Positions 1 to 64,000 of a DNA stretch of 64,000 nucleotides are shown here, one piece after another. Every line of letters starts with the position of its first letter. The stretch's first letter is position 1. This DNA is from Streptomyces halstedii (GTDB taxonomy: Bacteria; Actinomycetota; Actinomycetes; Streptomycetales; Streptomycetaceae): NCBI GenBank assembly GCA_000720535.1, contig JOAZ01000001.1, forward strand, positions 469,994 through 533,993, written 5' to 3'. Below the pieces are notes generated by a model, which saw only the letters and a program-made list of their open reading frames with translations, had not been told where the DNA came from and did no database searches. A program made the position numbers and the translations under genes.

Positions 1-1725
1 GGTCGTCGCGACGGGACCGGAACCGGTGGTGCCGCCGGGGCCGGTGGCGGAGGTCCCCGGAGGCTCGTGCCGGACCGAGTCGGAGCCGAGGCTGTCCAGC
101 GTGTGGCGTACGTGGTCGGTGTCCAGGTGGACGCCGGTGCCCTGCCCGTCCGCGACGACCCGTAGGCCGGGGCCGTTCGCCAGGCTCCGGTGGAGCGCGT
201 CGCGTATCTCCGTCTCGACCGTGCCGGGCTGACCGCCGCGCAGCTCCGCGAGGGCGTTGAGCGCGTCGGCCCGTTCCTGCGGGGAGCCCGTGTGGACCTG
301 GCGCCACAGATCGCTCTCGGCGGGGTCCATCCCGTACCCGTCGAAGTTCCGGTACGGCGGCGGTGCCTCGTACGGCGGGGGAGGGCTCTGCGTGCGGGAG
401 GACGTGCGGTCGTCGTCACCGAGGGCGTTGTCGCGGTGCGTGTCCGGGGCGCGGGTGTCCACTGTGCGCGGGTCGCCGTCGCCCGTGCCGGTGGTGGTGA
501 CACCGGAGTGGCCGGACGTGTCCTTGCCCGAGGGGGGAAGGCCGGAGGCGGAGACGGTGGGTGGGGGCGCGCCGCGAAAGCCGTTCATCACGTCCCTCAG
601 GCCCGTACCGGTGTTGATCGCCCCGGCGTTGAGCGCCGTACCGACCCGGTCGCTGACGCCCGCGCCCACGAAGGTGGACCAACTGGTCGACCAGTCACCG
701 TAAAGGAGACCGCCGGCAAGGATCTCGGCCAGGGACTCGGCGCCGCCCGAGGCCAGGAAGTCGGACGTCTCCTTGATCGCGTGGTGCCCGGTGAGCGGCA
801 CCGCACCCGGCCCGGCCCCGGGGAGATCGGGCCCGGCCTTCGGCCAGTTGGGTCCGTTCTTGGGCAGGTCGGGGCCGCCCTTCGGGAGGTCGGGGCCGTT
901 CTTGGGCAGGTCCGGGCCGCTCTTGGGCAGGTCCGGGCCGCTCTTCGGGAGGTCCGGGCCGTTCTTCGGCAGGTCGGGCCCGTTCTTGAAGTCGAGATCG
1001 GGGCCGTTCTTGAGGAAGTTGTTGTCGTACCCCTTGACGATGTGATGCGCCGCGTTGTGGAAGACGCTGGCCAACCCGCCCGCGATGGCCCCGAACGCGG
1101 CGTCCTTGAGGATCTGCCCCCAGTCGAAGCCGCCCGGCCGGCGCCCGGCCGGGGCGCCCAGCATCATGGCGAGCCGCACCGCGAAGGTGGTGAACGCCTC
1201 CGACAGCGCCTCGGTCAGCGACGGCAACAGGTGTGTGCGCTGGAGCAGATGGCTCAGTGTGGTGAGGATGAGCAGGCGGCTACGGGCCTTGGCGAGCGCG
1301 ATCTGGGTGAGCGAGGCGCCGCCGGTGAAGAACGACATCGCCAGGTAGAACGCGATCTCGATGAGCAGGCGGATGACCTCGGCGATCACCTGCCACTTGG
1401 ACTCCATGATGTCCATCGACGCCTTGACGCGGCCGTCCGAGATCCGGTCCAACTGGTCGCCGAACTCACGCAGATAGTTCTTGCCGCCGTCGTCGGTGAG
1501 CATGCTCATCGCCCGGACGTAGGCCCGGCCCACATCGTCCGGCATGGCGCCCGAGATGTTCTTCACCGAGTCCTCGATGAGCTGGGACAGCTCGCGTACC
1601 CGCTTGCCCAGCCGCCCGTACGGCTGCCGACTGGCGTACGCCAGGTCCTCGTCGGCCTGGAGCAGCCGTTCCCCGGTGAGGATGAACAGCATCGCGTTCA
1701 CCTCGGGCGACGCCCGCATGCTCAC
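1..1725 (-). CDS. WXG100-like polymorphic-toxin-type T7SS substrate, C-terminus beyond window
   Basis: The gene has no stop before position 1, so its C-terminal part lies outside the window. The first 200 residues are helical and match the N-terminal module of actinobacterial T7SS polymorphic toxins: PEVNAMLFILTGE at the start, then VRELSQLIEDS, a hydrophobic IAFYLAMSFFTGG segment near residue 125 and a second one, FAVRLAMM, near 185. A run of nine KNGPDLP-like units follows (residues about 239-302), then a Pro/Ser/Thr/Gly-rich linker. I chose GTG at 1725 because GAGGGGG lies 6 nt upstream; an ATG two codons later is the alternative. By family analogy the missing end would be an effector domain, which cannot be seen here. 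It sits at the end of the minus-strand esx cluster. Confidence 0.75.
   Translation of the reverse strand, partial: MSMRASPEVNAMLFILTGERLLQADEDLAYASRQPYGRLGKRVRELSQLIEDSVKNISGAMPDDVGRAYVRAMSMLTDDGGKNYLREFGDQLDRISDGRVKASMDIMESKWQVIAEVIRLLIEIAFYLAMSFFTGGASLTQIALAKARSRLLILTTLSHLLQRTHLLPSLTEALSEAFTTFAVRLAMMLGAPAGRRPGGFDWGQILKDAAFGAIAGGLASVFHNAAHHIVKGYDNNFLKNGPDLDFKNGPDLPKNGPDLPKSGPDLPKSGPDLPKNGPDLPKGGPDLPKNGPNWPKAGPDLPGAGPGAVPLTGHHAIKETSDFLASGGAESLAEILAGGLLYGDWSTSWSTFVGAGVSDRVGTALNAGAINTGTGLRDVMNGFRGAPPPTVSASGLPPSGKDTSGHSGVTTTGTGDGDPRTVDTRAPDTHRDNALGDDDRTSSRTQSPPPPYEAPPPYRNFDGYGMDPAESDLWRQVHTGSPQERADALNALAELRGGQPGTVETEIRDALHRSLANGPGLRVVADGQGTGVHLDTDHVRHTLDSLGSDSVRHEPPGTSATGPGGTTGSGPVATT
820..1011 (-). 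repeat. Nine tandem 21-24 bp units coding for KNGPDLP heptads
   Basis: On the minus strand one 24-bp unit is followed by eight 21-bp units, each translating to K-(N/S/G/A)-G-P-(D/N)-(L/W)-P or a close variant. All units keep the reading frame. Synonymous differences between units show the peptide is maintained, not just the DNA. The repeat forms a charged, proline-rich spacer between the helical N-terminal module and the rest of the protein. Confidence 0.9.
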
Positions 1726-1854
1726 CGCGGGCCCCCTCGTCCGTCCGCCGGCCGGGCGGTCCCCCGGCCCGGCCGGGCGGCGGCGCCGCGCGCACGCACC
1801 GGACCGGCCCCGCCGCGACCGCGCGGGGGACCGGACCGGACCGTGAGGAGGGGA

Positions 1855-2211
1855 TCAGTGGCGGGCATGTCCGCCGTTGACGTCGGAGATCCGGCTGCTC
1901 TGCTTCGAGATGTCCTCAAGTGCCCTGTTGCGCAAGGCTTTCATCGTCTGCACGTTCTCCAGCGTGCCCTCCGTGATGCCGACCACGGCGTCCCGGATGG
2001 CCAGGCAGGTGTCCTTCGTCGCCTGCCGCTCCTCCTGTTCCTGCGGGCGGACCTTCTTGGCGAAGTCGTCGCTGACGCCGGGCCAGGTGACCGTGTCGCT
2101 GACCTCGTCGAGGAAGTCGGCCGCCATGGCGTGGGCGATCTCGGCGATCGCCTCCAACTGCCGGGTCCCGGCCTGGATGCGGTTCGGGTCCGCGAAGTAC
2201 CTGTCCGACAC
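1855..2211 (-). CDS. WXG100/EspC-like ESX secretion-associated protein
   Basis: A 118-residue helical protein with a W-P-G tripeptide (TVTWPGVSDDF) around residue 43, placed as the WXG turn of ESAT-6-type hairpins. Two predicted amphipathic helices flank it, and the tail is charged. Length and composition fit the EspC/DUF2580-type WXG100 relatives that travel with larger ESX substrates. It lies 3 nt downstream of the YbaB-like gene and about 130 nt upstream of the large polymorphic-toxin gene, so it probably acts as partner or chaperone for that protein. Assignment to EspC rather than to generic WXG100 is inference. Confidence 0.7.
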   Translation of the reverse strand: MSDRYFADPNRIQAGTRQLEAIAEIAHAMAADFLDEVSDTVTWPGVSDDFAKKVRPQEQEERQATKDTCLAIRDAVVGITEGTLENVQTMKALRNRALEDISKQSSRISDVNGGHARH

Positions 2212-2213
2212 GG

Positions 2214-2666
2214 CTACTCCTCACCGTCCTCGCCGAGCGCGTCACGCCACCGGGCGTCACCGTCCCGCCCGCCGCGCCCCTCGTCCGGATCGCGCAGCAC
2301 GTCCGGGCCGAACAGCTTCTCCCAGTCGACCTCCAGCCCCCGCAACTCCGGTACACCGGGGTGGCTTTCCGCGAAGGGGGCCATCGCCCGCATGACGTGC
2401 CGGCCCATCCGCGTACGCGCCTCCTGCGTGGCTTCCAGCACGCTCGCGGCCAACTCCTGCGGTGCCATGGCCCGGTACTTGCCGTCCAGGAACTCCAGGT
2501 CGCTCAGTTCACCCTGGGCGCCCACGGTGACCCGCACGGCACGGTCCGAGGAGACGGCGCCGATCGACGCGTCCCGCAGTTCGCGCTCCGTGCGCGCCAC
2601 GGCCTCCTCGGTGGCCTTGAGCTCGGCCACCGCCTGATCGATGCGCTTCTCCAGCGAATCGGTCAC
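2214..2666 (-). CDS. YbaB/EbfC-family protein (EspL-like)
   Basis: A 150-residue protein with an N-terminal coiled coil (residues about 3-30, KRIDQAVAELKATEEAVART) followed by the YbaB core: VRVTVGAQGELSDLEF and a helix with APQELAASVLEATQEARTR. Start GTG at 2666 has GGGGAG upstream. YbaB/EbfC proteins are nucleoid-associated dimers in general, but the mycobacterial ESX-1 protein EspL belongs to this fold and stabilises secreted substrates. Its place between the AAWKG gene and the EspC-like gene, 3 nt from the latter, favours an EspL-like role. The C-terminal extension (PELRGLEVDWEKLFGPDV, then an acidic Gly-rich tail) is specific to this context. Confidence 0.75.
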   Translation of the reverse strand: MTDSLEKRIDQAVAELKATEEAVARTERELRDASIGAVSSDRAVRVTVGAQGELSDLEFLDGKYRAMAPQELAASVLEATQEARTRMGRHVMRAMAPFAESHPGVPELRGLEVDWEKLFGPDVLRDPDEGRGGRDGDARWRDALGEDGEE

Positions 2667-2769
2667 TGCTCTCGTCTCCCCTCGCTGCCTCGTACGGCGT
2701 CCCACCGGATCGCATCGTAACCGGCGTGCACGTCGTACCGTACGGCCGGAACCGCTGTGACCTGCGGCC

Positions 2770-5700
2770 TCAGCGTCCGATGACGCTCGGTGCGCTTCCC
2801 CCTTCGGTGCCCCAGACGTCCTCGTCCTCCTCCAGGTAGTCCGAGGACGTGACCGGCGTGCGCGACCCGGCCGACGCGTCCGCGCCGTCGTCGGGCGTAC
2901 GGCCGCCTGTGGTCGCCGGACGCGCCGCGGGCGTGAGGAAGGTGTCCTCGTCCTCCGCGCGGCCCCACGGGCTGCGCCTGCGGCGGTTGCGGCGCTTGCC
3001 CTCTTCGGCCGCGTCGGTGAGGACGGCGCGGACCCGCTCGCCGTGCGAGCCCTTGTCGCCCCCGCCCGCGCCTCCCATGCCGCCCATCGGAGACATCGGC
3101 ATGCCGGGGCTCGACTGGCCGCCCGTGCCCGACTGGCCGCCGCCGGCGCCCGACTGGGCGTTGTCCGGCAGCCCGCCGGACGGCGTCTGGCCGTTCGACG
3201 CCAGGAGATCGGTCCCGCCGCCCGCGAGGGGCGTGACCGAGCCCGGGACACCGACCCCCTGGTCCCCGAGAGGGGAGGACAAACCCTGGTTCAGGCCGTC
3301 GAGCGTGCCCAGACTCACGCTTTCGCCCGTTCCGCCGGAGCCACCGGAAGCACCGGAGCCACCGGAAGCACCGGTCCCCGCACCTCCGCCCGCGCCGCCC
3401 GACCCGGGGGACGAGAGGCCGTCGAGCGACGGCAGATCACCGAGCCGGCTGCCGATGGTGTCCAGACTCCCCGTGTCCCGGGGTGAGTTGAGGCTGCCGA
3501 GATCCACCTGTCTGGTGTTCCCCTGCGGATCGGTGACGGTGGCGATCCCGGTGTCCGGGTCGATCACCTGCTTGCTGCCGTCCGGGAAGGTGGTGGTGGG
3601 CTTCCCGTTCTCCAGGACGGTGTGGGACCCGTCGGGATTGGTCACGTCCGCCCCGTAGGTGAGGTCCGTCGTGGTGGTGGTGCCGTCCGGGGAGGTGGTG
3701 GTCAGGATGCCGGTGTCCGGGTCGAACGAGGCGCGGCTGCCGTCCGGGTAGCTCGTGAGGAAGTCGCCGCCGCTCAACGAGGTGATGCCACCGGTGGAGG
3801 ACTCAAGCCCGCCGGCGCCGCCCGTGCCGTTCAGCCCGCCCAGGTCGCCCAGGGACTCGGTGACGGTCCGTGAGGCGATGTCCGAGAAGTCAGGCGTGCC
3901 CGAACCGCCCGTGCCCGTCCCGCCGGTGTCCGTCCCGCCGGTCGAGTTGAGTCCGCCGAGGGTTCCGAGGTCCGTCGTGGTGGTGGTGCCGTCCGGAGCG
4001 GTGGTGGTGGCCATGCCGGTGCCGGGGTCGATGCTCTGGGTGGTGCCGTCCGGGAAGGTGGTGGTGAGGCGGCCGTCGTCGAGGGTGGTGGTGGAGCCGT
4101 CCGGATTGGTGACGGTGGTGCCGTCGCCGAGCCGCGTCGTGGTGACGGTCCCGTCGGGGGCGGTACTGGTGAGGAGGCCGGTGCCGGGGTCGAAGGAGGT
4201 GCTGGTCCCGTCGGGGAAGGTGTTGGTGAGGAGGCCTTTGCCGTCCAGGGACGTGCTGCCGCCGGTGGGTGTCTCCAGGCCGGACGTCCCGCCCGCTCCC
4301 GTGCCGTTGAGGCCGTCCAGGCCGTCCAGTCCCTGTGTCACCGGTGCGCCGTCGCGGTCGCGGCCCGTGCCGCCGGTGCCGTTGAGCCCGCCGAAGCCGC
4401 CGACCGACGTCACCGGCATACCGCTCGGCCCGAGGCCGTCCAGGCCGCCGTTCGTCCCGTCGCCTCCCGTGCCGTCCAGGCCGCCGGTCGTGCCGTCGCC
4501 CCCCAGGCCGTTCAGACCGCCGATGTCGCCCAGGCTCGTGGTCACCGGGATGTTGCCCGGCCCGTCGCCGCCACCGGAGTTGAGGTTGCCGAGGTTCTCC
4601 TCCAGTTTCTTGCGCTCCTCCTCGGCCTTGGCCTCTGCCTCGGCCTTCTCCTTCTCGTACTCGGCCTTCTCCCGCTCCTTCTCGGCCTTGGCCTCGGCCT
4701 TCTCCTTCTCGTACTCCTCCTTCTCCTTCTCCTTCTCGGCCTTGGCTTCCGCCTTCTCCTTCTCGTACTCCTCCTTGTCCTTCTCCGCCTGGGCCTTGGC
4801 CTCGGCCTTCTCCTTCTCGTACTCCTCCTTCTCCTTCTCGGCCTCCGCCTTCTCCTTCTCCGCCTGCGCGTCCGCGTAGTCCTCGGACGCCGTGCTGGTG
4901 GTCTTCGGCTTGGGCACGTTCTCCGTGAACTCGTCCCCGATGTCCAGGAAGGAGTTGTTCAGCGCTGACTGGACCCGTGCCGCCGGTTCACCGAGGTGGG
5001 TGTCCGCGCCCTGGCTCCAGATGCGTACGGCCTCTTCGCCGACCTTCTTCCAGGACTCCATGTCGGCCAGGTCGCCGTACGTCGGATGGGTCTGGCTGAA
5101 CCCGGCCTCGGGGCGCGCGCTGTGGACCGTGGCGCCGGGTGCCCCCATGTACCCCGGATAGGTCGTGCTGTAGATCTTGGTCTTGCTGATGTTGTTCTCC
5201 TCGGACCACCTGCCGAGTTCGTCGAGGACGTACCGCAGCACCCGGTGCGGATCGAAGTAGGCCGACTTGGCCCACGTGAACCACGCGTCCAGGAGCTCCT
5301 GCGCCGCCTTGCGCAACTCCTGCTTGCCCTCGGCCAGGGCGCGCGCGTAGACGGTGCCGGTCGCGCCCTCCTGCCCGCCGGAGCCGGTGAAGGTGTCGAC
5401 GTACCCCTCGTAGTTCTCCCGGACCTTCTTGATCAGGCTGCGGAAGACGTCGGCGGCCTCACCCTTCCAGGCGGCGTCCTCCTTGCCGAGCGCGTCCTCC
5501 CAGCCCTTGATCACCACGGCGTGGTCCTTGAAGAACTTCGCGGCGCGGTCGAAGGACTCCGCCGTCCTGTCGAACGACGAGAGGTCCACGGCACTGGCGG
5601 TGGGGACGCTCAGCCCGTTGAAGGACATGCCCTCGGTGTTGCCGTTGTACAGCGCGATCAGGGCGTTGCGCGGGCCGTTCATGTACTGGGCGAGACCGAT

Positions 5701-6147
5701 GGTGCTGAGCTTCTGGTCGTTGTAGTCCGTGAAGTCGTTGCCCGTGCTCACCGCGATCTCGCCGGCGGACTCGCCCGAGGTGTCGGCGAACTGGACACCG
5801 TCGTCGCCGTGGACGGTCCCCTCGAAGACGATGCGCGCCTGCTTCAACTGGGCGTTGCTGCCGCTCTGGTCGAAGAACCAGAGGTCGTAGTCCTGGCCGC
5901 TCTGCATCTCGAAGCCGGACTTCTCCAGGACGTCCTGGAGGGAGCGGTTCTTGATGTCCATCCGGAAGAGCATGCCGCCGTGGTCGGAGCGCAGCTTCTC
6001 GAAGACGGCCGACCGCTTGGGAACCGGGTAACCGGTCACATGGGAGACCACGTTCGCCCATACGTCGTCCTCGTCACCCTTGGCGGTGCCGCCCTCGTAC
6101 TTGTTGACGTGTTCCTTGGACGTGGGGTCGTACCGTTCCTCGGGCAC
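2770..6147 (-). CDS. AAWKG-family giant T7SS repeat protein
   Basis: A 1125-residue protein. Residues 1-410 form an alpha/beta and helical N-terminal region containing DAAWKGEAADVFRSL near residue 225; its W-K-G is the WXG-type turn that names the Streptomyces AAWKG family. Residues about 420-515 are a highly charged coiled coil built from near-identical YEKEKAEAKAEKEKEKE-type units. Residues about 530-1000 are Gly/Thr/Asp-rich and contain repeated TFPDGT, APDGTTTTTD and DPGTG units, plus LGGLNGTGG spacers. The C-terminus holds DYLEEDEDVWG, whose Y-L-E-E-D fits the YxxxD/E T7SS secretion signal. The product is probably exported by the adjacent ESX machine and may be cell-surface or spacer-like. 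No enzymatic motif was seen. Confidence 0.8.
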   Translation of the reverse strand: MPEERYDPTSKEHVNKYEGGTAKGDEDDVWANVVSHVTGYPVPKRSAVFEKLRSDHGGMLFRMDIKNRSLQDVLEKSGFEMQSGQDYDLWFFDQSGSNAQLKQARIVFEGTVHGDDGVQFADTSGESAGEIAVSTGNDFTDYNDQKLSTIGLAQYMNGPRNALIALYNGNTEGMSFNGLSVPTASAVDLSSFDRTAESFDRAAKFFKDHAVVIKGWEDALGKEDAAWKGEAADVFRSLIKKVRENYEGYVDTFTGSGGQEGATGTVYARALAEGKQELRKAAQELLDAWFTWAKSAYFDPHRVLRYVLDELGRWSEENNISKTKIYSTTYPGYMGAPGATVHSARPEAGFSQTHPTYGDLADMESWKKVGEEAVRIWSQGADTHLGEPAARVQSALNNSFLDIGDEFTENVPKPKTTSTASEDYADAQAEKEKAEAEKEKEEYEKEKAEAKAQAEKDKEEYEKEKAEAKAEKEKEKEEYEKEKAEAKAEKEREKAEYEKEKAEAEAKAEEERKKLEENLGNLNSGGGDGPGNIPVTTSLGDIGGLNGLGGDGTTGGLDGTGGDGTNGGLDGLGPSGMPVTSVGGFGGLNGTGGTGRDRDGAPVTQGLDGLDGLNGTGAGGTSGLETPTGGSTSLDGKGLLTNTFPDGTSTSFDPGTGLLTSTAPDGTVTTTRLGDGTTVTNPDGSTTTLDDGRLTTTFPDGTTQSIDPGTGMATTTAPDGTTTTTDLGTLGGLNSTGGTDTGGTGTGGSGTPDFSDIASRTVTESLGDLGGLNGTGGAGGLESSTGGITSLSGGDFLTSYPDGSRASFDPDTGILTTTSPDGTTTTTDLTYGADVTNPDGSHTVLENGKPTTTFPDGSKQVIDPDTGIATVTDPQGNTRQVDLGSLNSPRDTGSLDTIGSRLGDLPSLDGLSSPGSGGAGGGAGTGASGGSGASGGSGGTGESVSLGTLDGLNQGLSSPLGDQGVGVPGSVTPLAGGGTDLLASNGQTPSGGLPDNAQSGAGGGQSGTGGQSSPGMPMSPMGGMGGAGGGDKGSHGERVRAVLTDAAEEGKRRNRRRRSPWGRAEDEDTFLTPAARPATTGGRTPDDGADASAGSRTPVTSSDYLEEDEDVWGTEGGSAPSVIGR

Positions 6148-6214
6148 CGCGCGCCCCTCCTGCTCGGGTCGTGGCCGGCCGAACCGGGCGGATACCGCCG
6201 GCTCCGCCGACGAA

Positions 6215-6658
6215 TCAGCTCTCGGTCTTCGTGGGCACCACGCTGCTGTCGACCTCGGAGAACAACTGGAGCAGGGTCTGGGCGTCGATCGAGTCCAGGT
6301 TGGTCTGCTTGGTCTTGTTCATCGTGTCGATGGTCTCCTGGAGGGCCGCCTTCAGTTCCTTGAAGAAGGTCTCCTGGTCGCCGAGCAGCGTGTCGATGGA
6401 GGTCGCGGCGGTGGTGATGCTCTGGATCAGCGTCGGTCCGGAGACGAGGTCGTCGGTGGTCATCTTGCCGATCCGGAGGACCTGCTGGTTCTTGTCCGGG
6501 TTCTCCGTCGTGGTGTGCCCGTTGACGATGTGACCCAGGGGACGGATGCCGTCGACCTCTTCCTTGCGGTACCGGTGGGCCGACTTGGACGCGTCCTCCA
6601 CGTCCACGTCGCGGAACGCCTGAAGCTGCTTCAGGTCGAGATGGGTCAGGTCGGCCAC
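6215..6658 (-). CDS. Type VII secretion system-associated protein
   Basis: A 147-residue soluble, mostly helical protein beginning MADLTHLDLKQLQAFRDVDV. A long C-terminal helix pair (ATSIDTLLGDQETFFKELK, ALQETIDTMNKTK) is separated by short turns. No WXG motif or signal peptide is visible. It lies between the AAWKG gene and the Esx pair on the same strand, and proteins of this look occur at that position in Streptomyces ESX loci. The role is probably chaperone or partner for AAWKG; this is inferred from position only. Confidence 0.6.
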   Translation of the reverse strand: MADLTHLDLKQLQAFRDVDVEDASKSAHRYRKEEVDGIRPLGHIVNGHTTTENPDKNQQVLRIGKMTTDDLVSGPTLIQSITTAATSIDTLLGDQETFFKELKAALQETIDTMNKTKQTNLDSIDAQTLLQLFSEVDSSVVPTKTES

Positions 6659-6830
6659 GGGGGTCGCCCTCCTGCGTCAAGTGCCGAATCGGGTGGTGGA
6701 CCGCCGTCCCGGGGCCCCACCGGACGGCGCCCCGGACCAGGGGCGGGCCGTGCCGGTGGGGTGTACCGGTCTGGCGCGCGGCGGCCGCCGGCCGGCGCGG
6801 GGTGCGCGAGGCGGGGCCTTCGCGACGGGT

Positions 6831-7154
6831 TCAGCGCGGGCTGACGGACTGCCACATCTGGCTGTTGCGCCGCTCGTCCTTCTTGTGGCCGTCCGCGACG
6901 TCCTCCAGCAGCGCGCCGTTCTCGGAGAGCAGCTGCTGCATCCGGGTCACCGCGTTGTTCCACTGGGCCTGGACCTTGCCGTACTCCAACTGGTCGTCAC
7001 CGGCCCAGCCGTTCCTGAGGGCCTGGAGTTCGGCCTCCAGCGACTGGAGCGTGCCCTGGATGGCCTTGGTCTGCTGCTGGATGTCCAGGGCGGCGTTGGC
7101 CGCCGCGTTGTACTGGACATCGATGATGCCGTCGGTCAGGTTCTCGCCGGGCAT
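6831..7154 (-). CDS. WXG100-family ESX secretion target
   Basis: A 107-residue protein with the complete WXG100 hairpin. Helix one (LDIQQQTKAIQGTLQSLEAE) ends at the W-A-G turn (RNGWAGDDQLEYGK), and helix two runs through WNNAVTRMQQLLSENGALLEDV. It probably forms a heterodimer with the next upstream Esx protein and is secreted by the EccBCD machine. The C-terminus (NSQMWQSVSPR) lacks a plain YxxxD/E signal. The gap to the partner gene is about 106 nt on the same strand. Confidence 0.85.
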   Translation of the reverse strand: MPGENLTDGIIDVQYNAAANAALDIQQQTKAIQGTLQSLEAELQALRNGWAGDDQLEYGKVQAQWNNAVTRMQQLLSENGALLEDVADGHKKDERRNSQMWQSVSPR

Positions 7155-7260
7155 GGCGGATGCCTCTCTGCTCGTGGGGTGGTGGGGGGACCGGCCCTAC
7201 CGGGAAGCCCGTGGTGCCGGGGCTGTGGTGTCCGGGGGCGCGGTACCGGTGGGGCGGGCG

Positions 7261-7584
7261 TCAGGACAGTGCTTCGAAGACACCGGCGGACACCTTGCCG
7301 GCCTGCTGCCCGATGGTGCTCTGGTGCTGCTGAGAGGTGTTCCGCGCCATGGTGCGGTTGTCCTCCAGCGCGTCCGTCATGCGCTTGATCTGGGTGAGGA
7401 TCCGCTGAGCCTGCTCGTCCCACTTCTCGAAGAGGTTCAGGAAGGCACGCCCCTCGTCACCGCCCACGCCGAGGGCCATGGACCGGACGTTGCCGCGGAT
7501 GCGTTCGACACCGTCCCTCGCCATGCCCAGGGCCAGTACGCCGTTCTGTACCGCCTTGTCGTCCACCAACCGGTTGTCGGACAT
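7261..7584 (-). CDS. ESAT-6/WXG100-like protein lacking the WXG tripeptide
   Basis: A 107-residue two-helix protein beginning MSDNRLVDDKAVQNGVLAL. At the turn where WXG is expected it has GVGGDEGRAFLNLFEKW, so the Trp is missing but the Gly-rich turn and length are kept. Such WXG-less partners are common in EsxA/EsxB heterodimers, where only one subunit carries a strong motif. It is the first gene of the minus-strand substrate operon, behind a less GC-rich upstream region with a palindrome, so it is likely to be strongly and separately promoted. Confidence 0.8.
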   Translation of the reverse strand: MSDNRLVDDKAVQNGVLALGMARDGVERIRGNVRSMALGVGGDEGRAFLNLFEKWDEQAQRILTQIKRMTDALEDNRTMARNTSQQHQSTIGQQAGKVSAGVFEALS

Positions 7585-7656
7585 GAGCGCTCCCGTCGTT
7601 CGAGCTTCGTGACGTCATCGTGTCCGCCGATGTTATGGATAACCAGGTGCCCGTAG

Positions 7657-7677
7657 CAAGAATTGCCGAAATTCTTG
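7657..7677. promoter_or_regulatory. Perfect inverted repeat upstream of the esx operon
   Basis: Arms CAAGAATT (7657-7664) and AATTCTTG (7670-7677) are perfect complements around a 5-nt spacer, GCCGA. They lie 73-93 nt upstream of the first esx start, in a clearly less GC-rich stretch (about 7600-7730). The geometry fits a dimeric repressor or activator site. No known consensus was recognised. Confidence 0.45.
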
Positions 7678-8020
7678 GGCTGTTCCTGAGACGAGCAAAT
7701 ATGCCCGTGCGAAAGGGAGTTACATCCGGGTTACGGCGGCGTGGCCGATGCGGAGACGGTGTGCGGGCCCCGTGACGTGGTGGTGCGCGGGGCAACGCCG
7801 CGGCAACGGGCGGGATTCGGGCGACAGCCGGGCCGCCGTCGCCGCGAAACGGGCGTCATTACGGTGTTCCCGCTGCCCGAGGATTCGGTCGGACCCTCTT
7901 CGGAAGGGGTCCCAAGGGCGCTTGGTAAAGGCGTTGTTGAGCTTCCTCTGAGCTTTGTTCTTGGGGCATTCCGGCATCCGGGGGCCGTCCTGAAATCGTC
8001 CCTCGGCCCTCCGGCGGTGC

Positions 8021-8037
8021 GGCCCCGCCACGGGGCC
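8021..8037 (-). terminator. Possible terminator hairpin after eccB
   Basis: GGCCCCG and CGGGGCC pair perfectly around a 3-nt loop, about 60 nt past the eccB stop on the minus strand. There is no T-tract, as is usual in Streptomyces. The roughly 500-nt gap between eccB and the esx genes (7585-8097) contains this hairpin and the esx promoter region, and no credible gene. Confidence 0.35.
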
Positions 8038-8097
8038 GGGGCGGCCGGGCGGCCGGACGCCGGGGCGAGTCCCGTATGCGAACGGCGAACGAATCCG

Positions 8098-9675
8098 TCA
8101 GCCGGCGGCCTGTTCACCGTGTGGCACGGTGGCGCCCGCGGCGCTGACCGCCGCCGCCCCGGTCCTCGGTCCCGCGGCGTCCCCGCACGCCGGGGCGGTG
8201 ACGCGGGCGGGCGCGGCGCCCGAGGCGGCACCCGGGTCGAGGTCCGCGCCGGTCGGCAGCGTCGCGAGCAGCGGTGCCGGGACCGAGCCGATGTCGTCCT
8301 CGCCGTATCCGAGGGCCGACAGCGCCTCCTTCGACGGCACCCGGTACTTCACCCCGTTCTCCGCCACCAGGTACGTGGTGCCGCCGTGCGCGGCACCGCT
8401 GGCGTTCAGCGCCCGCACCAGCGCCCCGTGCCCCGGGCGTACGACACTGGCGTCCGGCTTCACGCACGCGGGCTCCGGCGGGCCCGCCGTGCCCTCCGAG
8501 ACGGCCACCGGTGCCAGCGCGTCCAGCGGGACCAGCACGGTACTGATCCGCGCGCCCTCGGACCCGCCCAGCACCTTCGCGCAGACCGCGCTCCCGCGCG
8601 GCACGGGCTGCGGCCGCGGCGGGCTCGCCGGGAGCTCCGCCGGGTCCGGCAGCCCGGCGTCCGAGGTCGCGCGGTGCCGGCGCAGCGCGTCCGCGCCGAC
8701 GGCCCGCGCGGTCGGCGACTCACCGGCATAGGCGTCCTTCTGGGTGGCCGGGTCGCCCAGGACCAGGGCCGCGCCGGTGCGGGTGAGCGGGGCCAGGCCG
8801 TCCGCGCGCAGCAGGTGGTAGGTGCTGTCCCCGCCCGGCACCGTCACCTCGAAGACCTGCCCCACCCGGGTGGGCCCGCCGCCCAGTTCCGGACCGGCCT
8901 CGCCGCGTTCCGGCAGGTCGGGCGGTGCCAGGTCCGGTCCGGGGGCCAGCGCGTCCAGGAACGCGGCGGAGACCGGCACGGCCGTCTCCGAGCCGTACCC
9001 GAGGGCGTTGCGCGCGTCCGACTTCTTGTCCACCGGCAGCCGGCTGCCGCGCCACACCAGGTACTCCTTCCCGTCCGGGCCGCGCACCAGCACGCCCCGG
9101 TCGCCGTCGATGGGACCGCTGCCCAGCGGCGCCCCGGCCACCACGGTCGTGGCACCGGGGTCCAGGGCGCCCCCGCTCGGCGTCCCTCCGGTGCCGGGCA
9201 GCGCGCCCTCGGTGCCGGTCACGCACACGTGCCAGGCACCGCCGTCGAGTTCGCCCGGCCCCGGCACGGTGTCCGGCGCTCCCGGGATACCCACCGGGGC
9301 ACCCACCGGGGTGCCGCTCAGCGAGGCCGTGGAGACGCTCACCGAGGTCATCCGGGCGCCCCCGATCAGGCGCGCGGAGGCGTAGTTGCGCACCGGGTGG
9401 AGCGCGCCCCCGATGTACAGGTAACGCGCCCCGGTGTCCCGGTTCACCACCAGGCTCTCGCCGGACCGCCAGGTGTCGTTGCCGCCGGGCCTCAGCAGCC
9501 CGTACACCGTCGCGCCCGCCGCGAGGAGCACCGTGACGAGCAGGCCGAAGACCACCCCGCGTGTGGTGCGCCCCAGGGGGCTCTCCGGGGCGTCCGGGTC
9601 GGCCATGAGCAGCCCCGAACTCAGCCTTCCCATCAGGAAACTGTGCGCCTGTACCTGGTCCCGTTTCGACTGCAC
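8098..9675 (-). CDS. eccB: T7SS core protein EccB
   Basis: A 525-residue bitopic membrane protein. The N-terminus MQSKRDQVQAHSFLMGRL is the EccB signature, followed by one transmembrane helix at residues about 40-60 (VVFGLLVTVLLAAGATVYGL) and a large external domain. That domain carries the repeated ALGYG/LGY segments of the EccB repeat fold. EccB is a structural part of the ESX membrane complex and joins EccC and EccD. The gene starts about 50 nt after eccD on the same strand. A Pro/Ala-rich tail ends the protein. Length is normal for the family. Confidence 0.95.
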   Translation of the reverse strand: MQSKRDQVQAHSFLMGRLSSGLLMADPDAPESPLGRTTRGVVFGLLVTVLLAAGATVYGLLRPGGNDTWRSGESLVVNRDTGARYLYIGGALHPVRNYASARLIGGARMTSVSVSTASLSGTPVGAPVGIPGAPDTVPGPGELDGGAWHVCVTGTEGALPGTGGTPSGGALDPGATTVVAGAPLGSGPIDGDRGVLVRGPDGKEYLVWRGSRLPVDKKSDARNALGYGSETAVPVSAAFLDALAPGPDLAPPDLPERGEAGPELGGGPTRVGQVFEVTVPGGDSTYHLLRADGLAPLTRTGAALVLGDPATQKDAYAGESPTARAVGADALRRHRATSDAGLPDPAELPASPPRPQPVPRGSAVCAKVLGGSEGARISTVLVPLDALAPVAVSEGTAGPPEPACVKPDASVVRPGHGALVRALNASGAAHGGTTYLVAENGVKYRVPSKEALSALGYGEDDIGSVPAPLLATLPTGADLDPGAASGAAPARVTAPACGDAAGPRTGAAAVSAAGATVPHGEQAAG

Positions 9676-9727
9676 TGCCTCTGACTCCGTCTCTCGTTCT
9701 CGCTCGTTCCGGTGCCGTGCCGGCGGA

Positions 9728-11128
9728 TCAGCCGAACAGCCCGCGCAGCCAGCCGAACAGTCCGGCCACCCACAGGGCGAGGGGCAGCAGCGCGACGGCG
9801 AACAGGGTGTGCGCGATCTCCGCCGCCCGGCCCCAGTACGGCAGCATCCGGCGTCCCGGCACCGTCCACGCGGCCAGGGTCAGCGCCGCCGCGACGCCCA
9901 GCAGCACCGCGAACACCACCGTGCGGCCGCCCGGTTCGGCGTCCTCGGCCCAGGCGTGGGCGAGCAGCAGCAGGCCCCAGGCGCCGGGCACCGCCAGGGC
10001 CAGCCGCTGGCCCACGTGCACCAGCCCGCGCGCGTGCAGGAGCAGCAGCAGCGTCAGTGCCAGCGAGGCCAGCACCTCGGCGAGGCCGGGGCGGTGGGTC
10101 AGCGGGACCAGGGCCGCGGCGGCGATCACCCCGGTCGCCGCGAACAGCGCGGTGATCCAGCGTCCGGCCAGCTCCGTGCGTTCGGCGACCTCCTCGCCGC
10201 GGTACGGCTCGATGCCCTCCTGGAGCTGCCGGGCATCGGACGGCAGCGCGGGCATCCGCATCCCGGCCAGCTTGAACGCCAGCGCCGGCGCGAAGCCCGC
10301 GCACAGCGCCACCACCGTGGCCACGACAGCCGCGGCGGCCTGCGGGGACAGCCCGCCGAACCCCATCAGCCCGCCGGCCACGGCGGTCGCCACCGCCACC
10401 ACGGCGGTGGCCAGCAGCGCCGGCGCGCCCACGGCGGTGGCGGCCAGCGCGAGCACCGCGCCGCCCGCGCCCGCCGCGCCCGCCGCCAGCAGGCGCGCGC
10501 CGACCACCCGCGCGGCGTCGGGGCCGGTCACGTCGCCGCCCGGCAGCACCCAGCCCGCAAGCGCCAGGCACGGCGCCACCAGGAGCCCCAGCGCGGTCGC
10601 GGACACCCGGTCGCCCACGGCGCGGCTCGCCGAACCGGCGCCCGCCAGCAGCAGCAGCCCGGCGACCGCGGCGCACAGCGCGCGGGAGGCCCCGGGAGTA
10701 CCCGGCCAGAACAGCAGAAGGAGGGCCGCCACCACCGCGGCGCCGGCGGCGCCCACCAGGAACAGCCGCGCCGCGTCCGGGCTCCAGTTGTGCAGCCGAC
10801 GGCCCGCCGTGTCGGCGATCCCGTCCACGAGGTCGTCCAGCCGGGCTTCGGGCAACGCCTCGGTGTGCGGACGCAGATGGAGCACGGCGCCGTCGGTGAG
10901 ACCGGCCTGCGCGAGCGTGGCCTCCTCGTCCAGGGGCGCGTCGCCGAGCTGCTGGAGTACCCAGCCCGCGTGGTCCAGGCCGGATTCCTCCGCCTCCTCG
11001 CCCACGTACCGCAGCAGGGTCGGCAGCAGGTCGGCGACGGGCACGTCGGAGGGCACGGCCAGATCGATGGAGACGGCCGGAGCACGTACGGTGAGGCGGC
11101 ACAGTTCGGCCACCGCGCTGTCGGTCAT
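9728..11128 (-). CDS. eccD: T7SS integral membrane channel protein EccD
   Basis: A 466-residue protein. Residues 1-90 form the ubiquitin-like cytosolic domain (CRLTVRAPAVSIDLAVPSDV through GAVLHLRP); from about residue 120 on there are some 11 hydrophobic membrane helices, ending WVAGLFGWLRGLFG. EccD makes up most of the membrane vestibule of the ESX complex. I chose ATG at 11128 because the ubiquitin-like fold begins there; upstream in-frame codons encode basic, non-conserved sequence. It is probably co-transcribed with eccB and divergent from eccC. Confidence 0.93.
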   Translation of the reverse strand: MTDSAVAELCRLTVRAPAVSIDLAVPSDVPVADLLPTLLRYVGEEAEESGLDHAGWVLQQLGDAPLDEEATLAQAGLTDGAVLHLRPHTEALPEARLDDLVDGIADTAGRRLHNWSPDAARLFLVGAAGAAVVAALLLLFWPGTPGASRALCAAVAGLLLLAGAGSASRAVGDRVSATALGLLVAPCLALAGWVLPGGDVTGPDAARVVGARLLAAGAAGAGGAVLALAATAVGAPALLATAVVAVATAVAGGLMGFGGLSPQAAAAVVATVVALCAGFAPALAFKLAGMRMPALPSDARQLQEGIEPYRGEEVAERTELAGRWITALFAATGVIAAAALVPLTHRPGLAEVLASLALTLLLLLHARGLVHVGQRLALAVPGAWGLLLLAHAWAEDAEPGGRTVVFAVLLGVAAALTLAAWTVPGRRMLPYWGRAAEIAHTLFAVALLPLALWVAGLFGWLRGLFG

Positions 11129-11514
11129 GTTGTGAACTCTCGTCTCCCGGTACGGGTGCGGACAGGGAAAGGCCAAAAGGAGCCTCGGGAGCAGCCGTGA
11201 GCGGGCCTCGGAAGATGCGGGGGGACGTACGGAAAGAGGGCCGGTAACGGTCATGCGCACATGGACATGTGCGATGTTCCGTGTGCAGACTACTGCCGCC
11301 GCAGACGTGATTGTCGCGGGGATCCCCTCGTTCCCGGTACGTCGATGACCGTTCTCGGTGTAATTCTCCCGGACTGTTCACCGGGGGTTCAGTGCGCTTT
11401 CGCGGGTGTCCCGGGATTCTGGGACACTGCCATGCGTTCCTGGTGCACGGATGTCCGTGCCCGGTGAAATTGGACGCTGGCGCAATTACCCGTCGATCCG
11501 GGAGGTTTTGTCCC
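11129..11514. promoter_or_regulatory. Divergent eccD/eccC promoter region with two inverted repeats
   Basis: This gene-free stretch separates two divergent core T7SS genes, so it should hold both promoters. Two clear inverted repeats are present. CGCACATG at 11256-11263 pairs with CATGTGCG at 11266-11273 across 2 nt. GTGTCCC at 11406-11412 pairs with GGGACAC at 11421-11427 across 8 nt. Both have the size of dimeric regulator sites. No -35/-10 pair could be fixed with confidence. Confidence 0.5.
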
Positions 11515-14500
11515 TTGAGTGTGGTTCTGATTCGCCGGCCCGCCCGCCGGCGCGGGCCGGAAATGCCCGAGGGACAATTGACGCTCCAGGAACCACCGGT
11601 CCTCGCGGAGACGGTGCCGGACACCTCCGCGTTCTGGACCTACCTGCCGATGGCGATGATGTCGGTGTCGATGATGCTGATGTTCCTCCGCCCCGGAGGG
11701 GCCAACGGCGTCTTCATGTACATAGCCATGGGCATGATGATGCTGGCCGCGGTCGCCATGCTCGTCGGCCAGTTCATGCGCACCGCCGGCCAGCGCAAGC
11801 AGCGCCTCAAGGGCGAGCGCCGCGACTACCTGCGCTACCTCTCCCAGACCCGGCGGCGGGTACGGCAGACGATCGTCGAGCAGCAGCGTGCCCTGGCCTG
11901 GCGCCACCCCGAACCGGCCGCCCTGCGGTCCATGGTGCGCACCACCCGGCTGTGGGAACGCCGCCCGGCGGACGAGGACTTCGGAGAGGTCCGGCTCGCC
12001 GTGGGCGAGCAGCAGCTCGCTCTCACCCTCACCCCCGTCTCCACCCGCCCGGTGGAGGACCTGGAACCGCTGTGCGCGCACGCGCTGCGCCGCTTCATCC
12101 GGGCCTACTCCACCGTCCCCGAACAGCCCATCGGCCTCTACCTCCGCTCCTCCGCACGGGTGTTGCTCCGGGGCGACGAGGAGGCCACGCGCGGACTCGT
12201 GCGGGCCGTACTGGGCCAGCTCGCCGTCTTCCACGCCCCCGAGGAGCTGTGGATCGCGGTCTGCGTCAGCGACGAGCGCCGCGCCGGGTGGGAGTGGGCC
12301 AAGTGGCTCCCGCACGTGCTGCACCCCTACGAGGAGGACGGAGCGGGCCCCGTCCGCCGGATCGCCGCCGACATCGCCGAACTCGACGACCTGCTGGGCG
12401 CCGAGTTCGCCGAACGCCCCGTGTTCGACCCGGAGTCGGTGCCCGGCCGCGAGGAGCCGTACACCGTCGTCGTCATCGACGGCGTCTCCGTCCCCGAGGG
12501 CCACCGCTGGGACGGCCCCGGCTACCGCAACGCCGTGATCCTCGACCTCTCCGGGGCGGTGCGCTGGCGGCCCGGCCGCAACACCCTGCGCCTCACCGTC
12601 GAAAAGGACGCGGTCGGTCTGGTCCGCACCGACCGCAGCCGCAAGGAGCGCACCACCGTGCTGGGCCGCCCCGACCGGCTGGGCGCCGTCGCGGCGGAGT
12701 CCCTCGCCCGGCTGCTGGCGGCGCCGCGCCTGCGGGTGGGCACCGACCTCTCGCAGCCGATGGAGAGCGATGTCGAACTGACCGCTCTGCTCGGCATACC
12801 CGACCTGCACCGCCATGACCCGGAAGCCCTGTGGGCCAAGCGCACCGGCGCCGCACGGCTGCGCGTGCCCGTCGCGGTCGGCACCGACGGGCGGCCGGTC
12901 GAGCTGGACATCAAGGAGTCCGCCCAGGGCGGCATGGGCCCGCACGGCATGCTCATCGGGGCCACCGGCTCCGGCAAGAGCGAACTGCTGCGCACCCTGG
13001 TGCTCGGTCTGGCCCTCACCAACTCCTCCGAGACCCTCAACTTCGTCCTGGTCGACTTCAAGGGCGGCGCGACCTTCCTCGGACTGGACGAACTGCCGCA
13101 CACCTCGGCCGTGATCACCAACCTGGCCGACGAAGTCGCCCTGGTGGAACGCATGCAGGACGCCCTCCACGGGGAACTGCTGCGCCGCCAGGAGCTGCTG
13201 CGCTCGGCCGGGAACTACACCTCCGCGCTGGAGTACGAGCGCGCCCGCGCCCAGGGCACCGACCTGGCCCCGCTCCCCAGCCTGTTCGTGGTCGTCGACG
13301 AGTTCAGCGAACTGCTCGCCGCCCACCGCGAGTTCATGGACCTCTTCGTGATGATCGGACGCCTCGGCCGCTCGCTCGGCGTGCATCTGCTGCTCGCCTC
13401 GCAACGGCTGGACGAGGGCCGGATGCACCAGCTGGAGAGCCATCTGTCCTACCGGGTGGGGCTGCGCACCTTCTCCGCCATGGAGAGCCGCGGCGTGCTC
13501 GGCGTCCCCGACGCGTACCAGCTGCCCTCCGAGCCCGGTAACGGCTACCTCAAGTCCGGTGTGGAGCCGCTGGTCCGGTTCCGCGCCGCCTACTCCTCCG
13601 GGCTCTACCGGCGGCGTACCGGCGCGGTGGTCCGGGCCCGGGTGGCCAGCCAGGTGGTGCCGTGGACCAGCGGCTGGGTGGTCCCGCGCACCCTCGCCCC
13701 GGAGGCCGAGCCGGCCCCGCCGGCCGAGGCCGAGCAGGAGTCCGGCGAGGAGGAGACCCTGATCGGCGTGGCCCTGGACCGGCTGCGGGAATCAGGCCCC
13801 CCGGCGCACGAGGTGTGGCTGCCGCCGCTGGACGAACCCTCCCCGCTGGACGCCCTGCTGCCCGGCCTCGCCCCCGACCCCGACCGGGGTCTGACCCCCG
13901 CGGGCCGGGCCGGGCACGGCAAGCTGCGGGCCCCGGTCGGCCTGGTGGACAAGCCGTTCGAGCAGCGGCGCGACCCGCTGGTCGTGGACCTCGCCGGGGC
14001 GGGCGGCCACGTCGCCGTCGCCGGTGGTTCGCAGAGCGGCAAGTCCACCCTCACCCGCACCCTGATCTGCTCCCTCGCGCTCACCCACACCCCGGCCGAA
14101 GTGCAGTTCTACTGCCTGGACTTCGGCGGCGGCGGACTCTCGCAGCTCGCCGGGCTGCCGCACGTCGGCGGGGTCGCGGCCCGCCTCGACCCGGAACGGG
14201 TCAACCGCACGGTGGCCGAGGTGATGACGGTGCTGGCCCGGCGCGAGCAGCTCTTCGTGGACCACGCGGTGGACTCCATGGCCTCCTACCGGCGCCGCCG
14301 GGCGGCGGGGGAGTTCCCCGACGAGCGGTTCGGTGACGTGTTCGTGGTCGTGGACGGCTGGTCCACCGTGCGGCAGGACTACGACGACCTCGTCCCCAAG
14401 TTCAACGAGCTGGCCGCGCGCGGTCTCAACTACGGAGTCCACCTGATCGTCACCACCGCCCGCTGGGTCGAGCTGTCCGCACAGGTGCGCGACCAGGCCG

Positions 14501-15498
14501 CGACCCGGCTGGAGCTGCGGATGGGCGATCCGATGGACTCCGAGGTGGACATGCGCAAGGCCCGCTCGGTACCGCGCTCCGGCGGCCGGGGGCTCACCGC
14601 CGACAGCAAGCTGCACTTCCTGGCCGGTCTGCCCAGGATCGACGGCGGCAGCGGCACCGACGACCTCGGCGACGGCGTGGCGCACCTGGTCTCCCAGATC
14701 GCCGAACACTGGCGGGGCCGCCCCGCGCCCCCGGTACGGATGCTGCCGCACCGCCTCCCGGTCGCCGAACTCCCCGAGGCCGCACCGACCGAGGGCGGCG
14801 GGCTGCGACTGCCGCTGGGCCTCGACCAGGACGGCCTGGAGCCCGTCTGGCACGACTTCAGCCGCACCCCGCACCTGATCGCGGTGGGCGACACGGAGAG
14901 CGGCAAGACCAACCTGCTGCGGCGCGTCGCCGCCGGGATCATCGCCCGCTACACCCCCGCCGAGGCGAAGATCATCGTGGTGGACTACCGCCGCGAACTG
15001 GTCGACGCCGTGCCGGAGGAGTACCGCATCGGCCACGTCGTCTCGCTGGACAACCTGCGGGAGACCGTGGACGGCGTGGCACGGGCGATGCAGACCAGGC
15101 AGCCCGGCCCGGACATCGCCCCCGCCCGGATGCGGCAGTGCGACTGGTGGACGGGCCCCCGGCTGTTCGTGCTGGTGGACGACTACGACATGGTCGCGGG
15201 CAACTCCTTCCAGAGCCCCTTCGAACCGCTCTTCGACCATCTCGCGCTCGGCTTCGAACTCGGCCTGCACGTGGTCGTCGCCCGCAGCGCGATGGGCGCG
15301 GGACGCGGGCTCAACGAGGCGCTGCTGCGACGGCTCGACGAGACCAACACCCCGGCGCTGCTGATGTCCTGCCCGCCCACCGAGGGCTTCCTCTTCGGCA
15401 ACGTGAAACCGCGCAACCTGCCCCCGGGCCGTGCCTTCCACATCGCCCGCCGCAAGGCGAAGCTGGTGCAGACGGCACTGGCCGAGGGCACCGGCTGA
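11515..15498 (+). CDS. eccC: T7SS ATPase EccC (fused EccCa/EccCb)
   Basis: A 1327-residue motor ATPase of the ESX secretion complex. Two transmembrane helices lie at residues about 40-85 (MMSVSMMLMFL, YIAMGMMMLAAVAMLVG), followed by three FtsK/SpoIIIE modules with Walker A GATGSGKSE near residue 482, GGSQSGKST near 837 and GDTESGKTN near 1125. Module 1 has a full Walker B with catalytic Glu (LFVVVDEFSEL); modules 2 and 3 have VVVDGWS and VLVDDYD. This matches the usual pattern in which only the first module is a competent ATPase and the others bind substrate. The start is taken as TTG at 11515 because GGAGG lies 9 nt upstream. EccCa and EccCb are fused, as is typical outside ESX-1. Confidence 0.95.
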   Translation: MSVVLIRRPARRRGPEMPEGQLTLQEPPVLAETVPDTSAFWTYLPMAMMSVSMMLMFLRPGGANGVFMYIAMGMMMLAAVAMLVGQFMRTAGQRKQRLKGERRDYLRYLSQTRRRVRQTIVEQQRALAWRHPEPAALRSMVRTTRLWERRPADEDFGEVRLAVGEQQLALTLTPVSTRPVEDLEPLCAHALRRFIRAYSTVPEQPIGLYLRSSARVLLRGDEEATRGLVRAVLGQLAVFHAPEELWIAVCVSDERRAGWEWAKWLPHVLHPYEEDGAGPVRRIAADIAELDDLLGAEFAERPVFDPESVPGREEPYTVVVIDGVSVPEGHRWDGPGYRNAVILDLSGAVRWRPGRNTLRLTVEKDAVGLVRTDRSRKERTTVLGRPDRLGAVAAESLARLLAAPRLRVGTDLSQPMESDVELTALLGIPDLHRHDPEALWAKRTGAARLRVPVAVGTDGRPVELDIKESAQGGMGPHGMLIGATGSGKSELLRTLVLGLALTNSSETLNFVLVDFKGGATFLGLDELPHTSAVITNLADEVALVERMQDALHGELLRRQELLRSAGNYTSALEYERARAQGTDLAPLPSLFVVVDEFSELLAAHREFMDLFVMIGRLGRSLGVHLLLASQRLDEGRMHQLESHLSYRVGLRTFSAMESRGVLGVPDAYQLPSEPGNGYLKSGVEPLVRFRAAYSSGLYRRRTGAVVRARVASQVVPWTSGWVVPRTLAPEAEPAPPAEAEQESGEEETLIGVALDRLRESGPPAHEVWLPPLDEPSPLDALLPGLAPDPDRGLTPAGRAGHGKLRAPVGLVDKPFEQRRDPLVVDLAGAGGHVAVAGGSQSGKSTLTRTLICSLALTHTPAEVQFYCLDFGGGGLSQLAGLPHVGGVAARLDPERVNRTVAEVMTVLARREQLFVDHAVDSMASYRRRRAAGEFPDERFGDVFVVVDGWSTVRQDYDDLVPKFNELAARGLNYGVHLIVTTARWVELSAQVRDQAATRLELRMGDPMDSEVDMRKARSVPRSGGRGLTADSKLHFLAGLPRIDGGSGTDDLGDGVAHLVSQIAEHWRGRPAPPVRMLPHRLPVAELPEAAPTEGGGLRLPLGLDQDGLEPVWHDFSRTPHLIAVGDTESGKTNLLRRVAAGIIARYTPAEAKIIVVDYRRELVDAVPEEYRIGHVVSLDNLRETVDGVARAMQTRQPGPDIAPARMRQCDWWTGPRLFVLVDDYDMVAGNSFQSPFEPLFDHLALGFELGLHVVVARSAMGAGRGLNEALLRRLDETNTPALLMSCPPTEGFLFGNVKPRNLPPGRAFHIARRKAKLVQTALAEGTG

Positions 15499-16714
15499 AC
15501 CGAACGAGGGGCGGGCCCGCCGGTGTGGCGGGGCCCCCCCCCCCCCGGGGGGCGCCCCCCCCCCCCTTTCTTCCGCGGGCCCCCCCCCCGCGCCCCGCCC
15601 CCCCCCCCCCCTCCTCCGCCCGCTCGTCCCCGGTGCGCGCCGCCGGGTCCGCCACGGCGGTGACGGCCGCGTACGCGTCGAGCTGGGGCACGTCCGCGGG
15701 GTAGGCCGTCGAGACCAGCCGCTGTGCCACCTCGTCCGCGGACGCCTCCGGGTGCGCCCCCCGGACGACCGCCGCGGCCCCCGCCGTGTACGCCGCGGCC
15801 AACGACGGCCCCGCGCCCAGGAAGTGGCCCGCGCCCCGCGGCCCGCCGGACACGATGCCCGCCCCCGGCGCCGCGAGGTCCACGCCCGAGGTCTCCAGGG
15901 CCTGGTCCGGCCGGGCCCCCGACGGAACCATGTCCACCACCGAGATCACCCCCGGTTCCGAGGCGGGCCAGTACTGCCGGGCGGGCACCGGGTCGGCGGT
16001 GGCCGCCGGCGGGTCCGGGGTCGCGGCGGCCACGACCACCACGCCCGCCCGCCGGGCCTCCCGCACCGCCGAGGTCAGCTCCGCGCTGCGCTTCGGCAGC
16101 GCGACCGACACCGTGATCACGTCGGCCTTCGCGTCCACCGCGGCCCGCAGCGCCTCCGCGACCCGTGCCGCGTCCGGTCTGCCCAGCGCGTCCGTACCCC
16201 GCAGGCCCAGCACCCGGGCCCGGGGCGCCACCCCGCTCAGGCCCGGCGTGCCGCCGCTCGCGCCCGCCACCAGGTTCGCCACGAACGTCCCGTGCCCCAC
16301 ACAGTCCTCGCCGCCCTCCCCACGGGAGGTGACCCGCCCCTTGAGCGCGGCCGCGGACGAGGCGACCCCGGTGTCGACGACGGCGACGGTCACGCCCTCG
16401 CCCTGACCGTGCCGGTGCACCCGGCCGAGGTCGAGCCGCTGCCGCGACCAGTCCTCCTTCTCGGCCTTCGTCTTCGAGGCGGGCGTGCACGCCGACCGGT
16501 CGGGGTCGTCGGGGAGCACCGACGGCAGTGCGGGCAGCTCCTGCTCCTCACCGGCGGCGCGCCAGGCGCCCCCGGGGGCCCGTACGGCCGCGCCCGCCGG
16601 TACCGCGCCCGACAGCAGCAGCAGCGCCGCGAGCCCGGCACCGGCCACCGCCCGTACCGGTCCGGGGCCGGCGGACGTACGACCACCGGGGCCGGGGTAC
16701 CGCGCGCCCGTCAC
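15311..16714 (-). CDS. mycP: Mycosin (MycP) subtilisin-like protease, 3' end unreliable
   Basis: This S8 serine protease processes or stabilises ESX components at the outer face of the membrane. The start is GTG at 16714, 7 nt after GAGGGG; an upstream GTG overlaps the stop of the AAA+ gene. A signal peptide (GLAALLLLSGAVPAGAA) is followed by the catalytic Asp in VAVVDTGV, His in GHGTFVANLVAG and Ser in GPSLAAAYTAG, where the usual GTS is GPS. The catalytic domain ends near 15625. Beyond that the frame runs through poly-G/C sequence and antisense to eccC until 15311. The C-terminal membrane anchor expected in mycosins is absent, so the last 100 or so codons are probably not real. Confidence 0.75.
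   Translation of the reverse strand: MTGARYPGPGGRTSAGPGPVRAVAGAGLAALLLLSGAVPAGAAVRAPGGAWRAAGEEQELPALPSVLPDDPDRSACTPASKTKAEKEDWSRQRLDLGRVHRHGQGEGVTVAVVDTGVASSAAALKGRVTSRGEGGEDCVGHGTFVANLVAGASGGTPGLSGVAPRARVLGLRGTDALGRPDAARVAEALRAAVDAKADVITVSVALPKRSAELTSAVREARRAGVVVVAAATPDPPAATADPVPARQYWPASEPGVISVVDMVPSGARPDQALETSGVDLAAPGAGIVSGGPRGAGHFLGAGPSLAAAYTAGAAAVVRGAHPEASADEVAQRLVSTAYPADVPQLDAYAAVTAVADPAARTGDERAEEGGGGAGRGGGARGRKGGGGAPRGGGGPATPAGPPLVRFSRCPRPVPSAPASPCGGRCGRHGPGAGCAVSRCRRGSPRWAGRTSAAPGCWSRRAVAAAPR
15531..15615. other. Homopolymer-rich tract, probable sequence or assembly defect
   Basis: Within 85 bp there are C runs of about 13 (15534-15546), 12 (15555-15566), 10 (15580-15589) and 14 (15598-15611), broken by G runs. 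No other gene-border in this window looks like this. It lies exactly between the eccC stop and the mycosin 3' end, where the mycosin anchor, and often eccE, would be expected. A base-calling or assembly fault is the simplest explanation. Confidence 0.7.
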
Positions 16715-16725
16715 CACGCGGCCCC

Positions 16726-19700
16726 TCACCGGCCCGCCGTGTCGCGGACGGTGGAGACGTCCTGTGGGATCAGCGTGCGCAGATCGTCCAGGGTGGGGGC
16801 GGCCAGCGCGCTGAGGCGCCCCGCCTGCCGGGTGACCATGGACTCCACCATCTGGCGGGCGAGCCGGGCGTTGCCGAACGTACGGTCGCGGGGCAGCGCG
16901 TCGAAGTGCTCCTTGAGCAGCACCCCGGTGCCAGGACCGCACTCGTACCCCATCGACGCGGCGTGCGAGCGGACGATGGTGACGAGCTCCTCCGAGGAGT
17001 AGTCCGCGAAGGCGACGCGCCGTGAGAAACGCGAGGACAGACCGGGGTTGGAGGCGAGGAAACGCTCCATCTCCGCGGTGTATCCGGCGACGATCACCAC
17101 CACGTCGTCGCGGTGGTCCTCCATCAGCTTCAGCAGGGTGTCCACGGCCTCCTGGCCGAAGTCCGCCCCGCCGCCCGCCGGGGTCAGCGTGTACGCCTCG
17201 TCGAGGAACAGCACACCGCCCCGGGCCCGTTCGAAGGCCTCCTTGGTCAACTGGGCGGTGTGGCCGATGTATCTGCCGACCAGGTCCGCGCGCGCCACCT
17301 CCACCAGCTGACCGCCGGTGAGGATGCCCAGCTGGGTCAGGATCTCGCCGTACAGCCGTGCCACCGTCGTCTTGCCGGTACCGGGCGGGCCGGTGAAGAC
17401 CAGGTGGTGGCTGATCGAGGGCACCGGCAGCCCGGCGGCGGCCCGGTGCCGGGCGGTGGTGATCAGGTTGACCAGATCGGTGACGTCCCGCTTGACCTCC
17501 GCCAGGCCCACCATGTCACCGAGGCTCGCGAGCGGGTCCCGTTCCCCGCCGTCCCCGGCCGGAGCGGCCGCGGTGGCGGACACGTCCTCCGGCAGCAGCA
17601 GCCGCAGGTCGTGCTCGCCGATGTCGTGCTGCGAGGCGAGCCGCATCGCCTGCCGGTCCACCATCTCCTCGAACACACCGCGCGCTGCACGGCCGTTACC
17701 GAAACCGGCGTCGCGGGGCATCCGCTCGAAGTGCGTGGCCAGCGCGGCGGCGGTGCCCTCGCCCAGCTCGTACTGGTGCTGACGGCACATGCTCTCCATG
17801 ATCGCGACCAGCTCCGGCACCGAGTAGTTCTCGAATTCGACGGACCGTGAGAAGCGGGACCCCAGACCGGGGTTGGAGGCGAGGAAGGACTCCATCTCCC
17901 GCGAGTACCCGGCCACGATCACCACCACGTCGTCGCGGTGGTCCTCCATCAGCTTCAGGATCGTGTCCACGGCCTCCCGGCCGAAGTCCGCGCCGCCGTT
18001 GCCGCTGTCCGACGTCAGGGTGTAGGCCTCGTCGATGAACAACACGCCACCGAGAGCCCGTTGGAAGGTCTCCGTCGTCTTGATCGCCGTACCGCCGACG
18101 ATCTGCGCCACCAGGTCGGCGCGGGACACCTCCACGAGGTGACCGCTGCGCAGCGAACCCAGCTCCGCCAGGATCGACCCGTACAACCGCGCCACCGTCG
18201 TCTTACCGGTGCCCGGCGGGCCCGTGAAGACCAGATGGCGGCTCATCGGCGGTGCGGACATACCCAACTGCTCTCGTCGCTGGGCCAGTTGGGTCAGATT
18301 CACCAGTGTGCGCACCTGCTGCTTGACGTTCTCCAGGCCGATCAGGTCGTTGAGCGCGCTGAGCGGCCCGCCCTCACGGGAGATCGGTGCCTCCTCGGCG
18401 GCACCCGAACCCGCCGGGTCGGTGTTCTCGGCACTCCCGGAACCCCAGGCGTCGCGCTTCCCGTTGCCCGAACTGGTCAGCCCTTCCACGGCGAGCCGCT
18501 CCCCGGGCACGGCCTGCACCAGCCCGCCGCCCGCGTTCTCCCGCGCCACGCAGTTGACCAGGGACACCGGGGAGGTCGACTCCACCCGGAAGCCGTCCTT
18601 CTCGCCGCCGCTCACCTCGCAGGCGCTCAGCGATCCCAGACTGCCCTCCCGCAACACGAAACCGTGCCCCGCCGAGGCGTGCACAGCCGTCCGGCTGGCG
18701 GTGATCTCAGCCCCGCCGGCCACCGCCACACCGTCCCCGGCGGACGCCTCGACGCGGAAGTCCCGGACGGTGACGCTGCCGCCCTCCTCGACCAGCACAC
18801 CGCTGCCCCCGCTGCCGGACACACCGCCGCCCGCGAGGTACAGGGTGCTGCCGGACGCCACCCGCACACCGGTGTCCCGGGGACGGACGATCTCGCAGTC
18901 CTCCACCCGGCCCCGCGCGTCCTTCGCCGCCGTGAACCCGTCACCGGCCGGCTCCACCAGCCGCGCCCGGCGCAGCAGCGGATTGGCGCCCCCGCGCACG
19001 GCGACGGCGGGGGAGCAGCCGATGACCTCCAGCCGGTCCAGCTCCGCCGCCGAGTCCTCGTCCAGCAGCAGACCGGTCGCCTCGCAGTCACGCACGGTCA
19101 GCCCCGTCAACGCGGGGGAGGACGCGCCGTTCACCTTCAGCGCGGCGCCCTGCGCGGTGTCCACCCAGCAGTCCTCGAACGTGCCGCGCGCCCGGTCGGT
19201 GACCAGCACACCGCCGCCCCGGGTACGCGAGGTGCGGCAGCGGCGCAGCACCGGGTCGGTCCCGGCGGCCAGCACGATGCCGGTGGCGGACGCCCCGGTG
19301 ATCCGTACGTCCTCCAGCGTGGTGCGGCCCGCGCTCGTGATGTGCACCCCGGTACTGGTGTCGTGCACCACCGTCCGTACCACCCTGGTGGTGCAGCGCT
19401 CCTCCAGGGCGATCGACGGCTTGTCGGTGGACGAGATGTCGCAGTCCTCGACGGTGCCGCGCGCGTCCCCGTTGGCCAGTACGCCGTTGCCGCGGGCGTC
19501 CCGCACGGTGCAGCCGCGGACCGTCGCGTCCCCCTGCTCGGCGAGGACGATGCCACTGGTGGCCAGGTGCTCCACCGAGCAGGACTCCACCGAACTGCCC
19601 GCCGCCGAGGTGATCACGATCCCGGCACCCTTCGGGTTGCTCACCCGGCAGTCGCGCAACGCCAGCGAACCGGTGCCGCCCGCCAGCAGCGCCGCCCACG

Positions 19701-20034
19701 CGGACCCGCTGATCTCGCAGCCGTCCAGGGCCGCCTGCCCGCGCCGCACGTCGACGGCCGGCTGCTCGGCGTCCGTACCGCGCAGAGTCAGCTCCGAGAG
19801 CATCACCGCGTCGGCCCGCAGCGTCAGCACGCTGCCCGACCGGGGCCGGATCTCCACCGTGCCCCGCCCCTCGGCCGCCGTGAGGGTGACCCGGGTATGG
19901 ATCACCAGGCTCTCGGCGTACTCCCCCGGACGGATGCTGATGACGGCGCCGGTGCGCGCCGCTGCCAGCGCCTCACCGATCGTCCGGTAGCGGTCGGAGC
20001 CCTCGGGGCCGACCGTCAGTACCTGGCGCGACAC
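16726..20034 (-). CDS. Beta-helix repeat protein fused to two EccA/CbxX-type AAA+ modules
   Basis: An 1102-residue protein. Residues about 1-540 are a right-handed parallel beta-helix of some 22-24-residue turns with recurring VEDC/LRDC and SGIVL/GNGVLA patterns. Two near-duplicate AAA+ modules of the CbxX/EccA class follow: Walker [10 protein letters not shown] near residues 608 and 880, Walker [11 protein letters not shown] and [10 protein letters not shown], and conserved [16 protein letters not shown] sensor segments. EccA ATPases are cytosolic and act on ESX substrates. The start is GTG at 20034 with GGAGG 7 nt upstream; a weaker ATG lies 30 nt further up. The stop overlaps a possible mycosin GTG. 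The beta-helix replaces the TPR domain of mycobacterial EccA, so the substrate-binding part differs. Confidence 0.85.
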
Positions 20035-20138
20035 GCACGAACCTCCTCGCCTGGGCGGTGCCATGAGCCGAGGCGCCCGCTCCTGGAACTACCCGGAAAC
20101 CCGATCATGCCAGTACACCGCCCCTGTGTTCGAGTGAG

Positions 20139-20255
20139 GTCTCCTCGCGCGTACCGGCCGAGGTCTCCCGTGCGTACCTGGGGCCCCTGCGCGCGTATAA
20201 CCGGCCGAGGTCTCCCGTGCGTACCGGCCGGGGCCTCCGCGCGCGTACCGGCCGC
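20139..20255. repeat. Imperfect direct repeats between the AAA+ and ricin genes
   Basis: GACCTCGGCC-type units (plus strand GGCCGAGGTCTCCCGTGCGT) occur at about 20156-20175 and 20204-20223, with degenerate copies at 20139-20160 and 20221-20249, separated by GC-rich spacers. They fill most of the 227-nt gap. The function is unknown; slippage-derived intergenic repeats are the default reading. Confidence 0.6.
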
Positions 20256-20261
20256 TGGTGG

Positions 20262-21674
20262 TCAGGCGTAGCTCCACTTCTGGTTGTCCTTGCCGGTGCA
20301 CGTCCACAGCTGGAGCTGCGCCCCGTTCCCCCGGTTGTCGGCGGGCACGTCCACGCACATGCCGACCACGGTGTTCACCAGGTCATTGCGCTCGTTGATC
20401 ACGAACTTCTGGGCGATGTTCCCACTGCAGTAGGCGAGTTGGATGGGCGTGCCCTCCCGGAAGACGGCGTTCGCCACGTCCAGGCACAGACCGCCGATCC
20501 GCAACGTGCCGTCGGCCGCGGTCTGCCACTTCTGCGCGTTGGTGCCGTTGCAGTTCCAGGCGTCCAGCCGCATCCCGTCGTTGAACTGGCTGTGCGGGAC
20601 GTTCAGGCAGAGGCCGGCCATGTGGTTGCGGATCGACACCGGACTGCCCAGCGACACGGCCGACTTGGTGCTCGCCTTCTTGTCGGCGCCGCTGTTCGAG
20701 GAGGAGTTCTGGCCCGAGGACACCGTCTTCGGCTTCGCCTTCGGCTTCTCCTCCGTGGCCTTCGCCTCGCTCGGAGCCTTCCCGCCGCCGGCCTCGTCCT
20801 TCTTCCCGTCCGCGTCGCCCTTGGGGGTCTTGCCGTCCTCGTCGTCCTTGTGCGCCACGGGAGCGCCCGCGTCGGCCGTCTTCGGCTCGGGCACCTTCGC
20901 GTCCTCGGGCGCGCCCGCCTCGGGGGTGGCCGCCACGAAGTCGCCCGGCGCCCTCTGCTCGTCGCCGGCGAGCACGGTACCGGGGGCTTCGGCGGAGGTG
21001 CTCCGTCCGTCGTCCTTGTTCCCGCCGAGCAGCAGGAACGGCACCGACACCAGCAGCGCGCCGGCCACCGCGGCGCCGGCCAGCATCGCCTTGCCGGGCC
21101 TGCCCACCGGGGTGGCCTGCGGCTCCTTGTCACCGATGGCGGTGGCGGTCATGGTCCGCACGAGAGCGGGCAGCCGGCTCTTCGCCGCCGCGGCCGCGCC
21201 CGGATCGCCCTCACCGGCGGCGGACGTGACGGCGGCGGACGTGTCACCGGCTGTTTCGCGGGCTGTGTCCCCGGCTGTGTCCCCGGCTGTGCCGGATCCT
21301 TCGGCCTCGGCGGTCTTGGCGGCCTCGGCGGAGCCGGTGCCGGTGCCGGGGTCGGGCTCCGCTGCCGTGTTCGTGCCGGACGCGGCACCGGCCGGGCGGG
21401 CGGCGGAGGCTTCGGTCTCCGCGGCCTTCGGTGCCTTCGCGCCCTCAGGAGCCTTGGGGGCCTGCGCGCCCTCCGGGCTCTTCGCGCCTTCCGGGGTCTT
21501 CGCACCCTTCGGGGTCGCGGTACCCGTGGGCCCCGCGCCCTCCTCGCCGCTCAGCGACGGCGCGGGCTCGGGCTCGGGCGAGGCGGGCGGGGGAGAGCTG
21601 ACGTCCTCCCCGCCACCGGGCTCCTCGTGCGCCGTCGCCGGGGGATTGGCGGGGGTCTGGGCCGAGCGTGTCAC
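20262..21674 (-). CDS. Membrane-anchored protein with C-terminal ricin-type lectin domain
   Basis: A 470-residue protein. Residues 1-190 are disordered and Ala/Pro/Glu-rich (PKGAKTPEGAKSPEGA). One membrane segment (GRPGKAMLAGAAVAGALLV) lies at about 192-215, then a Ser/Lys/Asp-rich stalk, then a beta-trefoil ricin B lectin from about 340 with three QxW-type repeats: NAQKWQT, IAQKFVI and DNQKWSYA. The lectin should face outward and bind glycans. GTG at 21674 overlaps the stop of the upstream gene (GTGA) and has GGGAGG 4-5 nt before it, so the two are translationally coupled. The anchor is almost identical to that of the plus-strand gene at 22764. Confidence 0.8.
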   Translation of the reverse strand: MTRSAQTPANPPATAHEEPGGGEDVSSPPPASPEPEPAPSLSGEEGAGPTGTATPKGAKTPEGAKSPEGAQAPKAPEGAKAPKAAETEASAARPAGAASGTNTAAEPDPGTGTGSAEAAKTAEAEGSGTAGDTAGDTARETAGDTSAAVTSAAGEGDPGAAAAAKSRLPALVRTMTATAIGDKEPQATPVGRPGKAMLAGAAVAGALLVSVPFLLLGGNKDDGRSTSAEAPGTVLAGDEQRAPGDFVAATPEAGAPEDAKVPEPKTADAGAPVAHKDDEDGKTPKGDADGKKDEAGGGKAPSEAKATEEKPKAKPKTVSSGQNSSSNSGADKKASTKSAVSLGSPVSIRNHMAGLCLNVPHSQFNDGMRLDAWNCNGTNAQKWQTAADGTLRIGGLCLDVANAVFREGTPIQLAYCSGNIAQKFVINERNDLVNTVVGMCVDVPADNRGNGAQLQLWTCTGKDNQKWSYA

Positions 21675-22381
21675 GGGGTCCTCCCTGTGGTGTGGGGCCA
21701 AGGGGCCTGACCTGAAGTGTCGGGCGCCGCCGCCGAGGTGCCGGCCGCCGGAGCGGCGACCGTGCCGGAACCCGTGCCGTCCGTGGAGCGGCCGGTGTCC
21801 TCGTCCCTCGGGGGCGTGCTCACCGGCAGGCTGTCCGCCGGAACGACGAGCGGGGCCGCGGCTGTGGCGTTGACCATCAGCGACGCGTGCGACCCGCGCA
21901 ACTCGCGTACCAACTCGCCCGCCGGGAGCGTCTCATGGATCAGTGTCGGGGACATGAACTGATGTGCCGGGGAAGTGAACACCAGGACGACGGGCTTCCC
22001 GTCCGAACCGGCGGCGGTCAGCCTTCCCCCGTCCGCCCCGCGTACGACGGTGACCTCCGCGTCGGCGAGCACCACCAGAGCCTCGTCGACCGAACCGTAC
22101 CCGGTCGCCGCCCGCTGGGCCGCCGCGTCCACCGGATCGGTGGGCTCGGGCCAGCCGAGCACCTGGCCGGAGGGCCGGTACCGGGGATTCGCACGGTACT
22201 CCCGTACGTCCCCCTCCTCGTCGGAGCGCCACTCACCGACCACCGCCCAGTCCGGCGGCGGGCGGTCCTGCGGCCACTGCGGATCGACCACGCCGAGCCA
22301 GTGGTCGGGAGCGTCCCGTGCCGCGTCGCGCACCGAGTCGGGTATCTCGGGGGGCGGGTCGGGTATTCCTCCGGTCCGCAT
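21671..22381 (-). CDS. Type VII secretion system-associated protein (SseB-like region)
   Basis: A 236-residue protein. The conserved core has DHWLGVVDPQW, VVGEWRSDEEGDVREYRANP and RPSGQVLGWPEPTDPVDAA. A second half contains VVLVFTSPAHQF and LVRELRGSHASLMVNATAA, a pattern like SseB/enhanced-serine-sensitivity folds. This family recurs in Streptomyces ESX loci as a T7SS-associated protein. A Pro/Ala/Thr-rich tail of about 45 residues follows. I chose ATG at 22381 because GGAGG lies about 11 nt upstream. The stop overlaps the start of the ricin-lectin gene. The molecular role is unknown. Confidence 0.75.
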   Translation of the reverse strand: MRTGGIPDPPPEIPDSVRDAARDAPDHWLGVVDPQWPQDRPPPDWAVVGEWRSDEEGDVREYRANPRYRPSGQVLGWPEPTDPVDAAAQRAATGYGSVDEALVVLADAEVTVVRGADGGRLTAAGSDGKPVVLVFTSPAHQFMSPTLIHETLPAGELVRELRGSHASLMVNATAAAPLVVPADSLPVSTPPRDEDTGRSTDGTGSGTVAAPAAGTSAAAPDTSGQAPWPHTTGRTP

Positions 22382-22763
22382 CCTCTTACCTGCCTCCGGT
22401 CGTGCGGCGTCGACGTTCTCCGGCGCCCGTGCGTGGAAGGCAACAGGATGCCACGGCAAGGCGACCGGCGGGCGATCCCGGGTCGACCCGGCCGCCCGTG
22501 CGGGGGCCCGGATGATCAGTGGTGCTCAGGCACACGATACGGTTCGCTCGCGCCCCGCCGTCGTATCGCTCCAGGTCGGGGCGGCTCACGCAACACGCCG
22601 GGGCAGTACGACGGTTGCCCACGGAGGTCCGGGGACACCACCGCGCGGCCCCGGCTGTCGTACCGGCAGACGGTACGGAGGGCGGGCCGCAGGCCGGCTC
22701 GTCCCGTCCTGGCTGATCCGCCTCGTACCCACGACCCGTCAGTTCCGTCCTGCGGAGGACCTC
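22382..22763. promoter_or_regulatory. Divergent promoter region between T7SS surface genes
   Basis: This 382-nt gap separates the minus-strand T7SS-associated/ricin pair from the plus-strand paralogue at 22764. Open frames here have no family resemblance and run on only by high GC. No palindrome stood out. It presumably carries the two divergent promoters. Confidence 0.4.
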
Positions 22764-24125
22764 ATGACCGAGCCCCAGCACGAAGAGCCGGCCGCCGTGG
22801 CAGAGCCGAAGTCACCGGTCGGGAAACGGGACACCCCTGACGCGAAGCCGGAGCCGACGGGAACACCCGCCGGTGCACCGGAGTCCGAGACGACGCGGGA
22901 AGGGCAGCCCGCGAAGGCGGGGGCGGAGGAACCGGTGGAAGAGACGGCGGCGGAGAAGCCGGCCGGGACCGAGCCCACCGGACGACCGGCGGCCGACGCG
23001 CCCCAGGCCACGAACACAGAGGCCGCGAACACAGAGGCCGCGAAGACCGAGGCCGCGAAGACCGGGGCGGCCGCCCGTGCGGGGGTGGCCGTCGCGGACA
23101 CCGACCCGCCCGTGACCTCCGTGGGCTCCGGTACGGCCACCGGCGACCGGATCGGGCGCCCCGGCAAGGCACTGCTGGCCGGTGCGGCGATAGCCGGCCT
23201 GCTGCTGGTCAGCGTCCCCTTCCTGGTCCGGACCGGCGACGGCGACAGCGGACGACCGGCGGCGGGCGAGGAGTCCGGAACGGTCCTGGGCCAGGGCGAG
23301 ACGGCCGCCCCCGGAGCCTTCGCGGCGGCGTCCCCGGGCACCCCGCAGGCGAAGGGGAAGGACCAGGACAAGGGCGGCCAGGAAGCGAAGGAGGGGCAGG
23401 CCCCGGTCACGGCCGGCGGCGCCCCCGCCCCTGGCACTGACCCGGCGGAAGGCGGAGACCAGGGCACCGGTGCGGCGATCGACGGCGGCAAGGACGCGAC
23501 CGCCCCCGGTACGGCCGCCTCCGCGTCCCCGGCCGCCCCGTCCGCCAACAAGTCGTCGTCACCCCAGGCCTCCGCCCCGAAGGCCCAGATGAAGGCGGCC
23601 TCGACCGTCGTCTACTCGGCGGTCGTCGGCCCCGGCTGCCCCGTCCCCTCCGGCGGCGGCTACCAGCAGCACAACTACTTCGCCGACGGCACCAAGGGCT
23701 GGTACACCCGCACCACGGGTGCCTGGACGGGCGACGGCTGCAACGGCGGTTACGCGGCCGTCCCCATGTCCGGATCCACGACCACGGACGCCAAGAACCG
23801 TGTGATGTGGTGGTGGCGGCCCGGCACCACGGCCCGTACCTGCCAGATATCCGTCTTCGTCCCGCACAGCAACACGACGCTGTACGTGGGAGGGCACCCC
23901 ACGACGTACCACGTCCTGGTGGACGCCAACGACCGGACGACCAAGTACGACAGCTTCACCGTCAACCAGGCCTCGCTCCGCGGCCGGTGGGTCGATGCCG
24001 GTACCTTCACGATGAAGGGTGCCACCATCGGCGTGAAGCTCCTCGACCGGGGCGACGACTGGTCCAGCGGATGGGGCAAGGCCCACCACGCCGCCGCGCA
24101 GATGAAGGTGACCTGCCGCTCCTGA
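22764..24125 (+). CDS. Membrane-anchored surface protein with aromatic-rich, golvesin-like C-terminal domain
   Basis: A 453-residue protein with the same design as the ricin protein. The N-terminal region is disordered and Glu/Ala/Pro-rich, with tandem NTEAA/KTEAA repeats. A membrane segment (IGRPGKALLAGAAIAGLLLV) lies at about 130-152, then a Gly/Ala/Pro stalk to about 275, then a folded domain (VVGPGCPVPSGGGYQQHNY to the end). That domain is rich in Trp/Tyr and has four Cys; features such as RVMWWWRPG, YVGGHPTTYHVLV and RGRWVDAGTFTM recall golvesin-type carbohydrate-binding modules. GGAGG precedes ATG 22764 by 6-7 nt. Function is inferred as surface attachment; the domain name is tentative. 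Confidence 0.75.
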   Translation: MTEPQHEEPAAVAEPKSPVGKRDTPDAKPEPTGTPAGAPESETTREGQPAKAGAEEPVEETAAEKPAGTEPTGRPAADAPQATNTEAANTEAAKTEAAKTGAAARAGVAVADTDPPVTSVGSGTATGDRIGRPGKALLAGAAIAGLLLVSVPFLVRTGDGDSGRPAAGEESGTVLGQGETAAPGAFAAASPGTPQAKGKDQDKGGQEAKEGQAPVTAGGAPAPGTDPAEGGDQGTGAAIDGGKDATAPGTAASASPAAPSANKSSSPQASAPKAQMKAASTVVYSAVVGPGCPVPSGGGYQQHNYFADGTKGWYTRTTGAWTGDGCNGGYAAVPMSGSTTTDAKNRVMWWWRPGTTARTCQISVFVPHSNTTLYVGGHPTTYHVLVDANDRTTKYDSFTVNQASLRGRWVDAGTFTMKGATIGVKLLDRGDDWSSGWGKAHHAAAQMKVTCRS

Positions 24126-24136
24126 GGCGGCCCGGC

Positions 24137-24155
24137 GGCCGTCCGGTCGACGGCC
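24137..24155 (+). terminator. Possible terminator after the golvesin-like gene
   Basis: GGCCGTC and GACGGCC pair perfectly around a 5-nt loop, 12 nt after the stop of the preceding gene. No T-tract follows. Confidence 0.4.
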
Positions 24156-24309
24156 CTCCCCGGCTCCCCGCTCCTCCCACTGGTCGGTCCACCGGGTGCC
24201 CGGCCCGGAAGTCGGCCGTGTCGTTTCGCCTTTCGCGCGCGGCACTGGGACCATGGAGGGGTCAGCATCAGGATGCGTCCTGACCGACCCGAAGCCGCGA
24301 GAGGTGGCC

Positions 24310-24387
24310 ATGTCCTCGAAACGACGACGCAAGAAGAAGGCGCGCCGCAAGAACGCCGCGAACCACGGCCGACGACCGCAGTCCTGA
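24310..24387 (+). CDS. 50S ribosomal protein bL37-like, 25 residues
   Basis: A very small, highly basic protein: it begins MSSKRRRKKKARRKN and ends ANHGRRPQS. The pattern of Lys/Arg-rich N-terminus followed by ANHG(K/R)RP matches the actinobacterial ribosomal protein bL37, first seen in mycobacterial 50S structures at about 24 residues. The start has GAGAGGTGG just upstream. A perfect 17-bp stem terminator begins 15 nt after the stop, which supports an independent transcript. Genes this short are easily missed. Its place beside the ESX genes is probably chance. Confidence 0.7.
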   Translation: MSSKRRRKKKARRKNAANHGRRPQS

Positions 24388-24401
24388 GAGAGCCGTATGA
24401 C

Positions 24402-24441
24402 AAGGGTCCGGCCCACCGCACCGACGGTGGGCCGGACCCTT
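24402..24441 (+). terminator. Strong intrinsic terminator
   Basis: A perfect 17-bp stem: AAGGGTCCGGCCCACCG (24402-24418) pairs with 24425-24441 around the 6-nt loop CACCGA. It directly follows the bL37-like gene. With A and T at the outer ends it could act in both directions. Confidence 0.9.
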
Positions 24442-24611
24442 CGTCGTGCGGCCTGACCCGATCCGGCCTGGCCCGGGGCGGCGCGCCAGACCCCTGAGCG
24501 TCGGGCCGTGGCCCCGGGCGCGGGCGGATGATCGCACGTCAGGCGGCGTTGTCAGTGGCTCCCCATACAGTCGAAGCATCACTCAGGGAGCCCTGGAGAA
24601 GGAGCAGAAGC

Positions 24612-25670
24612 ATGTCCGCCAACAAGATCCAGCACAAGGTGAATCATGTCGCGCTGGTCGTGGACTGTTCAGGTTCCATGCGTCCGCACGAGAGCCAGCT
24701 CATCCGCGTCGTGGACGAGTTCGTGGCGGGTCTGAAGGCCGAGTCGGACAGCCTCGGCCATGAGACCCGGATCAGTCTCTACTCCTTCGACCACAGGGTG
24801 GAGAACCTCGTCTGGGACATGGACGTGAAGCATCTGCCGTCCATGCGGGGCCTGTACAAGGTGAACAACGGCGCCACGGCCCTCATCGAGGCCTCTCTGA
24901 AGTCCCTGGACGACCTGGGCCACATATGGGAGGAGTACGGCGAGCACAGCTTCCTCCAGATCGTGGTGACGGACGGCGAGGAGAACGCCTCCGGCGGTGA
25001 CCGGCGGCACGACGGCGACATGGCCATCCTCGGCCCCTGGCTGGACAAGATCGCGTCGAAGATGGGCCGGCTGCCGGGCCACTGGACGTCCGCGATCCTC
25101 GTCCCGAACTCCCTGGCGAAGCGCACGGCCCAGAACTACGGCTTCCCGGCCGGCAACATCGCCATCTGGGACGCCGATTCCCGGGAGGGTGTCGAGGAGG
25201 CGATCGGCACCGTGCGCGCCGCCGCCACCAGCTTCCTCCGGGGCCGCGAACAGGGCGTGCGCGGCACGAAGAACCTGTTCGCCGTCGGCCAGGACATATC
25301 GGTGGACGAGGTGCGCGCGACGCTCGAACCGATCCCGGCCGACAAGTACCGGCTCCTGAAGGTCGACCAGGAGATGGAGATCAGGCCCTTCGTCGACTCG
25401 CACCCGGGTGTGACGTACGAACGGGGCGCTTGTTACTACCAGTTGGGAGCGCGGGCCCAGGTGCAGCCGAACAAGGAGGTCATCGTGGTCGAGAAGGACA
25501 CGGACCGCGCCTACACGGGCGACGCGGCGCGCAGCCTCCTGTTCGGTACGGGCATCCACGGCACCGTCTCCGTGAAGGCGGGCAACAACCCGGCGCTGGA
25601 GGTGTACGTGCAGAGTCGTTCGGTGAACAGGAAGCTCAAGCCGAAGACGCGCCTGCTCATCATGCTCTGA
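24612..25670 (+). CDS. VWA-domain protein
   Basis: A 352-residue cytosolic protein. Residues 12-230 are a von Willebrand factor A domain with an intact MIDAS: DCSGSM (DxSxS) at the first strand, a Thr in NGATALIEA and TDGEEN in the third loop. The C-terminal part (residues about 235-352) contains FAVGQDIS, YYQLGARAQVQPNKEVIVVE and DAARSLLFG, and probably binds another protein. The start is ATG at 24612 with AGGAG 8 nt upstream. Metal-dependent protein binding is expected; the partner is unknown. The gene stands alone after the bL37 terminator. Confidence 0.75.
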   Translation: MSANKIQHKVNHVALVVDCSGSMRPHESQLIRVVDEFVAGLKAESDSLGHETRISLYSFDHRVENLVWDMDVKHLPSMRGLYKVNNGATALIEASLKSLDDLGHIWEEYGEHSFLQIVVTDGEENASGGDRRHDGDMAILGPWLDKIASKMGRLPGHWTSAILVPNSLAKRTAQNYGFPAGNIAIWDADSREGVEEAIGTVRAAATSFLRGREQGVRGTKNLFAVGQDISVDEVRATLEPIPADKYRLLKVDQEMEIRPFVDSHPGVTYERGACYYQLGARAQVQPNKEVIVVEKDTDRAYTGDAARSLLFGTGIHGTVSVKAGNNPALEVYVQSRSVNRKLKPKTRLLIML

Positions 25671-25902
25671 GAACCGCGCAACACGCTCTGAGAACCGCGC
25701 GAACGGCCGGGGGCATCGTCCCCTGTAGGCGAGGAACGCGGAACCGGTGGACAACCCCTCGACGTGGTCACGGCCCTGCGGCACGGCCCGGCCCTGCGGC
25801 ACGGCACCCGCGCCCGGATCCCCGGCACCGCAGCGCAGTGCCAGACATCCGGGCATCGGGGCATTGCGGTATCCGGACGGACCGACGCAGCTGACCGACG
25901 CA

Positions 25903-25972
25903 GGTGACCGGCGATCGGTGACCGGCGATCGGTGACCGGCGATCGGTGACCGGCGATCGGAGACCGGCGATC
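25903..25972. repeat. Five tandem 14-bp repeats in a convergent intergenic region
   Basis: The unit GGTGACCGGCGATC occurs four times exactly and a fifth time with one change, head to tail. They lie in the 336-nt space between the ends of the VWA gene and the ABC-lipoprotein gene. The same space starts with a 16-bp direct repeat, GCTCTGAGAACCGCGC, whose first copy includes the VWA stop codon. No gene was seen in 25671-26006. Confidence 0.9.
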
Positions 25973-26006
25973 GGTGGCTGGTAGCCGATGCCGGTGATCC
26001 CGGTCG

Positions 26007-27023
26007 TCAGCCCGCCTTCTCCACGAACTCGGTGGTGAAGGTCTTGCTGAGATCGACCTCGGCGTCCTTGAGGTTCGGATTGAACGCCTTCAGGACACGC
26101 TCGACGGTCTCCGGGCCGTCCTTCGGCATCACGCCGTCCGTCGTGAACATCGGCAGAGTGCTCCTGATGGCCTCGGCGTACAGTTTCTCGCCACCCTGGG
26201 CGTAGTCGGCCGGCATCTTCGCGGCGATCTCCTCGGGCGAGTGGCTGTTCATCCACTTGAGGGTCTTGACGAAGGCGTTGGCCAGCTTCTGCACCGTGTC
26301 CTTGTTGTCGTTCACCCAGCTGGTGTTCATGTACAGGCTGGAGGAGGGGTAGGGGCCGCCGAGCGCCTCCTGCGAGCCCTCGGGCGTGCGCATGTCGACG
26401 AGTATCTTGCCGACCTTCTTGTCGAGGATCTGCGTGACCGTCGGGTCCGTGGTCATCCCCGCCTGGATGGAGTTCTGCTGGAGCGCGGAGATGAAGGTCT
26501 GGCCGGCGCCGACCGCCACGGGGGTGATCTGGTCGATCGGCACGCCGTTCTTCACCGCGAGGTACTTGGTGAGGAAGTCGGTGGACGACCCCAGACCGGT
26601 GACGCCGAGCTTCTTGCCGGAGAAGTCCTTGGGCGACTTGATCTCCTCCGCGGCGGCGTTGGAGACCACCTCCACCTCCCCCGAGGTGTGGGAGAGCTGC
26701 ACGACCGACTCGACCGCCTTCCCCTTCACCTGGAGGTCGAGGGTGTGGTCGTAGAAGCCGACGACCCCCTGGACGTCGCCGGAGACGAGTGAGGTGGTGG
26801 CCTGCACACCGGCGGGTTCGGTCAGCAACTGCACGTCGAGCCCCTCGGCTTCGAAGTAGCCGAGCTTCTGGGTGAGCATGGCCGGCATGTAGATGACCTT
26901 GTCCAGGCCACCGACCATGATCTTGACCTGGCCGTCGCCGGAGCCCCCTCCGCACGCGCTGAGGGAACACAGGACCAGCATGGTGGTGGCGGCGGCAGCG
27001 GAGGCCTTGAGAGGAGTACGCAT
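26007..27023 (-). CDS. ABC transporter substrate-binding lipoprotein (SsuA/TauA/NMT1-like)
   Basis: A 338-residue lipoprotein. The signal ends in the lipobox LSAC (LVLCSLSACGGGSG). The mature part has the two-lobe fold typical of the nitrate/sulfonate/taurine/thiamine-precursor group: IMVGGLDKVIYMPAMLTQKL, EGLDVQLLTEPAG, then KKLGVTGLGSSTDFLTKYL. It would capture the substrate outside the cell and pass it to the permease and ATPase encoded just upstream on the same strand. ATG 27023 has AAGGA 7 nt before it. The substrate cannot be read from sequence; an aromatic or sulfur/nitrogen anion is typical for the group. Confidence 0.9.
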   Translation of the reverse strand: MRTPLKASAAAATTMLVLCSLSACGGGSGDGQVKIMVGGLDKVIYMPAMLTQKLGYFEAEGLDVQLLTEPAGVQATTSLVSGDVQGVVGFYDHTLDLQVKGKAVESVVQLSHTSGEVEVVSNAAAEEIKSPKDFSGKKLGVTGLGSSTDFLTKYLAVKNGVPIDQITPVAVGAGQTFISALQQNSIQAGMTTDPTVTQILDKKVGKILVDMRTPEGSQEALGGPYPSSSLYMNTSWVNDNKDTVQKLANAFVKTLKWMNSHSPEEIAAKMPADYAQGGEKLYAEAIRSTLPMFTTDGVMPKDGPETVERVLKAFNPNLKDAEVDLSKTFTTEFVEKAG

Positions 27024-27071
27024 GATCACGTCCTTGTCAGGAAGGGTTCGGGCCTCCCTCGACGGGAGGAC

Positions 27072-27158
27072 GGCGGAGGCGGGGACACCCCCGGTCTGGC
27101 GGCGGAGGCGGGGACACCCCCGGTCTGGCGGCGGAGGCGGGGACACCCCCGGTCGGGC
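27072..27158. repeat. Three tandem 29-bp repeats in the leader of the lipoprotein gene
   Basis: Three head-to-tail 29-bp units start at 27072, 27101 and 27130; the third has one change. Each unit contains GGGGACACCCC, an inverted repeat able to form a small hairpin. The array sits between the permease stop and the lipoprotein start, so it lies within the polycistronic RNA, where it could tune the lipoprotein-to-permease ratio. Confidence 0.9.
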
Positions 27159-27167
27159 GGCGCGGGC

Positions 27168-28070
27168 TCAGCGGCCGTCGCCGGAGTCGGCGGGTTTCCA
27201 CCGGAAGAGGCTGCGTTCGAGGAAGGACAGCACCCCCTCGGCGAGCAGGGCGACGACCGCGAGGATCACCATGGCGGCGTACACCCCGGCGGCGTTGAAC
27301 GTGCCCTGGGAGGCGGAGACGAGCAGACCGAGGCCCTTCGTGGCACCGATGTACTCCCCGACGATCGCCCCGATCAGGGCGAAGCCGAAGCTCACATGCA
27401 GGCTGGTGAAGATCCACGAGGTCGCCGAGGGGATGACGACCTGGAAGGTGACCTGCCGGTTGCTGGCTCCGAGGATCCGCGCGTTGGCCACCAGGTTCCG
27501 GTCCACCTCGCGGGCACCCTGGAAGGCGTTGAAGAAGACGGGGAAGAAGACGAGCACCACGGCCGAGGCGATCTTCGAGGCCGGGCCCAGCCCGAACCAG
27601 ATCAGGAAGATCGGTGCCAGGACGATGCGCGGCAGCGCGTTGAGCACCTTGATGTAGGGCCCGAGGACGTCGGACAGGAAGCGGACCCTGCCCAGCGCGA
27701 TCCCGAGGATCACACCGGCGACCACACCGATGATCCAGCCGACCAGGGCCTCGTACAGCGTGTACCAGATCTGTTCCCAGAGGGACCCCTGCGGGGTGCC
27801 GTCCGTCGCCCACCGGACGATCTGGTCCCAGATCTTCGACGGCATCGAGAAGTTGAACGGATCGATGACGGCGGAACGGGCCAGCCACTCCCACAGGCCC
27901 AGCAGCCCGATGAGGAGGAGCACACGGGCGGTGTAGACGGTGATACGGCGGTTGCGCGCGGCCCGCGCCCGCGCCTGCGCGCGGGTGCCGCCCGTGGTTC
28001 CCGTGGATCCGGCGTTCTCGGCCGCGGCCCGTGCCTTCGGGGCCGGTGCGGAGTCGGTCTCAAGCGGCAT
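27168..28070 (-). CDS. ABC transporter permease (SsuC/TauC-like)
   Basis: A 300-residue inner-membrane permease with about six helices after a basic, Ala-rich N-terminus. The binding-protein-dependent transport motif is present as NARILGASNRQVTFQVVIPSA (EAA loop; the usual EAA is degenerate to NAR). Later helices include FALIGAIVGEYIGATKGLG, which is characteristic of this permease family. ATG 28070 overlaps the ATPase stop by 11 nt and has GGAG 8 nt upstream, so the genes are translationally coupled. Confidence 0.9.
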   Translation of the reverse strand: MPLETDSAPAPKARAAAENAGSTGTTGGTRAQARARAARNRRITVYTARVLLLIGLLGLWEWLARSAVIDPFNFSMPSKIWDQIVRWATDGTPQGSLWEQIWYTLYEALVGWIIGVVAGVILGIALGRVRFLSDVLGPYIKVLNALPRIVLAPIFLIWFGLGPASKIASAVVLVFFPVFFNAFQGAREVDRNLVANARILGASNRQVTFQVVIPSATSWIFTSLHVSFGFALIGAIVGEYIGATKGLGLLVSASQGTFNAAGVYAAMVILAVVALLAEGVLSFLERSLFRWKPADSGDGR

Positions 28071-28875
28071 CGGACGCACTCCGTTCGCGGGTGATGCGGA
28101 CTTCCTCACCGAGCGAGGACCAGATCTCGCGGTAGATCTCCACGAAGCGGGGTTCGAGCCGGACCGCCTCCACCCGGCGCGGACGTGGCAGGTCGATGGT
28201 GAAGATCTCCTTGACGGTCGCGGGCCCGGCCGTCATGACGACGACCTTGTCCGCCAGGGCGATGGACTCCTCCAGGTCATGGGTCACGAAGACGACGGAG
28301 GCACCGGTACCCGCCCACAGATCCAGCAGCTCGTCGGACATCAGGGCCCGGGTCTGCACGTCGAGGGCCGAGAAGGGCTCGTCCATGAGGAGGAGTTCGG
28401 GGTCGTTCACGAAGGTGGCCGCGAGCGCGACGCGCTTGCGCTGTCCACCCGACAACTGGTGCGGGTAGCGGTCCTCGAACGCGCTGAGGCCGACACGCGC
28501 CAGCCACGAGCGGGCACGCTCCTTCGCCTCCGCCTTGGGCACCCCACGGAAACGGGGCCCCGCCATCACGTTGGAGAGCACCGACCGCCAGGGGAACACC
28601 GCGTCCTGCTGGAAGACGAAGCCGACCTTGTCCCCGATACCGGACACCGGGGCGCCGCCGACCATGACCTCGCCCTCGGTGGCCTCCTCCAACCCGCTCA
28701 CCAGGGTCAGCGTGGTGGACTTCCCGCACCCGGTGGGGCCCACCACGGCGACGAACTCCCCCTGCTCGACGGTGAGGTTCAGATCGCGTACGGCAGTGTG
28801 CAGGCCACCTGAGGGGGTGCGGAAGACCTTGCTCGCTCCCCGCAACTCGATGACCGGACGTTTCTGAATACTCAT
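28060..28875 (-). CDS. ABC transporter ATP-binding protein (SsuB/TauB-like)
   Basis: A 271-residue ATPase with Walker A GPTGCGKST, Q-loop VFQQDAVFPWRS, signature LSGGQRKRVALA, Walker B LLLMDEPFSALD and H-loop THDLEES. The AVFPW Q-loop segment is common in nitrate/sulfonate/taurine importers. ATG 28875 shows no Shine-Dalgarno sequence, so a leaderless transcript is possible. It is the first gene of the minus-strand importer operon and is divergent from the sensor kinase. Confidence 0.92.
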   Translation of the reverse strand: MSIQKRPVIELRGASKVFRTPSGGLHTAVRDLNLTVEQGEFVAVVGPTGCGKSTTLTLVSGLEEATEGEVMVGGAPVSGIGDKVGFVFQQDAVFPWRSVLSNVMAGPRFRGVPKAEAKERARSWLARVGLSAFEDRYPHQLSGGQRKRVALAATFVNDPELLLMDEPFSALDVQTRALMSDELLDLWAGTGASVVFVTHDLEESIALADKVVVMTAGPATVKEIFTIDLPRPRRVEAVRLEPRFVEIYREIWSSLGEEVRITRERSASDAA

Positions 28876-29070
28876 GGCCGGGACGGTAGGAGCGGCCGCG
28901 GCGGGCCGACAGTCTTGTGGGCACAACCCGTCCTTGTGCCCGTAGTCACCGTTCTGCTCGTTGTGCTCACCCGGAAACGGCGATCCGGGCGCACGGGGCT
29001 GGGCAGAGATCGGTGAGCCGTTTACCTTGCGGCTACACAGGTGTTAAAAGGGCATGTCCGCCGCGGCCGA

Positions 29071-29175
29071 AAACCACCGGTGCGAAAACCGCCGGCACCA
29101 CAACCACAGGCACCACAACCACCGGCACGACAGCCACCGGCACGGAAACCGCCGGCACCACAACCACCAGCACGG
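29071..29175 (+). repeat. Seven tandem 15-bp units upstream of the sensor kinase
   Basis: Seven consecutive 15-nt units resembling CAACCACCGGCACCA run from 29071 to 29175 within the 342-nt gap between ATPase and kinase. The length is a multiple of three and all plus frames stay open. In the kinase frame they would encode a KPPAP/QPPAR pentapeptide array, possible only if translation began near 29041. The strong ribosome site lies after the repeats, so I treat them as leader DNA. Confidence 0.85.
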
Positions 29176-29217
29176 GGACCGTCCGTTCCCGGCCCACCGA
29201 AGAGGGAGGAGGAGAGC

Positions 29218-30927
29218 GTGCGACCACACTGGCCCCAGCGGCTCTCCGGCCAGGTCCTGATGGTGCAGCTCGCCATCACGACCGGAGTGGTGGTCCTGGC
29301 CATCAGCCTCTTCACCGCGCCCCTCGCCCGGGAGCTCGACGAGGAGGCCATGCACCGCGCCCTGGCGATAGCTCAGACGACCGCCGCGGATCCGTCCATC
29401 GCCCAGGGACTGCTCACGACACGGCCGACCCCGGACGGCCCCGTCCAGCGGGAGACCGAGCGCATCCGGCGCGCCACGGGGGCGCTCTACGTGGTGACCA
29501 TGGACATGCGTGGTGTGCGCTGGTCGCACACCACGACGGCCGAGATCGGCAGACACGTGTCCACCGACCCGAGCGATCCCCTGGCGGGCCGTGAGATCAA
29601 GCAGATCGACAGCGGCACGCTGGGGCGCTCCGCCCGCGCGAAGGTCCCGCTGTACGACGGCTCCGGCGACGTCGTCGGAGCCGTGTCCGTCGGCATCGCC
29701 TACGACAGCGTGCGTCACCGTCTGATCGGCGCCATCCCCGCGCTGCTGCTGTGCGCGGCGGCGGCGTTGGCCGTCGGGGCGGGCGTGGCGTTCGCGGTGT
29801 CCCGACGCCTGCGGCGCCGCACCCACGGCATCGCCTTCTCCGACATCTCGGCACTCCTGGACGAACGCGAGGCGATGCTGCACGGGATCCGGGAGGGCGT
29901 GATCGCGTTCGACCCGCGCGGCAGGATCCGGCTGGTCAACGACGAGGCCGCCCGGCTGCTCGGCCTGGACATCGACATGACCGACTACGACCTGGACGCG
30001 GTCATGCCGGCCGGCCGTACCGCCGACGTACTGGCCGGCCGGGTGGAGGGCGTCGACCTCCTGACCGTGAGCGGCGGCCGCGTCCTGGTGGTGAACCGGA
30101 TGCCGACCGCCGACGGCGGCGCCGTGGTGACCCTCCGGGACCGTACCGAGCTGGAACTCCTCGGCCGCGAACTGGACAGTACGCAAGGGCTCCTGGAGGC
30201 CCTGCGCGCCCAAGGGCATGAGCACGCGAACCGGCTGCACACCGTGCTCGGCCTGCTGGAGCTGCGCAGGTACGAGCAGGCGGCCGACTACGTCACGCAC
30301 GCCGTGGGAGACCACCGCAGCTCCGCGGAGGAGATCGCGGAGCGGGTCCACGACCCGCTGGTCTCCGCGCTGCTCGTCGGGAAGGCCGTCGTGGCCGCGG
30401 AACGCGCGGTCGAGCTACGCGTCCGCGCCCGCACACGCCTCCCCGACCGGCTCGTCGCCCCACGCGATCTCGTGACCGTACTGGGCAACCTCATCGACAA
30501 CGCGCTCGACGCCGCCGCGGAGAAGCACAGCGCCGACTCCTTCGTGGAGGTGGAGCTGTGGGCCGAGGACGCCACGGTGCTGCTCCAGGTCTGCGACACC
30601 GGCCCCGGGGTGCCGCCGGAAGCACGTGAGGCCGTCTTCACCGAGGGGTACAGCACCAAGGCTCCGGCCCGCACCGACGTCCGCCCGCAGCCGGCCCGTA
30701 CGCGCGGCCCCCTCCCGCACGGCCGGGGCATCGGACTCTCCCTGGTACGCAGGCTGGCCGAGCGTTACGGCGGGACGGCCAGGGTGACCGCCCGCCCGGG
30801 AGGGGGCGCGGTGTTCACCGTGATCCTGCCGGAAATGATCATCCCGGGCGTCCCGGGTGACCTCCCGGGGGTCGGTACGGGGGAGCCCTCCGGCACCGGG
30901 CTCACCACGGTCGGCGGTGCCCGATGA
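29218..30927 (+). CDS. CitA/DcuS-family sensor histidine kinase
   Basis: A 569-residue membrane sensor. TM1 lies at about residues 14-36 (VLMVQLAITTGVVVLAISLF), then an external PASTA-unrelated PAS-type sensor domain to about 170, TM2 at about 172-195 (IPALLLCAAAALAVGAGVAF), a cytosolic PAS to about 315, then an SpoOB-type dimerisation helix with the phospho-acceptor His in QGHEHANRLHTVLGL (near residue 333). The ATPase core has N-box NLIDNALDA (near 424), DTGPGVP and GRGIGLSLV. GTG 29218 has GGAGGAG 5 nt upstream. Kinases of this family sense extracellular C4-dicarboxylates, citrate or similar anions. It overlaps the response-regulator gene by ATGA. Confidence 0.92.
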   Translation: MRPHWPQRLSGQVLMVQLAITTGVVVLAISLFTAPLARELDEEAMHRALAIAQTTAADPSIAQGLLTTRPTPDGPVQRETERIRRATGALYVVTMDMRGVRWSHTTTAEIGRHVSTDPSDPLAGREIKQIDSGTLGRSARAKVPLYDGSGDVVGAVSVGIAYDSVRHRLIGAIPALLLCAAAALAVGAGVAFAVSRRLRRRTHGIAFSDISALLDEREAMLHGIREGVIAFDPRGRIRLVNDEAARLLGLDIDMTDYDLDAVMPAGRTADVLAGRVEGVDLLTVSGGRVLVVNRMPTADGGAVVTLRDRTELELLGRELDSTQGLLEALRAQGHEHANRLHTVLGLLELRRYEQAADYVTHAVGDHRSSAEEIAERVHDPLVSALLVGKAVVAAERAVELRVRARTRLPDRLVAPRDLVTVLGNLIDNALDAAAEKHSADSFVEVELWAEDATVLLQVCDTGPGVPPEAREAVFTEGYSTKAPARTDVRPQPARTRGPLPHGRGIGLSLVRRLAERYGGTARVTARPGGGAVFTVILPEMIIPGVPGDLPGVGTGEPSGTGLTTVGGAR

Positions 30928-31616
30928 TCAACGTCCTGGTGGTGGACGACGACTTCCACGTGGCCGAGATCAACTCCGCGTATGTGGCCAGGGTTCCCGG
31001 ATTCACGGTGGTGGGCCGTGCGCACAACGCGGCCCAGGCGCTCCTCAGCCTGGAGCGCACCGCCGTGGACCTCGTCCTCCTCGACCACTACCTGCCGGAC
31101 GAGACCGGGGTGACCCTGGTCCGCAGGCTGCGGCAGCTCGGACATCACACCGACGTGATCATGGTGACGGCCGCCCGCGACCTGGCGACCGTCCAGCTGG
31201 CACAGCGCTACGGGGCGCTGCACTACCTGGTCAAACCGTTCACGTACTCGGGGCTGCGCGCGCGCCTCGAAAGCTACGCGGCCCTGCGCCGTTCACTCGA
31301 CGAGACGGCTCGGGCCAGCGAAGCCGGGCAGGACCAGATCGACCGGATCTTCAGCGCGTTCAAGACGGCCGAACCACCCCGGCCCGCCCTCCCCAAGGGC
31401 CACTCGACCGCCACGGTCGGCCTCATCCGGGGCACCCTGACGCGCAGCGCCCTCCCCCTCTCGGCCCACGAAGTCGCCACGCACACCGGCGTGAGCCGAT
31501 CCACCGCGCAGCGGTACCTGAAGTATCTGGAGGGTGTCGGACACGTCAGGCTGACCCTGAAATACGGCGATACGGGACGCCCCGAACACCTCTACTCCTG
31601 GGTGGGCACCCCCTGA
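30924..31616 (+). CDS. CitB/DcuR-family response regulator
   Basis: A 230-residue DNA-binding regulator. The receiver domain has the acidic cluster VVDDDFH, phospho-acceptor Asp near residue 54 (LVLLDHYLPDETG), Thr/Ser in MVTAARD and Lys in YLVKPFTYSGL. A linker leads to a C-terminal helix-turn-helix (LSAHEVATHTGVSRSTAQRY). ATG overlaps the kinase stop (ATGA), so both are made together. Likely targets are the divergent ABC importer or a distant carboxylate transporter; this is inference. Confidence 0.93.
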   Translation: MINVLVVDDDFHVAEINSAYVARVPGFTVVGRAHNAAQALLSLERTAVDLVLLDHYLPDETGVTLVRRLRQLGHHTDVIMVTAARDLATVQLAQRYGALHYLVKPFTYSGLRARLESYAALRRSLDETARASEAGQDQIDRIFSAFKTAEPPRPALPKGHSTATVGLIRGTLTRSALPLSAHEVATHTGVSRSTAQRYLKYLEGVGHVRLTLKYGDTGRPEHLYSWVGTP

Positions 31617-31637
31617 CACGGTGCGCGTGTCAGGGGG
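31609..31637 (+). terminator. Terminator overlapping the response-regulator stop
   Basis: CCCCCTGACAC (31609-31619) and GTGTCAGGGGG (31627-31637) form a perfect 11-bp stem with a 7-nt loop. The regulator stop TGA lies inside the left arm. The remainder of 31638-31950 shows no credible gene and should contain the promoter of the next lipoprotein gene. Confidence 0.75.
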
Positions 31638-31950
31638 CCGCACGCCATGAGGAATCGGACATTCCTCCACAGAGAAAGAGCCATGAGAGAACGAATCGCT
31701 CGGATTCGATCTCCTTTCGTGCAGGCTGAGAACGACCGGTCAGCTCGTGATCAGGAGGGCTCATGCGCCGTGCGCAGCGCGGACCCGCCTCGGTCGCCGC
31801 CCGCGCGGCGACGGTACGCACGCTCGTCGCCCCGCCCGCGTGCGCCGTCCCGGACGCCGCCGCGTCCCCTCCGGACGCGCGCCCGGTGGTACGCCCGCGC
31901 ACACGACGGGCCGCCGCCGCCCCCCCCACATGAGAAGAAGGAGCTTCATC

Positions 31951-32349
31951 GTGCACCGTCGCCGTGCAGCCGTGGCCGTCGCCGCGCTCGCGTTACTGGT
32001 TCTGCCCGCCTGTGTGCCGGAGGACGGTGAGGGCAAGCAGGGGGCCGGCGACGCGCGCCAAGCGGTCGTCGAATACGTCAGCGCCCTCAACTCACGCAGC
32101 GCCTCCCGGCTCATCCGGGTCGGCGGCGTGAAGGACGAACCCTGGTCGCAGCAGGAGGCGTCGAAGATCCTCGCCACCAAAGGCGGGCGGGGATGGAAGA
32201 TCAGCAGTCTGAAGGTCGACCAGGGCAAGGACTCCGACACCAGCTCCGCCCATCTCCTGGCCAAGGGCAACTCGGGCGTGCTCCTGAAGGACACCCTCAC
32301 GGTGACCCGCGACAAGGGCACCTGGCACGTGGACCTCTTCAGCCGCTAG
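31951..32349 (+). CDS. Small lipoprotein of unknown function
   Basis: A 132-residue protein with a lipoprotein signal (VAVAALALLVLPAC; lipobox LPAC) followed by a charged linker and a compact alpha+beta domain: AVVEYVSALNSRSASRLIRV and ending TVTRDKGTWHVDLFSR. The N-terminal helix plus sheet recalls NTF2-like or DUF4878-type lipoproteins. I chose GTG 31951 because AAGGAG lies 7 nt upstream; an ATG 21 nt earlier has no such site. Confidence 0.7.
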   Translation: MHRRRAAVAVAALALLVLPACVPEDGEGKQGAGDARQAVVEYVSALNSRSASRLIRVGGVKDEPWSQQEASKILATKGGRGWKISSLKVDQGKDSDTSSAHLLAKGNSGVLLKDTLTVTRDKGTWHVDLFSR

Positions 32350-32403
32350 CCCGCACTCGCCCCGGCCCGCCCCTCCCCCCTCAGCTCCGGCCCCGCCCCC
32401 CCC

Positions 32404-33411
32404 TCAGCTCCGGCGCCGCGCCCCCGTGAGGGCGTCCGCGTGCGCGTCCGCGAGGGTGTCCTCCGCCAGCGGGTCGACTGACCCCGGCAGCCAGCGGGAG
32501 GCGGGGTGGACCGTGCGCCAGTGCCGGGCGATGTCCACGCGGCGCGCCACCCAGACGTCGGGGTGGCCGGCCACGACGTCGAGGAACCGGCGCAGGTCCG
32601 CCGCGCGGCCGGGCCGCCCGCTGATCCGCAGGTGCAGCCCGACACTCATCATCCGGGGGCGTTCCGCGCCTTCCTCCAGGAGGAGTTCGAGGGCCCGCGT
32701 CAGATACGCGGAGAAGGACTCGGACTGGAACCCGTAGGTGTTGACGTAGCGGCCGTCGTTGTTGTCCAGGGTGTACGGGAGCACGAGGTGCGCGGTGCCG
32801 TCGACGTCGGACCAGTACGGCAGGTCGTCGCTGAAGGAGTCCGAGTCGTACAGGAAGCCGCCGTGCTCGGCGACGAGCCGACGGGTGTTCGCGCTGTTGC
32901 GGCCCGTGTACCAGCCGAGCGGTGCCGCGCCGCACACCTCGGTGTGGATCCGTACGGCCCGCTCGATGTGCTCGCGCTCGGTCTCCGGGTCGAGTTCGGC
33001 GTAGTTGATCCACCGCAGCGAGTGCGAGGCGATCTCCCACTCCGACTCCCGCGCGGCCGCCACCAGTCCGGGGTTGCGCCGGAGCGACTCCGCTATGCCG
33101 AAGACCGTCACCGGCAGGCCGCGCTCCTCGAAGAGCCGGCGCAGACGCCAGAAGCCCGCGCGGGTGCCGTACTCGTACTGGGACTCGACGTTGAGGTTGC
33201 GGCGGCCCCGTAGCGCGCTGGTCGGCTCCTCGGTGAGGAACGCCTCCGACGCCTCGTCGCCGTGCAGGACGTTGTTCTCGCCGCCCTCCTCGACGTTGAC
33301 GACGAACTGGACGGCCACCTTCGCGCCGCCGGGCCACTGCGCGTGGGGGAGGTCCCCGCCGTAGCCGGCCAGGTCGCGGGGGTAGTCGCCGGAGGGAGAG
33401 GCATACGTCAT
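32404..33411 (-). CDS. Polysaccharide deacetylase-fold protein, PuuE allantoinase-like
   Basis: A 335-residue soluble protein of the NodB-homology fold. Segments typical of the PuuE group are VQFVVNVEEGGENN, FGIAESLRRNPGLV, EIASHSLRWINY (metal site around the His), GWYTGRNSANTRRL, LPYTLDNNDGRY and MMSVGLHLRISGRPGRA. PuuE proteins hydrolyse allantoin or act on amide/N-acetyl bonds. It is divergent from the FCD regulator, and a palindrome shared with the sialidase promoter lies between them, so it may act in the same carbohydrate pathway instead of purine breakdown. No other ureide genes are nearby. Confidence 0.8.
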   Translation of the reverse strand: MTYASPSGDYPRDLAGYGGDLPHAQWPGGAKVAVQFVVNVEEGGENNVLHGDEASEAFLTEEPTSALRGRRNLNVESQYEYGTRAGFWRLRRLFEERGLPVTVFGIAESLRRNPGLVAAARESEWEIASHSLRWINYAELDPETEREHIERAVRIHTEVCGAAPLGWYTGRNSANTRRLVAEHGGFLYDSDSFSDDLPYWSDVDGTAHLVLPYTLDNNDGRYVNTYGFQSESFSAYLTRALELLLEEGAERPRMMSVGLHLRISGRPGRAADLRRFLDVVAGHPDVWVARRVDIARHWRTVHPASRWLPGSVDPLAEDTLADAHADALTGARRRS

Positions 33412-33488
33412 CGAAAGTCCCTGCCTTGATCACGGAAGGCCGTGCCGTCACAGGAACAGGCACGGTATCCTGAGTTCGGCAGGCGTCG

Positions 33489-33500
33489 GTCAGTTCTGAC
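33489..33500. promoter_or_regulatory. Candidate FCD-regulator operator, site 1
   Basis: GTCAGTTCTGAC is an imperfect-centre palindrome in the divergent region between the deacetylase and the FCD regulator. It matches the 34423-34434 site at 10 of 12 positions (GTCAGTnnTGAC). GntR/FCD proteins bind short palindromes of this size. Confidence 0.55.
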
Positions 33501-33644
33501 TAACCATGGTCGCAGAGGTGTGCGCAGTCAAGTGCGCGGCTTCGGCGGCTCGCCCTCGCCCAGGGAGGTTCGCCCCTCGCCTGGGGAGGGGAGGGAACGG
33601 CCGGCGGACACGAGGCGTCCGGCGGGACGAGCGAGGGGACGACG

Positions 33645-34433
33645 ATGAACGACCGCGAAGGGGCCATGCTTGCGCTCCTCCAGCTGATGTCCGCGTCGAG
33701 CGGGCCGCTGGGCACGCGCAACGCCCAGCGGGAGCTGGCGAAACGGGGCAGGGAGCTGAGCGAGTCCTCCGTCTCGCGCCTGCTGCGGGAGATGGACGCC
33801 CGCGGCTGGACCGTGCCCGTCGGCACCAAGGGGCGGACGCTGGCCGGGGAGGGGCGGCGGCGCGCGGCCGAGGCGGTCCTGACGCATCGCGCGTCGGACT
33901 CGTTGCAGCACGCGGTACGCGACACCAAGGACCTCCTCGACCTGCTCAGGGCGCGGAGCGCCGTGGAAAGCGCGGTGGCGGGCGATGCCGCCCGCGCGCC
34001 GGAGGAGGGCCGGCTGCGGGGGTTGCGGGACCTGTGCGACCAGCACGTCCGGGTCGTCGGCAGCGCCCCGATGATCGAGCAGCCGGGGCTGCGGTTCCAC
34101 CGGGCCATAGTGGACATGTCGACGAACCGGATACTCAAGGTGGCCGCCGAGATGATGCTCGCGCCGCACCTGGACCGGGTCGAGGCGGTGCTCGACACGG
34201 TGCTGGCCACCCGCCGCGACGAGGAGAACGTCGTCGCCGAGCACCAGGCCGTCCTGGACCGGATCGAGCGGCGGGACCCCGCCGGTGCCGAGGAGGCCAT
34301 GAGGGCGCACTTCGAGGCGATGATCGCCGCCGTGGAGACGTCGATCGTCGGGGGCAATGAGGTGCTCGTCCAGCGACTGCTGGACTGGGTGCCCGACGGT
34401 GACCAGTCGACGAAGAGCGTTCGTCAGTATTGA
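33645..34433 (+). CDS. FCD-domain transcriptional regulator
   Basis: A 262-residue regulator. The N-terminal 80 residues form a winged helix (LGTRNAQRELAKRGRELSES, SVSRLLREMDARGW) nearer to the RNase R/NrpR-type winged helix than to the classical GntR domain. Residues about 85-245 are an all-helical FCD ligand domain with RARSAVESAVAG, RFHRAIVDMSTNRIL and AEHQAVLDRIERRD, which include the usual Asp/His metal ligands. ATG 33645 has AGGGGA upstream. FCD proteins usually bind sugar acids or other carboxylates. It is divergent from the deacetylase and is immediately followed by the sialidase/ECF operon. Confidence 0.85.
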   Translation: MNDREGAMLALLQLMSASSGPLGTRNAQRELAKRGRELSESSVSRLLREMDARGWTVPVGTKGRTLAGEGRRRAAEAVLTHRASDSLQHAVRDTKDLLDLLRARSAVESAVAGDAARAPEEGRLRGLRDLCDQHVRVVGSAPMIEQPGLRFHRAIVDMSTNRILKVAAEMMLAPHLDRVEAVLDTVLATRRDEENVVAEHQAVLDRIERRDPAGAEEAMRAHFEAMIAAVETSIVGGNEVLVQRLLDWVPDGDQSTKSVRQY

Positions 34434-34434
34434 C
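34423..34434. promoter_or_regulatory. Candidate FCD-regulator operator, site 2
   Basis: GTCAGTATTGAC overlaps the stop codon of the FCD gene, 80 nt upstream of the sialidase start. It shares GTCAGTnnTGAC with the site at 33489. Its location fits repression of the downstream operon. Confidence 0.55.
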
Positions 34435-34513
34435 AGACATGGGTACCTGCTCAACACTGTCGTGCACCGACGCACGTGCCACCGGCACGGCGCCCCCGAC
34501 GACAGGAGCAGGC

Positions 34514-35704
34514 ATGACCCGGACCGGCACCATGACCCCCGCCCGGATCCACCCGAGCCCGACCGGCGCCCGGTACCAGGACGCCCACCGCAGGTGGCAG
34601 GGCATACCGTCCGTCGAGCGCACCGGGGGCGGGCGGCTCTACGCCAACTGGTACACCGGGATGGAGACGGAGACCGGCGGCAACTTCGTCGTGATCACGA
34701 GCAGCGACGACGACGGCACCTCCTGGACCGGCCCCAGGTTCGTGGTCGAGCACGACGACCCCGAGGTCCGCGTGTACGACCCCTGCCTCTGGCGGGACCC
34801 CACCGGGCGGCTCTGGGCGACGTGGAACCAGAGCCGGGACTTCTTCGACGGCAGGATCGGCGTCTGGGGCGCCACGAGCGACAACCCCGACGACGACGAG
34901 CCGGCCTGGACGGCGCCGCGGCGGATCGCCAACGGGATCATGATGAACAAGCCCACCGTGCTCGCCGACGGCACCTGGCTGTTCCCCGCGGCCATCTGGG
35001 CCTGCCACACGCCCACCGAGGAACACGCCCTGGAGTCGGAGCGGTTCTCCAACGTGTACGTCTCACGCGACCAGGGCGAGACGTTCTCCCACCTCGGCGG
35101 GGCCGACGTACCGAACCGCAGCTTCGACGAGCACATGGTCGTCGAGAAGCGCGACGGCGGGCTGTGGATGCTCGTCCGGTGCTTCGACGGCGTGGGCGAG
35201 AGCTTCTCCGAGGACGGGGGACGGACCTGGTCGCCCGGCCGCCGCAGCCACATCGACGGCCCCTGCTCCCGCTTCCACGTCCGCCGGCTCCCGTCGGGCC
35301 GCCTGCTCATGATCAACCACGCGGACTTCGGTGACCGGCGCTCCCGCGAGGAGATCGAGAAGCAGGGCAACGTCAAGGTGTGGAAGGGCCGCACCAACCT
35401 CACGGCCTTCCTCAGCGACGACGACGGCGCCACCTGGCCGCACCGGCTCCTCCTCGACGACCGCGACGACGTCTCCTACCCCGACGCCGCCATCGGTCCC
35501 GACGGCCGCGTCTTCGTCGTCTACGACCACGACCGCTTCGGCGACCGGGCCGTCTACCTCGCCCGGTTCACCGAGGACGACGTCCTCGCCGGCCGGATGG
35601 ACAGCACCGGCTCCGCCACCCGGATCGTCGTCAACCGCGCTCTCGCCCTGCCCGAGCCCGAGGGCGACGCGCCGTCGCCGTCCGGCCCCGCCGCCACCAG
35701 GTGA
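34514..35704 (+). CDS. Sialidase (neuraminidase)-fold glycosidase or lyase
   Basis: A 396-residue protein of the six-bladed BNR/sialidase fold. Four Asp boxes are clear: SDDDGTSW, SRDQGETF, SEDGGRTW and SDDDGATW. There is no signal peptide or membrane segment, so it should act inside the cell on imported oligosaccharide, unlike secreted sialidases. A canonical N-terminal RIP motif was not found; the arginine triad cannot be confirmed. I chose ATG 34514 because AGGAG lies 7 nt upstream. It is the first gene of the operon with the ECF transporter and 2-keto-3-deoxy sugar acid enzymes, so a uronate-type substrate is as likely as sialic acid. Confidence 0.85.
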   Translation: MTRTGTMTPARIHPSPTGARYQDAHRRWQGIPSVERTGGGRLYANWYTGMETETGGNFVVITSSDDDGTSWTGPRFVVEHDDPEVRVYDPCLWRDPTGRLWATWNQSRDFFDGRIGVWGATSDNPDDDEPAWTAPRRIANGIMMNKPTVLADGTWLFPAAIWACHTPTEEHALESERFSNVYVSRDQGETFSHLGGADVPNRSFDEHMVVEKRDGGLWMLVRCFDGVGESFSEDGGRTWSPGRRSHIDGPCSRFHVRRLPSGRLLMINHADFGDRRSREEIEKQGNVKVWKGRTNLTAFLSDDDGATWPHRLLLDDRDDVSYPDAAIGPDGRVFVVYDHDRFGDRAVYLARFTEDDVLAGRMDSTGSATRIVVNRALALPEPEGDAPSPSGPAATR

Positions 35705-35792
35705 CCGGGCTCCCGCTCCGATCGGCCCGACCGTCCCCCAGGGCGTACGCACCCGAGGTCCGCGCCCGCACACACCAGCAGAGGAAAGACTC

Positions 35793-36425
35793 ATGGCAAC
35801 GGCGAAGACAGTGTCGGAGAATCGGTGGACGACGCTCCCCAACTGGAAGTTCCAGCTCCTTCCCCGGGACACGCGCACCATCATCACCTGTGTGTTCCTC
35901 GGGCTGACCATGGCGGTGATCCTCCAGATCACCGAGCGCCTCGACCTGGCGCTGACCGGCGGCAGCATCCCGATCGTCTCGGCGATCGTCGTCTGCGCGA
36001 TCTGGGTGCCCTCCGCGGCGTTCTACGGCCTCACCGGCGCGCTGATCACCGCGTGGATCAACCCGATCATCTCCAACCTCACGGCCTCCCAGCCGATGGC
36101 GCCCTTCCTCTTCCTCACCAACGCCGCGCACACGATCCCCGTCGCGCTGCTGGTGTGGGTCATGAAGTCCCGTGACAAGGGCCTGAAGCTGTGGCAGCTC
36201 ATCCTCATCGGGCAGATCGGCGGTCTGGGCGACGCGCTGATGTTCGGCGTGGGCAACCGCGTCATCCTGCATCTGCCCTGGGGCTTCATCTCCGGCCAGG
36301 TCCTGATCGTCCAGCCGTGCTACCTCGTCGGTTCCCTCATCACCTACGGGATCATGCGGCGACTGGTCAACACCGGACTCGTCCAGAAGGAACGCGACCT
36401 CAAGGCGGCCGCCGATGCCATCTGA
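35793..36425 (+). CDS. ECF transporter S component
   Basis: A 210-residue membrane protein with about six helices, including IITCVFLGLTMAVILQI, GGSIPIVSAIVVCAIWVPSAA, HTIPVALLVWVM and PWGFISGQVLIV. Size and helix layout are those of substrate-binding S components of energy-coupling-factor transporters. It lies directly before the T and two A components in one operon, so it is a dedicated (group I) system. GAGGAAAG lies upstream of ATG 35793. ECF systems usually import vitamins or metals; pairing with sugar-acid enzymes is unusual. Confidence 0.85.
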   Translation: MATAKTVSENRWTTLPNWKFQLLPRDTRTIITCVFLGLTMAVILQITERLDLALTGGSIPIVSAIVVCAIWVPSAAFYGLTGALITAWINPIISNLTASQPMAPFLFLTNAAHTIPVALLVWVMKSRDKGLKLWQLILIGQIGGLGDALMFGVGNRVILHLPWGFISGQVLIVQPCYLVGSLITYGIMRRLVNTGLVQKERDLKAAADAI

Positions 36426-36455
36426 CCGGCCCACACGAATCAAAGGGGTCCCGCG

Positions 36456-37253
36456 ATGAGCGGAACGATGCTCTACCAGCCAGGAAAAACGTTTCTGCAT
36501 CGCGCTGACGCCCGCGCGAAGATCGCCGCGATCATCGTCGTCCTCGTCGTCGCGCTGACGACGACCCGCATCGACGTCCTCGTCGCGCTGACCGCCGTCG
36601 TCGTGATCGGCCTCGCGGTGCTCGCGCGGATCACGCCGGCCTCGTACGCCAAGGCACTGCTCCTCATCATCCCGCTCGTCCTCCTGCTCACCCTCCTGCA
36701 ATCCCTGGTCCAGGGCGGACCGGCGCTGGCCACGATCGGCGGTGTCTCCCTCTCCAGGGCGGGTGTCCTGCTCGGTCTGGGCATCGGGATGCGCCTGTTC
36801 GCCATGGGCATCTGCTTCTACGGGTTCTCGGTGACCACCAGCCCGTCGGACATCGCGCTCGCCCTCCACAAGGTCGGCGTCCCCTACAAGTTCGCCTATC
36901 TGACGAGCTTCGCGTTCCGGTTCCTGCCGCTCCTCCAGGACGAGGCGCGGACCCTGCTCACCGCCATGGCGGTCCGCGGTTCGGCCGAGAGCAGTTCGCG
37001 CCACCCGCTGCGGCGGGGCCGCGCGATCGTCCGGATGCTGTTCCCGATGCTCGCCGGATCCATGAAGCGCAGCAGTGACATCGCCCTGTCCATGGAGCTG
37101 CGCGGCTACAGCCTGCCGGGTCCGCGGACGTTCTACCGGACGACCTCCTTCCGTACCGGTGACGCCCTTCTGGTCGTCGGCGTGGTCCTCCTGGCCGCCG
37201 CGCTCCTGGTCATGCAGTGGCAGCTGCCCGCACCGTTCACCGAAGGAGCATGA
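36456..37253 (+). CDS. ecfT: ECF transporter transmembrane component EcfT
   Basis: A 265-residue membrane protein. The hydrophobic N-terminal half (KIAAIIVVLVVALTTTRIDVL and following) and the long amphipathic coupling helices match EcfT. The two short Ala/Ser-Arg-Gly motifs that contact the ATPases appear as TAMAVRGS and SMELRGYSL. It couples ATP hydrolysis to toppling of the S component. Its stop overlaps an ATG of the next gene. Confidence 0.9.
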   Translation: MSGTMLYQPGKTFLHRADARAKIAAIIVVLVVALTTTRIDVLVALTAVVVIGLAVLARITPASYAKALLLIIPLVLLLTLLQSLVQGGPALATIGGVSLSRAGVLLGLGIGMRLFAMGICFYGFSVTTSPSDIALALHKVGVPYKFAYLTSFAFRFLPLLQDEARTLLTAMAVRGSAESSSRHPLRRGRAIVRMLFPMLAGSMKRSSDIALSMELRGYSLPGPRTFYRTTSFRTGDALLVVGVVLLAAALLVMQWQLPAPFTEGA

Positions 37254-37255
37254 GC

Positions 37256-38122
37256 ATGACTTCACCGGCACTGGCGGTCACCGGCCTGACCGTCCGCTAC
37301 GAGGGCGCCGAGCGGCGCGCACTGGACGAGGTCGGCCTCGTCGTCGCCCCCGGGGAGATCCTGGGCATTCTCGGTCCGACCGGCGCGGGGAAGTCCACGC
37401 TGCTGCAATGCCTGTCCGGCGTCATCCCGCACCACGAGGACAACGCCGCCATGCGCGGTGAGATCGAGGTCTTCGGCCGCCCGCTGGGGGACTTCGCCGG
37501 CCTCTCCGAGATCACCGAGACCGTCGGCCTCGTCATGCAGGACCCGGAGGTGCAGCTCGTCAACACCGTGGTGCGGGAAGAGCTCGTCTGGGGGATGGAG
37601 AACCGGGGGATCCCGGTACCGGAGATCGAGAAGCGCCTGCGACGCGCCACCGACCTCTTCGACATCGGCGGCCTCCTCGACCGGTTCACGCACGCCCTCT
37701 CGGGCGGAGAGAAGCAACGCGTCGTCGTCGCCTCGGTCTTCTGCCTCAGCCCGCGGATCATGCTCCTCGACGAACCGACGTCCGAACTGGACCCCGCCGG
37801 AACCGAAGGCGTCATGGACGCCATCCGCGTGCTCGCCGACGAGGGCGTCACCGTCATCGTCGTCGAGCACAAGATCGAGGAACTGGCCGTCTACGCCGAC
37901 CGGCTCGTCGCCATGCGGGCCGGCCGCATCGAAGCGGCCGGCACCCCGCGCGAGGTCCTCATGGGCCCGGCGGCCCCGGACCGGCCCCAGGTGCTCGACA
38001 TCGCGCTGCGGCTGCGGGAGCGAGGGCACTGGGACGCCGAACTTCCGCTGTCCGTCCCGGCGGCGGTCGCCGGCTGGCAGGCGATGACGCACGACCCGCA
38101 GAGCGACAGGAACCACTCATGA
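37256..38122 (+). CDS. ECF transporter ATP-binding protein (first)
   Basis: A 288-residue ABC ATPase with Walker A GPTGAGKST, Q-loop GLVMQDPEVQLV, signature LSGGEKQRVVVAS, Walker B IMLLDEPTSELD and H-loop VEHKIEE. Q-loop MQDPE and LSGGE are typical for EcfA subunits. ATG 37256 is preferred over ATG 37250 because AGGAG lies 7 nt upstream of the later one. It overlaps the second ATPase gene by ATGA. Confidence 0.92.
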   Translation: MTSPALAVTGLTVRYEGAERRALDEVGLVVAPGEILGILGPTGAGKSTLLQCLSGVIPHHEDNAAMRGEIEVFGRPLGDFAGLSEITETVGLVMQDPEVQLVNTVVREELVWGMENRGIPVPEIEKRLRRATDLFDIGGLLDRFTHALSGGEKQRVVVASVFCLSPRIMLLDEPTSELDPAGTEGVMDAIRVLADEGVTVIVVEHKIEELAVYADRLVAMRAGRIEAAGTPREVLMGPAAPDRPQVLDIALRLRERGHWDAELPLSVPAAVAGWQAMTHDPQSDRNHS

Positions 38123-39006
38123 ACCACCTGGACACGGTCATCGAGATCGACGGCGTCGAGCACACCTACGGCGGAGGGGCCAAGGCCCTGGCGGGGGTGG
38201 ACCTGACCATCGGCCGGGGCGAGTTCGTCGCGATCATCGGCCGGAACGGCTCCGGCAAGACCACCCTCGCCAAGCACTTCAACGGCCTGCTCAGGCCGAC
38301 GAACCCCGGCGGTACGGTCCGTCTGCACACCCGGGACGGCAGGACCGTCGACACCCGCGGCACCCGGCTGCACCACCTCGCCGCGACCGTCGGATACGTC
38401 TTCCAGAACCCGGACCGCCAGATCTTCCACGACACCTGCCGCGAGGAGCTGGAGTACGGCCCGCGCAACATCGGGGCCGACCCGGAGACGCTCGCCCGGG
38501 AGGTGTCCGAGACCATGGAACTGGTGGGACTCGAAGGGCGCGAGGACACCAACCCCATCCACCTCTCCCGGGGTGAGCGCCAGCGGCTCGCCATCGCCTC
38601 GACCCTCGTCATGGGCTGCGACGTCGCGGTCATCGACGAACCCACCACCGGTCAGGACCGGGCCGAGTCGCGCAAGATCCTCGACTCGCTCGCCCACCAC
38701 CACGCCCTGGGCCGCACGGTCGTCATCATCTCCCACGACATGGCGCTGGTCGCCGAGTACGCGACCCGGGTCATCGCCATGCGCAAGGGCCGCGTACTCA
38801 CCGACGGGACGCCCGCGGAGGTCTTCTCCCAGCGCGAGGTGCTCCAGGAGACCAACATCCGGCCTCCGCAGGCGGCGGTGCTCGCCGCCGAACTCGGCCT
38901 GCCGGGCGTCCTGACGGTCGACGACGCCGTACGCGAGATGAGCGCCGTCCTCACCCGGACGCACTCCGGCCCGGCCCCCCTTCCCCACGACGACAAGGTC
39001 TGCTGA
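38119..39006 (+). CDS. ECF transporter ATP-binding protein (second)
   Basis: A 295-residue ABC ATPase with Walker A GRNGSGKTT, Q-loop VFQNPDRQIF, a slightly altered signature LSRGERQRLAIAS (Gly to Arg), Walker B VAVIDEPTTGQD and H-loop SHDMALV. It forms the heterodimer EcfA/EcfA' with the preceding product. Start ATG overlaps the previous stop. The epimerase gene begins 2 nt after its stop, so transporter and enzymes are one transcript. Confidence 0.92.
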   Translation: MNHLDTVIEIDGVEHTYGGGAKALAGVDLTIGRGEFVAIIGRNGSGKTTLAKHFNGLLRPTNPGGTVRLHTRDGRTVDTRGTRLHHLAATVGYVFQNPDRQIFHDTCREELEYGPRNIGADPETLAREVSETMELVGLEGREDTNPIHLSRGERQRLAIASTLVMGCDVAVIDEPTTGQDRAESRKILDSLAHHHALGRTVVIISHDMALVAEYATRVIAMRKGRVLTDGTPAEVFSQREVLQETNIRPPQAAVLAAELGLPGVLTVDDAVREMSAVLTRTHSGPAPLPHDDKVC

Positions 39007-39008
39007 AC

Positions 39009-40001
39009 ATGCGCTATCTGGTCACCGGCGCCCGCGGTTTCGTCATGAGCGTCCTGGTCGAGCGGCTGCTCACCGCCGAGCCCGACGCCGTCGTCACCGC
39101 CGTCGATCTGCACGCGCCCGACGACGTACTCACCGCCTCCCTCGCCGGGCACGAGGGCCGCGTCCGGCACGTCCGGGCCGACGTCACCGACAGTGCGGCC
39201 ATGACGGACCTGCTCGCGCGAAGCGCACCGGACGTCGTCGTCCACGGCGCCACGGTCACCCACGACCCGGCGAGCGAACACCACGACCCCGGGCGCTTCG
39301 TCCACGTCAACACCCAGGGCACCACCACCGTCCTCGACGCGGCCCGGCGCACCGGCGGCGTACGGCGGGTCCTGCTGGTCAGCAGCGGTGCCGTCTACGG
39401 GAGTTCACCCCTGCGGCTGCTCACCGAGGACGCCCCGCCCGAGCCGGACGAGATGTACGGCATCAGCAAACTGGCCGGCGAGCTGATCGCCCGGCGCTTC
39501 GGCCGGCTCTACGGTCTCGACGTCCCCGTGGCACGGCTCACCAAGATGTTCGGGCCCATGGAACGGCCGAGCTCGGGCCGCTCCGTGATGTCCCTGCCGT
39601 ACCACCTCGCGGCGGCCGCCGTGCGGAACCGGCCCGTCAGGCTCACCGAACGGACGCTCCGGGCGGGCGGTGACTGGCTCGGTGCCGCCGAGGCCGCGCG
39701 TGCCCTGCACCTGCTCGCCCGGGGGGAGGGCCGGGGCGACGGGACGTACAACATCTCCAGCGGCGTCCGGACGAGCGTGCCCGACCTCGTGGCGCTCTTC
39801 GGCGTCGAGACCCTCCAGGTCCCGGCCGAGGAGGCCGAGGCCGACATGGACCCCGCCACCGAGTCCGGCAAGAACGGCGTCTACGCCTCCGACCGGGCGC
39901 GGCACGAGCTGAAGTGGGAGCCGGCCGCCCTCGATGCCCAGGTCGCCCGGTACGTCCGATGGGCGCGTGAGCACCCCGGGTTCTTCGCGGCGGACCGATG
40001 A
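39009..40001 (+). CDS. NAD(P)-dependent epimerase/dehydrogenase
   Basis: A 330-residue extended short-chain dehydrogenase. The nucleotide-binding loop is TGARGFVMS, where the last Gly of GxxGxxG is replaced by Met. NAD-ribose Asp is in AVDLHAP. Catalytic Ser and YxxxK are present in LLVSSGAVYG and MYGISKLAGEL. The family includes sugar epimerases, uronate dehydrogenases and D-erythronate dehydrogenases. With a downstream 2-keto-3-deoxy acid kinase and aldolase, oxidation of a sugar or sugar acid is a reasonable reading. ATGA overlap with the kinase gene. Confidence 0.82.
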   Translation: MRYLVTGARGFVMSVLVERLLTAEPDAVVTAVDLHAPDDVLTASLAGHEGRVRHVRADVTDSAAMTDLLARSAPDVVVHGATVTHDPASEHHDPGRFVHVNTQGTTTVLDAARRTGGVRRVLLVSSGAVYGSSPLRLLTEDAPPEPDEMYGISKLAGELIARRFGRLYGLDVPVARLTKMFGPMERPSSGRSVMSLPYHLAAAAVRNRPVRLTERTLRAGGDWLGAAEAARALHLLARGEGRGDGTYNISSGVRTSVPDLVALFGVETLQVPAEEAEADMDPATESGKNGVYASDRARHELKWEPAALDAQVARYVRWAREHPGFFAADR

Positions 40002-40972
40002 CCGCGCGGCGCACGGGCGGCGGCGGGCTCGTCACCTTCGGCGAGTCGATGGGGCGGATCAGCGCCGACCAGATCGGCCTCCTGGACACCTCCCGCACCT
40101 TCACGGTGTCGGTCGGGGGAGCGGAGAGCAACGTCGCCGTCGCGGCGGCCCGCCTCGGCGCGGACGTGACCTGGGCGGGCCGGCTGGGCCGCGACACCGT
40201 CGGAGACCTCGTCGAACGGCGCCTGAGAACCGAGGGGGTACGGCGACGGATCACCCGCGACGACGGTTTCACCGGGCTCATGGTGTGCTCCCGCAGGACG
40301 AACGCGGGCGTCCGGGTCGACTACCACCGGGCCGGGAGCGCCGGGTCGCGTCTGACCCCGGACGACGTGGGCGAGGACCTGATCCGTCAGGCGGACGTGC
40401 TGCACGCCACCGGCATCACCCCGGCCCTCGGCCCCACCGCGCGCACGACGACCTCATGGGCGCTGCGCACCGCACGGGAGGCGGGCGTGACGGTGTCCCT
40501 GGACGTCAACTACCGGGCCAAGCTCTGGTCCCCGCGCGAGGCGGCACCGGCCCTCCGGGAGTTGGTCACCCAGGCGGACATCGTCTTCGCCGGCCCCGAG
40601 GAGGCGGCACTCGTCCTCGGGACCCAGGACGCGTACGCCCGGGAGCCGTTGGAGGCCGCCCGCGCCCTGGTCGCGCTCGGCCCTCACACCGCGGTCGTCA
40701 AGGACGGGCCACGCGGCTGCGCCGCCGTCATCGACGGCCAGGCGTACGTGCGAGAGGCCGTCCCGGTACGGACGGTGGATCCGGTGGGCGCGGGCGACGC
40801 GTTCGTGGCGGGCTACCTCGTGGAGCTCCTCGCCGGCCGCGACGCCGGGGTACGCCTGACGACCGCGACACGCACGGGCGCCTACGCCGTCACCGTCCCG
40901 GGCGACTGCGAGGGCCTGCCGTTCCGTCATGAACTCGACGCCTTCACGGCGGCCGAGGACGTGGCCCGATAG
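39998..40972 (+). CDS. PfkB-family sugar kinase, probable 2-keto-3-deoxygluconate kinase
   Basis: A 324-residue ribokinase-fold enzyme. PfkB signature 1 is VGGAESNVAVAAARLG and signature 2 is DPVGAGDAFVAGYL with the catalytic Asp. The DVNYRAKLWS segment and overall sequence fit the 2-dehydro-3-deoxygluconokinase group. It would phosphorylate KDG or a related keto-deoxy acid to feed the aldolase encoded 66 nt downstream. Start ATG overlaps the epimerase stop. Confidence 0.87.
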   Translation: MTARRTGGGGLVTFGESMGRISADQIGLLDTSRTFTVSVGGAESNVAVAAARLGADVTWAGRLGRDTVGDLVERRLRTEGVRRRITRDDGFTGLMVCSRRTNAGVRVDYHRAGSAGSRLTPDDVGEDLIRQADVLHATGITPALGPTARTTTSWALRTAREAGVTVSLDVNYRAKLWSPREAAPALRELVTQADIVFAGPEEAALVLGTQDAYAREPLEAARALVALGPHTAVVKDGPRGCAAVIDGQAYVREAVPVRTVDPVGAGDAFVAGYLVELLAGRDAGVRLTTATRTGAYAVTVPGDCEGLPFRHELDAFTAAEDVAR

Positions 40973-41038
40973 CGCCCGCCCTCCGCGACAGCGCCCCGCC
41001 CGCCCCGCCACCGGCACCCGAACGGAAAGGCCCGCCAC

Positions 41039-41677
41039 GTGTCCGCCACCCCCGCAGACGTCACCCGGTTCTTCGACGGCTGCTTCGCCACCGTCCCCGT
41101 CATGGCCATCCTCCGTGGCCACCCGCCCGAGCGCACCGTCGAACTGGCGGAGAGGGCATGGGACCTCGGCGTCACCCAGGTCGAGGTACCCCTCCAGGAC
41201 CCGGATGCCCTGCCGTCCCTGCGGGCGGCCGTCGCCGCCGGAGCCCGGCGGGGCAGGGGCGTGGGAGCCGGCACCGTCACCACCCCGGAGCGGCTCCACC
41301 TCGCCCGGGACGCCGGTGCGGCGTTCACCGTCGCCCCCGGATACGACGAGGACGTCCTGGACGAGAGCCTCGACACCGGCATCCCCCACCTCCCGGGCGT
41401 CTCCACCCCCTCGGAGGCGGGCAGAGCACGACGGCGCGGCCTCCACTGGGTCAAGGCGTTCCCGGCGTCCCACCTCGGGCCCGCCTGGGTACGGGCGGTG
41501 CGAGCGCCCTTCCCGGACCTGCGCATCGTCGCCACGGGCGGCGTCGACGCCGAGAACGCCGCGTCCTTCCTCCACGCCGGCGCCCGCGTCGTCGCCCTGG
41601 GATCAGCCCTCGCGGACCCGTCCCAACTCGACCGTGTCACCGCGCTGTTCGCGCGCGACGGTGCGGACGACGGGTGA
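41039..41677 (+). CDS. eda: KDPG/KHG-type class I aldolase
   Basis: A 212-residue aldolase. VMAILRGHPPERTVEL, VGAGTVTTPE and GGVDAENAASFLHAGA follow the Eda pattern; the Schiff-base Lys is in HWVKAFPASHLG. It cleaves 2-keto-3-deoxy-6-phosphogluconate (or the galactonate analogue) to pyruvate and glyceraldehyde 3-phosphate. The conserved Glu that usually sits in the strand-two VRALE-type segment is not obvious here (VEVPLQDP). GTG 41039 has GGAAAGG upstream. It closes the operon. Confidence 0.87.
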   Translation: MSATPADVTRFFDGCFATVPVMAILRGHPPERTVELAERAWDLGVTQVEVPLQDPDALPSLRAAVAAGARRGRGVGAGTVTTPERLHLARDAGAAFTVAPGYDEDVLDESLDTGIPHLPGVSTPSEAGRARRRGLHWVKAFPASHLGPAWVRAVRAPFPDLRIVATGGVDAENAASFLHAGARVVALGSALADPSQLDRVTALFARDGADDG

Positions 41678-41885
41678 TCACGGCCACTCGGGCACCCGCC
41701 CGTCCCGGACCGCCGTCCGTATGAGCCCCGGCACACACGTGGCGCGCCGCCGGGCGGTCGTGCCGGTGACGGCATCCCGCCCTGCCCGTTCGGTCAGCCG
41801 GTTCTGCCCTCCCGTGCCTGGCCACCGGGGCCACCGTCCGCGTATGCAGGAGGGGTTGGTTCCCAACCGTTGGAGGAGACGGCTC

Positions 41886-43505
41886 ATGCGCGCAAAGGAC
41901 GGCGTCGGACAGTCCACGGCCGGGAACGGCCGGGCGCCCGCCTCTCGCACGCCGGCGTCCCGCCCGGCGGTGCGCCCGGACACGCCTCTGACACCGCAGG
42001 CTCTCCGGTCCCTCCAGGGCACCGTGGGCAATGCCGCCGTCGTCCAACTGCTCCACCAAGGTGGGCACCGCCAGGAGCAGGAGCAGGAGCAGGTGCAGGA
42101 GCAGGAGCCGGGCGCCGGCTCCGGGCTTCAGCCGACCGGGCGGGCCGAGGTACAGCGCGCCGCGGTCCAGGACGTCCTCCGCAGTGGTGGCCGCCCTCTC
42201 GACGACACGACCCGCGCGACGATGGAAGCCCGGCTCGGTGCCGATTTCTCCGACGTCCGGGTGCACTCCGGCAGCGCCGCGAGGGCATCGGCCACGGCAC
42301 TGGGCGCACGTGCCTACACCTCGGGCAACCATGTCGTCATCGGTGACGGCGGCGCCGACGCGCACACGCTCGCCCACGAACTCACCCACGTCATCCAGCA
42401 GCGCCAGGGGCCGGTCGCGGGCACGGACAACGGCGACGGCCTGAAGGTCTCCTCTCCGGACGACCGCTTCGAGCGCGAGGCGGAGGCGAACGCGCGCCGA
42501 GCACTCAGCGGCCCGGTCCCCGCCACCGACGCCGGAACCGTTCAGCGGTCCGGCGCGTACTCCCCGCCGGGACGGCACGAGGAACACGTGCAGCGTGCGG
42601 TGGCGTACCGGCAGGACAGCGACACCGGCAGCGCGGAGGACCAGGCCGCGTTCCAGAGGATCGTGACCGGTCTGGACGAGGCGGTCCAATGGGCCTACGA
42701 CTACGTGAGAACCACCCCGGGCCTGGGCGCACTCGCCGAGTTCGACGGGCACACCAAGCACTGGGTGCGCACCTGGGAGGCGTATCTCGGGAGCGACGTC
42801 GGCTCACCCAGCAAGGAGTTCGGCTACGCCGTGGAGTCCGTGGCCACCTATCGGCTGAAGGGCCGGACGACGTTCGCCAACCACCACATCGGGCTTCAGG
42901 AGGTACACGGCGGGACCCGGCCCGATGTCGTACTCACCGGTCCCGGCGGTCGACTCGTCGCGGCACTCGACATCACCGCGTCCAGCAGTGGACTCCATAT
43001 CTTCAAGAAGGACAACTGGGAGGGACGGTTCCCCAGTTTCGCCGAGATCACGTACAACTCCCTCACCCCGGAGACGCTCGTGCTGATGCGCGCGCGGAAG
43101 GACGCCACCGGCTCCGTCTCGGCGCAGGAGCTGGCGGCGTTCGAAGCCGCGGCGACGGAACAGCGCGCCCGGTTCGTGGCACGGCGCTCCGAGATCCGGG
43201 CCGACTTCGACACGTACGCCACTCCTCTGGCCCCCAAGGGCGAGGCGTCCGGGCTCCAGCCCCAACTCAGCATCAATGTTGTCCTGAGCTGGCTCAGGAG
43301 CGGACGGTTCGACCTGTCGAACGATGTGGAGAGGCTGGACAAGACGGCTTCCTGCGTACTCGCCGCACTGGGTGTCAAGGGCAGCAGATGGGGCTTCGAC
43401 ACCGGCTACACCGCCAACGTCGCGCGCGGGGAGTCCTTCCTCATGGTGACCGACACCCGCCCGACGGCGGATGCTTGGGGAAGGACCTTCCAGGTCGAGG
43501 AGTAG
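41886..43505 (+). CDS. eCIS core-domain (DUF4157) protein with unassigned C-terminal domain
   Basis: A 539-residue protein. The N-terminal 90 residues are disordered, with LQGTVGNAAVVQLLHQ and an EQEQEQVQEQEP stretch. Residues about 95-185 are the eCIS core: ARLGADFSDVRVHSGSAA, ARAYTSGNHVVIG and AHELTHVIQQ, a zincin-like HExxH. A linker with ERFEREA-type sequence (DRFEREAEANARRAL) follows. From about 260 a separate domain has FGYAVESVATYRL, RPDVVLTGPGG and VAALDITASSSGLHIFKK, which looks nuclease-like but lacks a clear (D/E)xK. GGAGGAG precedes ATG 41886. No contractile injection genes are in the window; it may be an effector or cargo protein of a system elsewhere. Confidence 0.8.
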   Translation: MRAKDGVGQSTAGNGRAPASRTPASRPAVRPDTPLTPQALRSLQGTVGNAAVVQLLHQGGHRQEQEQEQVQEQEPGAGSGLQPTGRAEVQRAAVQDVLRSGGRPLDDTTRATMEARLGADFSDVRVHSGSAARASATALGARAYTSGNHVVIGDGGADAHTLAHELTHVIQQRQGPVAGTDNGDGLKVSSPDDRFEREAEANARRALSGPVPATDAGTVQRSGAYSPPGRHEEHVQRAVAYRQDSDTGSAEDQAAFQRIVTGLDEAVQWAYDYVRTTPGLGALAEFDGHTKHWVRTWEAYLGSDVGSPSKEFGYAVESVATYRLKGRTTFANHHIGLQEVHGGTRPDVVLTGPGGRLVAALDITASSSGLHIFKKDNWEGRFPSFAEITYNSLTPETLVLMRARKDATGSVSAQELAAFEAAATEQRARFVARRSEIRADFDTYATPLAPKGEASGLQPQLSINVVLSWLRSGRFDLSNDVERLDKTASCVLAALGVKGSRWGFDTGYTANVARGESFLMVTDTRPTADAWGRTFQVEE

Positions 43506-43709
43506 GATTTCGACCTCACGTGACCGACGTGCCGATCGACCCGCACCCCCGCCAGGACCGGACGAGCACTGCCACGACCGTACCGGGCCGACCCCAGCTG
43601 CCTCCGTGCCGACGCATCCTGATGACCGCGTCCCGGGCCTCCGTCACGCGATTCAAGTCGTCCGGTGGCGGCGCGAGTTGAGATCGGCCCTTCGTCGGCC
43701 GACCCGCCT

Positions 43710-44330
43710 TCATGACATAGGGAAGATGTATCTCATGCAGCCGTACAGCAGCACGTGAAGCCCCGCAACGATCAGCGGAACCTTCAGGGAAAGAGAGAAG
43801 GTCTCGCGTACTTCCCCGCCTTCGGGATGCGCGCCACTGCTCACAAGGGGCTGAATGTGTCTCCTGATCAGCTGGGCTGACGGGCAGCCCGCAAGCTCAC
43901 CGACGATCGAGGTGCCGACGACGCGTGCCCTGATTTCACTCCCGTTTTTGAGTGTGAAAGTCAGCCCGTTTTCGATATTGACTCCGGTTATGTGTCCGTA
44001 TGGAACGACAGTCTCGGTCACCCAGTTCCGTATCCTGATGGTGTCACCGTACATCACCAGCCGTGGGCGGATCGTGATCACCCAGGCCATCCATGCAATC
44101 GCCATGCTTATGGTTCCGCCGACGAGCGACCTGTTGATCAAGGGTTCGCCTCCCTTGCCCGGCGCCACAACAAGAAAAGCCCCGACCCCGAACATTATCG
44201 CAGTCCCAGCCAGACCGACGTAGCGAACCTTGCTGTAGATGGTTGTACCCCTCAGGGTGACGGCAGTGAAATTCTTCACGATAGCTGAAAGCTCGCTCTC
44301 ATAAGGCGTTCGGGTCGGCGTCAAGGTCAT
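43710..44330 (-). CDS. PH-like-domain membrane protein
   Basis: A 206-residue protein with two hydrophobic helices near residues 40-60 (YVGLAGTAIMFGVGAFLVV) and 70-90 (SMAIAWMAWVITI), a PH-like domain (LVMYGDTIRIRNWVTETVV, PYGHITGVNIENGLTFTLKN) and a final membrane segment (LIVAGLHVLLYGCM). This is the layout of bacterial PH-domain (bPH6-like) small membrane proteins. Neither possible start has a good ribosome site: ATG 44330 is used here, GTG 44393 would add 21 residues. Base composition is clearly less GC-rich than its surroundings. Confidence 0.65.
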   Translation of the reverse strand: MTLTPTRTPYESELSAIVKNFTAVTLRGTTIYSKVRYVGLAGTAIMFGVGAFLVVAPGKGGEPLINRSLVGGTISMAIAWMAWVITIRPRLVMYGDTIRIRNWVTETVVPYGHITGVNIENGLTFTLKNGSEIRARVVGTSIVGELAGCPSAQLIRRHIQPLVSSGAHPEGGEVRETFSLSLKVPLIVAGLHVLLYGCMRYIFPMS

Positions 44331-44396
44331 TGCGGCGCAAGGCACCGGGATGTGCCCCCAGCGTGATCGCGCGACGAGAAGCTCGCAGGGCACGGT

Positions 44397-44612
44397 CTAC
44401 AACCTGGTGGCGATTTGGGCAATCAGTGAAATACCAAGGACTGCGCCGGTGATGCGAAGGACGAGCGGACTGAAGCCGAATCCGGGGCTGACCGGGCTAC
44501 GATTCATGAGCAATTCGTAGACGCGATATGCGGAGTCACGGAAATTCAAGGCAAGGAGAATTCCCGCCACTCCTCCGATTGCCACGCACGCGAAGTGCAG
44601 GTGCATCGTCAC
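44397..44612 (-). CDS. Small two-helix membrane protein
   Basis: A 71-residue protein with helices FACVAIGGVAGILLAL and LVLRITGAVLGISLIAQI separated by a short polar loop (NFRDSAYRVYELLMNR). GTG 44612 has GGAGG 7 nt upstream. No family was recognised. It lies directly ahead of the PH-domain gene on the same strand, and both share the lower GC content, so they probably form one transferred unit. Confidence 0.6.
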   Translation of the reverse strand: MTMHLHFACVAIGGVAGILLALNFRDSAYRVYELLMNRSPVSPGFGFSPLVLRITGAVLGISLIAQIATRL

Positions 44613-44616
44613 GGCC

Positions 44617-45093
44617 TCACCTCCGGGGTGGTCGAAAGTTTCTCGATTTCACTGTGCGCGGACTTCGGCCCCGGCGTCCCTGCCGAGTTGCACGCCGTCG
44701 TCGAGGGCGCCTCACAGGCATGTTGATCACCCCGACAGCGGGACCGCACTTGTCCTCGTAGGCGATGTCGTTCGAGAACAACGGCCACCGACGGGTGAAC
44801 GACGTGGTGCCGTTGATGGGGTCGATGATCCACCGTCTCCCCGAAACCCCGGCGGTCGAGCCCTTCTCCTCGCCGTAGCTGCCGTCCTCCGGCATATGGC
44901 GGGCCAGCTCGTTCCTGACCAGCTCCTCGACAGCGAGATCGATCTCGGTGACCTCGGTGCCATCTTCTTTGCGGCGACTGCCCCACTCTCCGAAGGAGCC
45001 CTGCGCGGACACCTGACCGGTCCGCGTGGCCAAGCCGACAGCGAAGTCGAGGAGCTCTCGGTCAGTGGGCGGAACGTCGAATGCGTGATCCAT
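44617..45093 (-). pseudogene. Truncated inositol-monophosphatase/histidinol-phosphatase gene
   Basis: The first 120 or so residues match the IMPase fold: ELLDFAVGLATRTGQVSAQG, VTEIDLAVEELVRNEL, the EE metal site in YGEEKG, and the IDPINGTTSF motif (the usual D-P-(L/I)-D-G-T with Asn in place of the Asp), then SNDIAYED. After GVINMP the frame turns into Arg-rich non-family sequence and stops at 158 residues, against about 260 for intact enzymes. The second half of the fold, with its metal-binding Asp, is missing. ATG 45093 has GGGAGG 8 nt upstream, so a truncated product may still be made. Confidence 0.75.
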
Positions 45094-45328
45094 TCGGTGA
45101 GCCTCCCATGCCGTGCGGCGCCAGGGTGGCCCCTTCCCCAACCGGCCAGTTCAGGACGACGTTCCGAGTCGGAGTCCGCGTCCGAGCAGGAGCGGGAGCC
45201 GGAGTTGGCGTAGGCAGGTGATGCCGCGAGCACGTTGGGATGGGCCGAGGCGGGGACGAGCGCGTACTTCCCAGCGAATCCGCAGCCTTGGGCCGTGCCT
45301 CGCGGGCGGTGGTGCCGGGCGGAGGCTC

Positions 45329-46045
45329 TCAGTCCGCAAGGCGCGACGGGTCCGTCGTGCCCGACGGGTCGGCGAGGAACGCGCTCAGCAAGGCCGCGAG
45401 CGACGCGGCGTAGTCGTCATGGCCCTCGTGCCGGTCCAGTGCGCGGACGCGGGTCAGCGCCGGCAGCTCCGCGGGGTCGGCTCCCTCCATGGTCCGTTCG
45501 CGCTGACTCGGCTGCCGGGGTGGCGTGAGCGGGTGCTCGTCGAGTAGTTCGCCGATGGTGAGGTGCCAGCAGGCGCGGTAGGCCGTGGAGGCGCGCCGCG
45601 GGTCGAGTCCCGCGGCGAGGAAGTCGGCCAGACAGGCGTCGCTGAAGGGGAGGGCGTTGCGGGCGACGAGATCGCCGCGGATCAGGATGTGCAGCACCCA
45701 GACGTGGGCGGCCATGTAGTCGTGCGCGGTGAGGAGCCGGTTGAAGAGCCGCTCCCCGGGGGTCACGCCGGGCACCTCCACCGGCAGCCGAGAGGCGATG
45801 TCCTCCAGGATCGCCACCAGGAGGGCGTCCCGGTCCGCCACGTGCCGGTAGAGAGAGGTCGCGGCCGTACCCAGCTCGGCCGCCACGGCGCGCATGGTGA
45901 GCGCGTCCAGCCCCTCGCGCTCGATGAGGTCGCGGCCGGCCCGCGCGATGGCCTCGGGGGTCAGGCCGGGGCGCGGCTGCGACCGGGGGACCCCCCTCGA
46001 CGGCCGTGCGGGATCCGGCGTGACGGTCTTCGAGGGGCGGCTCAT
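45329..46045 (-). CDS. TetR/AcrR-family regulator
   Basis: A 238-residue repressor. The DNA-binding domain (residues about 28-75) has LTPEAIARAGRDLIEREGLD, MRAVAAELGTAATSLYRHV and DRDALLVAILED. A helical C-terminal ligand domain of the TetR_C type follows, with many Ala/Leu helices and HLTIGELLDEHP. It is divergent from the MFS efflux gene, 115 nt apart, the standard arrangement in which the repressor controls the pump. The 235-nt stretch between it and the IMPase fragment shows no gene. Confidence 0.88.
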   Translation of the reverse strand: MSRPSKTVTPDPARPSRGVPRSQPRPGLTPEAIARAGRDLIEREGLDALTMRAVAAELGTAATSLYRHVADRDALLVAILEDIASRLPVEVPGVTPGERLFNRLLTAHDYMAAHVWVLHILIRGDLVARNALPFSDACLADFLAAGLDPRRASTAYRACWHLTIGELLDEHPLTPPRQPSQRERTMEGADPAELPALTRVRALDRHEGHDDYAASLAALLSAFLADPSGTTDPSRLAD

Positions 46046-46088
46046 GCGGCCAGTCTCGCATCCACGACCTCACCCCCGTAGAAGTTAG

Positions 46089-46099
46089 GTAAGCCTTAC
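46089..46099. promoter_or_regulatory. Candidate operator between TetR and MFS genes
   Basis: GTAAGCCTTAC is a perfect odd palindrome (5+1+5) within TTAGGTAAGCCTTACGCGT. It lies in the only gap between the two divergent genes. It could be the TetR site. The TTAGGTAAG half also resembles an iron-regulator box, but the second half does not. Confidence 0.4.
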
Positions 46100-46160
46100 G
46101 CGTACATTGTTCGCATCGCGTCGGCCGACGTGATGTGCCTGACGACAGGAGTGCGACCCC

Positions 46161-47675
46161 ATGACCGAGACGGATTCCGGGCCTCCGAGCGCGGCCGGCC
46201 CCGGCGCGGCGGCGGTGCCGCGCCACGCGGGCCTGGTGCTCGCCACCGCCTGTGTCGCGCAGGTGATGGTGGTGCTCGACGTGAGTGTCGTGAACGTGGC
46301 GCTGCCGTCGATCGCCACCGACCTCGGATTCGCTCCGGGCAGCCTGTCCTGGGTGGTCAACGCCTACACCCTCGTGTTCGGCGGTCTGCTGCTCCTGGGC
46401 GGGCGGTTCGCGGACTTCGTGGGACACCGGGCCGCGATGTTCCTGGGGCTGGTCGTCTTCGGCGTCACCTCGGTGGTCGGCGGCCTGGCGCAGACCCCGG
46501 GCCAGCTGGTCGCGGCCCGAGCCGGTCAGGGCCTGGCGGGAGCACTGCTGGCACCGCTCAGCCTCGCCGTCATCATGGTGACCTTCACCGAGGGCAAGGC
46601 GCGTGCGCGGGCGGTTGGCGTCTGGGCGATGGTCGCCGCCTGCGGCAGCGCTCTCGGTGTCCTGCTCGGCGGCCTGCTGACCGAGTGGCTGTCGTGGCGG
46701 TGGGTGCTGTACGTCAACGTCCCCATCGTGGCCGTCGGGCTGCTGCTCGCCTGGGCGTCCGTCCACGACCGGCGGACCACCCGGGTCAGGCGACTCGACA
46801 CGGTCGGCGCGGTCCTGGTGACGGTGGCGGTCACGGCTCTGGTGAACGGCCTCATCCGTGCCGGGGAGCACGGCTGGGGGACGACCGGTGTGCTGTTGTC
46901 CTTCGCCGTCGCCTTGGTGGCGGGTGCCGCCTTCGCGCTGTGGGAACGGCGGACGGCCGGGCCGCTCGTCCGATTCGGCGTGTTCCGGGCCCGCTCGGTC
47001 TGGGTCGCCAATCTGGTCGTGCTGTTCATCGGGGCGGCCACGGTCGCCGGGTTCTACTTCGCCTCCCTGTTCCTCCAGAACGTCCTGCACTACTCGCCGC
47101 TGCGGGCAGGGGCCGCCTTCCTGCCGTTCTGCCTCGGCACGGTTGTGGGGGCGATGCTCTCCGGCCGGCTGACGACCCGTCTGGGTACCCGCGCCGTCCT
47201 GACGGCGGGACTGGCCCTCGGCGCGATCGGCATGCTCCTCTTCGGCAGGATGCACGCGGAGTCCACCTTCGTGGGGGGCTTCCTGCTTCCGTCCCTCGTG
47301 GCGTCGACCGGTGTCGGCCTGTGCATGGTCGCCAACACCTCCCTGGCCACCGCGGGAGTCTCCGCCGACGAGGCCGGAATGGTCAGCGGACTCGTCAACG
47401 CCGCCCGCCAGATCGGTGGCAGCATCGGCCTGGCCGTCCTCACCACCGTCGCCGCCGCGGGCAGTTCGGCGTCCGGTTCCGGCGACGCGGTGCAGCGGCT
47501 GGTGCAGGGATACGACCGTGCGTTCCTCGTCACGGCGGGGCTCTGTGCCGTCGCGGCCGTGCTGTCGGCTGTCTTCGCCCCCGGAGCCGCCGTCTCGCGC
47601 CCGCCGGGGGACCCCGGAGCGGACCCCGTCGCCGAGCGCGCGGGAACGGCCGACGGCACGACGGCCCCCGCCTGA
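46161..47675 (+). CDS. MFS multidrug transporter, DHA2 (14-helix) family
   Basis: A 504-residue membrane transporter with about 14 helices. Signatures of the EmrB/QacA group are VMVVLDVSVVNVALPSIATDL (motif D1), LLGGRFADFVGHRAAMFLG (motif A) and the motif-C-like CGSALGVLLGGLLTEW. It exports drugs or metabolites in exchange for protons. It is divergent from the TetR regulator and followed by a perfect terminator, so it is monocistronic. Confidence 0.92.
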   Translation: MTETDSGPPSAAGPGAAAVPRHAGLVLATACVAQVMVVLDVSVVNVALPSIATDLGFAPGSLSWVVNAYTLVFGGLLLLGGRFADFVGHRAAMFLGLVVFGVTSVVGGLAQTPGQLVAARAGQGLAGALLAPLSLAVIMVTFTEGKARARAVGVWAMVAACGSALGVLLGGLLTEWLSWRWVLYVNVPIVAVGLLLAWASVHDRRTTRVRRLDTVGAVLVTVAVTALVNGLIRAGEHGWGTTGVLLSFAVALVAGAAFALWERRTAGPLVRFGVFRARSVWVANLVVLFIGAATVAGFYFASLFLQNVLHYSPLRAGAAFLPFCLGTVVGAMLSGRLTTRLGTRAVLTAGLALGAIGMLLFGRMHAESTFVGGFLLPSLVASTGVGLCMVANTSLATAGVSADEAGMVSGLVNAARQIGGSIGLAVLTTVAAAGSSASGSGDAVQRLVQGYDRAFLVTAGLCAVAAVLSAVFAPGAAVSRPPGDPGADPVAERAGTADGTTAPA

Positions 47676-47680
47676 CGGGC

Positions 47681-47722
47681 GGACCCGGCCGAACGGCCGC
47701 CGCGGCCGTTCGGCCGGGGTCC
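47681..47722 (+). terminator. Strong terminator after the MFS gene
   Basis: CCGGCCGAACGGCCG (47685-47699) pairs perfectly with 47703-47717 around the loop CCG, and GGAC/GTCC extend it with one bulge. It starts 6 nt after the stop. The rest of the gap to 47961 shows no gene. Confidence 0.85.
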
Positions 47723-47961
47723 GGACACGGGGACTTGAGGGCTGCGATCAACGGGCCGAGTTGGTGAGGACGACGTCAAGCATTCGTGCGCCACTGCCAC
47801 CGCCGGCGGCGCGTTCACGTGACCGGGGGGCGACGGCGGCTCGTGGCCGACCGTGGTCAAGGGCGTCGAGCAGGGCCGGCTGGGGACCGACCAGGCAGGG
47901 AGGCCGCCGGGCAGCCCTGGGGCCTGCCCGGCGACGGGAAGCCGCCCCGGCGCGGCGGGCC

Positions 47962-48702
47962 TTACGGCTTGTGGGTCACCCAGAGCAGTTCCGCCGGCCA
48001 GCGGTGAGCCCAGTCGGGTGGGTCGGTCTCGTTGTAGCCGTTGGGTGTTCCGGGGTCGGGCCGCGGCTCGATGAGGTCGTCGATGATGAGACCCGCGCCG
48101 CGCAGGATCCTGACCCAGTCGCCGTACGTGAGCTGATAGCTGGTCGCGCCGTCGCCTTCGGCGATGGTGTTCAGCCCGAAGTAGTCCTGCCGCAGCGTCG
48201 TGGTCACGCGGCCGGCGGCTTCGTCGTAGCACGCTTCGAACCATGGGCTGGCGACGTTGAACACCAGGCGCCCGCCTCGGCCCAGGACGCGTGAGGCTTG
48301 TGGGACGGCCAGGTGCGGGGGTGCCCAGCTGAGCCCACCGAAGTCGCAGAACACCAGATCGAAGCTGTTGTCGGCGAAGGGGAGTTGTTCGGCGGCGCCT
48401 TGCACCAGTGGATAGCGGGCCGCTCCCATCGCGCGTGCCGCAGAGGCCAGTTGGGCTTCGGACAGGTCGAGCCCGACCACGGTGGCGCCCTCGGCGGCGA
48501 GCGCTCTGGACCATTGGCCGGCGCCGCAGCCGAGTTCGAGGACGCGCTTGCCGGTGACGTCGCCCAGGGCGTGCAGGTGCGCGTCGGGGATGGAGTACAT
48601 GCCCCACAGCCGGGGCGTGGCGCCGATGCGCGGGTCGTGCTCGTGCTGGTAGGCGCTGCTGATCCGGTTCCATAGCCGCCGGTTGGCGGGGATGCTGTCC
48701 AC
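47962..48702 (-). CDS. SAM-dependent class I methyltransferase
   Basis: A 246-residue enzyme. Motif I is VLELGCGAGQWSRALA, then VVGLDLSEAQL, EQLPFADNSFDLVFCDFG and LGRGGRLVFNVASP, the canonical Rossmann methyltransferase order. The N-terminus (NRRLWNRISSAYQHEHD) is common in small-molecule methyltransferases. GTG 48702 is used because GGAG lies 8 nt upstream. The acceptor substrate cannot be inferred. It stands alone; 48703-48982 shows no gene. Confidence 0.85.
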   Translation of the reverse strand: MDSIPANRRLWNRISSAYQHEHDPRIGATPRLWGMYSIPDAHLHALGDVTGKRVLELGCGAGQWSRALAAEGATVVGLDLSEAQLASAARAMGAARYPLVQGAAEQLPFADNSFDLVFCDFGGLSWAPPHLAVPQASRVLGRGGRLVFNVASPWFEACYDEAAGRVTTTLRQDYFGLNTIAEGDGATSYQLTYGDWVRILRGAGLIIDDLIEPRPDPGTPNGYNETDPPDWAHRWPAELLWVTHKP

Positions 48703-48982
48703 GTACCGACTCCAGCACTGACCGCCTGGGGCGGTCAACACGATAAGGACACTGACCGGCCCGCGCCCCGGCTCCTGGTTTGCCGGGCGAGCGCGAGGGG
48801 ACTCGTCCGAGGGCACGACGCCCTGCGCGCCACCGTCGACAACGCCCGTGCGGCGGCGCCCGGTGGCAAAGGCCCTCCGGGCATCGGCTTCCAGGGGGTG
48901 GCGGGTCACGGATTCATGTGCGTGGTAAGGAAGTTCGAGGACAGTCATCCCGAGTTCACTGCCCCTCCGGCACCCCCTGACG

Positions 48983-49528
48983 TCACCGGTGGAGGGCCGT
49001 CCGGCCGCCGCCGCCCGGCCCGGCTTCGACAGGGCGGCGACGGAGACGGAAAGGAACGAGACCCGACGCGGTGGCCGCCGACAGAGCGACGCCGATGTAG
49101 AGCAGTTGTTCGGGAATCCTGAACCACAGGGGTACGGCGGGGTCCTCGCCGAGCGGGATGCCCTCGGCGGCGGCGTGGACGTTGGCCGGGAGCAGCAGCA
49201 CGAACAGCACCGCGAGCCCGAGACCCGCGGCCGGGCGTGTGGCGGTCCGTACGAGTCCGGCCGCGCCGAGGAGCTCCAGGACGCCGGTCAGCAGGACCAC
49301 CGCTCCGGGGAACGGCACGAACGGCGGCACCATGGCCGTCAGATCGGCGTGGCCCGGCATCACACCGTGGCCGGACGGGGCGAAGTGGGCGGCGGCGGTG
49401 GCCACCAGCATGACGGCCATGCCGTGGGCGGCCGAGACCCGCCAGGACGCGAACCGGCCGACGCCCAGGGCGCCGAGGCAGCGGAAGGCCAGTGCGGAAC
49501 CGGCGAGAAGCAGCAGAGTGACGAACAC
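48983..49528 (-). CDS. DoxX-like membrane protein
   Basis: A 181-residue protein with four or five helices: VTLLLLAGSALAFRCLG, MAVMLVATAAAHF, GAVVLLTGVLELLGAAGLV, GLGLAVLFVLLLPANVHAA and LLYIGVALSA. AAHF and PANVHAA positions agree with DoxX/DoxD-like families. GTG 49528 has GGAGG 5 nt upstream. It is on the same strand as the VOC gene, 142 nt away, across a stretch of short GGGTGTCCCGG-like imperfect repeats. Confidence 0.75.
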   Translation of the reverse strand: MFVTLLLLAGSALAFRCLGALGVGRFASWRVSAAHGMAVMLVATAAAHFAPSGHGVMPGHADLTAMVPPFVPFPGAVVLLTGVLELLGAAGLVRTATRPAAGLGLAVLFVLLLPANVHAAAEGIPLGEDPAVPLWFRIPEQLLYIGVALSAATASGLVPFRLRRRPVEAGPGGGGRTALHR

Positions 49529-49670
49529 GAGATCCTCCGTGGTCTTCCGGGTGTTCCGGATGTTGCGGGCGTCCCGGGTGGCCTGGGCGTCCCGGGTGTC
49601 TCGGCGGGAGCGTCCCGGGCATTCCGGGTGTCCCGCCGGGGGCCGGAGCCGTACCGGCAGGCGGGGGAGC

Positions 49671-50546
49671 TCAGCCGGCGCTGAAGAACAGGCCCGCCCC
49701 GTACGCGTCGCGTGCGGAGACGAAGAAGCCGTCGGTGGTCGGCCGGGTGGCCGTGCCGCCCCGTTCGACGACCCGGCGGGCGTGGTCGGCGTCCTCGACC
49801 ACGACGGTCATGGCGGCCAGGTAGGAGGCGGCCGGGGCCGGCTCGCCGGGCAGCACCTCCTCGGCGTCCGACGCCCGGACGACCCGCAGCCGTGCGGCCC
49901 CCGTGCCGAGGACGGTGACGGGACCCTCGCACCGGGGCGCGGTCCCCAGCAGACGGGCGTACCGCTCGGTGATGGCGTCGTACGCGGTGTCCTCGGCCAC
50001 GATCAGTACGGCGGCGAGGCCGCGTGCGCCGTTCGGGTGCCGGAGGTGGCGGGGCTGGTGCACGTACCGCCGGGTGAGGTGCTGGGCGACGCCCACGTGG
50101 CCCTCCGGCGTCGTGTGCGGGTCCAGGTGCACCGCGCGCGCCCGTACCGTGCGGGGACCCTCGTCGGTGACGACGTCCCGCTCCAGGTCCAGTACGCCCG
50201 AGGTGCGCAGACCCGCGTCGCGCAGGCGGCGGTGGGCGGCCCCGGCGTCCCCGGTGTCGAGGTTGAGCACCCGGAAGCCCTCGTACTCGTCCGCGACCGG
50301 CCGGGTGTGCCAGGGATCGGGCGCGGTCTCGTCGACGATGCCCAGGAGTTCGATGTACGCGTCGCCGAAGAGCGCGCACCGGTTCGCCGTGCAGCCGGGT
50401 ACCGGTGCCTCGCCGGGGCGCCCGGCCAGCAGATGGCGGGAGCGGGGGCTCAGCGTGAAGCCGAAGGAGGCGTAGACGCGCTCCAGGCCGTCGAGGTCGC
50501 GGGTCAGGATGGCGGTGTGGTGGATACCTCGGATGTCGCCTGTCAT
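49671..50546 (-). CDS. VOC (glyoxalase-like) family protein
   Basis: A 291-residue protein with two VOC modules. The first has IRGIHHTAILTRDLDGLERVY and GDAYIELLGI; the second runs AAVLIVAEDTAYDAITERY and ends FVSARDAYGAGLFFSAG. The pattern resembles glyoxalase-like domain proteins (Pfam Glyoxalase_3). Metal-ligand His and Glu are at the first strand and ELLG. ATG 50546 lacks a clear ribosome site and may be leaderless. It is divergent from an Lrp-type regulator 86 nt away, which may control it. Confidence 0.8.
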   Translation of the reverse strand: MTGDIRGIHHTAILTRDLDGLERVYASFGFTLSPRSRHLLAGRPGEAPVPGCTANRCALFGDAYIELLGIVDETAPDPWHTRPVADEYEGFRVLNLDTGDAGAAHRRLRDAGLRTSGVLDLERDVVTDEGPRTVRARAVHLDPHTTPEGHVGVAQHLTRRYVHQPRHLRHPNGARGLAAVLIVAEDTAYDAITERYARLLGTAPRCEGPVTVLGTGAARLRVVRASDAEEVLPGEPAPAASYLAAMTVVVEDADHARRVVERGGTATRPTTDGFFVSARDAYGAGLFFSAG

Positions 50547-50632
50547 GGAAGTGATGCTGCACGCGTCCGGCCGCCCGGGTCCGGCTGTTCCGGCCCGCAC
50601 GCCGGTATCCGACACCGGCCTGGACTGAGCCG

Positions 50633-51592
50633 GTGGATTCGGTCACCCTCGACCCCGTCGACCTGCGGCTCCTGCACGCCCTCCAGATCGACGGACGCGC
50701 CGCCTTCAGCAGGATCGCCGACGTGCTCGGCGTCTCCGACCGCACCGTGGCCCGCCGCTTCGGCAGGCTCCGGGCGCGGGGGAGTGTCAGGGTGGCGGGC
50801 GTCACCGGCAGCCGGCACACCGGCCACGCCGAATGGCTGGTACACCTGCGGCTCCTGCCGTCCGGGGCCGCCGCCCTCACCCGCGCGCTCACCCGCAGGC
50901 CCGACACGGCGTGGGTGACGGTCACCTCCAGCGGCACCGGGATCGTCTGCGTCTTCCGCGTCCCCGGGGAGGGAGCGGCGCCCCTGGACGCGCTGGGCCG
51001 CCTGCCGCAGGTCACCCACGCCGACGCGCAGCGCCTGCTGCACCCGGTGATGGACCGCCGCTGGAGCGGCCGGACCTCGGCGCTGACCGAGGAGGAGACG
51101 GCCGCGCTGCGACCCGCCGCACCCACGGAGACCGAGGCGTTCCGGCTGACCGACCTCGACCGGCGCCTGCTGCCCGCCCTCGCCGTGGACGGGCGGGCGG
51201 CCTGCCCGGACCTGGCCCGGCTGGCCGGCTGGTCGGAGTCCGCCGTCCGCCGCCGCCTGGACGAACTGCGCCGGTCGGGGGTCCTGCGGTTCGATGTCGA
51301 GGTGGACCCCGGCCTGTTCGGCTGCTCCGCGCACTGCCTGCTGCGGCTGTCGGTCGCCCCCGCCCGCCTCGGAGAGGTCGCCCGCGCGCTCTCCGGTGAC
51401 CGGGAGGCGGCCTTCGTCGCCACCACGACCGGCCCGCACAACCTGATGGCCGTCACCGTCTGCCAGGACGCCGGTGCGCTGCACACCTACCTCATGGACC
51501 GGATCGGGGCGCTGCCCGGCGTCGCCCACGTGGAGACGGCGATGATCACCTCGTACGCCAAGCGGGCCGCCCCAGTCCCCATGGACCGGTGA
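50633..51592 (+). CDS. Lrp/AsnC-family regulator with two HTH units
   Basis: A 319-residue regulator. It carries two AsnC-type helix-turn-helix segments, DLRLLHALQIDGRAAFSRIA with SDRTVARRFGRL near the start and DRRLLPALAVDGRAACPDLA with SESAVRRRLDEL near residue 185, each followed by a RAM-like sensor region. This double architecture is common in Streptomyces. GTG 50633 is used. Ligands are usually amino acids. The regulator sits between the divergent VOC gene and the ATP-grasp/hydrolase pair. Confidence 0.87.
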   Translation: MDSVTLDPVDLRLLHALQIDGRAAFSRIADVLGVSDRTVARRFGRLRARGSVRVAGVTGSRHTGHAEWLVHLRLLPSGAAALTRALTRRPDTAWVTVTSSGTGIVCVFRVPGEGAAPLDALGRLPQVTHADAQRLLHPVMDRRWSGRTSALTEEETAALRPAAPTETEAFRLTDLDRRLLPALAVDGRAACPDLARLAGWSESAVRRRLDELRRSGVLRFDVEVDPGLFGCSAHCLLRLSVAPARLGEVARALSGDREAAFVATTTGPHNLMAVTVCQDAGALHTYLMDRIGALPGVAHVETAMITSYAKRAAPVPMDR

Positions 51593-51655
51593 CCCGCGAC
51601 GCGGACCGGTGACCCCAGTCCCATGGACCGGTGACCCGCGACGCGGACCGGTGAC
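51571..51655. repeat. Direct duplication of 42 bp across the Lrp-gene stop
   Basis: Two adjacent copies of about 42 bp start at 51571 and 51614, differing by one C, and include the Lrp-gene stop codon in the first copy. Each copy also holds GGACCGGTGAC twice. The following gap to 52015 has no credible gene; its open frames are GC-driven. Confidence 0.85.
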
Positions 51656-52015
51656 CCTCCCCGGCGGCGTCCGGGCCACCGGCGCCCCGATGCGGAATCC
51701 CCTGTTCCGAGGGAGCGGGAGCGCGTGCGCATCGCGCGGCCGACACGGGGCACGCGAGCGGCATGCACCGAAACCCCCATGACCACACCGGCCCCGCCGG
51801 CCACCCGCTCCGGGCCGCCCCGGCGCCCCACCGAGTCCGGCGTGGCACCGCCCACCCGTACGGCGAGAACCCGGCCCCGGACGCCCGGCCCGGCGCGGCA
51901 GCCGCGCACGCGCCCCCGGCCCGGCGATCCTGACACCAGCCCTTTGGCCGTCCCCGGCGCGCCACCGTCCCGTACCGCCCGGCAGTCCCGGGCCCACGAC
52001 CGAGAGGACAACCCC

Positions 52016-53332
52016 GTGCCCGAAGGGCAGCACAAGAACATCTTCGTCATCGGCCTCGACGACGCGAACCTGCCGACCCTGCGAGCCGTCCCGCACGCCG
52101 ACACGTACCGCTTCCACCGGCTCCTGAGCATCGAGGAACTCCAGGAGGGCGAGGTGTCCGTGCCCGATCTGATGGACCGGGCACGAGCCGTCCTCGACGC
52201 CCACGACGGCAGCGTCGACGCCATCGTCGGCTACTGGGACTTCCCGGTGAGCGTCCTCGTACCGCTGCTCGGCAAGGAGTACGGGGTCCGCACGACCAGC
52301 CTCGAATCCGTCGTCAAGTGCGAGCACAAGTACTGGAGCCGCCTCGAACAACGGAAGGTCACCGACGCCCTCCCACGCTTCGGCCGGGTGGACCTCGACA
52401 GCGACGACCCCCGTCCGCCCGAGGGCGTGGCCTTCCCCATGTGGCTCAAACCTGCCCTCGCCTACTCCTCCGAACTGGCCTTCGGCGTCTCGGACATGGC
52501 GGAGTTCAGGGAGGCCGTCGAAGCCATACGCAAGGGCATCGCACGCGTCGGCCGGCCGTTCGACGCCGTACTGGACATGCTGGAACTGCCCCCGGAGATG
52601 CGGGGGGTGGGAGGCCAGGTCTGTCTGGCCGAGGAGGCGATGACCGGACTCCAGGTGGCGGTCGAGGGCTACGTGCACGACGGGGAGGTGACCGTCTACG
52701 GCATCCTGGACTCGGTCAACTACCCCGGCTCGCCCTGCTTCCTGCGCCACCAGTACCCGAGCAGCCTCCCCGCCCCCGTCATCCGCGAGCTGCGCGACGT
52801 CAGCACGCGCACCATGCGGCAGATCGGCGTGGACGACGCCACCTTCAGCATCGAGTACTTCTACGACCCGAAGACCGGCGGCGTCAGCCTCCTGGAGATC
52901 AACCCCCGCCACTCCCAGTCCCACGCGGAGCTGTTCGACTACGTCGACGGGGCCCCCAACCACCACCGGATGATCAGCCTCGCCCTCGGCCAGGACCCCT
53001 CGCTGCCCGGCGGCCGGGGCCCGTACAGGACGGCCGCCAAGTGGTACTACCGCTGGTTCGGCGACGGCACCGTGCACGAGGTTCCCTCCCCCGAACGGAT
53101 CGCCGCCATCGAACGCGAGATACCCGGCGTACGCGTCGACGTGGTGCCCGACGAGGGCCAGAAGCTGTCCACCGTCTCCCAGCAGGACAGCTACAGCTAC
53201 GAGGTGGCGCACATCTTCACCGGCGGCGCCGACGAGGAGGACATGCGCCGCAAGTTCGACCGGTGCGTGGCCGCGCTCGGCCTCACCTTCGACGACACGG
53301 AGCCCGGCGGGCGCGGCGGCGACCCGGGCTGA
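52016..53332 (+). CDS. ATP-grasp family ligase
   Basis: A 438-residue protein of the ATP-grasp superfamily. FPMWLKPALAYSSELAFGVS is the ATP-binding strand pair, VEGYVHDGEVTVYGILDSV lies in the central sheet, and FSIEYFYDPKTGGVSLLEINPRHSQSH contains the metal-binding Glu and Asn (EINPR). The N-terminal Rossmann half begins KNIFVIGLDDANLPTLRAV. Such proteins join a carboxylate to an amine, often two amino acids. I chose GTG 52016 because GAGAGGA lies 7 nt upstream; the in-frame extension to 51725 is non-conserved. Its partner is the hydrolase gene 115 nt downstream. Confidence 0.85.
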   Translation: MPEGQHKNIFVIGLDDANLPTLRAVPHADTYRFHRLLSIEELQEGEVSVPDLMDRARAVLDAHDGSVDAIVGYWDFPVSVLVPLLGKEYGVRTTSLESVVKCEHKYWSRLEQRKVTDALPRFGRVDLDSDDPRPPEGVAFPMWLKPALAYSSELAFGVSDMAEFREAVEAIRKGIARVGRPFDAVLDMLELPPEMRGVGGQVCLAEEAMTGLQVAVEGYVHDGEVTVYGILDSVNYPGSPCFLRHQYPSSLPAPVIRELRDVSTRTMRQIGVDDATFSIEYFYDPKTGGVSLLEINPRHSQSHAELFDYVDGAPNHHRMISLALGQDPSLPGGRGPYRTAAKWYYRWFGDGTVHEVPSPERIAAIEREIPGVRVDVVPDEGQKLSTVSQQDSYSYEVAHIFTGGADEEDMRRKFDRCVAALGLTFDDTEPGGRGGDPG

Positions 53333-53341
53333 GCCGGCGGC

Positions 53342-53432
53342 CCGTACGACGAAGTCCCCGCAGGACGAAGTCCCGTACGACGGAGCCCCCCGTAGGACGA
53401 AGTCCCGTACGAAGAAGTCCCGTACGAAGAAA
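53342..53432 (+). repeat. Six imperfect 14-17 bp repeats ahead of the hydrolase gene
   Basis: Units resembling CGTACGACGAAGTCC are repeated about six times in the 115-nt gap between the ATP-grasp and CocE-like genes, running up to the Shine-Dalgarno sequence AAGGAGG of the hydrolase. Their order and spacing suggest slippage growth in a leader. Confidence 0.8.
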
Positions 53433-53447
53433 GGAGGTTGCCCCGGC

Positions 53448-55472
53448 ATGCGCTACGTGGACGAGCTGCCCCACGCGACCCAGGAAGAGAAACACGTCAC
53501 GATCCCGATGAGCGACGGCACCCGGCTCTCGGCCCGGATCTGGCGGCCCGCCTCCCCGGACACCGGACCCGTGCCGGCCGTCCTGGAGTACATCCCGTAC
53601 CGGAAGAACGACCTCACCTCCACCCGGGACGCCATCCACCACCCGTACATCGCCGGGCACGGCTACGCGTGCGTGCGCGTCGACCTGCGGGGGACCGGCG
53701 AGTCCGAGGGCGTGCTGCGGGACGAATACCTGGAGCAGGAGCAGCGGGACGCCGAGGAGGTGCTGGCCTGGATCGCCGCGCAGCCCTGGTGCGACGGGAA
53801 CACCGGGATGATGGGCATTTCCTGGGGCGCGTTCGCCGCCCTCCAGGTCGCCGCCCGCCGCCCGCCGAGCCTGCGCGCCATCTGCATCGCCTCGTTCACC
53901 GACGACCGGTACGCGGACGACATGCACTACCTCGGCGGAGCCATGCTCTCCGACAACCTGGCCGAGGCCGGGACCATGTTCGCCTACGCCACCTGCCCCC
54001 CGGACCCCGCCGTCGTCGGCGACCGCTGGCGGGAGATGTGGCGGGAACGACTGGACGCCGCCCGCCCCTGGGTCCTGGAATGGCTCCGCCACCAGCAGCG
54101 CGACGACTACTGGCGCCACGCCTCCCTCAGCGAGGACTACTCCGCCCTGCGCTGCCCCGTCCTCGCCTCAAGCGGCTGGGCGGACGGCTACTCCAACGCC
54201 GTCACCCGGCTGCTCGCCAACGTCGACGTGCCGCGCAAGGGGCTCATCGGCCCCTGGTCGCACAAGCTGCCGCACCTCGGTGAGCCCGGCCCGGCCATCG
54301 GCTACCTCCAGGAGGTCGTCCGCTGGTGGGACCACTGGCTCAAGGGCGCCGACAACGGCGTCATGGACGGGCCGGTGCTCCAGGCGTGGATGCAGGAGAG
54401 CATGCCGCCCTCGACCGCCTACGAGGAGCGCCCCGGCCGCTGGGTCGGTGAACCCTCCTGGCCCTCGCCGAACGTCGGCGAGAGGGTCCTCCCGCTGCGC
54501 GACCACGCCCTGGGCGCGGAGGGCGACGCACCGGGAGACGGGGTGCACACCGTGCTGTCCCCGCTGTCGGTGGGCCAGTTCGCCGGCAAGTGGGCCTCGT
54601 ACAACGCGCCGCCGGACCTGCCCTACGACCAGCGGGAGGAGGACGGCGGCTCCCTCGTCTTCGAGACCGGGCCGCTGTCCGGACGCGTCGAGATCCTCGG
54701 CTCCCCGGTCGCCGTCGTCGAGGTCTCGGCGGACGCGCCCGTCGCCCAGCTGAACGTCCGGCTCTCTGACGTCGCCCCGGACGGCCGCTCCACCCGGGTC
54801 ACGTACGGGGTGCTCAACCTGACGCACCGCGACAGCGAGGAGAAACCCGAACCCCTGGAACCGGGCCGGCGCTACCGGGTGCGTGTCCCGCTCCACGGCG
54901 TCGCCCAGGTATTCCCGCCCGGCCACCGCGTCAGGCTCTCCCTGTCCACCTCGTACTGGCCCCTGGTCTGGCCCGCCCCCGAACCGGTGCTGCTCACCGT
55001 GTACGAGGAGGGCAGCACCCTCAGCCTGCCCGTCCGCCCGGCCGGCGGCCCCGGCGACACCGCGCTGCCCGCCTTCGGGGAGCCCGAGGGCTGCGAACCC
55101 CCCGAGGTCACCCGCCTCGGGGAACCGGAGCAGCGCTGGACCGTCTCCCGCGACCTGGTCGACTACCGCTCGGTGCTCGACATCGTGAAGGACCGGGGGC
55201 TCCAGCGGTACGAGGACAACGGCATCGAGACCGGACTGCGCGCCCGCGAGCAGTACAGCTGGGTCGGCGAGGACTTCGGCTCCGTACGCGGTGAAAGCGC
55301 CTGGGAGATGCGTTTCCGGCGCCCCGGATGGGACATCCGGGTCGAGACGCGCACCGTACTGACCTCCGACACGGACACCTTCCGCGTCGACGCGACCCTC
55401 GACGGATACGAGGACGGGCGCCGCGTCTTCTCCCGCACCTGGAACGAGCGGATCCCCAGAGAGCACGTCTGA
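53448..55472 (+). CDS. CocE/NonD-family hydrolase (X-Pro dipeptidyl-peptidase type)
   Basis: A 674-residue serine hydrolase. The alpha/beta-hydrolase part has the nucleophile Ser in GISWGAF (near 124), Asp in SSGWADGYSN (near 243) and His in GPWSHKLPH (near 269). A helical cap sits between, and a C-terminal jelly-roll (PVAVVEVSADAPVAQLNVRL, FPPGHRVRLSLSTSYWPLVW) is the CocE/PepX beta domain. Substrates of the family are esters, amides or N-terminal dipeptides. A very strong AAGGAGG precedes ATG 53448. It probably acts on the same compound as the ATP-grasp ligase just upstream. Confidence 0.92.
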   Translation: MRYVDELPHATQEEKHVTIPMSDGTRLSARIWRPASPDTGPVPAVLEYIPYRKNDLTSTRDAIHHPYIAGHGYACVRVDLRGTGESEGVLRDEYLEQEQRDAEEVLAWIAAQPWCDGNTGMMGISWGAFAALQVAARRPPSLRAICIASFTDDRYADDMHYLGGAMLSDNLAEAGTMFAYATCPPDPAVVGDRWREMWRERLDAARPWVLEWLRHQQRDDYWRHASLSEDYSALRCPVLASSGWADGYSNAVTRLLANVDVPRKGLIGPWSHKLPHLGEPGPAIGYLQEVVRWWDHWLKGADNGVMDGPVLQAWMQESMPPSTAYEERPGRWVGEPSWPSPNVGERVLPLRDHALGAEGDAPGDGVHTVLSPLSVGQFAGKWASYNAPPDLPYDQREEDGGSLVFETGPLSGRVEILGSPVAVVEVSADAPVAQLNVRLSDVAPDGRSTRVTYGVLNLTHRDSEEKPEPLEPGRRYRVRVPLHGVAQVFPPGHRVRLSLSTSYWPLVWPAPEPVLLTVYEEGSTLSLPVRPAGGPGDTALPAFGEPEGCEPPEVTRLGEPEQRWTVSRDLVDYRSVLDIVKDRGLQRYEDNGIETGLRAREQYSWVGEDFGSVRGESAWEMRFRRPGWDIRVETRTVLTSDTDTFRVDATLDGYEDGRRVFSRTWNERIPREHV

Positions 55473-55479
55473 CCCCGGC

Positions 55480-55522
55480 CCCGCCGCCCGGCCCACCTTC
55501 CGGCACCGGGCCGGGCGGCGGG
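55480..55522 (+). terminator. Terminator after the hydrolase gene
   Basis: CCCGCCGCCCGGCCC (55480-55494) pairs perfectly with 55508-55522 around a 13-nt loop, starting 7 nt after the stop. Confidence 0.75.
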
Positions 55523-55698
55523 CGCCGACGGGCACCGCCGAAGGAGGGACGTGGCGGTGCGCCGTGACACCGGCCGCTGAGCAGCGGGTCAGACGAGGTG
55601 CGGCAAGACGGTCTACGAGGGGGCCAACCAGACCCTGATCCGCCGGCGTCCGGACCGGCGTACAACTTCGCCGATGAACGTGTCTGGAAGGCTTTCTG

Positions 55699-56655
55699 AT
55701 GACCCGCACCGCCCCGCCACGTCCCCTCGACGCGGAAGCGGCTTTCCCCGCCCTCGCGGCCCACCGGCGCACAGCCACCCGGCTGCACCCACGTCGTGGC
55801 TCTCCCACGGCGCGGGAGAGTTCGGTGGCGGGCCCTCTGCTGTGGCCGGCCGAGGAACCGTGGCCGGTGTGCACGGCCGTACACCCGAAGGGCACGGGCC
55901 GCCTTCTGCCCGATGTGCGGATGCGCCGTCGGATCCAGGAAGACGCACGGGGACGGGAGTACACCGAGGACGAACAGCGCCTGCTCGACGGAATGACACA
56001 GCGCGGCCACGTCCCAAACCTTCAAAACGACGCCGCGTCGGCGATGCTGGCCGTTGCCCAGCTGTACGCACGAGAGGTCCCGGATCTCTTCGGGCCGGAG
56101 GGACACGATCTGCTGCAGGTCTTCTGGTGCCCCTTCGAGGTACACGGCGGTGATCACACCGTCGACGTCGTGCTGAAGTGGCGGCGCTCGGCCGATGTGG
56201 GCGCTTTGCTCACGCCACAGCCGGAACCCCTGGTGGTCGGACGCGCGGAGTGCGTGCCGACCGTGTGTGTCGTGCACCCGGAGCGGTTCGTGGAGCATGA
56301 GTACCTCGGGCTGCTGGACGAGGAACTCCAGGAGGAGATCGCCGAGTGGGAGGGGGAACTCCTCGATGAGGACGAGGACGAGGAAGACGGACAGGGCTCC
56401 TCTTCACCGGGGAGCTACGCGACGTACGAGGAGTACGAGGCGGCAATGGCTGCGGCCTGGGCCGGGTCCACCGCCGGTTCTTCGCCATCGCCACCGACCT
56501 CGTGGGAGCGCCCACCGAGCTGGTCGACGAGTTCGGTGAGATCGCCTGGCGCACGAGGCGCACTCTCTGGGGCACCACCGCATGGGCTCGCTCCGGCACG
56601 GCCTGCACCCCACTGCGTTGCACCTCGGTGGTGGCCAGGCCCAGGTGGGCGGTGA
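55699..56655 (+). CDS. DUF1963/YwqG-like protein, 3'-truncated and chimeric
   Basis: The first 245 or so of 318 residues form a consistent Streptomyces family like DUF1963: RRTATRLHPRRGSPTARES, VAGPLLWPAEEPWPVC, VAQLYAREVPDLFGPEGHDL, LLQVFWCPFEVHG and CVVHPERFVEHEYL. A very acidic stretch (LLDEDEDEEDGQG) follows. After about position 56460 the frame becomes Ser/Pro/Arg-rich and is out of frame with an Rhs-core segment on the same strand, so the natural C-terminus has been replaced. Related proteins often lie beside polymorphic toxins. A truncated product could be expressed. Confidence 0.55.
   Translation: MTRTAPPRPLDAEAAFPALAAHRRTATRLHPRRGSPTARESSVAGPLLWPAEEPWPVCTAVHPKGTGRLLPDVRMRRRIQEDARGREYTEDEQRLLDGMTQRGHVPNLQNDAASAMLAVAQLYAREVPDLFGPEGHDLLQVFWCPFEVHGGDHTVDVVLKWRRSADVGALLTPQPEPLVVGRAECVPTVCVVHPERFVEHEYLGLLDEELQEEIAEWEGELLDEDEDEEDGQGSSSPGSYATYEEYEAAMAAAWAGSTAGSSPSPPTSWERPPSWSTSSVRSPGARGALSGAPPHGLAPARPAPHCVAPRWWPGPGGR
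56475..56617 (+). pseudogene. Rhs-repeat core fragment
   Basis: In the frame starting at 56475 the DNA encodes RFFAIATDLVGAPTELVD followed by GEIAWRTRRTLWGTTAW and TACTPLR. This is the conserved end of the Rhs/YD-repeat core (VGAPTELVDxxGxIAWRxRxTLWGTT), which in intact proteins leads to the RFPGQYxDxETGLHYN segment and a toxin tail. No start codon or upstream YD repeats are present, so this is a relic about 48 codons long fused to neighbouring DNA at both ends. Confidence 0.8.
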
Positions 56656-56982
56656 CGTCCCAGCCTCCGGGGGAGGCGGGCTCCCAGCGGAGACGGATGC
56701 GGCCGAGGGGGAGTCTTGGAGTTTCGGCGGCGAGCCATGTGATGTCCAGCGGGCCGTCGGGGTGGGCGGAGAAGAGCTGGACCAGTGCGCCGCGTACGCC
56801 GTCCGGCATGGGACGTACGGCGAGTCCGTGCAGCGGAAGGAGGGACCAACTCGTCAGGGGCCGGTCGGATGTGGGCTCTGCAAGGCGGCCGCCAACGTCT
56901 CCAGAGCGTCCAGGACCGCGGCCCTGCGGTCACCGAGCCCGTTAAGCAAGCAGCACCCCCACTGCGCGCTCGCTACTGGCAT
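56618..56982 (-). pseudogene. Frameshifted, truncated gene of unknown family
   Basis: On the minus strand a frame from ATG 56982 encodes MPVASAQWGCCLLNGLGDRR and ALETLAAALQSPHPTGP before a stop at 56854. Shifting frame there, coding continues as SLLPLHGLAVRPMPDGVRGA, then FSAHPDGPLDITWLAAETPR and GGWDVTAHLGLATTEVQ, ending exactly where the Rhs fragment begins (56617/56618). Composition is protein-like throughout. Its position next to an Rhs relic suggests an immunity or accessory gene, but the family is not recognised. Confidence 0.5.
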
Positions 56983-57065
56983 TCGCAGCCGCGGCTGTGG
57001 CTGCCACCGGGCGACCACCCCGAGGGTATATGGTCCGCGGAACTGTGTCCCACGGACCTCGTGAC

Positions 57066-57422
57066 ATGGAGAAGCCCGTGGCTGCCGCGGACGGTACGGA
57101 TCTGCTCGACTACCCGGAGATGGTCCGCCACGTCGATGCCGTCGTGGAGGCTCTTCACGGCTTCGGCTGCGCTCCGGACGAGCGATGGGACGAGTCGCGA
57201 GCGGTCGCCCTCTACTGGACGGAGGGCCGCGATGCGTGGCCGTATGGGTTGCTGGTGTTCTGGCGAATGAGGGACGGCTGGCATTCTGTGCCGCTCGACG
57301 TCCACGGAGATGCTGCTGTGTACGAGGCCCAGCCGCTTCCTATCGATCCTGTGGCAGCGTCTGCCGCTGTCACAGGCGTACTCCTCCAGCTCCTTGGCCA
57401 GTCCGGGCCGCCTTCTGCGTGA
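57066..57422 (+). CDS. Hypothetical protein
   Basis: A 118-residue soluble protein. Visible segments are DYPEMVRHVDAVVEALHGFG, RDAWPYGLLVFWRMRDGWHS and DPVAASAAVTGVLLQLLG, an alpha/beta pattern resembling small DUF6292-type Streptomyces proteins; this resemblance is tentative. ATG 57066 has no strong ribosome site nearby. It lies just after the degraded Rhs region and on the strand of the next gene. Confidence 0.5.
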   Translation: MEKPVAAADGTDLLDYPEMVRHVDAVVEALHGFGCAPDERWDESRAVALYWTEGRDAWPYGLLVFWRMRDGWHSVPLDVHGDAAVYEAQPLPIDPVAASAAVTGVLLQLLGQSGPPSA

Positions 57423-57576
57423 GCGCGCACTACTCGTCTGGGGATCCTTCTGCGTCTCTGTCGCCAGCCGGGAGTTTTGTGACCGTGTCAGCGAGTTCGC
57501 CGGGTCTAGGCAGGCGAAACTCCGTACGGACGCTTCTGCTGGCGGATAGCGTCATGTCCAGGATGAAGGGGGATTC

Positions 57577-58149
57577 GTGATCATGGCAGAGCGTGCGGTT
57601 CCGTCTCGCGTGGTGGCCGCGGAGCGTGTCGCCTCCGAGGCGGGTTTCGAGAAGAGCTGCATCCCTGAAATAGGCAGGTTGCTCAGGCTGGCCGCTGCTG
57701 CGAAACCCCACGGAGTCATCGCGGAGAGCGGCACCGGCTCGGGGGTGGGTACCGCCTGGCTGCACAGCGGACTTGGCGCCGGTGCCCGCCTGGTCACCGT
57801 GGAACGGGACGAGGAGCTCGCGCGTCGAGCGGCTGGTGTCTTCGCGGACGACGACCGCGTCAGCGTCCTCACTGGGGACTGGCGGCTGCTTGAGCAGCAC
57901 GCCCCCTTCGATGTCTTCTTCTGCGACGGCGGAGGCAAGCGTGACGACCCCGAACGGGTCCTCGAGTTGCTCGCTCCCGGTGGCCTTCTCATCCTGGACG
58001 ACTTCACTCCATCGCCCCATTGGCCACCTCGTTTCGGCGGCGAAGTGGATGAGCTCCGCCTGTTCTACCTCACTCATCCGGCCCTGGACGCCACTGAACT
58101 ACACACAACGCCCGCCAGTTCAGCAGTGGTTGCGGCACGCCGCCTTTAG
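57577..58149 (+). CDS. O-methyltransferase-like SAM-dependent enzyme
   Basis: A 190-residue protein of the class I methyltransferase fold, close to the caffeoyl-CoA/O-methyltransferase type. Motifs are VIAESGTGSGVGTAWLHSGL (SAM site), RLVTVERDEELARRA, DRVSVLTGDWRLLEQHAPFD, VFFCDGGGKRDD and LLAPGGLLILDDFTP. GTG 57577 has AGGGGG 5 nt upstream; ATG 57583 is the alternative. It is shorter than intact O-methyltransferases by about 20-30 residues at the N-terminus. The substrate is unknown. Confidence 0.8.
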   Translation: MIMAERAVPSRVVAAERVASEAGFEKSCIPEIGRLLRLAAAAKPHGVIAESGTGSGVGTAWLHSGLGAGARLVTVERDEELARRAAGVFADDDRVSVLTGDWRLLEQHAPFDVFFCDGGGKRDDPERVLELLAPGGLLILDDFTPSPHWPPRFGGEVDELRLFYLTHPALDATELHTTPASSAVVAARRL

Positions 58150-58171
58150 TGCCGTGACCGGAAACGATCAC
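58150..58171 (+). repeat. 22-bp inverted repeat, left copy
   Basis: Positions 58150-58171 are the exact reverse complement of 59611-59632. Both contain GTGACCGGAAACGATCAC. The two copies enclose the IS630 remnant, the 129-residue gene and the 3' tail of the IS5 remnant. Confidence 0.85.
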
Positions 58172-58239
58172 TGGATTATGCCAACTGGATTCGCGCCACG
58201 AAGATGTGACGACACGTCCGGTCGGCACGAGGGGGCGCG

Positions 58240-59150
58240 ATGGCAGGGCTGGTCAGCGTTCGCAGTCTGACTGAGCAGGAGGGGCAGAAGCTGCAGCGGA
58301 TCGTGCGGCGGGGCAGCACCTGCACGGTGCGGTTCCGCAGGGCGATGATGGTGCTTGCCTCGGCGGGCGGGAGCACCGTCCAGGTGATCGCGAATCTCGT
58401 CCAAGCGGACGACGACTGTCCGGGATGTGATCCACCGCTTCAACGAGATCGGGCTGGCCTGCCTGGACCCTCAGTGGGCGTGAGGTCGTCCCTGCCTGCT
58501 CTGCCATGACGACGAGGAGTTCGTCATCCAGGCGGCCACCACCCTCCCCACCAAGCTCGGCAGGCCCTTCACTCGCTGGTCGATCCGCAAGCTCGCCGAC
58601 CATCTGCGGCGCCATATCGCCCGCCCGATACGCATCGGCCGCGAGGCCCTGCGCTGCCTGCTCGCGCGCCGCGGCGTGACGTTCCAGCGGACCAAGACCT
58701 GGAAGGAATCCAGCGACCCGGACTTCGACGCCAAGCTGGACCGGCCTGCGGGGTGTCAACCGCCGCCACGAAGGCACCGCCCCGCCCTTGGCCGCGCTGC
58801 AATCGATCCGGGCCGCCCCACCGGACGGTGCCCCGATACGTGATCCTGGACAACACCTGTCCGCCCACAAGGGCAGCAAGATCCGCCGGTGGGCCCGGAA
58901 GAACAAGGTCGAGCTGTGCTTCACGCCGACCAACGCCTCCTGGGCGAACCCCATCGAGGCGCACTTCGGGCCACTGCGGCAGTTCAGTTCACCCTGGCCA
59001 ACTCGAACCACCCCAACCACACCGTTCAGACACGGGACCTGCAGCGGTATCCGCGCCGGCCCAACAAGAACGCCTGCCACCCCTCCGCCCCGGCCGCCCA
59101 ACGACCCGAACGCGCCCGTGTCCGCAGTGAGAGGGGCATACGGTGGGGCG
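58240..59150 (+). pseudogene. Broken IS630-family transposase
   Basis: Coding for an IS630 transposase is spread over several frames. VSVRSLTEQEGQKLQRIV and VRFRRAMMVLASAGGSTVQV form the N-terminal HTH part. TVRDVIHRFNEIGLACLDP follows in another frame. FVIQAATTLPTKLGRPFTRW and SIRKLADHLRRHIARPIRIG come next, then VELCFTPTNASWANPIEAHF (near 58910), the end of the DDE domain. The middle third with the first catalytic Asp is deleted around 58745. The element cannot encode an active enzyme. Confidence 0.85.
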
Positions 59151-59195
59151 GTCGACCACTGGCTACAGCTGCCTGAAGGTCCCCGCCACGGCGCT

Positions 59196-59585
59196 CTACT
59201 CGGCCGTCTCCTCGGGGGAACGGCGGGTGATCTTCTCACCCGCTTCGGTCTCCACCAGGGTCACTGCACCGATCCAGTCGCCGTCATCCGGATACTCCCA
59301 GTTGGCCGCGTCCTCCAGGACCCCCACGAGCTGATCACGAGGCACCAGTTCCCCGGGCTGGAGGCCCTGCTCCCCGGACGGGGACGTCCACGGCGCGACT
59401 CGACGAACCTCGATCCATCCACGATCGATGAGAGTGAGCAAGATCCCTGCCAGCTCGTTCACGGGCCGGGACTGATCGGCATCGTCGAGATCTCCCCAGA
59501 CACCAGCCAGGATATCGATCTCATACGAATTGACCATGAACGCTTCCTCGGACTTGGTCAACGCCTGCCACCCATGCTCGCTCAT
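59196..59585 (-). CDS. Hypothetical protein
   Basis: A 129-residue soluble acidic protein. MVNSYEIDILAGVWGDLDDA, LAGILLTLIDRGWIEVRRV and ANWEYPDDGDWIGAVTLVET suggest a winged-helix-like alpha+beta fold with a C-terminal strand pair. ATG 59585 overlaps the end of the IS5 remnant; no strong ribosome site is visible, and internal ATG 59534 is possible. No family was recognised. It is trapped between two transposase remnants. Confidence 0.6.
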   Translation of the reverse strand: MSEHGWQALTKSEEAFMVNSYEIDILAGVWGDLDDADQSRPVNELAGILLTLIDRGWIEVRRVAPWTSPSGEQGLQPGELVPRDQLVGVLEDAANWEYPDDGDWIGAVTLVETEAGEKITRRSPEETAE

Positions 59586-60025
59586 TCACCGATCATTGCA
59601 GGACACCCCGGTGATCGTTTCCGGTCACGGCAGGTCCGGCGGTTCCTGGTGCGCGCCGTCACCGTGGGCGTGAGCCCCCTTTTGGAGGGTTCGTGGCGTG
59701 CTGATGGGCCGGTTGATGGTGGAGGCCGCTGCGACCCGCCAGTCGAGTCGTCCGGCTGCGTCTGCCTGGGCCAGCAGAATCGCGAGGATGCGGTCCCACC
59801 GGCCTCCCCGGCCCAGCGGGGTTGGCGTGCCCACACCGTCTTCCACGATCCGAACTCGGTCGGCAGATCTCGCCAAGGGATGCCGGTGCGGTATCGGTGG
59901 ACGATCGCATCGATGACGCGCCGGTGATCGGACCAAGGGCGTCCCCGCTTGCCGGTGCTGCTGGGCAACAACGGAGCGATACGTTCCCACTGGGCGTCGG
60001 TCAGGGCGTGATGGCGGCCGGTCAC
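59582..60025 (-). pseudogene. Broken IS5-family transposase
   Basis: The N-terminal part is typical IS5/IS112-type: HALTDAQWERIAPLLPSSTG, KRGRPWSDHRRVIDAIVHRY and RTGIPWRDLPTEFGSWKTVW. The frame then shifts, and coding continues as RWDRILAILLAQADAAGRLD and ASTINRPISTPRTLQKG. The DDE domain is missing after the first Asp-containing strand. Only about a third of a full transposase remains, so the copy is dead. Confidence 0.85.
59611..59632 (-). repeat. 22-bp inverted repeat, right copy
   Basis: Exact inverted copy of 58150-58171. It lies within the 3' tail of the IS5 remnant, so it may be an IS5-type end, with the left copy deriving from a second, lost element of the same type. Confidence 0.85.
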
Positions 60026-60067
60026 AGCAAGGCTCCCGAGACTCAAACAGGTGGGGGAGGAGCACGA

Positions 60068-60110
60068 CAGTGGGCGGGCAGCCCTCTCTCACTGGGCTGC
60101 CCGCCCACTG
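60068..60110. terminator. Strong bidirectional-looking hairpin terminator
   Basis: CAGTGGGCGGGCAGCCC (60068-60084) pairs perfectly with 60094-60110 around the loop TCTCTCACT. It lies 69 nt past the stop of the small membrane-protein gene (minus strand) and before the IS5 remnant. Confidence 0.85.
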
Positions 60111-60178
60111 CTGTCTCCTGCTGGGCTGGTTCGTGGTGGCGCTGGGCACCCCGGCAAGGTACGGCCACCGATCGATGG

Positions 60179-60373
60179 TCAGTAGCTGTAGCGGCCGAAG
60201 TGTCCCCAGGCCACGAACACCGCGCCGGCCAACAGCACGAGATTGACCACGACCGCTGCGGATTCCCTGCGGCGGATATGGGTGCCGATGGCCAGAGCCG
60301 TGATCACAGCCAGGACGGCCACTGCGAACATGACGGCCAGCACTCCGGCAACGAACCACAGCGCAACGCTCAC
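60179..60373 (-). CDS. Small membrane protein
   Basis: A 64-residue protein with two hydrophobic helices: ALWFVAGVLAVMFAVAVLAV, continuing to about residue 30, and AVVVNLVLLAGAVFVAW, with HIRRRES between. GTG 60373 has AAGGAG 7 nt upstream. No family was recognised. It is 50 nt downstream of the SDR gene on the same strand and followed by a strong terminator, so both are probably one transcript. Confidence 0.65.
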   Translation of the reverse strand: MSVALWFVAGVLAVMFAVAVLAVITALAIGTHIRRRESAAVVVNLVLLAGAVFVAWGHFGRYSY

Positions 60374-60423
60374 AGGGCAACTCCTTCACCCAGGGCAGGA
60401 TGGAACGGCCCGGGCGTGCCGGG

Positions 60424-61092
60424 TCAGACGGTGAAGATCTTCTCGGCCTGGTCGCGCTCGACGTGCAGGTCCCAGTACAGCGGAGAGATCTGACTCGCGG
60501 AGGCGCTGGGTGTGCCTTGCGGAGCGCGGTCTCCGATCCACGCTCCGATGGCCACGTGCGCGGCCTGAATGCCCTCGGGCTCAAGTTCCTTGTGCAAGTT
60601 CAGGACCCACGAACGCAGGGCCGCACCGGCGGTGTTGATGTCACCGAGCATCGGGGTGGGATCCACCGACCCGGCCCCGGTGGTGAACAGCAGCGTCCCC
60701 GTACCGGCCTGCCGCATCGCAGGCAGCACCGCACCGGTGGCCGCGATCGCACCGTAGACCAGGTACCGCATCTGCAGGTCCACGTCCGCGGCAGTGACCT
60801 TGGTGGGCGTGAGGAACTTCGGCTCGGGTCCGCCCGGGGAGTATTCGAGCACGTCGATTCCCCCGAAATGCTGTGATGCGGCATCGAGGCCGCCGGTCAG
60901 CGACCCGATGTCCAGGACATCGGCCGCGAACCCCTTGGCCGTGATGCCTTCGGCGGCAAGGATCGCGGCATGGGCGTCGAGGTTGGCCTGGTTGCGGGAA
61001 AGCAGCGCCACGTCGAAGCCGCTGGAACCGAACGTGCGGGCAATAGCCAGACCCATACCGGGTCCGGCGCCGACGACAGCGATGGTAGACAC
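60424..61092 (-). CDS. SDR-family protein lacking the usual catalytic residues
   Basis: A 222-residue classical-type short-chain dehydrogenase fold. The cofactor loop is intact (VVGAGPGMGLAIARTFG) and VALLSRNQANLDAHAAI with FAADVLDIGSL fits NADP binding. At the active site the expected YxxxK is replaced by INTAGAALRSW, and the usual NNAG is EYSPGG, so Tyr and Lys are missing. It may be a non-enzymatic or redox-sensing NADP binder. It is divergent from an HxlR regulator, a common pairing for redox- or aldehyde-responsive SDRs. Confidence 0.82.
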   Translation of the reverse strand: MSTIAVVGAGPGMGLAIARTFGSSGFDVALLSRNQANLDAHAAILAAEGITAKGFAADVLDIGSLTGGLDAASQHFGGIDVLEYSPGGPEPKFLTPTKVTAADVDLQMRYLVYGAIAATGAVLPAMRQAGTGTLLFTTGAGSVDPTPMLGDINTAGAALRSWVLNLHKELEPEGIQAAHVAIGAWIGDRAPQGTPSASASQISPLYWDLHVERDQAEKIFTV

Positions 61093-61144
61093 GAAGAGAG
61101 CTCCTACGACCGGGCCGGCCGCTCAGGAAAGGATGAAGAGCCGG

Positions 61145-61181
61145 CGGTTATCAATGGTTCCTTGGTAACTTTGGATAACCG
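61145..61181. promoter_or_regulatory. Candidate HxlR operator
   Basis: CGGTTATC (61145-61152) and GATAACCG (61174-61181) are perfect inverted arms separated by 21 nt. TTGGTAAC lies between them. The site is in the divergent region between the SDR and HxlR genes and is less GC-rich than its surroundings. Confidence 0.5.
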
Positions 61182-61235
61182 TCATGGGGTGGTCAAGAAG
61201 GCACTTTGAGGTGCCGTGGTTCTCTGGAGGTAACC

Positions 61236-61622
61236 GTGCAGGCCAACGACGGCATCGACCCGATCTGCGGACAGGGCGGAGCCCGGGCCCGAGAGGTGCT
61301 GGACCTGGTCTCGGACAAGTGGTCGCTCTACGTCGTGGCCGCTCTGGGACAAGGCCCGCTGCGGTTCAGCCAGGCCCGGCGAGTCGTTGCCGGGATCAGC
61401 CAGCGCATGCTCAACGTGACCCTGCGCCGACTCGTACGTGACGGCCTGGTCTCACGCACCGTGGCCCCCACGGTGCCGCCGCAGGTCACCTACTCACTGA
61501 CCGAGGCCGGGCACAGCCTGCGTCTGGCCGTCCAGCCGCTGATTGAGTGGGCTTTCGCCACCGTCGACAACATCAACACCGCTCGCTCAGCCTATGACGC
61601 CCAGGTCGAAGATCGAGAATGA
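61236..61622 (+). CDS. HxlR-family transcriptional regulator
   Basis: A 128-residue winged-helix regulator. The core CGQGGARAREVLDLVSDKWS, ALGQGPLRFSQARRVVAGIS, QRMLNVTLRRLVRDGLVSR and YSLTEAGHSL is the HxlR/MarR-like pattern, with the N-terminal Cys often used as a redox sensor. GTG 61236 has GGAGG 5 nt upstream. It most likely controls the divergent SDR gene and itself. Confidence 0.88.
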   Translation: MQANDGIDPICGQGGARAREVLDLVSDKWSLYVVAALGQGPLRFSQARRVVAGISQRMLNVTLRRLVRDGLVSRTVAPTVPPQVTYSLTEAGHSLRLAVQPLIEWAFATVDNINTARSAYDAQVEDRE

Positions 61623-62261
61623 CTACGCCTCCGAGGACTGTCGGCAATGAACGGACACAGCCTAGCTAGGGGAAGGTGTCCGCCTGCGGGCCGCTTTCAT
61701 CTTCACATCCGTACGGTCGACGACAAGAGACGCTGAAACGAACACTGGCCCCCTCGGGGCCCGATTTCTTACGCTCTCGGACGATGTGATATTTCACGGC
61801 GGCCGGTCAGAATGCGCACCGACGAACCACCCGCAGCACTTGCTCTGCCTCTGCCCTTCGGCGGCCCGGCCGGACGAGTTCCGCAGCAACGGCTGTGGGG
61901 GCCCGGCAACGGTGCGGCGGCCTCTGCTCGATGGCTGCGAGACAGCTACCGTTCCCGGCAGCACTCAGTCCACCAGGTGCGTGGACCAGGAGAAGCGCGC
62001 GAGGGGAGAACCCCCGCCATGTGAACCGCTCGCCGGACTGTCGGGAGTACCGGCGGGGCTCCAGGTCGGTGCCGAACGGCCCTGCGGCAAACTGGTGACT
62101 ACCGCGCGGGTACACGCTGCCGCCCGGGTGGAAACCAGCGAATACGGCCGTGGCTACGATGCGGAATTCCCGCCCCCGGCAACCGCGACACACTGACGGC
62201 GAATCCGTCCCGCTGAGCCGAGGCACGGTAGCTGTCACGTCATCCATGCCAAGATTCGAGG
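61623..62261. other. Stretch without a supported gene
   Basis: Several open frames of 130-150 codons exist on both strands, but none shows a recognisable family, consistent ribosome site or normal composition (high Arg/Cys/Pro). The first 200 nt are less GC-rich. GGCCCCCTCGGGGCC near 61749-61763 is a short hairpin. It may be decayed transposon DNA. Confidence 0.5.
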
Positions 62262-63134
62262 ATGGAGACGACCGACGTCACGCGTGCGATCGCGGCCGCG
62301 ACTTCGGTCGCCGCCTCTCTCGACCTGCCGGCCGGCGATGCCGTCGTTCTGCACAACTCGAACAAGCTGGCACTGCGGCTGACGCCATGCGATGTCTTTG
62401 CCCGGGTCGCCCCTGTGGGACAAGAAGTCGCACAGTTCGAAGTGGAGCTCGCTCAGAAGCTCGTAGAGGCCGGATGCCCGGTGTGTCCCTTGGAGCCTCG
62501 GGCGGACCCACGGGTGCACAGGCGCGACGGCTTCGCGGTGACGCTGTGGACCTACTACGAGCCCGTGACTCCTCGCACCCCACCAGTCGACTACGCCAGG
62601 GCGCTGGAGCGGCTGCACGGCGGCATGCGCAAGGTCGACGCGCCGAGCCCGAGGTTCACGGACCGGATCACGAGGGCGGAAGAAGTTGTCGCCGACCCGG
62701 ATCGCTCGCCGGAACTCGCTGACGCGGACCGCGTGTTCCTCAGCGGCAGGCTCGCAAGCGTGCGACGGGCGATCGAGGACCGCGGCGCCGTGGAACAACT
62801 GCTCCACGGCGAGCCGCATCCAGGCAATGTGCTCGGCACGAAGAACGGCCCGTTGTTCATCGACCTCGAGACGTGCTGCCGTGGACCCGTCGAGTTCGAT
62901 CTCGCCCATGTTCCCGAGGCGGTCTGCGAGCACTACCCAAGCCTTGACCAAGGGCTGCTCGACGAGTGTCGGCAGCTCGTTGTCGCGATGGTCGCCGCGT
63001 GGCGTTGGGAGCTTGGCGACCAGTTTCCGAATGGGAGGCGATTCGGGGAGGAATTGCTGCGCTTGCTGCGAGAGGGTCCTCCTTGGCCGGCACTCGACAC
63101 AGTCACCAGGCGACTGGACGGTCTTCGGCAGTGA
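62262..63134 (+). CDS. Aminoglycoside-phosphotransferase-fold kinase
   Basis: A 290-residue protein of the APH/choline-kinase fold. KLALRLTPCDVFARVAP is the ATP-binding strand region, QFEVELAQKLVEAGCPVCPL holds the helix-C Glu, LLHGEPHPGNVLG is the catalytic loop (HG(D/E)xHxxN, with Glu in place of the usual Asp), and LFIDLETCCRGPVEFDLAH is the DFD-like metal site. The Asp-to-Glu change in the HGD motif makes catalytic competence uncertain. ATG 62262 has GAGGATG only, a weak site. The substrate is unknown. Confidence 0.8.
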   Translation: METTDVTRAIAAATSVAASLDLPAGDAVVLHNSNKLALRLTPCDVFARVAPVGQEVAQFEVELAQKLVEAGCPVCPLEPRADPRVHRRDGFAVTLWTYYEPVTPRTPPVDYARALERLHGGMRKVDAPSPRFTDRITRAEEVVADPDRSPELADADRVFLSGRLASVRRAIEDRGAVEQLLHGEPHPGNVLGTKNGPLFIDLETCCRGPVEFDLAHVPEAVCEHYPSLDQGLLDECRQLVVAMVAAWRWELGDQFPNGRRFGEELLRLLREGPPWPALDTVTRRLDGLRQ

Positions 63135-63302
63135 CAGCCGTCGGGCTTCGGCTCATCCGCCGAGTTCTCCCCGGCGGGCCGGAGCGCTGCCTGTGAGAAG
63201 CCACGGATTGACTTGTATTCTCGCCGGGCAATGACCACTTCTCTGGCCGTGGCGTAGCCCGCCTCGCAGCTCACCGCAGGCCCACAGTCCCAGAGATGCC
63301 GC

Positions 63303-63346
63303 CGCGCCCCGTCTGACCCGCCAAGTAGCAGGTCAGGCGGGGCGCG
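63303..63346. terminator. Terminator-like hairpin
   Basis: CGCGCCCCGTCTGACC (63303-63318) pairs with 63331-63346 around a 12-nt loop, with a single G-U type mismatch. It lies 170 nt past the kinase gene. The rest of 63135-63715 has no supported gene; it includes a short direct repeat, AAAAGTCCCAG, near 63478-63499 and a 9-bp hairpin at 63660-63680. Confidence 0.7.
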
Positions 63347-63715
63347 TCGGCACTCGCCCGTCAGATGTCCCGGAAGAGACCGGCCAGCGCCATGACCTGC
63401 GACGATGCGCGGTTGTACAGCGTTGACCTGCGTTGATCGTCTTTCAGATGTCTCCTGCGCGTGCACGTTGATGCTGGCAAAAGTCCCAGAAAAGTCCCAG
63501 GGGTCCCTGCAGCCCACGACCGTTCTCCGGGCTCCACGTGGGCCTTTGCCCTGAGCCGTTGCCGAGGTCTTCCCGGGCCGGTCTCGGGGCTTTCGGGTCC
63601 CGCGGTGCAGACAGCTGAGGTCGGTCAAAGAGTGGTTCCCGGGCGGGCAGGGATTCCTGCCGCTGGTTGGTAACCAGCGGTAGGACGGGTGCTGGTGAGT
63701 ACGACGATTTCCCTC

Positions 63716-63755
63716 TGCGGGGATGGACGGCAGTGCACTGCCATCCATCCCCGCA
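63716..63755 (-). terminator. 40-nt near-perfect hairpin after the 78-residue gene
   Basis: TGCGGGGATGGA (63716-63727) pairs with 63744-63755, then one mismatch, then the palindrome GGCAGTGCACTGCC (63729-63742). It begins 4 nt after the stop of the minus-strand gene at 63760 and looks like its terminator. Confidence 0.8.
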
Positions 63756-63759
63756 CCCG

Positions 63760-63996
63760 TTATTCTCTTCTGGCAGAGGGGAATGCTTCCTGTCCAGGCG
63801 GAGCAGCTGTGTCGATGACTGTCTGGAGGTCGAAGACGAGAACCAGCCAGTACCGTCGCAGAGTCGCGAGTTCGTGGAAGATCTGTCGGGAGATGACCGC
63901 CTCCCGCTCCATCGAGCTGTTGGATTCCCGCACAGTCAGAACGACTTGGTAGCGCTCGAACGGGATGCCTTTGTCCTCCTCGTACTCATGCTCCAT
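63760..63996 (-). CDS. Small hypothetical protein
   Basis: A 78-residue soluble protein: GIPFERYQVVLTVRESNSSM, REAVISRQIFHELATLRRYW and LVLVFDLQTVIDT, then a polar tail. Codon use is ordinary for a real gene, and a strong hairpin follows the stop by 4 nt, which argues it is transcribed. The ribosome site cannot be judged because ATG 63996 is at the window edge. No family was recognised. Confidence 0.55.
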   Translation of the reverse strand: MEHEYEEDKGIPFERYQVVLTVRESNSSMEREAVISRQIFHELATLRRYWLVLVFDLQTVIDTAAPPGQEAFPSARRE

Positions 63997-64000
63997 TTCT

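What the first reader, a model, noticed from the sequence alone, without database searches (positions are those of the whole stretch)
34514..41677. Operon joining a cytosolic sialidase-fold enzyme, a dedicated ECF transporter and a 2-keto-3-deoxy acid route
Eight genes in one orientation with tiny gaps or ATGA overlaps encode a signal-less BNR/sialidase-fold protein, ECF S-T-A-A, an epimerase/dehydrogenase, a KDG-type kinase and a KDPG-type aldolase. ECF systems are known mainly for vitamins and metals. Here the neighbours point to an acidic sugar or oligosaccharide, imported intact, cut inside the cell, oxidised, phosphorylated and split to pyruvate. A dehydratase for the middle step is missing, so either the sialidase-fold enzyme acts as a lyase or the substrate is already keto-deoxy. 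A deacetylase is divergent from the regulator and could remove acetyl groups.
Basis: partly seen in the sequence, partly recalled or inferred. Interest (0 to 1): 0.75.

Follow-up and report, generated by a model that had tools for sequence, protein, structure and literature searches.

The report
ECF importer operon for sugar-like ureide
A rare Streptomyces-type gene cluster appears to import a small ring-shaped nitrogen compound (a hydantoin-like ureide), open the ring and feed its carbon chain into sugar-acid breakdown, an unusual job for a transporter type known mainly for vitamins and metals; this is inferred from genes and their neighbours, not tested.

Summary
The eight genes are there. 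The 'deacetylase' is misnamed: it is a PuuE (allantoinase) family protein, and it belongs to the system, because a palindrome found at one place only in the window lies between it and the regulator and recurs there in 9 of 13 related loci. PuuE + S-T-A-A + SDR is the conserved core (13 of 13 loci, PuuE only a fragment in one). The sialidase-fold gene is in 12 of 13; a kinase and aldolase are nearby in 5 of 13. A Klebsiella plasmid and a haloarchaeal plasmid carry the same S family beside PuuE, HydA or HyuA/HyuB hydantoinases and M20 carbamoylase-type enzymes. So the importer most likely carries a hydantoin-type ureide rather than a plain acidic sugar. It is probably not allantoin: these PuuE proteins form their own clade and the genome has a separate AllB. 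A 2-keto-3-deoxy-acid route is supported by two unrelated kinase families near the locus (PfkB; DGOK). The sialidase-fold protein lacks one triad arginine and may replace the M20 enzyme. The substrate is unknown. Searches of the held papers found no ECF importer for this class.

The parts
32404..33411 (-).
   Evidence: TIGR03212 440.6 bits, cut-off 424.6; PDB PuuE E 1.7e-108; clade apart from urate-type PuuE
33486..33503 (.). operator-like imperfect palindrome, RGTCANNNNTGACYRA in both orientations
   Evidence: only place in the window, 0.02 matches expected; same place in 9 of 13 relatives; pattern was written from the alignment
33645..34433 (+). FCD-domain (GntR-type) regulator
   Evidence: PF07729 65.9 bits
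34514..35704 (+). cytosolic sialidase-fold (BNR_2) protein
   Evidence: PF13088 104.2 bits; model matches GH33 folds
35793..36425 (+). ECF S component, unassigned family
   Evidence: no family hit; fold match 5edl; start conserved in relatives
36456..37253 (+). ECF T component
   Evidence: PF02361 CbiQ 112.5 bits
37256..38122 (+). ECF ATPase A1
   Evidence: PF00005; nearest NCBIfam model ECF_ATPase_1, below cut-off
38119..39006 (+). ECF ATPase A2
   Evidence: PF00005; nearest NCBIfam model ECF_ATPase_2, below cut-off
39009..40001 (+). extended SDR (NDP-sugar-epimerase type), TGxxGFVM motif
   Evidence: PF01370 132.6 bits; motif invariant in 15 of 15 rows
39998..40972 (+). PfkB kinase, nearest to KDG/KDGal kinases
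   Evidence: PF00294 160.7 bits; NF041332 227.1 bits, below its cut-off 440
41039..41677 (+). KDPG/KHG-type aldolase
   Evidence: PF01081 110.7 bits; NCBIfam models below cut-off

Best explanation
An inducible uptake and breakdown regulon for a small hydantoin-type cyclic ureide (or close cyclic amide) that carries a polyhydroxylated, sugar-like carbon chain. The ECF transporter imports it. The PuuE-subfamily enzyme opens the ring to a ureido (N-carbamoyl) acid. The sialidase-fold enzyme then removes the ureido group, a job done in other lineages by an M20 carbamoylase. The SDR carries out a redox step on the sugar-like part, and the KDG-type kinase and KDPG-type aldolase end the chain at pyruvate and a phosphorylated aldehyde. 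The FCD regulator controls PuuE and the operon from one palindrome. Shown from sequence: families, conserved core, shared palindrome, S fold, PuuE clade. Inferred: every reaction, the step order, the substrate.
For: Core PuuE+S+T+A+A+SDR in 13 of 13 loci, PuuE a fragment in L010. Palindrome between PuuE and regulator in the window and 9 of 13 loci. S relatives lie with three unrelated ring-opening families: PuuE and HydA (Klebsiella; HydA 543.9 bits against cut-off 393.25), HyuA/HyuB (Halomarina), and with M20 enzymes above hydantoinase/carbamoylase or allantoate-amidohydrolase subfamily cut-offs. PuuE of the same clade is paired with M20a (69-72% identical to Klebsiella's) in Shinella, Sinorhizobium and Paracoccus yeei. 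Kinase+aldolase near the locus in the window and 5 of 13 loci, from two unrelated kinase families. BNR in one copy in 12 of 13 relatives' genomes; an M20a relative above 35% identity only in the one without BNR (44%).
Against: No reaction was measured. 8 of 13 loci show no linked PfkB or aldolase (DGOK was not searched there), and neither the Klebsiella nor the Pseudonocardia locus shows one, so the sugar part may belong only to some lineages. No dehydratase is evident. Kinase and aldolase stay below NCBIfam cut-offs. A 60.7% identical PuuE lies in a true urate cluster (Azospirillum), and the urate side of the tree has only four rows. Halomarina S is only 36% identical and its stretch has no PuuE or SDR match. 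Only two S-linked lineages lack BNR, so the BNR-for-M20 exchange is thin.
Confidence: 0.5

Rival explanations
1. Uptake of a hydantoin or ureide without any sugar part (simple 5-substituted hydantoin, allantoin-like or cyclic imide). Kinase and aldolase are neighbours serving another route.
For: Kinase and aldolase are missing from 8 of 13 loci and the Klebsiella stretch. PuuE, HydA, HyuA/HyuB and M20 families all fit.
Against: Kinase-aldolase genes recur near the locus in the window and 5 of 13 loci with two unrelated kinase families. For allantoin itself: own genome has AllB, 608.5 bits against cut-off 357.85, and the PuuE clade is distinct. BNR and SDR are left unexplained.
Confidence: 0.2
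2. One reading: an acidic sugar or short oligosaccharide without a nitrogen ring is imported, deacetylated, cut by the sialidase-fold enzyme, oxidised, phosphorylated and split.
For: BNR fold, kinase/aldolase families, FCD regulator with NanR as nearest NCBIfam model, 52.1 bits, far below cut-off 260.
Against: PuuE family instead of a deacetylase; the second metal His is Trp in 14 of 14 rows. S relatives lie with hydantoinases. First triad Arg of sialidases replaced by Gly in 13 of 13 rows.
Confidence: 0.14
3. Scavenging of oxidised nucleosides: hydantoin-type bases on ribose, made by oxidation of pyrimidines.
For: A held paper notes hydantoins as oxidation products of cytosine and thymine and hydantoin uptake genes in gut bacteria (PMC10117117, passages). 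HydA, NCS1 and RidA-type genes in the wider loci.
Against: No nucleoside hydrolase or phosphorylase family was seen in the operon. KDG-type enzymes fit a six-carbon chain better than ribose (inference). The system is rare, though such compounds should be common.
Confidence: 0.1
4. Uptake of a thiamine- or pyrimidine-type vitamin precursor.
For: Nearest solved fold is 5edl (YkoE, name recalled), then ThiT. An NMT1/THI5-like ABC transporter lies upstream at 26007-28926.
Against: No vitamin gene in the S-linked loci read here. The NMT1-like binding protein and permease are not shared with the relatives' flanks. No Rfam match at gathering score in the window.
Confidence: 0.03

Closest known systems
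Group I ECF transporters with a dedicated S-T-A-A set (for example YkoEDC-type; names recalled)
   Same: T, two ATPases and a six-helix-type S protein in one operon; S fold nearest 5edl
   Different: S has no Pfam or NCBIfam match and travels with ring-opening and carbon-breakdown enzymes instead of vitamin or metal genes
PuuE allantoinase (TIGR03212; PDB 3cl6)
   Same: Above the model's cut-off; Trp in place of the second metal His as in 3cl6
   Different: 53% identical to 3cl6; own clade with 13 fixed differences from four urate-type rows; not in a urate cluster
GH33 sialidases
   Same: Fold; Glu206, Arg222, Arg293, Tyr322 align with the sialidase Glu, Arg, Arg, Tyr (roles recalled)
   Different: First triad Arg replaced by Gly30 in 13 of 13 rows; no signal sequence; lies in a ureide regulon
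De Ley-Doudoroff and Entner-Doudoroff-type sugar-acid routes
   Same: Dehydrogenase-family SDR, KDG/KDGal-type kinase, KDPG-type aldolase
   Different: No dehydratase or lactonase family found among the operon's proteins; importer and PuuE added
Hydantoin/ureide clusters (HyuA/HyuB, HydA, M20 carbamoylase, NCS1 permease)
   Same: Ring opening and carbamoyl removal; shared genes in Klebsiella, Rhodococcus and Pseudonocardia loci
   Different: Import by an ECF transporter; in 12 of 13 actinobacterial loci a sialidase-fold protein, and no linked M20a match above 31% identity

Membership tests
ECF transporter (group I) | T component (CbiQ-type) and two ABC ATPases in the operon | tested here: met
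   PF02361 and PF00005 twice; present in 13 of 13 relatives
ECF transporter (group I) | S-component fold | tested here: met
   5edl probability 1.00 but E 2.6e-3; ThiT, 4hzu_S and a biotin S component also in the top ten, among low-probability unrelated hits
ECF transporter (group I) | transport of a vitamin, metal or other micronutrient | not testable with these tools
   context points to a ureide nutrient
PuuE allantoinase | TIGR03212 above cut-off | tested here: met
   440.6 against 424.6 bits
PuuE allantoinase | groups with PuuE of urate clusters | tested here: not met
   separate clade, support 100/99, 13 fixed differences; only four urate-type rows
PuuE allantoinase | activity on allantoin | not testable with these tools
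   needs assay
CE4 polysaccharide deacetylase | second metal-binding His of the H-x-x-x-H motif (motif recalled) | tested here: not met
   His130 kept, Trp134 at the second place in 14 of 14 rows
GH33 sialidase | sialidase propeller fold | tested here: met
   Foldseek E about 1e-13 to 1e-12, TM about 0.6
GH33 sialidase | first triad Arg in the RIP motif | tested here: not met
   Gly30 in 13 of 13 rows; placed by a weak HMMER alignment to Hz136
GH33 sialidase | Glu/Tyr pair and other two Arg | tested here: inconclusive
   E206, R222, R293, Y322 align and are invariant in 13 of 13 rows, but alignments are low-scoring
KDG/KDGal kinase | curated model cut-off | tested here: not met
   best model NF041332 227.1 bits, cut-off 440; PfkB superfamily only
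KDPG/KHG aldolase superfamily | PF01081 above cut-off | tested here: met
   110.7 bits, cut-off 27.8; NCBIfam sub-models below cut-off
KDG-type sugar-acid pathway | sugar-acid dehydratase in the gene set | tested here: not met
   no dehydratase family among the ten proteins at E 0.001 apart from SDR models named for nucleotide-sugar dehydratases, all below NCBIfam cut-off
D-erythronate dehydrogenase | NF043036 above cut-off | tested here: not met
   70.1 bits, cut-off 325

The most novel reading that the evidence does not exclude
The S component founds an ECF importer family for hydantoins fused or joined to a sugar (hydantocidin-type spironucleosides or sugar-urea adducts). After PuuE opens the ring of a spiro compound, the anomeric carbon carries a carboxylate and a ureido group; the sialidase-fold enzyme cleaves this N-ketoside much as sialidases cleave O-ketosides, freeing urea and a 2-keto sugar acid that the SDR and KDG-type enzymes burn. 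It would be a sialidase-fold enzyme acting on a carbon-nitrogen bond in the cytosol, in place of an M20 carbamoylase.
Probability: 0.12. Interest if true: 0.85.

Novelty: new variant of a known kind. Interest (0 to 1): 0.58.

Why it matters
ECF importers are known mainly for vitamins and metals. An unassigned S family tied to ring opening and carbon breakdown in actinobacteria, Klebsiella plasmids and a haloarchaeal plasmid would extend the class to ureide nutrients. It also offers a testable role for a cytosolic sialidase-fold protein, and it marks a PuuE subfamily that is annotated as allantoinase but probably acts on something else.

Tried and rejected
Sialic-acid or uronate route as main reading: set aside because the first triad Arg is missing and because the core is PuuE + ECF + SDR, not kinase/aldolase. 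Allantoin: weakened by AllB elsewhere and the PuuE tree. BNR relatives on Sinorhizobium and Neorhizobium plasmids (27-28% identity; in the Sinorhizobium record with PdxA, an alcohol dehydrogenase and a four-carbon acid sugar kinase) share R222, R293 and Y322 but not E206 and many other invariant positions, so they were not used for function. PuuE relatives beside HydA and a TPP enzyme in Paracoccus aminophilus and Rhizobium johnstonii (36-37% identity) form a deeper branch.

Wider distribution: apart from the window's own genome, S was found in 0 of 60 relatives, 0 of 395 Actinomycetota genomes and 1 of 294 Streptomyces-genus genomes (that hit, L018, was not read further). BNR at E 1e-40: 0 of 395.

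Rows left out: L010 from the PuuE alignment (fragment), L014 from the BNR alignment (no gene). The Phyllobacterium PuuE was cut to its first 320 residues for the tree because its annotated gene is longer.

Literature, all in the held open library. Listings only: 'energy-coupling factor' + 'allantoinase' 0 papers; two of ECF transporter/sialidase/KDPG aldolase 6 papers; hydantocidin 34 papers, 20 listed; 'energy-coupling factor' + 'hydantoinase' 0; PuuE + allantoinase 17; ECF S-component terms 28, 20 listed; hydantoin + ABC transporter + 2-keto-3-deoxygluconate 0; a carbohydrate/novel-substrate search 8, none with 'ECF transporter'; hydantocidin + gene cluster 8. 'ECF transporter' + 'hydantoin' gave 2 papers, passages read: one is a protein table with separate entries, the other speaks of hydantoin uptake genes but has no 'ECF transporter' in its main text. 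PMC11109136 and PMC3084791 were seen as passages. The founding ECF paper is not held. The promoter/terminator scan found no promoter-like site and three terminator-like sites on the minus strand against 1.5 expected.
Full report
What is there. The window lies in a 7.74 Mb genome (G000) whose closest named relatives of this locus are Streptomyces. Eight same-strand genes run from 34514 to 41677: BNR, S, T, A1, A2, SDR, PfkB, aldolase, with gaps of 88, 30, 2, -4, 2, -4 and 66 bases. The S protein matches no family. Its predicted structure (pLDDT 76.0) best matches an ECF S component, 5edl (recalled as YkoE), with ThiT, 4hzu_S and a biotin S component in the top ten, but no match is better than E 2.6e-3. 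I rest the S assignment on fold and on its place before T.

The divergent gene is PuuE-like. It passes the PuuE cut-off (440.6 against 424.6 bits), matches PDB PuuE at E 1.7e-108, and has Trp where deacetylases have their second metal His, in 14 of 14 rows (motif recalled). It belongs to the system. The palindrome RGTCANNNNTGACYRA occurs at one place in the window, readable in both directions (33486-33503; 0.02 expected), in the 233 bases between PuuE and regulator. In the 48 loci then held it was found only in L002-L009, L011 and two stretches of the window's own genome, always between the two genes (9 of 13 relatives). It is absent from L010, L012, L013 and L014. I wrote the pattern after aligning the intergenic regions, so its recurrence there is not an independent test; its absence from the rest of those loci is.

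Conserved core. A scan of the species collection with S gave 13 loci: seven Streptomyces, two Cellulosimicrobium, Ruania, Georgenia, Rhodococcus, Pseudonocardia (short exact peptide patterns, so distant members are missed). Of these 13, S, T, A1, A2 and SDR are in 13; PuuE in 13, but only a C-terminal fragment in L010; a regulator match in 12, only 32-33% identical in L013 and L014 and none on the short L010 contig; BNR in 12, absent in L014. In L011-L014 PuuE stands before S on the same strand.

Kinase and aldolase. Both lie in the fetched flanks of 5 of 13 loci: L003 (79% and 73% identical to the window's), L011 and L013 (PfkB 29-43%, aldolase 41-48%), L008 and L009 (a DGOK-family kinase, unrelated to PfkB, with a KDPG-type aldolase). 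The other eight have no PfkB or aldolase match at E 1e-5, though DGOK was not searched there and L010 is a short contig. L002 lacks both although its S is 96% identical. A PfkB relative at E 1e-25 or better lies elsewhere than at the locus in 10 of 14 genomes; G708-G710 have none and G711 only the one at the locus. In all five such stretches that I fetched, an aldolase is beside it (5 of 5), so the route could be completed from another place.

What the S family imports. In the plasmid collection the S relatives are on four Klebsiella pneumoniae plasmids (65.5% identity) and one haloarchaeal plasmid. The Klebsiella one that I read has M20a, S, T, A, A, SDR, RidA, PuuE and an FCD regulator, then divergently HydA, a second M20, an NCS1 permease and a classical SDR. 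HydA passes the D-hydantoinase cut-off and both M20 proteins pass subfamily cut-offs; the permease is nearest to NCS1 and allantoin permeases, below cut-off. The Rhodococcus and Pseudonocardia loci carry relatives of that permease (53%) and SDR (57-60%), a hydantoinase-like amidohydrolase (Rhodococcus 358.1 bits, just below the cut-off), and an isochorismatase-type hydrolase with only weak family scores; small RidA-like proteins there were recognised by eye, and the Klebsiella RidA found no match in them. The Halomarina plasmid, with S 36% identical over 203 residues, has Hydantoinase_A, Hydantoinase_B, an Asp/Glu/hydantoin racemase family protein and an M20 protein around A-A-S-T, and no PuuE or SDR match. 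So three unrelated ring-opening families accompany one S family. I take this as the best evidence for a hydantoin-like cyclic ureide. The archaeal member is distant and may have another substrate.

Probably not allantoin. In a tree of 24 PuuE rows the 14 ECF-linked rows and three rows paired with M20a (Shinella, Sinorhizobium, Paracoccus yeei) form one clade (support 100/99), apart from four urate-type rows, with 13 positions fixed and different. Against this, the urate sample is small and the Azospirillum urate-cluster PuuE is still 60% identical. The genome has a canonical AllB (608.5 bits, cut-off 357.85). The S family is rare: with the window's own genome counted, 1 of 61, 1 of 396 and 2 of 295 genomes.

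The sialidase-fold protein. The model (pLDDT 79.4) matches GH33 sialidases at E 1e-13 to 1e-12 (rank 1 is a designed protein). HMMER alignments place Glu206, Arg222, Arg293 and Tyr322 at the sialidase Glu, second Arg, third Arg and Tyr, and Gly30 at the first Arg (roles recalled). All five are invariant in 13 of 13 rows. The alignments are weak, that of Gly30 most of all, so this is a lead. The gene is single-copy in 12 of 13 relatives' genomes, and absent from G714 (Pseudonocardia) and from five plasmid records, whose host chromosomes were not searched. An M20a relative above 35% identity exists in 1 of 14 genomes, and that is G714 (44%). So BNR and M20a look interchangeable, though only two S-linked lineages with PuuE lack BNR. 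RidA stands near M20a in Klebsiella, Shinella and Sinorhizobium, but was not seen in the Paracoccus yeei stretch.

Mechanism proposed. Import by ECF; ring opening by PuuE; loss of the ureido group by BNR; a redox step by the SDR; phosphorylation and aldol cleavage by the accessory pair. Each step is inferred. For a hydantoin fused to a sugar, as in hydantocidin (structure recalled), ring opening and urea loss would give a 2-keto hexonate; reaching a 2-keto-3-deoxy acid then needs a dehydration for which no gene here is evident. A side chain that is already 3-deoxy would avoid that. Neither was tested.

Neighbourhood. Upstream lie an NMT1/THI5-like ABC transporter (26007-28926) and a sensor kinase/response regulator pair (29041-31616); downstream an eCIS core-domain protein ends at 43505. 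Apart from the ATPase, which groups with ABC ATPases in general, these are not in clusters shared with the relatives' flanks, and I treat them as unrelated.

Verdict. A real, conserved, probably co-regulated system. Interest 0.58: an ECF importer for a new substrate class would surprise specialists and is easy to test, but the substrate is unknown.

Noticed in passing
L020 10734-18795; L021 7787-9968; L030 10253-12882: Without ECF, PuuE of the same clade is paired with an M20a-type enzyme on Shinella, Paracoccus yeei and Sinorhizobium plasmids; in Shinella it is followed by a sugar-type ABC importer.
   Followed up: partly
L024 6770-14795; L031 6775-15598: Paracoccus aminophilus and Rhizobium johnstonii plasmids share another cluster: HydA, SDRs, an SDR with the TGxxGFVM motif (L024), a distant PuuE relative, a TPP enzyme and a dihydroorotase-family protein.
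   Followed up: no
L015 (NZ_CP009865.1) 10695-23554: A complete-looking ureide/ECF cluster sits on Klebsiella pneumoniae plasmids (4 records), so the system seems to move between distant bacteria.
   Followed up: partly
L010 1-791: In the Ruania contig only the 3' end of PuuE remains; the bases before it look, by eye, like an insertion-sequence transposase at the contig end: interrupted gene or assembly edge.
   Followed up: partly
L007 12328-13208: The second ATPase gene of Streptomyces iconiensis is split into two overlapping matches: frame break or sequencing error.
   Followed up: no
window about 41898-43505 +: Protein with an eCIS core domain (PF13699, 91.2 bits) directly downstream of the operon.
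   Followed up: no
window 26007-28926 and 29041-31616: NMT1/THI5-like ABC transporter on the minus strand, and a Cache/PAS sensor kinase with its response regulator on the plus strand.
   Followed up: no
window 44617-45141 -: Inositol-monophosphatase-family frame that covers only profile positions 3-129 of 271: short or truncated.
   Followed up: no
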